Part shown: one piece after another, positions 1 to 23,096 of the stretch | Layout: every line of letters begins with the position of its first letter | Position numbering within the stretch: position 1 is the first letter of the stretch | From: a virus | Reading direction: 5' to 3' (one strand) | Virus record (IMG/VR): IMGVR_UViG_3300046011_002459 | Coordinates: 1 to 23,096 of that record | Length of the DNA: 23,096 nucleotides | Notes under the pieces: generated by a model | The model's database searches: none | What the model was told of the DNA's origin: nothing | What the model saw: the letters and a program-made list of their open reading frames with translations, nothing else | Made by a program: the position numbers and the translations under genes

Positions 1-2
1 GA

Positions 3-1331
3 GGTGGCATCAAGGCTACGGCTCGTACAGGCTCGTCCCATCTAGACAAGGAATACGAAGATTACTTTGACGAGTGGGCTACTAACCCCTGTGACATCAC
101 CGGGCGTTTCAATTTCTACGAACTTCAGCATATCGTAACCCGCCTCGTCTACCGTGACGGCGAATGCTTCATCATCAAGACGCGAGACCAGGCTGGATCT
201 CCCAAGCTCCAAATCATCGAAGCCCACCGAGTGTCCAGCGCGCAGAGTGGCGCTCCTCCTCCCGACGAGACCGACGGCATTAAGTTTGGAAAGTACGGAA
301 AGCCGGAATGGTACAATATCCTTCGTTCTGACGGCTCTAGCCGTCGTGTTCCTGCCGGGGCAGTCCTGCATATCTTTGAGCCGGAAGTCGCTTCCGGCGC
401 TCGCGCTTACAGCCCCCTCCAGCACTCGATCAACAACATCGTTGATATGCTGGAAATCATCAGCCTGGAGAAGTTTGCCGTAAAGATGAATAGCGACATC
501 GTTCGCACCCTTACGAGAGAGACTGCCCAGTTCGACGGCGCACAGTCTGACTTTGAGGCTTTTGGTATGAAGCCACAGTCGTGGAATGATGGCGTTACCA
601 ACCCGGACGAGGCTTCGACCTTTATTGGCGGTAAGATTCTAGCGCTCGCCCCCGGCGAGAAACTGGAGTCCTTTATGTCCAACCGCCCTAATCCGACGTT
701 CAACGGATTTATGGAGCATCTTATCCGAGATTCCTTGGCTGGCATCCTTCCTTACGAATTCGTCCACGATCCGGCGAAGGCCGGCGGTGCTTCGATGCGT
801 CTCATCGTCGCAAAGGCAGCGCGCAAATTCGCCCATTTCCAGTCCGTGCTGATGAATCGATTGCTCACCCCTGTCTGGGGTTATGTGATCGGCGATGCCA
901 TCAACTGCACTAACGCTCGTTCCTGCGAACATTGGCACAAGGTTCTCTGGACTACTCCTAAGTCCGTCACCGTCGATGCCGGCCGTGATGCTGCCCAGAA
1001 CCGTGCCGATATCGAGTTTGGTCTCAAGACCATTGGCGACAACTGCCTGGAAGAGGGTGAACACTTCTCCACGATGGTTCGCCGTCGAGCCATTGAAGCC
1101 AAACTGATGAAGGATATGGCGGAGGAATACGATGTTCCGCTCTGGATGATTATCAAGCCCACGAATGTGGCGCTACAGGATATCACCGGGGAAGAACCCA
1201 AGGAAGCGGAAGTCGATGAAGTCGATGTGGACGAAGACCTGGACGAGAAGTCCAGCGCAGACGTGTCCGCAGAGACCCAGACCGAGAAGGACGACGCCGA
1301 ATCCGACGAACTGGAAGACCCGCAGGGGTAA
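3..1331 (+). CDS. Phage portal protein, 5'-truncated by the window edge
   Basis: This is the dodecameric ring at the capsid vertex through which DNA is packaged and to which the tail attaches. The frame is open from base 3, so the start lies upstream and 442 residues are visible. A GTG at 231 is internal. The segment VYRDGECFII followed by QIIEAHRVSS is typical of lambda-family portals (the stem/wing strand preceding a 'the path to P' type loop). Further along are a conserved asparagine-rich helix region (SINNIVDMLE) and long helical stretches. The last ~45 residues are very acidic (repeated Glu/Asp, EEPKEAEVDEVDVDEDLDEK) and likely disordered. The next gene is a head protease, as in lambda B-C order. 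The family call is confident. The exact subfamily (lambda gpB versus HK97/SPP1 type) is inferred from these motifs only. Confidence 0.85.
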   Translation, partial: GGIKATARTGSSHLDKEYEDYFDEWATNPCDITGRFNFYELQHIVTRLVYRDGECFIIKTRDQAGSPKLQIIEAHRVSSAQSGAPPPDETDGIKFGKYGKPEWYNILRSDGSSRRVPAGAVLHIFEPEVASGARAYSPLQHSINNIVDMLEIISLEKFAVKMNSDIVRTLTRETAQFDGAQSDFEAFGMKPQSWNDGVTNPDEASTFIGGKILALAPGEKLESFMSNRPNPTFNGFMEHLIRDSLAGILPYEFVHDPAKAGGASMRLIVAKAARKFAHFQSVLMNRLLTPVWGYVIGDAINCTNARSCEHWHKVLWTTPKSVTVDAGRDAAQNRADIEFGLKTIGDNCLEEGEHFSTMVRRRAIEAKLMKDMAEEYDVPLWMIIKPTNVALQDITGEEPKEAEVDEVDVDEDLDEKSSADVSAETQTEKDDAESDELEDPQG

Positions 1332-1335
1332 CCAG

Positions 1336-1356
1336 TTTTATTTTTTATTTTTTATA
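1336..1356 (+). promoter_or_regulatory. A/T-only leader tract before the head protease
   Basis: Twenty-one consecutive A/T bases, built from two TTTTTTA units and ending TATA, sit between the portal stop and the protease ATG, 4 bases before the start, in otherwise GC-richer DNA. No Shine-Dalgarno is present. It could be an unstructured S1-type ribosome standby site or part of a promoter. No hairpin precedes it, so a terminator is unlikely. Confidence 0.4.
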
Positions 1357-1360
1357 CCAT

Positions 1361-2179
1361 ATGCGACACCTTATCAAAGCGATGAAGACCGGGCGGCCTC
1401 TGATGATCCACCCATCTATTGCCAAGTCCCACATCGACCGCTTCCAGGCGCTTGAGGTCACCACGGACACCAAGGCCTCCGAGGTCTCCGAAATCCTAAA
1501 GATGATGTTTGGCGAACAGCCCAAGATGGAGATTGTCGGCAAGACCGCCGTCATCCCGGTCAAGGGTGTCATTGGACGCGGACTATCGGACATCGAGAAG
1601 ATGTGCAATGGCGTGGACGTCGAAGACATCTCCGCCAATATCGACGAGGCGCTTGCCAACCACACGGTCGAGAAAGTGGTCTTGGACTTCGATTCCCCCG
1701 GCGGTAGCACCGACGGTCTCGACGAGCTGGCTGAGAAGATCCGCACGATGCCGAAGTACTGTGAATCATACTGCGAGAAAGCCTGTCTTTCCGCTGCCTA
1801 TTACCTTGGCTCGCAAGCCAAGCGCTTCAATATCACCAAATCCGCAGAAATCGGTTCGGTCGGAGTCTATATGGCCTTCCCCGATGTGTCCGAAGCCTAC
1901 GCGATGGACGGCGTCAAGATGGAGGTTATTAAGTCCGGCAAGTACAAGGCTATCGGGATGGAAGGCACTAGCCTCTCGGACGATCAGCGCAAGTACCTCC
2001 AGGATGATGTCGATGAAACCCACAAGACCTTCAAGGAGACCGTTAAATCCGTCCGAAAGTACGTCAAGGACGAGGATATGGAAGGTCAGTCCTTCGTGGG
2101 GAAAAAGGCCGCTGAAAAGGGCTTCGTTACCGGGGTTGTGAGCGGTATGGAAGACATCTTGTCAGAGTACGTCGTTTGA
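1361..2179 (+). CDS. S49/ClpP-like head maturation protease (lambda gpC-like)
   Basis: This 272-aa serine peptidase of the SppA/S49 group processes scaffold and portal during prohead maturation in related phages. Seen: a beta strand VVLDFDSPGGST at about residues 106-117 (the oxyanion-hole GG), the nucleophile serine in EKACLSAAYYLGS at about residue 144, then SAEIGSVGVYMAFPD. Further on is the S49 general-base lysine candidate in IKSGKYKAIG, and the family's C-terminal signature GKKAAEKGFV. Length fits the single-domain phage form without a fused scaffold, and a separate coiled-coil gene follows. The start is ATG after a 21-base A/T-only tract and has no Shine-Dalgarno. The stop codon TGA lies inside the TTTGACA element that precedes the next gene. 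Confidence 0.9.
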   Translation: MRHLIKAMKTGRPLMIHPSIAKSHIDRFQALEVTTDTKASEVSEILKMMFGEQPKMEIVGKTAVIPVKGVIGRGLSDIEKMCNGVDVEDISANIDEALANHTVEKVVLDFDSPGGSTDGLDELAEKIRTMPKYCESYCEKACLSAAYYLGSQAKRFNITKSAEIGSVGVYMAFPDVSEAYAMDGVKMEVIKSGKYKAIGMEGTSLSDDQRKYLQDDVDETHKTFKETVKSVRKYVKDEDMEGQSFVGKKAAEKGFVTGVVSGMEDILSEYVV

Positions 2180-2189
2180 CACCCGGCTA
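2175..2189 (+). promoter_or_regulatory. TTTGACA-N3-GGCTA element, copy A
   Basis: TTTGACA at 2175-2181, three bases (CCC), then GGCTA at 2185-2189, 16 bases from the end of the element to the ATG at 2205. The identical 12 fixed bases with the same 3-base gap recur before 5464 and 11732. It overlaps the stop codon of the protease gene. A sigma70 reading fails: at a 17-base spacer from TTGACA there is no -10-like hexamer. Role inferred: expression signal for the scaffold/capsid genes. Confidence 0.55.
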
Positions 2190-2204
2190 ACTGCAATAAC
2201 CGCT

Positions 2205-2666
2205 ATGACCATCGAAGAACGCCTTAATTCGCTCAAGGAAGCCTTCACCGGGAAGGCCGCTGAAGCTGAAGCCTCGTCCGTCGAACTTACCAAGACCAAG
2301 GAAGCCCTTGAGTCGAAGGAAGCCGAACTGACCGAGTTTGCCTCCAAGCTCGCCGACTCCGTTTCGGCTATCGAGAAGATGGCTGCCAAGGTCACCGAAC
2401 TCGAAACCGCCCTTGCCGAGGCCGGCAAGAAGTACCTCGCCCTGGAAGCTTCGTTTGAAACGGCTGGCAAAAAGGCCGCCAAGATTGCTGCCTCTGTCGG
2501 CGTTGATCCTGTCGAAGTCGCCCCCATCGAAGCGTCTGCCTCCAGCAAGACGGACGAAGAAATCGCCCAAGAGTGGGCTGTCCTCAAGAAGTCCGATGCC
2601 AAGGCCGCCCAGAAGTTCTACGACCTCAACAAGAGCGCTCTGATGCGCCTCGCTGGTCTTCGCTAA
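2205..2666 (+). CDS. Probable scaffolding protein (coiled coil)
   Basis: This 153-aa protein lies between the head protease and the major capsid protein, the usual place of the internal scaffold (lambda Nu3 equivalent). Residues ~5-100 form a long heptad-rich, Ala/Glu/Lys-rich coiled coil (repeated KEALESKEAELTEF-type stretches). A linker rich in Ala, Ser and Val follows, then a helical C-terminal domain of ~40 residues ending KSALMRLAGLR, which would be the capsid-binding end by analogy with other scaffolds. No enzymatic motif is seen. Position and composition support the call. A head decoration role is less likely given the coiled coil. The ATG has no Shine-Dalgarno and is preceded by the TTTGACA-N3-GGCTA element. 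Confidence 0.6.
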   Translation: MTIEERLNSLKEAFTGKAAEAEASSVELTKTKEALESKEAELTEFASKLADSVSAIEKMAAKVTELETALAEAGKKYLALEASFETAGKKAAKIAASVGVDPVEVAPIEASASSKTDEEIAQEWAVLKKSDAKAAQKFYDLNKSALMRLAGLR

Positions 2667-2696
2667 TCTTTCCACCTCAAACCCTAAAACACTACT

Positions 2697-3593
2697 ATGT
2701 CTAACGCTATCGGAGGCTTGACCCTCCAGCTCGTGGCTGAAGAGTCCCTGCGGACGCTCGTTCCGCAGCTCGCTCCTCTGACCAAAATCGCGGTTACCGA
2801 CTTCGGCGCTTATGTCGCCGAGCGCGGTACGACCGTTCACACCCGCTACGCCGGGAAGTTCACCGCCCAGAACTACAACCGCGCGACTGGCTTCGTCGAA
2901 TCCGACGCCGTCTCGACGGATGTCCCGGTGACCCTCGTCGACCAGAAGCACGTCACCGTCGCTTTCACCGACTACGAAGTGGCTACCCTGTCGCTCGAAC
3001 GCCTCCGTCGCCTCTTTATGGCTCCGATGGCTAACGCCGTCGTCAAGTCCCTCTTCGACCAGGTTCTCACCAAGGTCGATGGCGATTTCGAGGCCGGTTA
3101 CGATGGCGCTCAGTCCGGCTTCAACCGTATCGCCGTCTCCAACATCGCCAAGAGCCTTACGCTCGCCAACCTCCCGCAGGAAGGTCGCGCTGCCCTCGTC
3201 TCCCCCGACGCCTACCAGCAGCTCATCTCCGACCCGGTGATCGCCCAGGCGTTCTCCATCGGTACTTCCGACGTCATCCGTGGCAACCGCCTCGGTATGA
3301 TCCACGGCATCGACTTCTACGAGTACAACGGCTTCGACGCTGCTGGTCTTGAAGCCGGCCTCAACGGCGTGGTCTCCTGCAAGGAAGGTCTCGTCGTCGT
3401 GACCCGCGTTCCTGCTGCCCCCACGACTGGTGGTGGCGAACAGACCATCGTGACCGACCCGGACAGCCAGTTCTCCTACGCTCTCCGCTACTGGTACGAC
3501 TGGTCGGCTGGTCTCCACAAGCTCTCCGCCAACTGGCTCATCGGTTCTGGCAAGGGCAACCCGGACGCGCTCCAGAAGATCACCTTCGCGTAA
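2697..3593 (+). CDS. Major capsid protein, HK97 fold
   Basis: The 298-aa main shell protein. Features typical of P22-coat-like/HK97-fold capsids are visible. An N-terminal helix leads to LAPLTKIAVTDFGAYVAERG. An extended E-loop-like stretch follows (TTVHTRYAGKFTAQNYNRA), then a spine helix region LSLERLRRLFMAPMANAVV. The P-domain pattern LVSPDAYQQLISDP is followed by GNRLGMIHGIDFYEYNGF, where capsids of this group carry a G-x-x-x-G-[IF]-[DE]-[VF]-Y-x-x-N motif. The gene has the most uniform C-ending codon use in the window, as expected for a highly expressed protein. No Shine-Dalgarno is visible in the C/A-rich leader. Two hairpins, the second a terminator, follow the stop. The fold is confident; the sub-family is inferred. 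Confidence 0.88.
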   Translation: MSNAIGGLTLQLVAEESLRTLVPQLAPLTKIAVTDFGAYVAERGTTVHTRYAGKFTAQNYNRATGFVESDAVSTDVPVTLVDQKHVTVAFTDYEVATLSLERLRRLFMAPMANAVVKSLFDQVLTKVDGDFEAGYDGAQSGFNRIAVSNIAKSLTLANLPQEGRAALVSPDAYQQLISDPVIAQAFSIGTSDVIRGNRLGMIHGIDFYEYNGFDAAGLEAGLNGVVSCKEGLVVVTRVPAAPTTGGGEQTIVTDPDSQFSYALRYWYDWSAGLHKLSANWLIGSGKGNPDALQKITFA

Positions 3594-3599
3594 TTTTCA

Positions 3600-3620
3600 G
3601 AGGGGTGAAGTCCACCCCTC
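3600..3620 (+). terminator. Perfect 8-bp hairpin after the capsid gene
   Basis: GAGGGGTG at 3600-3607 pairs perfectly with CACCCCTC at 3613-3620 around a 5-base loop. It begins 6 bases after the capsid stop and has no T tract of its own. It probably protects the capsid mRNA 3' end or assists the terminator that follows 14 bases later. Confidence 0.6.
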
Positions 3621-3634
3621 GACGCGCCAATGCA

Positions 3635-3671
3635 GAGAGGCTCACCACACAAGTGGTGGGCCTCTTCTTTT
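3635..3671 (+). terminator. Rho-independent terminator
   Basis: AGAGGCTCACCAC (3636-3648) pairs with GTGGTGGGCCTCT (3653-3665). This is 13 pairs with one T-G wobble, a 4-base ACAA loop, and a following T-rich tail TCTTTT to 3671. It separates the capsid transcription unit from the head-tail joining genes. The next gene's leader begins inside the T tail. Confidence 0.8.
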
Positions 3672-3688
3672 GACCATAGGCAATAGGT
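3669..3688 (+). promoter_or_regulatory. Degenerate TTTGACC/AGGCAA leader, copy D
   Basis: Directly on the terminator tail lies TTTGACC, then ATAGGCAATAGGT and the ATG at 3689. It resembles the TTTGACA-N3-GGCTA element with two mismatches and a one-base shorter gap. As transcription should drop at the preceding terminator, a restart signal here is plausible. The element is weak on its own. Confidence 0.3.
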
Positions 3689-4024
3689 ATGTCCATCTGG
3701 GATGAATTCACGGCTGATGCCCTATCCGTTCTCAACGAGATTGGTAAGGATATTCAGATTAAAGCCGTCCCCGGAGGCACTCCTGTTACCTTTAAGGCTC
3801 AAGTGACGACTCCTATGGTTCTCCAGGATATGGAGACTGGTGGCTTCCTCAACCAGACCACCTTTGAGGTAAAGATCCTACGAACCCACGCCGCAGCCCA
3901 GCCGGGTCTGTTCGCCTTCGGGAACATCGTGATCTACGACGGTCAAGAATACCGAATCGTCGCTCTAGCCAACAGGCCTCCTTCGGCGTGGCTTGTCGCT
4001 AGGGTTCAGACCAAGGTGCAATGA
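3689..4024 (+). CDS. Head-closure/head-tail connector candidate
   Basis: This 111-aa, mainly beta-strand protein immediately follows the capsid block, the slot of lambda gpFII/head-closure proteins that bridge the portal ring and the tail. The pattern is compatible with that fold: an N-terminal helix (SIWDEFTADALSVLNEIG), strands with a flexible middle loop, and a C-terminal FGNIVIYDGQEYRIVAL strand pair. No catalytic motif is seen. The stop TGA overlaps the next ATG by 4 bases (ATGA), suggesting coupled translation. The assignment rests mostly on position; another neck protein is possible. Confidence 0.5.
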   Translation: MSIWDEFTADALSVLNEIGKDIQIKAVPGGTPVTFKAQVTTPMVLQDMETGGFLNQTTFEVKILRTHAAAQPGLFAFGNIVIYDGQEYRIVALANRPPSAWLVARVQTKVQ

Positions 4025-5001
4025 ACACCCCCAAAGGATTCATCCGGGTCAAAAAGGGTGTCGTCGTCAATATGCAGGAGTTCCGCCAGCACCTTGGCGC
4101 GTACATTACTGCTATGGGTGGAAACGCTGCCAAGCTCCTCAAGAAGCAAGCAAGGCTATTCTGCTGGGATATGCTGGACTACACTATGCCGTGGTCTGGA
4201 GGAATGGGTATGGACGGAAAATCCAATGCTGCCAAGCAGTCTGGTCAGCGTCGCGTAAAGTCCCAGATTACTTCTCTATTCCTGCCCCTCCGTTATGTCA
4301 GCGCCGGGGAGATCCTACAGTTTGGCAATGAAGGTGTGTTCCACGCCTGGTTGAGGGCTAGAAAGACCCTTTCTGACCCTAAGTTGCCGGACTGGCTACT
4401 CGTCCACCCTTACAGCTCCGAAGGCACTACGCTTTGGAGAAGGTTCCAAGAATGGGAGTTTGCCCAGCAGGGGGCTGTCTTGAGTGGTAGTCTGGTAGAC
4501 CTTTCCACCTACTACGGAGGCAGGGTGGCCGATGTCCATAAGCGTGTTCGTGGCGGAGACCATACAGCCGGATACTTCGATAATATGGAGGCTGCCATTA
4601 CTTATGGTCAGCGCTACGTCGTGGATGATGACGGCAAGATGGTCAGCGCCTACTCCAAGAGGGTAGAAGCCCACGTCGGTCGCCTCAAGGCCGGCTGGTA
4701 CACGGCTGGTAGCCAACTGGGGTCGATGAAGGGGGTTGGTCAATGGATCATCGGAAACCAATGGGGTACTGGTGTCCTGGACAATAGGCTAGGCAATTCC
4801 ACGCTTCCTTCCGTTACCGTAGGAAACAAGGTGCAGGGTCTCCATAGGGCTACCAAGGACGGATACAGGTATGCCCTTAACCACCGAGCATACTCTATGC
4901 GGGTCGAGATTTATAATAAACTTGTTGCCTCAAACAACGCCAACCTACTTTATCATATTGCCAGCCACTACAATGTCGGCAGAGGCTTTGAAATCCAATG
5001 A
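4021..5001 (+). CDS. Tail-completion/minor tail protein candidate (gpZ slot)
   Basis: 326 aa, in the position of lambda gpZ / HK97 gp10-like tail-completion proteins. The N-terminal ~60 residues (FRQHLGAYITAMGGNAAKLL, then a helix with KKQARLFCWDMLDYTMP) resemble the first helix of gp10/gpZ-type proteins, in which the helix is followed by a Pro and a Gly-rich loop. The C-terminal part carries RVEAHVGRLKAGWYTAGS, similar to the paired helix-turn of that family, and then a basic, aromatic-rich end. The central ~150 residues are not recognised. It overlaps both neighbours by ATGA, and the start has a weak AAGG 6 bases upstream. The assignment is family-level inference. Confidence 0.5.
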   Translation: MNTPKGFIRVKKGVVVNMQEFRQHLGAYITAMGGNAAKLLKKQARLFCWDMLDYTMPWSGGMGMDGKSNAAKQSGQRRVKSQITSLFLPLRYVSAGEILQFGNEGVFHAWLRARKTLSDPKLPDWLLVHPYSSEGTTLWRRFQEWEFAQQGAVLSGSLVDLSTYYGGRVADVHKRVRGGDHTAGYFDNMEAAITYGQRYVVDDDGKMVSAYSKRVEAHVGRLKAGWYTAGSQLGSMKGVGQWIIGNQWGTGVLDNRLGNSTLPSVTVGNKVQGLHRATKDGYRYALNHRAYSMRVEIYNKLVASNNANLLYHIASHYNVGRGFEIQ

Positions 5002-5435
5002 GCGCCATCATCCGTTCCATCATCGAAGACAAGCTTTCAGCGTACCTCGCTGCCAACCTGTCCGGGGTAACCGTCCACAAGGGCATCACCGAGGAGCTTC
5101 GCGTTGTACCCCTCGTAATCGCCTATTGCGAGGCCGCTATGCCCGACCCTGCCCTAGGGGCTACCCCGCTGGGAAACTACCGCTGTAAGATCAATGTGTT
5201 CGTCTATTCCAGCGCCGACGACGACACTTTGGCTACCCACCGACAGCGCGTGAGCAATGTCCACGGACTAATGGCTGATGTTAATGCCTTGAAGGCTCTT
5301 TGGAACCCAAATGGCTCCGAGGGTAAGATGTACGCTTGCTGGATCGAGTCCGACGAAGAGGGTATGAAGAGCAGAAATTACGGTAACCTTATCAATTATA
5401 CGATGGTTGCCGTACTCCCACCCTCCCCGGTTTGA
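4998..5435 (+). CDS. Tail-terminator-like protein (gpU slot)
   Basis: 145 aa, next after the gpZ-like gene, as lambda gpU/tail terminators are. These proteins cap the finished tail tube. Seen: an N-terminal helix (IRSIIEDKLSAYLAANL), beta strands with a variable loop (VTVHKGITEELRVVP then LVIAYCEAA), a strand YRCKINVFVYSS, a long helix after DDDTLATHRQRV, and a C-terminal strand NYTMVAVLPP. This alpha-beta order matches the gpU/gp17 tail-terminator fold. The start overlaps the previous stop by 4 bases. The stop codon TGA lies within the TTTGACA of the element upstream of 5464. Confidence 0.5.
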   Translation: MSAIIRSIIEDKLSAYLAANLSGVTVHKGITEELRVVPLVIAYCEAAMPDPALGATPLGNYRCKINVFVYSSADDDTLATHRQRVSNVHGLMADVNALKALWNPNGSEGKMYACWIESDEEGMKSRNYGNLINYTMVAVLPPSPV

Positions 5436-5445
5436 CAGTCGGCTA
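5431..5445 (+). promoter_or_regulatory. TTTGACA-N3-GGCTA element, copy B
   Basis: TTTGACA at 5431-5437, GTC, then GGCTA at 5441-5445. A TATAAT follows at 5450-5455, only 12 bases from TTGACA, so it is not a standard sigma70 pair. As in copy A, the TGA of TTTGACA is the stop of the preceding gene. Confidence 0.55.
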
Positions 5446-5464
5446 GTGGTATAATCTACCACTA
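5444..5464 (+). promoter_or_regulatory. Perfect 8-bp inverted repeat ending on the start codon
   Basis: TAGTGGTA (5444-5451) and TACCACTA (5457-5464) are perfect inverted repeats around the loop TAATC. The final A is the first base of the ATG at 5464. As RNA it forms a hairpin that would abut the start codon. As DNA it is a 21-bp dyad that could bind a repressor over the TATAAT. The structure is seen directly; the role is inferred. Confidence 0.55.
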
Positions 5465-5796
5465 TGGCTCTTTTTGAATTTGGCGAAGCCCTTGTTTTCG
5501 GCCCCCTTGACGAAGTCACCGGGGTTGTTGTGCAATCCGATTCTTGGACTGTCCGCTTTGGCCTCGATGTCGAAGTGATGGACGAGCAGGGTCGTGTCAT
5601 CACGAACCGCCTGGACGACGAGCGCAACGAGATTACCATCGAAGGTGTCATTAGGGTTCTTGACTCCGTTGAACCCGGTCAGACTCTCAATTACGGCGGT
5701 TTTGTCTTTATTATCAAGGAAGTGACCGACCGAGGCTCTAACCAAGAGTACCGTAAGTTGTCCATCCGAGGAATCAAGTACCAGGAGATTGCCTAA
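5464..5796 (+). CDS. Small tail protein of unknown class (major tail protein slot)
   Basis: This 110-aa, predominantly beta protein lies between the tail terminator and the tail chaperone/tape measure genes, where the tail tube protein normally sits. It carries alternating strands (VTGVVVQSDSWTVRFGLDVE, NEITIEGVIRVLD, FVFIIKEVTD, KLSIRGIKYQEI) and charged turns, and no catalytic motif. It is shorter than known tube proteins, so either it is a compact tube subunit or a minor tail component and the tube protein is elsewhere. The strong upstream element and hairpin suggest tightly controlled or high expression, which would suit a tube protein. The specific role is not recognised. Confidence 0.45.
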   Translation: MALFEFGEALVFGPLDEVTGVVVQSDSWTVRFGLDVEVMDEQGRVITNRLDDERNEITIEGVIRVLDSVEPGQTLNYGGFVFIIKEVTDRGSNQEYRKLSIRGIKYQEIA

Positions 5797-5824
5797 CGGC
5801 AATAGCGGCCGTTGGACGACCGCT
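5788..5824 (+). promoter_or_regulatory. Tandem hairpins around a TTG start
   Basis: The first hairpin is ATTGCC (5788-5793) with GGCAAT (5798-5803), loop TAAC, containing the stop of the previous gene. The second is AGCGG (5804-5808) with CCGCT (5820-5824), with an inner CGT/ACG pair (5810-5812 and 5816-5818) that places the TTG start of the next gene at the apex. No Shine-Dalgarno is present. Translation of the next gene may depend on ribosomes melting these stems. Confidence 0.45.
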
Positions 5825-6381
5825 TTACACAGGCTATCAAGACTTCCATCTTGGAGATGGAGGTCTGTGGTCGTAAGCTTAAACCTATCTGCCTTAGGCA
5901 TACGCTGATCCTAACGGAGATTGAGTCTCCGGCGATTTTCACCAACAAAGTGATGTCGCCACAAGACCTAGTCCTGGCCTGTCGAATCCTTTCGACCTAT
6001 GACCTGCGCGAAATGCTTTCGATCAAGGCTAACGACATCGACTCCCAGGCGTTCTTGCTACTCTTAACGGATTCCGCAAAATACAACGAGGAGCTTAAGA
6101 AGTTCTGCGAATATCTGAAATTTCAAGACAACGCTCCTATCCTTTGGGAGAAGAAGTCTAATGGCAACGGCAGGGGTGTAGGAACCGTCCTGTCCTGCGT
6201 GTCTAACCTTATCCGTAATGGCATCGAATATGAGAAAGCCTGGACGATGCCGGAATCCGAAGCCGTATGGTTTTACGTCGCAAACACTATCGCTGCCGGA
6301 GCCGACATCAATGTCGTCGATGACCGTGACAAGGCCGCGATGGAGATGCTAAACAAAATGAATATCCCCAAGAAAAAATGA
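5812..6381 (+). CDS. Tail assembly chaperone candidate (gpG slot)
   Basis: 189 aa, directly before the tape measure gene, where lambda gpG/GT-type chaperones keep the tape measure soluble. The start is TTG: the same frame is closed by a TAG at 5803, and the first in-frame ATG (5857) would cut off an N-terminal helix. It is mostly helical. The N-terminal LKPICLRHTLILTEIESPAIF block and the later MPESEAVWFYVANTIAAGAD are reminiscent of phage chaperone-like small proteins, but no signature is conclusive. The stop overlaps the tape measure start (ATGA). An AAAAAA run just before the stop would, on a -1 slip, fuse this protein to the tape measure frame. Confidence 0.45.
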   Translation: MDDRFTQAIKTSILEMEVCGRKLKPICLRHTLILTEIESPAIFTNKVMSPQDLVLACRILSTYDLREMLSIKANDIDSQAFLLLLTDSAKYNEELKKFCEYLKFQDNAPILWEKKSNGNGRGVGTVLSCVSNLIRNGIEYEKAWTMPESEAVWFYVANTIAAGADINVVDDRDKAAMEMLNKMNIPKKK

Positions 6382-7793
6382 GCGACGAAGTAAAAGTTAA
6401 ATTCGTCGCCGATACCACCGGCCTACAAGGTGCTACCGTTCCGGCGCAGATCCCTGTCGGCGGGGGTGGCGCTGGTGGTTCTGGGGGTACTGCTACCGCT
6501 ACCGCTCCTCGCCCTTCCGGCGGGGGGGGCGGTGGGGGTTCTGGAGGCTCCGGCGGTGGATTTGGCGGTGGAGGCTCCGGCGGTGGGGGCGGTGGGGGTG
6601 GTGGGGGTGGGGGCGGAAACATCTACCCTTGGTCTAAAGGCTGGGGAGATCAGTTTAAGAAAGACCTAGGTAACGAAGCCGAGAATATGTTGAGCGGAAT
6701 TAATCTGCTTCAACAGGTCATCAACATCGGCGTAAGAGGAACCAAAGAGGGAATCGAGTATGCCCAGAAAATCCAAGCAGCAGCTCGCATCACCGACCTT
6801 TCCGTCGAGCAAGTACAGAAGTACGGATACGCTGCCAAGATGTCCGGCGTCGAGTTTGACACCTTCGTCAGCGCCATCGCAAATGGCAACAAGGCGATGG
6901 GTAAGATGGCTCTTGAGGGTGGCAATGGCATCGTCGCAATGCGACGCCTTGGGATCAGCATCGAAGGCGTCCGAGACCATAGCATCTCCTCCCTGGACGT
7001 CATCCTAAAGATGGCCGATGCTTACCAGAAACACGCTGAGACAGCCGATATGGCTCGACTCGGTAACGAACTTTACGGCGACTCCTTTAAGCAGATGATC
7101 CCAATGCTCCGGCAGGGTCGCGCTGAAATCGAGAAGATTGCTAACAATGCCCCTGTTCTAAAGACAACGACCGTCTCCGGCGTATCGGCTGCCGGCCGTA
7201 TGGCTACTAATACCGGAAAGACCTTCTGGTCTAACTTTGTAGAGTCTGTGGTGGGTTTTGGCAAAAATGACATAGCCTCTATTCAAGATATGGCCAACCC
7301 TCACGGTGGTCATTCTGGACTTACCGCAAAGCAAAGGGCTGATGCACTTCTTGGTAAAAAGGACGAAAGTATTTCCAGGTTCCTTCTCAACGCCATTGGT
7401 GGTTTTAAGAGTACTAAATTGGAGGCTTACGGAACTAGGGGCGTAGGTGAAACTACCAGCGATGTCATCTCTAAGTACGAGCAAGTCTACGGCAAGGACA
7501 AGGAAAAGATGGGAGAAAAGCCTAGGGCTGTGTATGAAGAACTCCTCAAGGTTCGCGAAGAGGAACTCAAGAACAAGCCCAACCTCCAGTCCGGGATCTT
7601 CCAGGCTGCCTCCACGATGCAACAGGTCGGTGGCGGTGACGTCCTATCCGCTATCTCTCGCGTTGACTTCGCCCAGCAGACCTCGGATAACACCCGGCGT
7701 ACCGCCGAAGCCGTCGAAAGGCTTGCAAACGGCGCTGGAGGAACTGACAATACCCCCGCCCCTGTGGATACCAACGGCCCAGTAGCAAAATAA
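6378..7793 (+). CDS. Tail tape measure protein with polyglycine segment
   Basis: This 471-aa protein likely sets tail length and occupies the tube before DNA ejection. The N-terminal VKVKFVADTTGLQGA is a common tape-measure start. Residues ~28-82 are almost entirely Gly/Ser/Ala with a run of 13 Gly. A helical body follows with LSVEQVQKYGYAAKMSGVEF and LGNELYGDSFKQMIPMLRQG, patterns recurring in phage tape measures. The end, ASTMQQVGGGDVLSAI followed by DNTRRTAEAVERLA, matches tape-measure C-termini. If the usual ~1.5 angstroms per residue applies, the tail would be short (about 70 nm), less if the glycine part is not helical. There is no transmembrane pore segment or lytic domain. The ATG overlaps the upstream stop, and the next gene starts 2 bases after this one ends. 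Confidence 0.75.
   Translation: MSDEVKVKFVADTTGLQGATVPAQIPVGGGGAGGSGGTATATAPRPSGGGGGGGSGGSGGGFGGGGSGGGGGGGGGGGGGNIYPWSKGWGDQFKKDLGNEAENMLSGINLLQQVINIGVRGTKEGIEYAQKIQAAARITDLSVEQVQKYGYAAKMSGVEFDTFVSAIANGNKAMGKMALEGGNGIVAMRRLGISIEGVRDHSISSLDVILKMADAYQKHAETADMARLGNELYGDSFKQMIPMLRQGRAEIEKIANNAPVLKTTTVSGVSAAGRMATNTGKTFWSNFVESVVGFGKNDIASIQDMANPHGGHSGLTAKQRADALLGKKDESISRFLLNAIGGFKSTKLEAYGTRGVGETTSDVISKYEQVYGKDKEKMGEKPRAVYEELLKVREEELKNKPNLQSGIFQAASTMQQVGGGDVLSAISRVDFAQQTSDNTRRTAEAVERLANGAGGTDNTPAPVDTNGPVAK
6457..6620 (+). repeat. GGC/GGT/GGG glycine-codon low-complexity repeat
   Basis: An almost uninterrupted series of glycine codons with occasional Ser/Ala codons, built from GGCGGTGGGGG-like units, densest at 6583-6618. 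The repeat keeps the frame of the tape measure gene. It also yields a meaningless polyproline frame on the other strand. Confidence 0.85.
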
Positions 7794-7794
7794 A

Positions 7795-8718
7795 ATGACC
7801 ATCCCTATCTACCAGCCTAACGGCATCACGTTCAAAGAATTCGGTCAGAAGCTCCAGGCTGAATGGGTGATGGACAAGACCTGGACGGTCTCCCACGACG
7901 GCTTTGGCCTTGTCACGATGCAGCTCAAGTTCGTCGCCGACTCCGACAAGTCTTATGACGTAGCGACCGACTTCCCTCGCGGTAGTTCTCCCCCCATCGA
8001 GAATATGGAGAATATGACCCTTCATAAGGCCGTCGCAACGACCAACAACGGCGTTTGCACGGTCATTGCCGATTACTGTGGTATTGACGGAGCCTCGGAT
8101 TCTACGATCACGCAGGTGCAGGTCTCAAGCGCCACCGGGCAGGAAGCCATTGAGACTCACCCTAATTTCAGCAAAGTTCAATGCGCCAAGATTGGGAAAG
8201 TCCTAGCCGGCCCTGCGAAGTACATTTTCGACAACGAGAGTGATGCTGCCATTAATCCTCATAAGGCTCACTTCGCCGTAGTTACTACGGCTTCTGGACA
8301 GCAGACCCAGTACCAGTTCGTAGGCTTCCTTCCGTCCACAAAGCCAGAAGATCCTGTGAACCTAAAGGCCGGTGTTAGATCCTACTTCAAGCCTGGCATC
8401 ACCCTGCGTTGCCTTGCCTACACTAATAGTTCTGAAACGGCATCTTTGACTATTCGTCGCGTCGGTTGGGCTAACTACGGCAACATCGGAGCAATCGTGC
8501 TGCCCCCTCCCTACAACACCCTCCTGGACGAGTTTGATTCCGACCTGCCACTCACCCTTCCCGACGGCATACAGCGCAACAGAAACTACCTTTGCACGAA
8601 CGCCTCTGTCGAAGTCTACGGTGGCCTCTATAAAGTCCAGGCTGACCTTATGATGTCTGGCATCATTGGTTGGGATCCAGATATCTACCCGACCGACGAA
8701 ACCAGCCCTAACGACTAA
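7795..8718 (+). CDS. Tail protein of unknown class, after the tape measure
   Basis: 307 aa, in the place of distal-tail/tail-tip proteins (lambda gpM/L/K zone). It is beta-rich: FKEFGQKLQAEWVMDKTWTV, GLVTMQLKFVADSD, and a repeated strand pattern through SLTIRRVGWANYG, ending YGGLYKVQADLMMSGIIGWD. It has only three or four Cys and no Ig repeats or peptidase motif, and I do not recognise a family. Gap to the previous gene is one base and to the next is an overlap (TAATG at 8716-8720), so it is translated with the tail genes. Distal tail or baseplate-hub component is inferred from position. Confidence 0.5.
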   Translation: MTIPIYQPNGITFKEFGQKLQAEWVMDKTWTVSHDGFGLVTMQLKFVADSDKSYDVATDFPRGSSPPIENMENMTLHKAVATTNNGVCTVIADYCGIDGASDSTITQVQVSSATGQEAIETHPNFSKVQCAKIGKVLAGPAKYIFDNESDAAINPHKAHFAVVTTASGQQTQYQFVGFLPSTKPEDPVNLKAGVRSYFKPGITLRCLAYTNSSETASLTIRRVGWANYGNIGAIVLPPPYNTLLDEFDSDLPLTLPDGIQRNRNYLCTNASVEVYGGLYKVQADLMMSGIIGWDPDIYPTDETSPND

Positions 8719-11099
8719 TGGGACTAGAAGGCTTTTCTAACAATCACTCCGGCGGTATGTCGCCGGGTGACCACCTGTATGCCAAGACATTCAACAAGCT
8801 GGCTACTTCCGCCGACAAGGCGCAGATTGGGCCGTCTGACGGCGTAATCTTTACCGCAACGAACGGTGGAGTTGGGATGTATATCCCACAGCAGACGCAG
8901 GAAGGTAAAGCGCCCCTTCTCCAACAGTTTGAGATTGTGGTCGAGCCGTACCAAGTGGCCGGCGAAGAGCTGGGTCTTTCCATCATCCGTGTTGTTAAGG
9001 GTGAGGTCGTATGGATCCCTGTACTACCGCAGGACGAAATTCCTATTCCTGTTCCGATTCCTACTGATAAGTGCGTTACGCAGACGACCATTAAAAACTG
9101 GTTCGCACTCCCGACGTTCCCAATCATCGACGACGAGAACTCTACGTTCATCGGTGACGGAGGTATCCGTGTTCCTAACATCGAAGGCATTGACGTAGCC
9201 ATCTACGTCTTCAAGTCCACGATGCTACCGATTGACCACGATCCTATCATCATCGCAGTTCCTAACACAGGATACGAACTTACCTGCCCAGTAACATTTC
9301 CCGGAACGCCTCCATTCCCCCTCGCCGTTTGGCAAGCCATCAAGGTCGGCAGCGCCAAGTATGAAGTCCCAGAAGGTTCGGAAGAAGATACTCCGCCTCA
9401 ATGGATCGTCACCCAGAACTTCATCGGGTCTATGGTCTTCCCCGGTGGCGGTACATCTGATAGCCCAGCCAACAAGCCGTTCCTTCCTGCCCAGTTGCCA
9501 TCCACGGCAATCCAGAAGCCTCGCCCGATCCCTTTCGAGTGCCGTATCGAAGTGGACTCTGGTGGAGATATGCTCCTCAAGATTGGCAACGGAACTGTTT
9601 CCTACACTCGGAGCAATATGCCGTATGTCGGTACTGGCTCACGAATCAACAGATTCCAGATGGAGTATGATCAACTCCAGGTATGCCCTACTGGCTGGAA
9701 GAAGCAGGGCAATTCCGCCGACGGCTGGATGGCGCTAGGCGGTGGTTATAAGATCACCGGGGAAGGACAATGGTATATTGTCGCTTCGTACTGGGACGCC
9801 CTAGAAGGCCCAAACTTTACGCTACCAGACCCTGTTAAGCCCGGTCGTCCTTTCCTTTCCCTTATCGATGCCTACGGCGCTGACGTAGACAAGTTGTTCG
9901 TCGAGACCGGCCCCGGTCTGTACACGAATACGATGAATATCCAGAAGATGTCTGGATATACCAGCGAAGACACCGGGGATGACTGGGATTGGGGCTATTG
10001 CCACACGACCTACTTCAACCCAATGAAGCTTGGATATGACGCCAAGATGATTGCAAGAATCGAGTCGCGTCAAGCCGACCAGTCTGTCGCCCAAATCTTC
10101 ATCTCGCAGACCGCTACGGAATTCCGCAATCAGATTCAGAACATCTACTTCCCTGTGCTGCCGAAGGATGGATTCGTGGTGTTCATCTACGACGGATTAC
10201 CATCTCTTCCTTTCTACCCGGCTCCTTGGTCTGGCGTAAACAATGCTACTGACCTTTTCAACTCGCTCCAGGCTATCCCAGCTCTCGTAGGCAATATTCA
10301 AGTCACTCGCACAAGCGATCACAACTTCTATGTGACCTTCATCAACGACCTGGAGGCAACCGATTGTCCTATTCTTGTTGCCAACAACAGCGGCCTAGAG
10401 TCTTGGCCTTACGAGTATGTCATCGACCAGTACCACGTTGGCAACCTCGTTCTTGACACCACTCCACGGTTTGATGGTACACAGATTATGAACAAGGCAG
10501 ATGTAACACAGGCTGAAGATCCGTATGTTGTTCAATCGAATAATGAACCAGCGTTCAACAAGGTCATCAATAAGGACGACCTAATGGCCTGCACCGGCCT
10601 CTCTGGTGACAATGACTTTACCAGCGCAATCATCCCTATTGTTGATAACGGATCGCCAAGAAATGTGACCACTCGTCAATGGACTTACGGAGTTGCCAGC
10701 GGTTGCTCCAACCAAGACGGAGATACTTTCCCTTATCGCGTCTATGTATTGGGCAATGGCGAAGGCGTCATCGAGTACGCTGTGGACGAAGGTATGCTCA
10801 ACAATGTCATTCCTAGCAACATCGATGATGTCATCAGTCTCCCGGCTGATACGGATACATACATCTATGTTAAGGCTGGGAACACTTTCAACGCTGGCAT
10901 CAATCTCTTCCCAGACCCTGCGGATGTGACTATCGAATACGGATCTTCCGTGCCAGAGCAGTCCAATGAGTACTGCTATGTCCTCATCGCACACATCACC
11001 GGGACTACGATCAACCAGATTATCAAGAACTCGCTTTGGGGTGATCGAATCAAGGTCTCCGACAGCGCCGACGCTACCTACTACATCGCAGGGGTCTGA
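8718..11099 (+). CDS. Large tail-associated protein, unknown class
   Basis: 793 aa. The N-terminal ~110 residues (SPGDHLYAKTFNKLATSADKA, then FTATNGGVGMYIPQ and a strand-rich part QQFEIVVEPYQV) look like a virion-anchoring module repeated in many phage structural proteins, followed by a Pro/Ile-rich linker (IPIPVPIPTD). The rest is beta-rich with many aromatic residues and several Gly-Thr-Asp turns, typical of receptor-binding or tail-tip proteins. There is no glycanase or peptidase motif I can name. Start and stop overlap both neighbours by one base (TAATG, TGATG). It is a candidate tail-tip or host-recognition protein by position; the lambda gpJ signature is not seen. Confidence 0.5.
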   Translation: MGLEGFSNNHSGGMSPGDHLYAKTFNKLATSADKAQIGPSDGVIFTATNGGVGMYIPQQTQEGKAPLLQQFEIVVEPYQVAGEELGLSIIRVVKGEVVWIPVLPQDEIPIPVPIPTDKCVTQTTIKNWFALPTFPIIDDENSTFIGDGGIRVPNIEGIDVAIYVFKSTMLPIDHDPIIIAVPNTGYELTCPVTFPGTPPFPLAVWQAIKVGSAKYEVPEGSEEDTPPQWIVTQNFIGSMVFPGGGTSDSPANKPFLPAQLPSTAIQKPRPIPFECRIEVDSGGDMLLKIGNGTVSYTRSNMPYVGTGSRINRFQMEYDQLQVCPTGWKKQGNSADGWMALGGGYKITGEGQWYIVASYWDALEGPNFTLPDPVKPGRPFLSLIDAYGADVDKLFVETGPGLYTNTMNIQKMSGYTSEDTGDDWDWGYCHTTYFNPMKLGYDAKMIARIESRQADQSVAQIFISQTATEFRNQIQNIYFPVLPKDGFVVFIYDGLPSLPFYPAPWSGVNNATDLFNSLQAIPALVGNIQVTRTSDHNFYVTFINDLEATDCPILVANNSGLESWPYEYVIDQYHVGNLVLDTTPRFDGTQIMNKADVTQAEDPYVVQSNNEPAFNKVINKDDLMACTGLSGDNDFTSAIIPIVDNGSPRNVTTRQWTYGVASGCSNQDGDTFPYRVYVLGNGEGVIEYAVDEGMLNNVIPSNIDDVISLPADTDTYIYVKAGNTFNAGINLFPDPADVTIEYGSSVPEQSNEYCYVLIAHITGTTINQIIKNSLWGDRIKVSDSADATYYIAGV

Positions 11100-11692
11100 T
11101 GGGCGCTAAACTCAAGATGCAGGAAGACTGGCCTAGTCCTACTTGGGCAAGTCAAAGGGCTTGGCTTCCCAACATCTGGTTTGGCGGTGTGTACACTTAT
11201 ACAGATATCATCGGCCCTTGGAGGATGGATTACTCTTACCCTGTAAAAGAGGCTGAACCATATATGATCAGGAACTTTAAGTCCCCCTGGACTGGAGTGT
11301 CCGTTACTTCTTTTGTTTTCGTAAACAAGTACCCAGAGCCATATCAGCCTGGGCAAAGCCGAGATGTCTATATCAGCGGTGTAATCTACGACCCCCAATC
11401 TATCCAATATGATGAAGAGGGCAATATGTTACCTCCAGGTGGCTATGTTGCTTGGAACAGGCTGGCCGCAGACTTGAACCACTTGAAAGAGCTTGTTGGC
11501 AAGTTGACAGTACGAACACGATGGTATGATGAGTATGCAGGAACTTTTAGGTTCGTGGATACAGTAGTCACGGATAAGAGTATCAATAACAATACGGATA
11601 CCACTCCCTTTCAGCCAACCGGGGACTTTGTCACAACTGCTGGGCCTAACGAGTTTGGTCAGTTCTGGGACTTTACGATTGCCTCGTCTTGA
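11099..11692 (+). CDS. Tail-associated protein, unknown class
   Basis: 197 aa, unusually rich in Tyr, Trp and Pro (DWPSPTWASQRAWLPNIWF, YPEPYQPGQSRDVYISG), with mainly short strands predicted and one amphipathic helix (NRLAADLNHLKELVGKL). It has no signal peptide, no membrane segment and no enzymatic motif. Codon use is more A/T-ending than in the capsid genes. An AGGGG sits 5 bases before the ATG, which overlaps the previous stop. It lies between the large tail protein and the fibre, so it is probably part of the tail tip or a fibre attachment protein. The function is not recognised. Confidence 0.45.
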   Translation: MGAKLKMQEDWPSPTWASQRAWLPNIWFGGVYTYTDIIGPWRMDYSYPVKEAEPYMIRNFKSPWTGVSVTSFVFVNKYPEPYQPGQSRDVYISGVIYDPQSIQYDEEGNMLPPGGYVAWNRLAADLNHLKELVGKLTVRTRWYDEYAGTFRFVDTVVTDKSINNNTDTTPFQPTGDFVTTAGPNEFGQFWDFTIASS

Positions 11693-11705
11693 GAATTGAC
11701 CCCCT

Positions 11706-11720
11706 TTTGACAGGGGGCTA
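11706..11720 (+). promoter_or_regulatory. TTTGACA-N3-GGCTA element, copy C
   Basis: TTTGACA at 11706-11712, GGG, then GGCTA at 11716-11720, followed by GGTATAGGACT and the ATG at 11732. The TTTTGACA also forms the loop of a small stem, CCCCC (11700-11704) with GGGGG (11713-11717). The downstream GTATA matches copy B. Confidence 0.55.
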
Positions 11721-11731
11721 GGTATAGGACT

Positions 11732-14362
11732 ATGGCTATCAACACCTACCGCTTTTGGATGGCGACTGACGCCAACCGTCTGCTTGCGAACCAGAATGCA
11801 TTCATCCAAGCCGCAGCTCCCGCCTTCTACCAAGGCAATGTCGCCCAGCTTGAACTCCACATCGTGGCTTCTTCCGGCGTCGGAACCTCCCCGGTCGAAC
11901 TGCCCTTCCCGGCTGGCGCGGAGATCAGCGTAGCCGTAGGCGATACCAATACCTACCCTACTGGCGGTTCTTGGGAGTTGTCCGTCGATGAAGTCGAGAC
12001 AGCGCCTATGCCCTATAACGCTACGACGGCGCAAGTGGCATCGGCTCTCAACGCCCTTCCATCCGTCTCCAATGCTGGGGGTGTAGGCGTCTACAAGACC
12101 GGGGATGGTTACACCATCACCTGGAACACCTATGGCCTCAAGCCCACCATCGGCATCGGCTCAGACACCCTTACCCCTTCCTCCTACCAGTCCATCAGCC
12201 TCGTACAGGCCGGCAATCCCGAACATCGCCAGATTGTTTTTGTTGAACTGCGCCAGAATCCGATTGCTCTAGGCGTAGATTGGACTCCACTTCCTTCGCC
12301 TACGGTTACCGTCAGCGAAGTCCAGGCTTGGAACGGAACTAACAAGATTTACCGGGTGACCATTTCACCACAGCCGAAGGCTGGTACGATTACCATCGCC
12401 TACGGCACGAAGACCGCCACGCTGGCTTACAATGCTTCGCCGGCCTCTATTACTTCCGCGCTATCCCCGGCTCAAGCGTTTGCTACCGGGCAGTACCAAT
12501 GGGACATCGCCATCGTCGAGGACAGCGTCCTTACGGCTTCCGGCAGCCTTGTAGGCTACAACGGCTACTCCGGATCTATCAACTTTGCCACCGCCGAGTG
12601 CCACCAGTTCCTTGCCGGAGCTGAACGCAAGTCTACGACTCTTGAGGTCTCAATGAGCGTAGACGACAAGCGCTACACCCTCATCCAGACGCCTTGCAAT
12701 GTCTTTGCAGACGTCGTTTCGGATGGCGTACTTCAGCCTCTTCCATTGGGAGTAGCCCTATCCGAACAGGTTGCCAACGCACGATTCGTACGTCGAGACA
12801 TCGACCAGAACCCGGACGCTTCCACGCAGGATGTCATCTGGCAGAACCTTGGAGTCGAAACCCTCGGCTCGGATGTGGCCGGCGCTATCAACGGAGCTGA
12901 CTCCCCTTCGGCAGCAAACCCCTTTGCCACGATCAGCGACATCCCGACTGTCACCTCTGCCGTCTGGGGACAGATTACCGGGGACATCGAAAACCAAAGC
13001 GACCTCGACTACGCTCTCACCTCGCTTGACAACCTCAAGTACGACAAGAGCAACCCGGCTGGATTCATCACACAGGCTGACGTTGCTGGATTTGCTACAC
13101 AGCAATGGGTTACTGACCAGAACTATCTTTCTAGTTCTTCGTCCGATTTTGAGTTTAGTGGCTATAACATTGCTTTCAACAACAGCGTAAAGTTCCTAGG
13201 TCTTGATGGAAAAGCTCCGATCAATATCGGCGCTGTGTTCCTTCAGCCAGGAGGCACTCTCAGTAATGGCGATATGTGGTTCAACACGGCAGATGGCCGT
13301 CTTGGCTACTACTACACTCAGCAATCTGGTTCTGGTGTGCGTTATGCGGCCACTACTACTGATCTTCAGTCTTACTATCCTTCGTCCAATCCGCAGGGGT
13401 TTATTACGGCTTCTGCGCTTACGCCTTACGCCACGAATGCTTCTCCCGCTTTGACCGGGACTGCCACGATCACAAACACTCCGGGTTCGGGCGGCCTTAG
13501 CGTAGTAACAAGCGGTGTTAATGCATACACTAGTAGCCTAACCAGTAGCATACTCCGTGTTGGATTCCTCAATTACCAGAACGCAAATGCGTATATGACT
13601 GCAACTGAGGTTGGCGTTGGTGGTGACGCTACTGGACTCGCTCGTCTTTCTACCAATAATACTGGTGGTGCTAATCCTCAATTATACCTTTGGGAATACG
13701 GCCCTGCGGCCCCCATCCAGGGACGAAGCACTATCATCAAGGAAGGAAAGTTCTTCGTTGATAACAACCAAGGAGATGGCCCTGTCGAGGTGTATGCTCC
13801 TTATGCCGTACTTGACACCAAAGCCAACCTCTCTGGTGCGGCCTTTACTGGTAAGGTCAATTTTGCCACGATTAGTTCAAGTTCTCCAAGCATTAACCTT
13901 GGAGGTCAATGCGACTCTGCTCCGGCTTCGGCAACTAACGGAGACCTGTGGATTTCAAATGCGGCCTCGCCTAAACTGACCTATCGGACTAGCGGGATTA
14001 ATTACAACTTAGCCGTCCTAAATCAGTTCAACACCTTTACCGGGCAGATGGTGATCGACACAAGCAGTAGCACAACTGCGGCCCTCCGTGTCACCCAGCG
14101 TGGCTCTGGTAATGCCATCGAGGTTGAGGACAGCACCACCCCCGATGCCACCCGCTTCGTCGTAGATCAGTTCGGCAAGGTTGGCGTAGGTACTGCCCCG
14201 GACGCTACTGCGGCCATTAGGGTGGATGGCAACGGCATCTCGTTCAATGGCCTGTCCTTTAATCCTACTGGAACGGCCTCCCATACTGGAGGCCCGGACA
14301 CCCTAGACCTTCTGGTCACCATCAACGGCGTGAACTACCGCCTCGGCCTCCGTCCCGCTTAA
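11732..14362 (+). CDS. Modular tail fibre / receptor-binding protein
   Basis: 876 aa. The first ~70 residues (FWMATDANRLLANQNAFIQA, FYQGNVAQLEL) look like a virion-attachment module. Two Ig-like repeats follow: one around residues 75-150 with PYNATTAQVASALNALPSV and AGGVGVYKTGDGYTITWN, a second around 215-290 with GTITIAYGTKTATLAYNASP. The C-terminal half carries repeated fibre modules: NPAGFITQADVAGFATQQW and NPQGFITASALTPYATNAS; NGDMWFNTADGRLGYYY and NGDLWISNAASPKLTYRT; and LSGAAFTGKV. It ends with a FGKVGVGTAPDATAAIRVDG stalk and INGVNYRLGLRPA, a short copy of the latter module. No intramolecular chaperone domain is recognised. It probably mediates host attachment. Confidence 0.75.
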   Translation: MAINTYRFWMATDANRLLANQNAFIQAAAPAFYQGNVAQLELHIVASSGVGTSPVELPFPAGAEISVAVGDTNTYPTGGSWELSVDEVETAPMPYNATTAQVASALNALPSVSNAGGVGVYKTGDGYTITWNTYGLKPTIGIGSDTLTPSSYQSISLVQAGNPEHRQIVFVELRQNPIALGVDWTPLPSPTVTVSEVQAWNGTNKIYRVTISPQPKAGTITIAYGTKTATLAYNASPASITSALSPAQAFATGQYQWDIAIVEDSVLTASGSLVGYNGYSGSINFATAECHQFLAGAERKSTTLEVSMSVDDKRYTLIQTPCNVFADVVSDGVLQPLPLGVALSEQVANARFVRRDIDQNPDASTQDVIWQNLGVETLGSDVAGAINGADSPSAANPFATISDIPTVTSAVWGQITGDIENQSDLDYALTSLDNLKYDKSNPAGFITQADVAGFATQQWVTDQNYLSSSSSDFEFSGYNIAFNNSVKFLGLDGKAPINIGAVFLQPGGTLSNGDMWFNTADGRLGYYYTQQSGSGVRYAATTTDLQSYYPSSNPQGFITASALTPYATNASPALTGTATITNTPGSGGLSVVTSGVNAYTSSLTSSILRVGFLNYQNANAYMTATEVGVGGDATGLARLSTNNTGGANPQLYLWEYGPAAPIQGRSTIIKEGKFFVDNNQGDGPVEVYAPYAVLDTKANLSGAAFTGKVNFATISSSSPSINLGGQCDSAPASATNGDLWISNAASPKLTYRTSGINYNLAVLNQFNTFTGQMVIDTSSSTTAALRVTQRGSGNAIEVEDSTTPDATRFVVDQFGKVGVGTAPDATAAIRVDGNGISFNGLSFNPTGTASHTGGPDTLDLLVTINGVNYRLGLRPA

Positions 14363-14366
14363 TCCT

Positions 14367-14495
14367 ATGATCATCGCTATCATCTCCCTCATCATCGGCT
14401 TCGCTGGCGGTTTCTACGCTGGCGTCAAGAACGCCAACAGCTCCAAGCTCGCCAAGGGCAAGGAACTGCTGAACGCTCTCAAGTCCAAGGAGTAA
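14367..14495 (+). CDS. 42-aa membrane peptide
   Basis: A short ORF with the sequence pattern of one hydrophobic segment (MIIAIISLIIGFAGGFYAG, residues 1-19) followed by a Lys-rich tail. It begins 4 bases after the fibre stop and ends 4 bases before the ATG of the lipoprotein gene, whose Shine-Dalgarno (AAGGAG, 14487-14492) lies in its last codons. Position at the head of the lysis block suggests a pinholin-like or accessory lysis peptide, but the composition is not diagnostic. It may instead be a minor virion membrane-interacting protein. Confidence 0.5.
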   Translation: MIIAIISLIIGFAGGFYAGVKNANSSKLAKGKELLNALKSKE

Positions 14496-14499
14496 TCCA

Positions 14500-15210
14500 A
14501 TGTGGCGCACTCTCCCAGTCGTCCTGCTGGTTGGGTGCGCCACCAAGGGTGACCTACCTAAGCAACCCGACGCCCCGGTCACGCCCATAGTCCAGGAGGT
14601 CGGCAAGGTGCAAGACAAGGCAGACAACCGGGTATCTGCTGCCGTAGCGGTAGCCAAGGAGAACTCCGACAAGCCAGCCGTCGTCCGCGCAGAGCTGGGC
14701 GTCGCATCATCCTACCTGCCGGCCCCGACCGACGGTGACCTAGCCTTTGCGCGCCAGCGCGCCAGCAAGGCTGACCAAAAGGACTACAAGGACGCCGAGG
14801 AGTACGGCAAGAAGCTCCTGGCGAAGATCAACACCGACTGGGCTAAGATGGAGAAAGACCAAGCCGAAGCCAAGCGGGTTTCCGAACTCAAGGACTTCAA
14901 GATTAAGGAACTAACAGCCGAGGTCGCTCGCGTGAAGCAAGAAGCCTCCAATAACATCTGGACTCTCACCGGGGCCGGTCTCGCCGTCGTCGGCGGTCTT
15001 GCCTGTGCGTTTGCCTCGCTCCGCATCGGAATCCCTATCCTGCTCGCCGGGGCATTTTGTGGCTCCGTACCATTTATCATCGATTCCCCGTACTTTGAAT
15101 ACATCGCTGGATCTACCCTAGTTGCCGTCTCCGGGCTAGGAATCTACTGGCTGTTTGATAAGGTGCGGGATTCGGTCAACCGAGATGTCCCCCCCTCCTC
15201 CGGCGAGTAA
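14500..15210 (+). CDS. Lipoprotein with coiled coil and three C-terminal TM segments (u-spanin-like)
   Basis: 236 aa. Residues 1-13 are a short signal with a lipobox L10-V11-G12-C13, so Cys13 would be lipidated and the protein exported. Residues ~20-150 are hydrophilic and charged with a coiled coil (about 95-148, KDYKDAEEYGKKLLAKI, KVSELKDFKIKELTAEV-like heptads). Three hydrophobic segments follow at ~153-173, 176-194 and 200-219, and a short polar tail. In phage T1 gp11, a unimolecular spanin, an N-terminal lipoprotein, a periplasmic coil and one C-terminal TM join the two membranes. This has that arrangement but with three TMs. A good Shine-Dalgarno (AAGGAG, 7 bases before ATG) marks the start. 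Role in lysis is inferred; a lipoprotein holin-like protein is an alternative. Confidence 0.55.
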   Translation: MWRTLPVVLLVGCATKGDLPKQPDAPVTPIVQEVGKVQDKADNRVSAAVAVAKENSDKPAVVRAELGVASSYLPAPTDGDLAFARQRASKADQKDYKDAEEYGKKLLAKINTDWAKMEKDQAEAKRVSELKDFKIKELTAEVARVKQEASNNIWTLTGAGLAVVGGLACAFASLRIGIPILLAGAFCGSVPFIIDSPYFEYIAGSTLVAVSGLGIYWLFDKVRDSVNRDVPPSSGE

Positions 15211-15553
15211 TCCAGACGACTACCAGCAGGTGGTCAAAGACGGAGTCATCGCTTCGGCGCTTGGCTCTGGAGCTATGGTCGCCAGGCTTCTCCTCTCAAC
15301 CGAGCCAGTCAGTCCGGGCTGGGTGATCCGTCGTATCTTTGCGGCAGCAATCACCGCTGCCTTTGTCGGCTGGGCTGTCACCGAACATATCCAATCTGTC
15401 CCGCTCCGCTTTGCTGCCGTCGGTGCTTCCGGCTACGCGGCCCCGGAAGTCTTGGACTACTTACTGCGTTACATCAAAGCCAGAGGAGAAAAGGAAATCG
15501 CCTCGGTCACAAAGACTAATGGTAAACGAAAAACCAAATCCAAACGGAAATAA
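15185..15553 (+). CDS. Holin-like protein (three TM segments)
   Basis: 122 aa from the ATG at 15185, which is within the last 26 bases of the previous gene. An upstream in-frame ATG at 15155 would add ten residues with no hydrophobic or conserved content. Three hydrophobic segments occur at about residues 18-37 (GVIASALGSGAMVARLLL), 48-65 (IRRIFAAAITAAFVGWAV) and 72-88 (VPLRFAAVGASGYAAPEVL), followed by a strongly basic tail (KTNGKRKTKSKRK). The WxxRR-FxAAxxxxFVGW and GAxGYxAPEVLDxL pattern resembles the LydA/phage_holin_3 type. It would be cytoplasmic-membrane resident and time lysis. The call is by pattern, not by search. Confidence 0.65.
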   Translation: MSPPPPASNPDDYQQVVKDGVIASALGSGAMVARLLLSTEPVSPGWVIRRIFAAAITAAFVGWAVTEHIQSVPLRFAAVGASGYAAPEVLDYLLRYIKARGEKEIASVTKTNGKRKTKSKRK

Positions 15554-15845
15554 CAATCTTCTGTTCGCCGTTGGGGCTATCCTAGTTCTGGCTTCGGTCT
15601 GCGCCCTTTACACCGCTTGGGTGGTCAATGGGGTTCTCAACGCCTTCGCATCGACAGAGGCGATGGTTATGCTAATCACCGATAGCGGTATCAAGTCGGA
15701 CGACCTCAAGACCGAGCGTCAGCTCTCGGAGGCGACGCTTGCCCTTCAGACTTCGCGCGACATCGCCGTTGCCCTCGTCGTGGCTTCGCTGATGATGGGG
15801 TCAGCGCTGGCTTGGCGACTTTGGGGGCAAAAGGGGAATAGGTAG
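15519..15845 (+). CDS. Two-TM membrane protein, antiholin/lysis accessory candidate
   Basis: 108 aa from an ATG inside the end of the holin gene (35-base overlap). Upstream residues in the same frame are a shadow of the holin gene. Hydrophobic segments lie at ~13-37 (NLLFAVGAILVLASVCALYT) and ~81-101 (DIAVALVVASLMMGSALAW), with an acidic, helical ~40-residue loop between them and a short basic tail. This is consistent with an N-in/C-in two-TM topology. Being last in the lysis cassette it could be a second holin, an antiholin or an accessory. No cleavable signal and no endolysin motif. No Shine-Dalgarno. It ends 45 bases before the opposite-strand operon ends. Confidence 0.55.
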   Translation: MVNEKPNPNGNNNLLFAVGAILVLASVCALYTAWVVNGVLNAFASTEAMVMLITDSGIKSDDLKTERQLSEATLALQTSRDIAVALVVASLMMGSALAWRLWGQKGNR

Positions 15846-15887
15846 ATACCAACCAGTCTACCAAAACGCCTTGGCGGTCGGTTTTTG
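15841..15887. terminator. Candidate bidirectional terminator between convergent units
   Basis: The 42-base gap between the two converging units contains GGTAGA (15841-15846) pairing with TCTACC (15857-15862), and a broken stem CCAACC/GGTCGG (15849-15854 and 15876-15881) followed by TTTTT (15882-15886) on the + strand. The structure is imperfect, so this is a candidate only; where + strand transcripts end is not settled by sequence. Confidence 0.3.
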
Positions 15888-17876
15888 TCATTCTGAGGGG
15901 GTCGTTCCAGAGTAAAACAGGGTCGCTCCCACCTTTTTAGGCGTAAGGATGCCATTGGTGACCATAGCCTTGATGACCGCCTGTGCCTGGTCTTGGTTCA
16001 GACCATAGTCGGTCTCCAGCTCCTTGATCAGCGCCCCCCGGCTGGTGGACGGCTTGGAGGCGAAGTGAGCGTACTGCTCCCCGACCTTGAGAAGTTCAAA
16101 CTTGGAGGACAGGGGTGCGACCTCCCACAGCACCTTGCCCTCGGCGTGGCGCAACTTGATGGACAGGGTAGGCTTGCCGTCCGGCATCCGCATCCCCGCC
16201 AACTTGCCACGCTTGGTAAGGTTGAACGAGAAGATGGGATAGTCCTTGGACTCCCGGCGGACGTTGATGATCGCTCTGGCCCAGTTTACGAGTTCGGAAC
16301 TCCCAAGCCCGGAATATGCCATATCGCTGATAGTCTGCCCCTCCGTGACCTCCTTTGGCTTCGGCTTACCTTCGTGGTGGGTGAAGACGATGATGCACCC
16401 GGTGTCCTTGAGGATGGGCTGGATAAGGTTGCGGAGGAAGTGGGAAGCCACCTCCTGCTTGGATAGGTCACCGCCGACATAGGAGAGCAGCGGATCGCAG
16501 AAGATGACATCAAGTTGCATCCGAACCACAATCTTGCGGACGAGGTCGGCGAAGTCCTTCCCGGTCTTGGTGGTCTCGGTGAAGAAGCGGAGGTTCTCGC
16601 GGAGCAGCGCCTTGTCCTCCCTAGACAGGTTCATAGCAGAGGTCACCCCTTGATAGGACTCGGCAAGGTCGCCGACATCGCACTCAGCCTGGATGACGCC
16701 GACCTTGAGGGCGCGCTTCACCGGGATGCCGAACAGTTCACGACCTAGCGCCCAAGAACAGGCGGTCTGCATCGTGAAGGAAGACTTACCGATACCAGAC
16801 TGGCCGGTGATAAGAAGGCTACCCCCACGGCACAGCCAGCGTCCGTGACCGATGACGTGGTTCGGGTCGTGCTGGGTGTCGTAGGTCTCTAGGAAGTCCG
16901 TTCGCAGCTCGTCGGGCAGGTCGTGACCGTCACGCCAGATTACCCAAGCGTCCCAGTCCTCCGCACCGACCTTGAGCGCAAGAACCTTCTGCTCTTTCTC
17001 TCCACGCATCACCCCGCCCAGTCGAGACCAGCGGGAGGGGTTTTTATTCTGGGGGTCTGGTTCGTGATCTCCAAGGAAGTCATACACCGTATTACGGCGT
17101 TCCTCCCATTGCTCCTTGGTGTCGGCATCTACCCGCACCCAAGCGTGGACGGACTTACCGCCGGAGTCGATGAGCGCCGTGATGGGAAGATTGGACTGGT
17201 GGAAGATAGCAATCTGCTCCTCCCTGTTCTTCTTGTCAAACTCGACCAAGACGTGGCGATATGAAGACACCGATGTGTCCGTCCCGGTGAAGTCGTCCGG
17301 CTTGAACGGATTGATGCGGAGCCAGGCTCCCTGATCTTCGCTTTCGTAATAGGACTTACCCTTGGCGTCAGGGCCGAAGAACCGCTTGATCCACTCGGCG
17401 CGCGTGAGAAAGTTACCCTTTGACGCCGGGAAGTACTTGCCGTCTTCATTCTGACCGGCCTCGTTCGTGATGCAGACCACCTCGTCGTCCTTGAAGGCAG
17501 CCAGCAGAAGGTCGGCGGTCGTCATCGACACGGAGCCAAATGCAACCTCGGCAATTCTCTTCGGGTCGAACATCATCCTTCCATTAGAGCCTACCGCTCG
17601 CTCACGCCCGGACAGCCAACCCTTCGGGCGTTCGTGGGGCTTGACGTAGGCATCGTTCAGCTTGTGACGAAGATCCTTCTCGCCCCAAGGAGGTGAGCAA
17701 TGGGACATATTCCATTCCTGAAGCAATGCCCAGGCGTCGTCCCATCCCAGTTCAAATCCGTGCGCCAGAATGCTGGCTGCCCGATAGGTCGCTGGGTGTC
17801 CGCCTTGCCCGGATACCGCTGGTGGAAGTTTGGCGAGATAGTTCCTCGCACCTTTGATTCTGTCAGAGGCGGTCAT
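15888..17876 (-). CDS. Primase-like/RepA-like hexameric helicase fusion
   Basis: 662 aa. Residues ~1-90 (ARNYLAKLPPAVSGQGGHPAT, EWNMSHCSPPWGEKDLRHKL) are a helical module common in phage primase-helicases. Residues ~200-300 contain YRHVLVEFD, DSGGKSVHAWVRVDA and SRWSRLGGVMR, which look like the acidic, S-x-H and basic motifs of an archaeo-eukaryotic-type primase (the Asp/Glu-x-Asp and H pattern). Residues ~345-540 are a RecA-fold ATPase: Walker A GQSGIGKSS at 358-366, Walker B LDVIFCDPL at 455-463, then VFTHHEGKPK and SDMAYSGLGSSELVN, the RepA/DnaB-like pattern. A C-terminal winged helix (604-655) follows. It would prime and unwind DNA at the phage fork. Start ATG without a Shine-Dalgarno, 21 bases after the previous gene. 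Confidence 0.8.
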   Translation of the reverse strand: MTASDRIKGARNYLAKLPPAVSGQGGHPATYRAASILAHGFELGWDDAWALLQEWNMSHCSPPWGEKDLRHKLNDAYVKPHERPKGWLSGRERAVGSNGRMMFDPKRIAEVAFGSVSMTTADLLLAAFKDDEVVCITNEAGQNEDGKYFPASKGNFLTRAEWIKRFFGPDAKGKSYYESEDQGAWLRINPFKPDDFTGTDTSVSSYRHVLVEFDKKNREEQIAIFHQSNLPITALIDSGGKSVHAWVRVDADTKEQWEERRNTVYDFLGDHEPDPQNKNPSRWSRLGGVMRGEKEQKVLALKVGAEDWDAWVIWRDGHDLPDELRTDFLETYDTQHDPNHVIGHGRWLCRGGSLLITGQSGIGKSSFTMQTACSWALGRELFGIPVKRALKVGVIQAECDVGDLAESYQGVTSAMNLSREDKALLRENLRFFTETTKTGKDFADLVRKIVVRMQLDVIFCDPLLSYVGGDLSKQEVASHFLRNLIQPILKDTGCIIVFTHHEGKPKPKEVTEGQTISDMAYSGLGSSELVNWARAIINVRRESKDYPIFSFNLTKRGKLAGMRMPDGKPTLSIKLRHAEGKVLWEVAPLSSKFELLKVGEQYAHFASKPSTSRGALIKELETDYGLNQDQAQAVIKAMVTNGILTPKKVGATLFYSGTTPSE

Positions 17877-17897
17877 TGTTGTGGTTTGCTTATCTGA

Positions 17898-18152
17898 TTA
17901 CTCCTCGAAGAAGTTCAAGCCTTTACGAGCGTATCTTTTATTGAATGTTACGCCGAACCATCTCTCTTCACACATCGGCATAATATTATAGTCAACCCAT
18001 TGCTTTGCATCAAATGGACTAAAATCATTGATCTCAATCACGCAGTAGATAAGTCTGTAATAAGAATAAAGCAGATGACCATCGTCAGTCTTTCCGACGA
18101 TGGCCGTCTTGAATATCTCTTTTGGCTCTAGTTGTACCTTACGCTTCGCCAT
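17898..18152 (-). CDS. 84-aa protein of unknown function in an AT-rich island
   Basis: Start at the ATG within the end of the methyltransferase gene (overlap 14 bases, AATGGCGAAGCGTAA). A longer reading up to 18245 merely shadows that gene. It is basic at the N-terminus (MAKRKVQLEPKEIFKTAIVG), then has strand-rich aromatic parts (LLYSYYRLIYCVIEIND) and a WVDYNIMPMCEERWF stretch. No family recognised. The DNA at 17941-18120 is about 39% GC by my count, well below the primase (about 55-60%), which suggests acquisition from a different source. It may be a host-takeover or methyltransferase-associated protein. Confidence 0.6.
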   Translation of the reverse strand: MAKRKVQLEPKEIFKTAIVGKTDDGHLLYSYYRLIYCVIEINDFSPFDAKQWVDYNIMPMCEERWFGVTFNKRYARKGLNFFEE

Positions 18153-20097
18153 TGGTGATTTGCTCGACCTCTGCAATGCGTTCACCAATCCACCGAGCGC
18201 ACGGCACGGCCCAGGAGTTTCCGATAGCCTTGTACTGTGGGCCATCGGGGCAGTCGGAGGCCGGCTTACCCTTCCAAGGAATCTGCGTCCAGCCGTCAGG
18301 GAAGCCCTGCAAACGTAAACACTCGGTAGGTGTGAGCCTACGCACCGCCATCATAGTTGAATTAAATACAGCTCCGTAATGATTAACATCTGAAGCCGAA
18401 GATGAAAGAGCTTGATTTGTAATCGATACGCTTTGATTATAAGTATCAAGAGCCAGTATATGGGTCTCGGCATCGCCGGACTTGCTGTTAGCCATAACGG
18501 TTCCGGCAACCTCTCCCAGCTTGATGCCATCGCCAATCCTAATGCCGTTCGGTCGGAAAGAATAGGCTACGTGTGGCATCTGATCGCCGGACGAAGCCTT
18601 GAGGGTGGTGGTAGCCTCCGTGTTGGGTTCAGCGCCAGCGTGGCGACGAAGGTTACCAGGCTGAAAGGTGACAGGGTCTTCCCCGGTTACTACCATAGCC
18701 TCGGACTCGACGCGAGAGTTCCCGGTTCGGGAGAACGGAGGGCCAGACTGGGTAACCGTCGGAGCCGTTTCAGCACAATGTACGACAAAATTCTGTGCGT
18801 GTTGGGACTGCGGGCTAGGCTGCAGGGCGTTGACGCACAAAGCGACATCCACAGGTTTGGCGTGAAAGGTATCATTCTTACTGTCCTCCCTTACCGTGAA
18901 TGCCTGGGGTTGGACAAGGGCTGCTGGTGCGCCGTGACCGCCGGCCGTCCGAAGCGGGACGTGAATGTCGCCTGTGATGGTCTGATTGTAAAGATCAACG
19001 CCTTGTGGGTTCACAGGTTCAACCACGGCGTGTGTCGTGTGAACATCCCCTTGGTCGTGGACATTCAGCGTGTTAGCCTTGCCGTCATCCACCCAAGTCT
19101 CCGGGTGTTCCGAAGACTGGGCGCGGGTTGACTTGCGGAAGGCGACAGGCTCGGTGACCATATTAAAACCATCCGCACGGCTGTAGTCGTGGCAGGTGGT
19201 CTCAAGGGTGTTGGCTACTCCGGGCTGAGACTTGCTTCCGTAGGCGGTAACTTCGCTGCCGACTCCTCCAGCGCTCGACGCAGGAGATCCGGCAACTCTT
19301 TTCCTCGCCTTGATGCCCTTTTGAGGATTCCAGCGCAAGCTTTCGGAGTCAAATAGTACTGCTGCGGCAAGGGGCCAGTTTGCAGCACCTCGCGTAGCGA
19401 CGAGCCACACTCGTCGCCTCCGTTGAGGTACTCCGAAGTGTTGAGCGTCCAGGACTCGGTATGCCCACCCATACCCGATGTTCCCCAATGCCGTGATGAG
19501 GGCAGCAAAATCTCTTCCTCCGTTACTTGTAAGCACTCCGGGGACATTTTCCCAAAGGAACCATTTGGGTTGAAGGTGTTCAACAAGTCCGAGGGTGACG
19601 AGTGCCAAGTTGCCACGAGGATCGTCCAATCCTTTCCGCAGACCTGCGACGCTGAAGGCCTGGCAGGGGCTTCCTGCGCAAACAATGTCAACTGATCCGG
19701 GGGTGAGATTCCATTCTTTCCATTTTGTGATGTCGCCATAGTTGGGTGTGTTGGGAAAACGGTGCTTCAGCACGGCTGAAGGAAAAGGTTCAATCTCGGC
19801 GAAACCAACAGGCTCCCAGCCGAGGGGATGCCAGGCGGCGCTGGCTGCTTCGATACCGCTGAATAGCGATAGGTACTTCATTTTCTTCGTGGTCATTGGT
19901 GGCGTCGTTGAGTTGTATGTGGACTTGTTATTTCCTTGTCCAGCAAAAAGGTATTGATCTTGCGTGGCTAGTACGGTGAAGGATTTATTCTCGCTGCCAA
20001 GGTATCCCTTACCGGCCATCTTGCCGATGTTGGTTGAGCCTCGCGAGCCGTCTTCACGCTCTACGCCCCCACGGATTTTAAAACAAATAGGATTCAT
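18139..20097 (-). CDS. C5-cytosine DNA methyltransferase with repeat-built insert and N-terminal extension
   Basis: 652 aa from the ATG at 20097, which overlaps the upstream gene's stop (ATGA). Longer reading to 20127 is not needed. All C5-methyltransferase motifs are present: I LSLFSGIEAAS, IV GSPCQAFSVAG (catalytic Cys ~145), VI WENVPGV (Glu ~183), VIII QRRRRVWLVA (~225), IX RRLTPTECLRLQGFP (~587) and X AIGNSWAVP (~624). The catalytic part starts only at residue ~68-73. Before it lies a 67-72-residue extension (ICFKIRGG, SFTVLATQDQYLFAG). Between motifs VIII and IX about 330 residues replace the usual ~100-residue target domain, with at least five degenerate units sharing ANTL/VNAL-type cores and a trailing His-x-Val. 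Target unknown; likely protects phage DNA. Confidence 0.9.
   Translation of the reverse strand: MNPICFKIRGGVEREDGSRGSTNIGKMAGKGYLGSENKSFTVLATQDQYLFAGQGNNKSTYNSTTPPMTTKKMKYLSLFSGIEAASAAWHPLGWEPVGFAEIEPFPSAVLKHRFPNTPNYGDITKWKEWNLTPGSVDIVCAGSPCQAFSVAGLRKGLDDPRGNLALVTLGLVEHLQPKWFLWENVPGVLTSNGGRDFAALITALGNIGYGWAYRVLDAQHFGVPQRRRRVWLVATRGAANWPLAAAVLFDSESLRWNPQKGIKARKRVAGSPASSAGGVGSEVTAYGSKSQPGVANTLETTCHDYSRADGFNMVTEPVAFRKSTRAQSSEHPETWVDDGKANTLNVHDQGDVHTTHAVVEPVNPQGVDLYNQTITGDIHVPLRTAGGHGAPAALVQPQAFTVREDSKNDTFHAKPVDVALCVNALQPSPQSQHAQNFVVHCAETAPTVTQSGPPFSRTGNSRVESEAMVVTGEDPVTFQPGNLRRHAGAEPNTEATTTLKASSGDQMPHVAYSFRPNGIRIGDGIKLGEVAGTVMANSKSGDAETHILALDTYNQSVSITNQALSSSASDVNHYGAVFNSTMMAVRRLTPTECLRLQGFPDGWTQIPWKGKPASDCPDGPQYKAIGNSWAVPCARWIGERIAEVEQITNGEA
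18352..19347 (-). repeat. Degenerate repeat array inside the methyltransferase (target recognition region)
   Basis: Coding units of roughly 35-50 residues follow a pattern of [VF]-[AT]-[FY]... G-x-ANTL (or VNAL, TTLKAS) ... D-x-x-x-H-[VA]-V. Examples: AYGSKSQPGVANTLETTCHD, FRKSTRAQ... KANTLNVHDQG, TVREDSKND... CVNALQPSPQS, FQPGNLRRHAGAEPNTEATT, and IRIGDGIKLGEVAGTVMANS. Copies are too diverged to see at DNA level, so the repeat was identified in protein. Such units are known in phage methyltransferase target regions, where each may specify a target. Confidence 0.6.
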
Positions 20098-20348
20098 CTG
20101 GTGGCTTTGTAGTGAGCCACCGTGCAATATCTGCCTTTCGTGACAATCTTAAAACGACGCATTTCCATCAATTTATTCTTCAAGGCAAAATCTATGTAGC
20201 GCTCAACGGAAGATCGAGCAACGCCCCAAATCTTCTTCCATTGTGCTATTGTATAAAATCCCTCAGGAATCTCCTGCTTCTCAGAAAGATACTGTTCGTG
20301 AATCTTGTCTAGGAGCTTCTGTGCTTCAGATTTTTTGGGAGATGCCAT
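20094..20348 (-). CDS. Small winged-helix-like DNA-binding protein
   Basis: 84 aa. N-terminal basic/helical part (SEAQKLLDKIHEQYLSEKQ), then EGFYTIAQWKKIWGVARSSV and ERYIDFALKNKLMEMRRFKI: a helix-turn-helix with the turn at about GVARSSVERYI, followed by a wing ending VTKGRYCTVAHYKAT. This small phage protein type (GxYTxxQWAxxxGxSRSxxxR...HY) is probably a DNA-binding or replication accessory. Its start lies 40 bases inside the phosphoesterase gene and its stop overlaps the methyltransferase start by 4 bases (ATGA). That suggests co-translation with the methyltransferase, so it could regulate that gene or guide the enzyme. Function not established. Confidence 0.6.
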   Translation of the reverse strand: MASPKKSEAQKLLDKIHEQYLSEKQEIPEGFYTIAQWKKIWGVARSSVERYIDFALKNKLMEMRRFKIVTKGRYCTVAHYKATR

Positions 20349-21058
20349 TGTTCGCCGTTGTCGTGGATGTGCAGAGATGGGTATAGGGCGTTGTCGTTAT
20401 ATTCACCGTAGACGAATCCTTGCCCCCAGCCAAGCGTAGAACGCCTGGTGTTGGCATAATCCATAGCCCCCCGGCGGGTCAGCGTACCGACGGACATACC
20501 TACCGGGGAATCGATGCGCCGGCCTATCTGCTGCATCGGCTTGTGGGTATGGGCGAAGATTACGTTACCGTACATCTCGGCCATATCTCTTGCGGAATTC
20601 TCGTTATAAATGGTTCCGTGCGTAAATGTGTAGTTGGCAATCTTGTACACCTGCCATACCCCGGTATATGGGACATATAGGGCGTGGAGCTTAAGGCAGG
20701 TAGCCTCAATCGCCTCAAGGGAGGTCTCGGCTGCCCGAACGCGAAGTTGGTTGCTGGAGCGTAGATCACGACGGAGGCGCACTTCGTGGTTACCTTCCAT
20801 CACAAAGTTTACGCCCAACTCCTTCAGGAAGTCCAAGCCACCGTCCAGGTCTGGCTTGATGGCGTCACCCTCCCCGGATGATCCACCCATATGGGCGGAC
20901 ATATCGGTGAAGTCGCCTAGATGCCCGACCGTGTGGGGCTTGAACCACTTCTTAAAGTCCAAGACCGCCTCGACCGCCTTTGGGTCGGCGTAGATCCCGT
21001 GAGAACAGCCTACGACCATAAACCGCCGTAGACCAGAGCCTTGGGAAACCTGTTTCAT
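20309..21058 (-). CDS. Calcineurin-like metallophosphoesterase with altered first metal motif
   Basis: 249 aa. Metallophosphoesterase motifs appear in order: VVGCSHGIYA (~15-24, the usual D-x-H is C-S-H), LGDFTDMSAH (GDxxD, ~47-56), EGNHEVRLRR (GNHE, ~88-97), TFTHGTIY (~139-146) and FAHTHKPMQ (HTH, ~168-176). The family hydrolyses phosphodiester bonds with two metal ions. Possible substrates are DNA/RNA ends or cyclic nucleotides. The start ATG overlaps the upstream stop (ATGA). The 3' end overlaps the next gene by 40 bases. Whether the missing first Asp abolishes one metal site or is normal for this phage group cannot be told from one sequence. Confidence 0.75.
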   Translation of the reverse strand: MKQVSQGSGLRRFMVVGCSHGIYADPKAVEAVLDFKKWFKPHTVGHLGDFTDMSAHMGGSSGEGDAIKPDLDGGLDFLKELGVNFVMEGNHEVRLRRDLRSSNQLRVRAAETSLEAIEATCLKLHALYVPYTGVWQVYKIANYTFTHGTIYNENSARDMAEMYGNVIFAHTHKPMQQIGRRIDSPVGMSVGTLTRRGAMDYANTRRSTLGWGQGFVYGEYNDNALYPSLHIHDNGEQWHLPKNLKHRSS

Positions 21059-21309
21059 ACCCTAGCCTTGAGTCTAGTCTTCTTGAATGCCCTGTATCGT
21101 TTTTGGTAGTCCCGCTGGTATGCGTTCTTGTGGATAACCTTGGTAATAGCGTGAACAGCCAAGGCGGCCTCAAGGCTCATCATCACGAAGGAGTGATTGC
21201 CCTTCTTGGCTGCCATTATCGCCCTCCCCAAGGCCGGCAGTCCGCTGGTCTTTCGCGTGGATACGGCGCTTTCCCGGCTTGGGTTCGGGGCAGGTAAAGG
21301 TTGGGACAT
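21055..21309 (-). CDS. 84-aa protein of unknown function
   Basis: Start chosen at the ATG in TAATG (21309), overlapping the previous stop, with GGAGGA about 8 bases upstream. The N-terminal 31 residues are Pro/Ser-rich and low in predicted structure. From M32 (MAAKKGNHSFVMMSLEAALA) the sequence is helical and ends with YQRDYQKRYRAFKKTRLKAR, a strongly basic amphipathic tail that could bind nucleic acid. An internal start at M32 (21216) is possible. Another frame overlaps the first 140 bases (see the candidate at 21170-21415). No family recognised. Stop overlaps the phosphoesterase start. Confidence 0.6.
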   Translation of the reverse strand: MSQPLPAPNPSRESAVSTRKTSGLPALGRAIMAAKKGNHSFVMMSLEAALAVHAITKVIHKNAYQRDYQKRYRAFKKTRLKARV

Positions 21310-21415
21310 TAATAAGTTCCTCCGCCTTTGCTAGGCTTATGCCTAACGATTTTGCCATCCACTCCAGGTCGGGAAGGTTTTCCTTTGTTATCCGCTTTTT
21401 TCGTGCCTTTGTCAC
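21170..21415 (-). CDS. Possible overlapping 81-aa gene or frameshift extension
   Basis: A second frame looks coding across the end of the 21309-21617 gene and the start of the 21055-21309 gene. From GTG 21415 it gives ITKENLPDLEWMAKSLGISL and AKAEELINVPTFTCPEPKP, which reads like a compact helix-turn-helix or short protein and is more protein-like than the main-frame end there (KADNKGKPSRPGVDGKI...). It could be a separate gene, a +1 continuation of the upstream gene after an AAAAAA run at 21396-21401, or a sequence error in that run. I cannot decide. Its last ~20 residues (GEGDNGSQEGQSLLRDDEP) are low complexity. Confidence 0.4.
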   Translation of the reverse strand: MTKARKKRITKENLPDLEWMAKSLGISLAKAEELINVPTFTCPEPKPGKRRIHAKDQRTAGLGEGDNGSQEGQSLLRDDEP

Positions 21416-21617
21416 GCTTCGGATTGGTATGACCTTTCTTGAGGACTTCAATCTCCTTCTGGAAGCCTAGCCTGGTGTCAGCCAGCGCCTCGGCTAGGGA
21501 GATCATCCGATGCTCGGAAAACTTCAGTTCGGCCTTGAGCCGATTGTTTTCAGCTTCCAGCAGGGCAATCTTCTCCCAGATTTGTCCGTACAAATCATCC
21601 TCTCCAAGGTCGCTCAC
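21309..21617 (-). CDS. 102-aa coiled-coil protein of unknown function
   Basis: GTG start at 21617 with a strong Shine-Dalgarno AAGGAG ~8 bases upstream, overlapping the previous stop (GTGA). Residues ~10-65 form a coiled coil (YGQIWEKIALLEAENNRLKA, SLAEALADTRLGFQKEIEVL). The remaining ~35 residues are Lys/Gly/Pro-rich and probably disordered, and share DNA with the other frame described at 21170-21415. It may continue into that frame. No domain recognised. Possibly an oligomerising host-takeover or accessory replication protein. Confidence 0.6.
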   Translation of the reverse strand: MSDLGEDDLYGQIWEKIALLEAENNRLKAELKFSEHRMISLAEALADTRLGFQKEIEVLKKGHTNPKRDKGTKKADNKGKPSRPGVDGKIVRHKPSKGGGTY

Positions 21618-21856
21618 GGCTGGTCTCCTTTCAGACCATCACGCGCCTCAACCCAATCGGCGATGGCGTCAGCCAAAGGCTCACGGTGGCGGTAGCAATA
21701 CCAGACCTCATCGCCGGCCTCGCGCAGCGACTCGGCACGGCGTTCAGCCTTCTTGAGCTTCTCGGTCAGTTCCCGAACCTCGTTGCCGAGGCGCAGGACA
21801 TTCTTGTTGAGGCTGTTGAAATGCTCGTACTTGATCGTGATATCCATATCAGGCAT
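21614..21856 (-). CDS. 80-aa small protein, coiled coil plus basic helix
   Basis: Start ATG at 21856, 8 bases inside the previous gene; stop TGA overlaps the next start (GTGA). N-terminal ITIKYEHFNSLNKNVLRLGN, then a charged heptad helix (NEVRELTEKLKKAERRAESL) and the C-terminal DEVWYCYRHREPLADAIADW block, a pattern seen in small phage accessory proteins. Function not recognised. No membrane segment. Confidence 0.6.
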   Translation of the reverse strand: MPDMDITIKYEHFNSLNKNVLRLGNEVRELTEKLKKAERRAESLREAGDEVWYCYRHREPLADAIADWVEARDGLKGDQP

Positions 21857-22193
21857 TGGTCTCGTACCACTTCTTCAGAGCCTCCCTGACCACGGCTTCG
21901 GTGGTGGCGTTAGCCGGGGCGTAGTTGGACAGATCCATAACAATCTGGCACAGGACGCCACCGCGAGCCGTGAGAAGCGAGTTCTGCTTCTCCAACTGCT
22001 CGATGCGGAGTTTGGAGGCGGTCAGCGCGTTGCTCGTCTGCAACTGGATGAATGCCTGGTTGATGATATCGTTCGGGTTCATATGGGTGGCTTGGGAAAG
22101 GGATTTTTCTAAACCTTCGATGCGTCGCTCTTGGTGATAGATAGTTAGGCGCTGGCGTGTGATGATGTCCAGCAAATCTTCGTCTTGGTTCAT
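21849..22193 (-). CDS. 114-aa coiled-coil protein of unknown function
   Basis: Start ATG at 22193 overlaps the helicase stop (ATGA). Two helical parts: residues ~10-35 (IITRQRLTIYHQERRIEGLE) and ~40-80 (DIINQAFIQLQTSNALTASK, RIEQLEKQNSLLTARGG), separated by a short hinge with HMNPND. The C-terminus NATTEAVVREALKKWYE is a helix. Like its neighbours, it is a small predominantly helical protein in the operon without a nameable domain. Confidence 0.6.
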   Translation of the reverse strand: MNQDEDLLDIITRQRLTIYHQERRIEGLEKSLSQATHMNPNDIINQAFIQLQTSNALTASKLRIEQLEKQNSLLTARGGVLCQIVMDLSNYAPANATTEAVVREALKKWYETNA

Positions 22194-23096
22194 CGGAAAA
22201 TCTTTCTGGCTCTGGTGCTGCCGGAGATGCGCCAGTCCGAGCCGATAGCCTTGCTGGCTTGCTCGACGGTGTAGGTGTTGGCGCGCTTGTGGCCGAACTG
22301 CCGGAGCTTGCGGACTTGCTTGGCGGTCGCTAGACCGAGGCGCTGGCGCTCGTACATCTTCTGTAGGATGTACTCAGCGTGAGCCTTGGGAAGATCAGCA
22401 GGGGCGTAAATCTGGAAACGCTCCAAGGTGTTCTTCTGCCAGTCGGTCATCGGCTCGCCGGCCTCGGCAGGGGGAGGGGTGAATCCGAAAAGCGGGGTGA
22501 CTACGGACAGGTCTAGCAGACCACGGTTCTTCGCCTCCTCCTTGGCTTGCTGCTTCTCGATGCGCTTGATCTTCTCAAGGAGCTTCTGCTCGGCATCTTG
22601 GTCGGTCATTTCAGCCTCCCCTAGGGGGTCTGATGTGCCAAGGCAAGGCTTGCACCGGGATTCCGGGTGAGCGGTAAAAGCGTCGCCTGGTTGGAGACAA
22701 TGGATGCCCGATACCCAAAGGGGGTCAAGGATGAGGCAATCCTTCTTGCCGGGAGAGGATCGTAGCCCACGACCAATCATCTGCGACCACAAGGCTCTGG
22801 ACTTGGTCTCGCGTAATAGGACGACGCAATCAACCTCCGGGCAATCAAAGCCCTCCGTGAAGAGGGAAACATTGCACATAAACTGGGTAAGGCCGGCTTT
22901 AAAATCCTGCACGGACATCGTGCGTAGTTTGCCGGAAGTGCCATCAAGGTGAGATGACTCCATACCCTGCTTACGGAGTTCGGAACTAAAACGTCTGGAA
23001 GCCTCGACGCTGGGCAGGAAGACCATCGCTCGCTTGCGGTTGAACCGTTTGAATTCGTGGATAACAGACCGGGCTACCTCTTCGATAGCATCGTCG
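22190..23096 (-). CDS. Superfamily 2 DNA helicase, C-terminal part (5'-truncated)
   Basis: The open frame runs from the window edge (first full codon 23095), so about 301 residues of the C-terminal portion are seen. An in-frame ATG at 23026 is internal. Motif IV-like region KRAMVFLPSVEASRRF, motif V NVSLFTEGFDCPEVDCVVLL and motif VI WSQMIGRGLRSSPGKKDCLI (arginine finger in GRGLR) identify a DEAD/DEAH-type SF2 helicase C-terminal domain (the DNA-repair/recombination type found in phages). A C-terminal zinc-like Cys pair region (SRCKPCLGTS), a coiled coil (QKLLEKIKRIEKQQAKEEAK) and a helical tail follow. It heads the visible part of the operon, ahead of the small coiled-coil proteins. Confidence 0.85.
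   Translation of the reverse strand, partial: DDAIEEVARSVIHEFKRFNRKRAMVFLPSVEASRRFSSELRKQGMESSHLDGTSGKLRTMSVQDFKAGLTQFMCNVSLFTEGFDCPEVDCVVLLRETKSRALWSQMIGRGLRSSPGKKDCLILDPLWVSGIHCLQPGDAFTAHPESRCKPCLGTSDPLGEAEMTDQDAEQKLLEKIKRIEKQQAKEEAKNRGLLDLSVVTPLFGFTPPPAEAGEPMTDWQKNTLERFQIYAPADLPKAHAEYILQKMYERQRLGLATAKQVRKLRQFGHKRANTYTVEQASKAIGSDWRISGSTRARKIFR

Follow-up and report, generated by a model that had tools for sequence, protein, structure and literature searches.

A conserved, concertedly evolving element before the late-gene blocks of a freshwater siphovirus and its relatives

What is the role of a short sequence that recurs, with fixed internal spacing, just before the starts of structural genes in a bacterial virus? 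We addressed this question in a window of 23,096 bases, an entire IMG/VR record from a freshwater bacterial virus, with siphovirus structural genes grouped in a module on its + strand and replication genes on its − strand (based on the ORFs of the window and their profile matches). No nucleotide match for the window was found in the phage collection. By protein comparison, the named phages closest to it are Verrucomicrobia phage P8625 (KP792622), at 27% for the major capsid protein (MCP) and 24% for the portal, and Akkermansia phage Moulinsart, at 27% for the portal; from these, the host is likely verrucomicrobial. The window also has a C5-cytosine DNA methylase gene among its early genes (18139-19881, −), and its tape-measure gene starts with a long glycine-rich stretch in G-rich DNA (6460-6620).

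The first-pass annotation had reported three copies of the string TTTGACA-N3-GGCTA, and we found exactly three, all of them + strand matches, at 2175-2189, 5431-5445 and 11706-11720 (elements A, B and C; Table 1). The claim that this is far beyond chance also held, with 0 occurrences in 100 dinucleotide shuffles. The degenerate copy announced before 3689 lies at 3669-3683 (TTTGACCATAGGCAA; element D), immediately behind a terminator hairpin whose T run merges with the element, and its GGCTA ends 5 nt before the ATG. Other details proved less uniform than described. The gap to the ATG is as given at C, but is 15 and 18 nt at A and B rather than 16-20 nt. The association with non-overlapping junctions is partial (the open junctions before the protease gene at 1361, the MCP gene at 2697 and g9 at 5812 have no element), and only at A and B does the upstream gene end on the TGA of TTTGACA, with C and D free of this overlap, which is incidental. 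The TATA-like boxes noted 12 and 10 bp after B and C are real but not common to other sites. A perfect inverted repeat, GTGGTA-TAATC-TACCAC, stands right before the g8 start (5446-5462); we discarded it as a functional hairpin, as one arm changes without compensation in relatives.

Table 1 Elements, gene blocks and terminator in the window.
Feature	Position	Strand	Basis or remark
Element A, TTTGACACCCGGCTAACTGCAAT, before g3 (ATG 2205)	2175-2197	+	exact match; GGCTA-ATG gap 15 nt; overlaps protease stop codon
Element D, TTTGACCATAGGCAATAGGTATG, fused to g5 ATG (3689)	3669-3691	+	2 mismatches to TTTGACA-N3-GGCTA
Element B, TTTGACAGTCGGCTAGTGGTATA, before g8 (ATG 5464)	5431-5453	+	exact match; GGCTA-ATG gap 18 nt; overlaps g7 stop codon
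Element C, TTTGACAGGGGGCTAGGTATAGG, before fibre gene (ATG 11732)	11706-11728	+	exact match; GGCTA-ATG gap 11 nt
Second TTGAC, 11 bp upstream of the TTGAC of element C	11696-11700	+	sequence
Block A: g3 (2205-2666) and MCP gene (2697-3593)	2205-3593	+	ORFs; MCP by PHROGs
Intrinsic terminator behind MCP gene, AGAGGCTCACCAC-ACAA-GTGGTGGGCCTCT then T run	3636-3671	+	sequence
Block D: g5, g6, g7, starts overlapping	3689-5435	+	ORFs
Block B: g8, g9, tape measure, g11, g12, g13	5464-11692	+	ORFs; tape measure by PHROGs
Fibre-like gene, opens block C	11732-14362	+	ORF; homologous to P8625 tail fibre via a relative (G009)

We then examined related virus contigs, 80 of which were retrieved by their major capsid protein and 23 more added by alignment search. 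A set of five elements per genome is conserved in 104 related contigs, located before g3, g5, g8, the fibre block and, as revealed by a PWM scan, a gene left of the window that we call gpW-like (a name given by position to a short gene next to the portal gene, without a family match). The first-pass annotation had allowed that relatives might lack the element at orthologous starts; instead, when the 60 bp before each start were searched, the best match differed at 0-3 bases in 229 of 230 locus-starts (g3, 68/68; g5, 77/77; g8, 59/60; fibre, 25/25). The starts of the portal, protease, MCP, g6, g7, g9, g11 and g12 genes have 4-7 mismatches in almost all loci; the MCP gene has a free 30-nt leader without the element, but follows g3, which has one. 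In the first 80 contigs exact copies of TTTGACA-N3-GGCTA are confined to the late strand, and none with a spacer of another length was found. Of the 298 matches that the PWM scan of both strands gave at score 13, 278 stand before late-strand ORFs and 2 are on the opposite strand. At the g5 site, where the window has its degenerate copy, one relative (L061) has the exact string, and 36 of the 46 distinct g5 sites of relatives have a terminator-like hairpin and T run directly upstream. An extra TTGAC stands 9-11 bp (one helical turn) upstream in 12 of 37 distinct sites of type C, and almost never at other sites.

Beyond this group, viral contigs with TTTGAC-N4-GGCTA-N5-ATGGC yielded several copies per contig only in these relatives, and no prophage relatives were found in bacterial genomes. 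Two further candidate sites were rejected: one before the metallophosphoesterase gene (21063-21077, −) falls within a conserved stretch (RLKAR) encoded by the gene upstream and is thus a coincidence, while a strong match at 4777 inside g6 is coding and confined to near-identical phages. In one clade, early genes have ACGGTTGAC-...-GGCAAAGTC before or near their starts (upstream of the primase among the − strand genes of L212 and L214, and near the 17898-type gene of L225), possibly a separate early-gene element.

The logo built from 127 distinct sites reads T-TTGAC-(A/T)-N3-GGC-(T)-A-N4-Y-A, and the full element, T-TTGAC-N4-GGC-N-A-N4-Y-A, spans about 21-23 bp. From the end of GGCNA to the ATG there are 4-8 nt at g5, 5-8 at the gpW-like gene, 5-16 at g3 (8 nt at many g3 starts), 9-19 at g8 and 10-19 at the fibre block (104 loci); at the g5 and gpW-like sites, the first base of TTGAC and the ATG are about 19-22 bp apart. 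The bases that vary between genomes tend to be common to the sites of a single genome: L059 has GGCAAATAGTA at four sites, and other within-genome variants are GCTAATTCCAA (L069-type), GGCTAAAARCA (L066-type) and GGCGATA (L053). We quantified this agreement in 26 divergent representatives by shuffling within each site type, a design that only partly removes relatedness among the representatives. Agreement among the sites of one genome exceeded every shuffle at positions 6, 7-9, 13 and 15-18, with per-position z values of 7-11 at 0, 6, 13, 15-17 and 19, and z stayed near 0 from −20 to −1 and, isolated values aside, beyond 23. The concerted change thus covers bases 0-22 but not the flanks, which delimits the element to about 21-23 bp. 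Such change within genomes, next to flanks that do not follow it, suggests that the element is read in trans.

The element is therefore a conserved, concertedly evolving late-gene initiation element, with its copies before the first gene of each block. We consider it somewhat more probable than the reverse (at roughly 55%) that it acts as a late core promoter of unusual geometry, giving rise to leaderless or nearly leaderless mRNAs and depending on host RNA polymerase and a phage activator. Under this reading one element type would serve five late operons, transcription would start at or near the Y-A at positions 19-20, which resembles a YR initiator (YR at −1/+1 has been described; PMC4782308), and the host polymerase would read the element together with a phage-specific DNA-binding protein. 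The promoter reading is supported by the finding that only block-start genes carry the element, on the late strand, and by the g5 elements that abut terminators, as these leave about 20 bp for a promoter between terminator and ATG. Leaderless starts make up 10% of the transcription start sites in the verrucomicrobium Akkermansia (PMC4782308). The scarcity of SD-like (Shine-Dalgarno-like) motifs and the lack of a favoured RNA structure also speak for a promoter. For late phage promoters that are leaderless and have a motif in common, the literature search gave a jumbo-phage study only. Against a promoter, the would-be −10 region is rich in GGC, an unusual composition for melting; neither a sigma factor nor an RNA polymerase gene was identified; and an element that acts in translation could equally lie 4-8 nt from the ATG, as at the g5 and gpW-like sites (8 at many g3 starts). 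The first-pass annotation had suggested either a promoter for a non-standard sigma or phage-encoded factor, or a site to which a phage regulator binds. Explanations of this class still fit best and gain strength from conservation, strand bias and within-genome concert, while a phage sigma factor, one of the factors it had in mind, was not recognised above the cut-off in 16 long relatives.

Translational control and repressor or stoperator sites are the main rivals to the promoter reading. In the first, UUGAC-N4-GGCNA would act in the mRNA, where a phage protein or the ribosome would bind it and control initiation at the first gene of a block. The short distances at g5, the gpW-like gene and many g3 starts are comparable to those of Shine-Dalgarno (SD) motifs, SD-like motifs are almost absent at these starts, and all copies are sense-oriented. 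However, the g8 and fibre sites lie 9-19 nt from the ATG, the MCP and protease genes have free leaders and yet no element, the element abuts terminators, and the predicted folding of the element with the start region was no stronger than that of shuffles, with no conserved RNA fold found. We thus regard control at the level of translation as unlikely, if worth keeping in mind.

Slightly less probable again is an operator or stoperator, at which a phage repressor would bind and block or terminate transcription of the late blocks. The stoperators of Cluster A mycobacteriophages are likewise asymmetric, oriented repeats near gene boundaries with a phage-specific consensus (PMC6550527). Those phages are temperate and have 20-30 sites genome-wide, as opposed to five here, all in late genes on the late strand and none in early genes; an integrase was not found in the 16 long relatives (with a positive control). 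Nor would a stoperator account well for sites that always stand directly before an ATG and have stayed at orthologous junctions despite deep divergence.

An ordinary sigma-70 promoter, with TTGACA as −35 and a TATAAT-like box 10-12 bp downstream, is improbable. TTGAC does match the −35 consensus, and TATAAT is present at site B of the window, but TATA-like boxes are not shared between sites, and the earlier observation that TTGACA has no −10 at the usual spacing was borne out, with no shared −10 at 16-18 bp across sites. In unrelated phages with the same TTGACA-N3-GGCTA string, TATAAT is mostly 16-18 bp away. Moreover, with the ATG only 4-8 nt after GGCNA, a sigma-70 promoter with TTGAC as −35 cannot serve g5 or the gpW-like gene, as a start about 35 bp after TTGAC would fall inside these genes. 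Nine long relatives showed no excess of ordinary sigma-70 promoters at 16-18 bp spacing. We also rejected a host-type promoter: a search for TTTGAC-N4-GGCTA-N5-ATGGC in 84,980 genomes gave 97 scattered matches, and among the matches listed none was named Verrucomicrobia. Least probable of all are boundary sequences for recombination between modules of related phages, which would fit elements homogenised within genomes at block boundaries but not the N3 spacer, spared from homogenisation more than the rest, nor the sharp stop at the element edges, and which would leave the fixed strand and ATG spacing unexplained.

If the element is a late promoter, which protein would read it? The factor is more likely a small activator that cooperates with the RNA polymerase of the host, given that no phage sigma factor passed the cut-off and no RNA polymerase was seen: no ORF of RNA polymerase size is among those listed for the relatives, and a search with PF00940 had no match in the 16 long relatives, where the control search also gave nothing. 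Promoters of T7-like single-subunit RNA polymerases are about 23 bp long, homogeneous within a genome and different between genomes, and have the start inside the motif. The element is alike in length, within-genome homogeneity and between-genome difference, but has a variable spacer, and no polymerase gene was seen in records of 29-39 kb.

The best candidate for the activator is a protein of about 165 aa (163-190 aa in eight long relatives) with a C-terminal helix-turn-helix, HTH (VAKKYGVSKATISWRVKKVQKRL), encoded directly upstream of the terminase genes TerS and TerL. Its gene keeps this position, and in 17 of 18 contigs it lies 2.5-3.1 kb ahead of the first element. Matches to sigma region 4, KorA and LuxR-type HTH domains, whether by profile or by fold, were all below significance, the AlphaFold2 model (mean pLDDT 64) reaches moderate confidence solely in its C-terminal HTH (73-88), and the BFVD matches are unnamed phage proteins; its possible link to the element thus comes from gene position and weak HTH matches only. 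In staphylococcal phages, the small DNA-binding regulators RinA and Ltr are encoded before terS and activate packaging and structural genes (PMC13123087). The HTH protein would resemble them in position, by analogy and not by membership, as it has no RinA or ArpU family match (NCBIfam, Pfam) and no sequence similarity was shown; moreover, the promoter under RinA/Ltr-type control precedes the late genes and has upstream direct repeats as well as a TATA box, whereas here the elements are short, five in number and dispersed, and abut start codons. We rejected an 84-aa HTH-like protein (20094-20348, −) as the trans factor, as G012 and G013 have the same element but different putative recognition helices. 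This putative helix is hypervariable between otherwise near-identical phages (44-58% identity, compared with 83-93% for neighbour genes), as if under diversifying selection.

Phage P8625 has TTGACA-N17-TATTGG, TTGACA-N17-TATTGG and TTGACA-N17-TATCTG at 5448, 10772 and 15594, each N7 before an ATG, with 0.05 exact matches to TTGACA-N17-TATNNG-N7-ATG expected per genome, and at 9656 an ATG follows TTGCCA-N17-TATTGG-N7 behind a terminator. The site at 10772 corresponds to g7 and not g8 (by weak profile matches) and is thus one gene off. Relatives of P8625 have TTGAC-type boxes roughly 34-40 nt before the ATG at several such starts. A distant relative therefore has promoter-like elements directly before the ATG at similar late-block starts: as in the window, a TTGACA-type box is found in several copies per genome before block-start ATGs, one of them behind a terminator after the capsid gene. 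The two differ in that P8625 has TTGACA at −36, N17 and TATNNG, which is sigma-70-like, whereas the window and its relatives have TTGAC at about −19 to −33 and GGCNA. The annotated TTG start of P8625_13 at 9620 (L251) lies within TTGCCA-N17-TATTGG and is probably wrong; the ATG at 9656 fits better. In Moulinsart (L252) another repeat, AGAGACGG(C/T)(G/A)GGGA, occurs at 2787, 4642, 15316 and 470, shortly before the ATG of the pre-portal gene, the protease and the fibre, and may be a late element of the same kind with a different sequence.

To our knowledge, little is known about late-gene switching in phages of Verrucomicrobia. A more specific version of our preferred reading, which we hold only tentatively, is a new late-promoter architecture, probably of verrucomicrobial siphophages, in which a 20-bp core with TTGAC at about −19, GGCNA at about −10 and Y-A at −1/+1 would produce leaderless mRNAs at five operons, read by host RNA polymerase with a sigma-4-like phage activator that would contact TTGAC at a non-standard distance, and drifting in specificity in concert within each phage. 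If transcription does start at position 20, TTGAC would be nearer to the start, by about 15 bp, than is normal for sigma factors, in an arrangement tied to leaderless translation. The element probably switches on the making of the building parts of the virus, and with 21-23 bp, five sites per genome, about 100 natural genome variants and one candidate regulator, it makes the late switch of an uncultured phage group testable.
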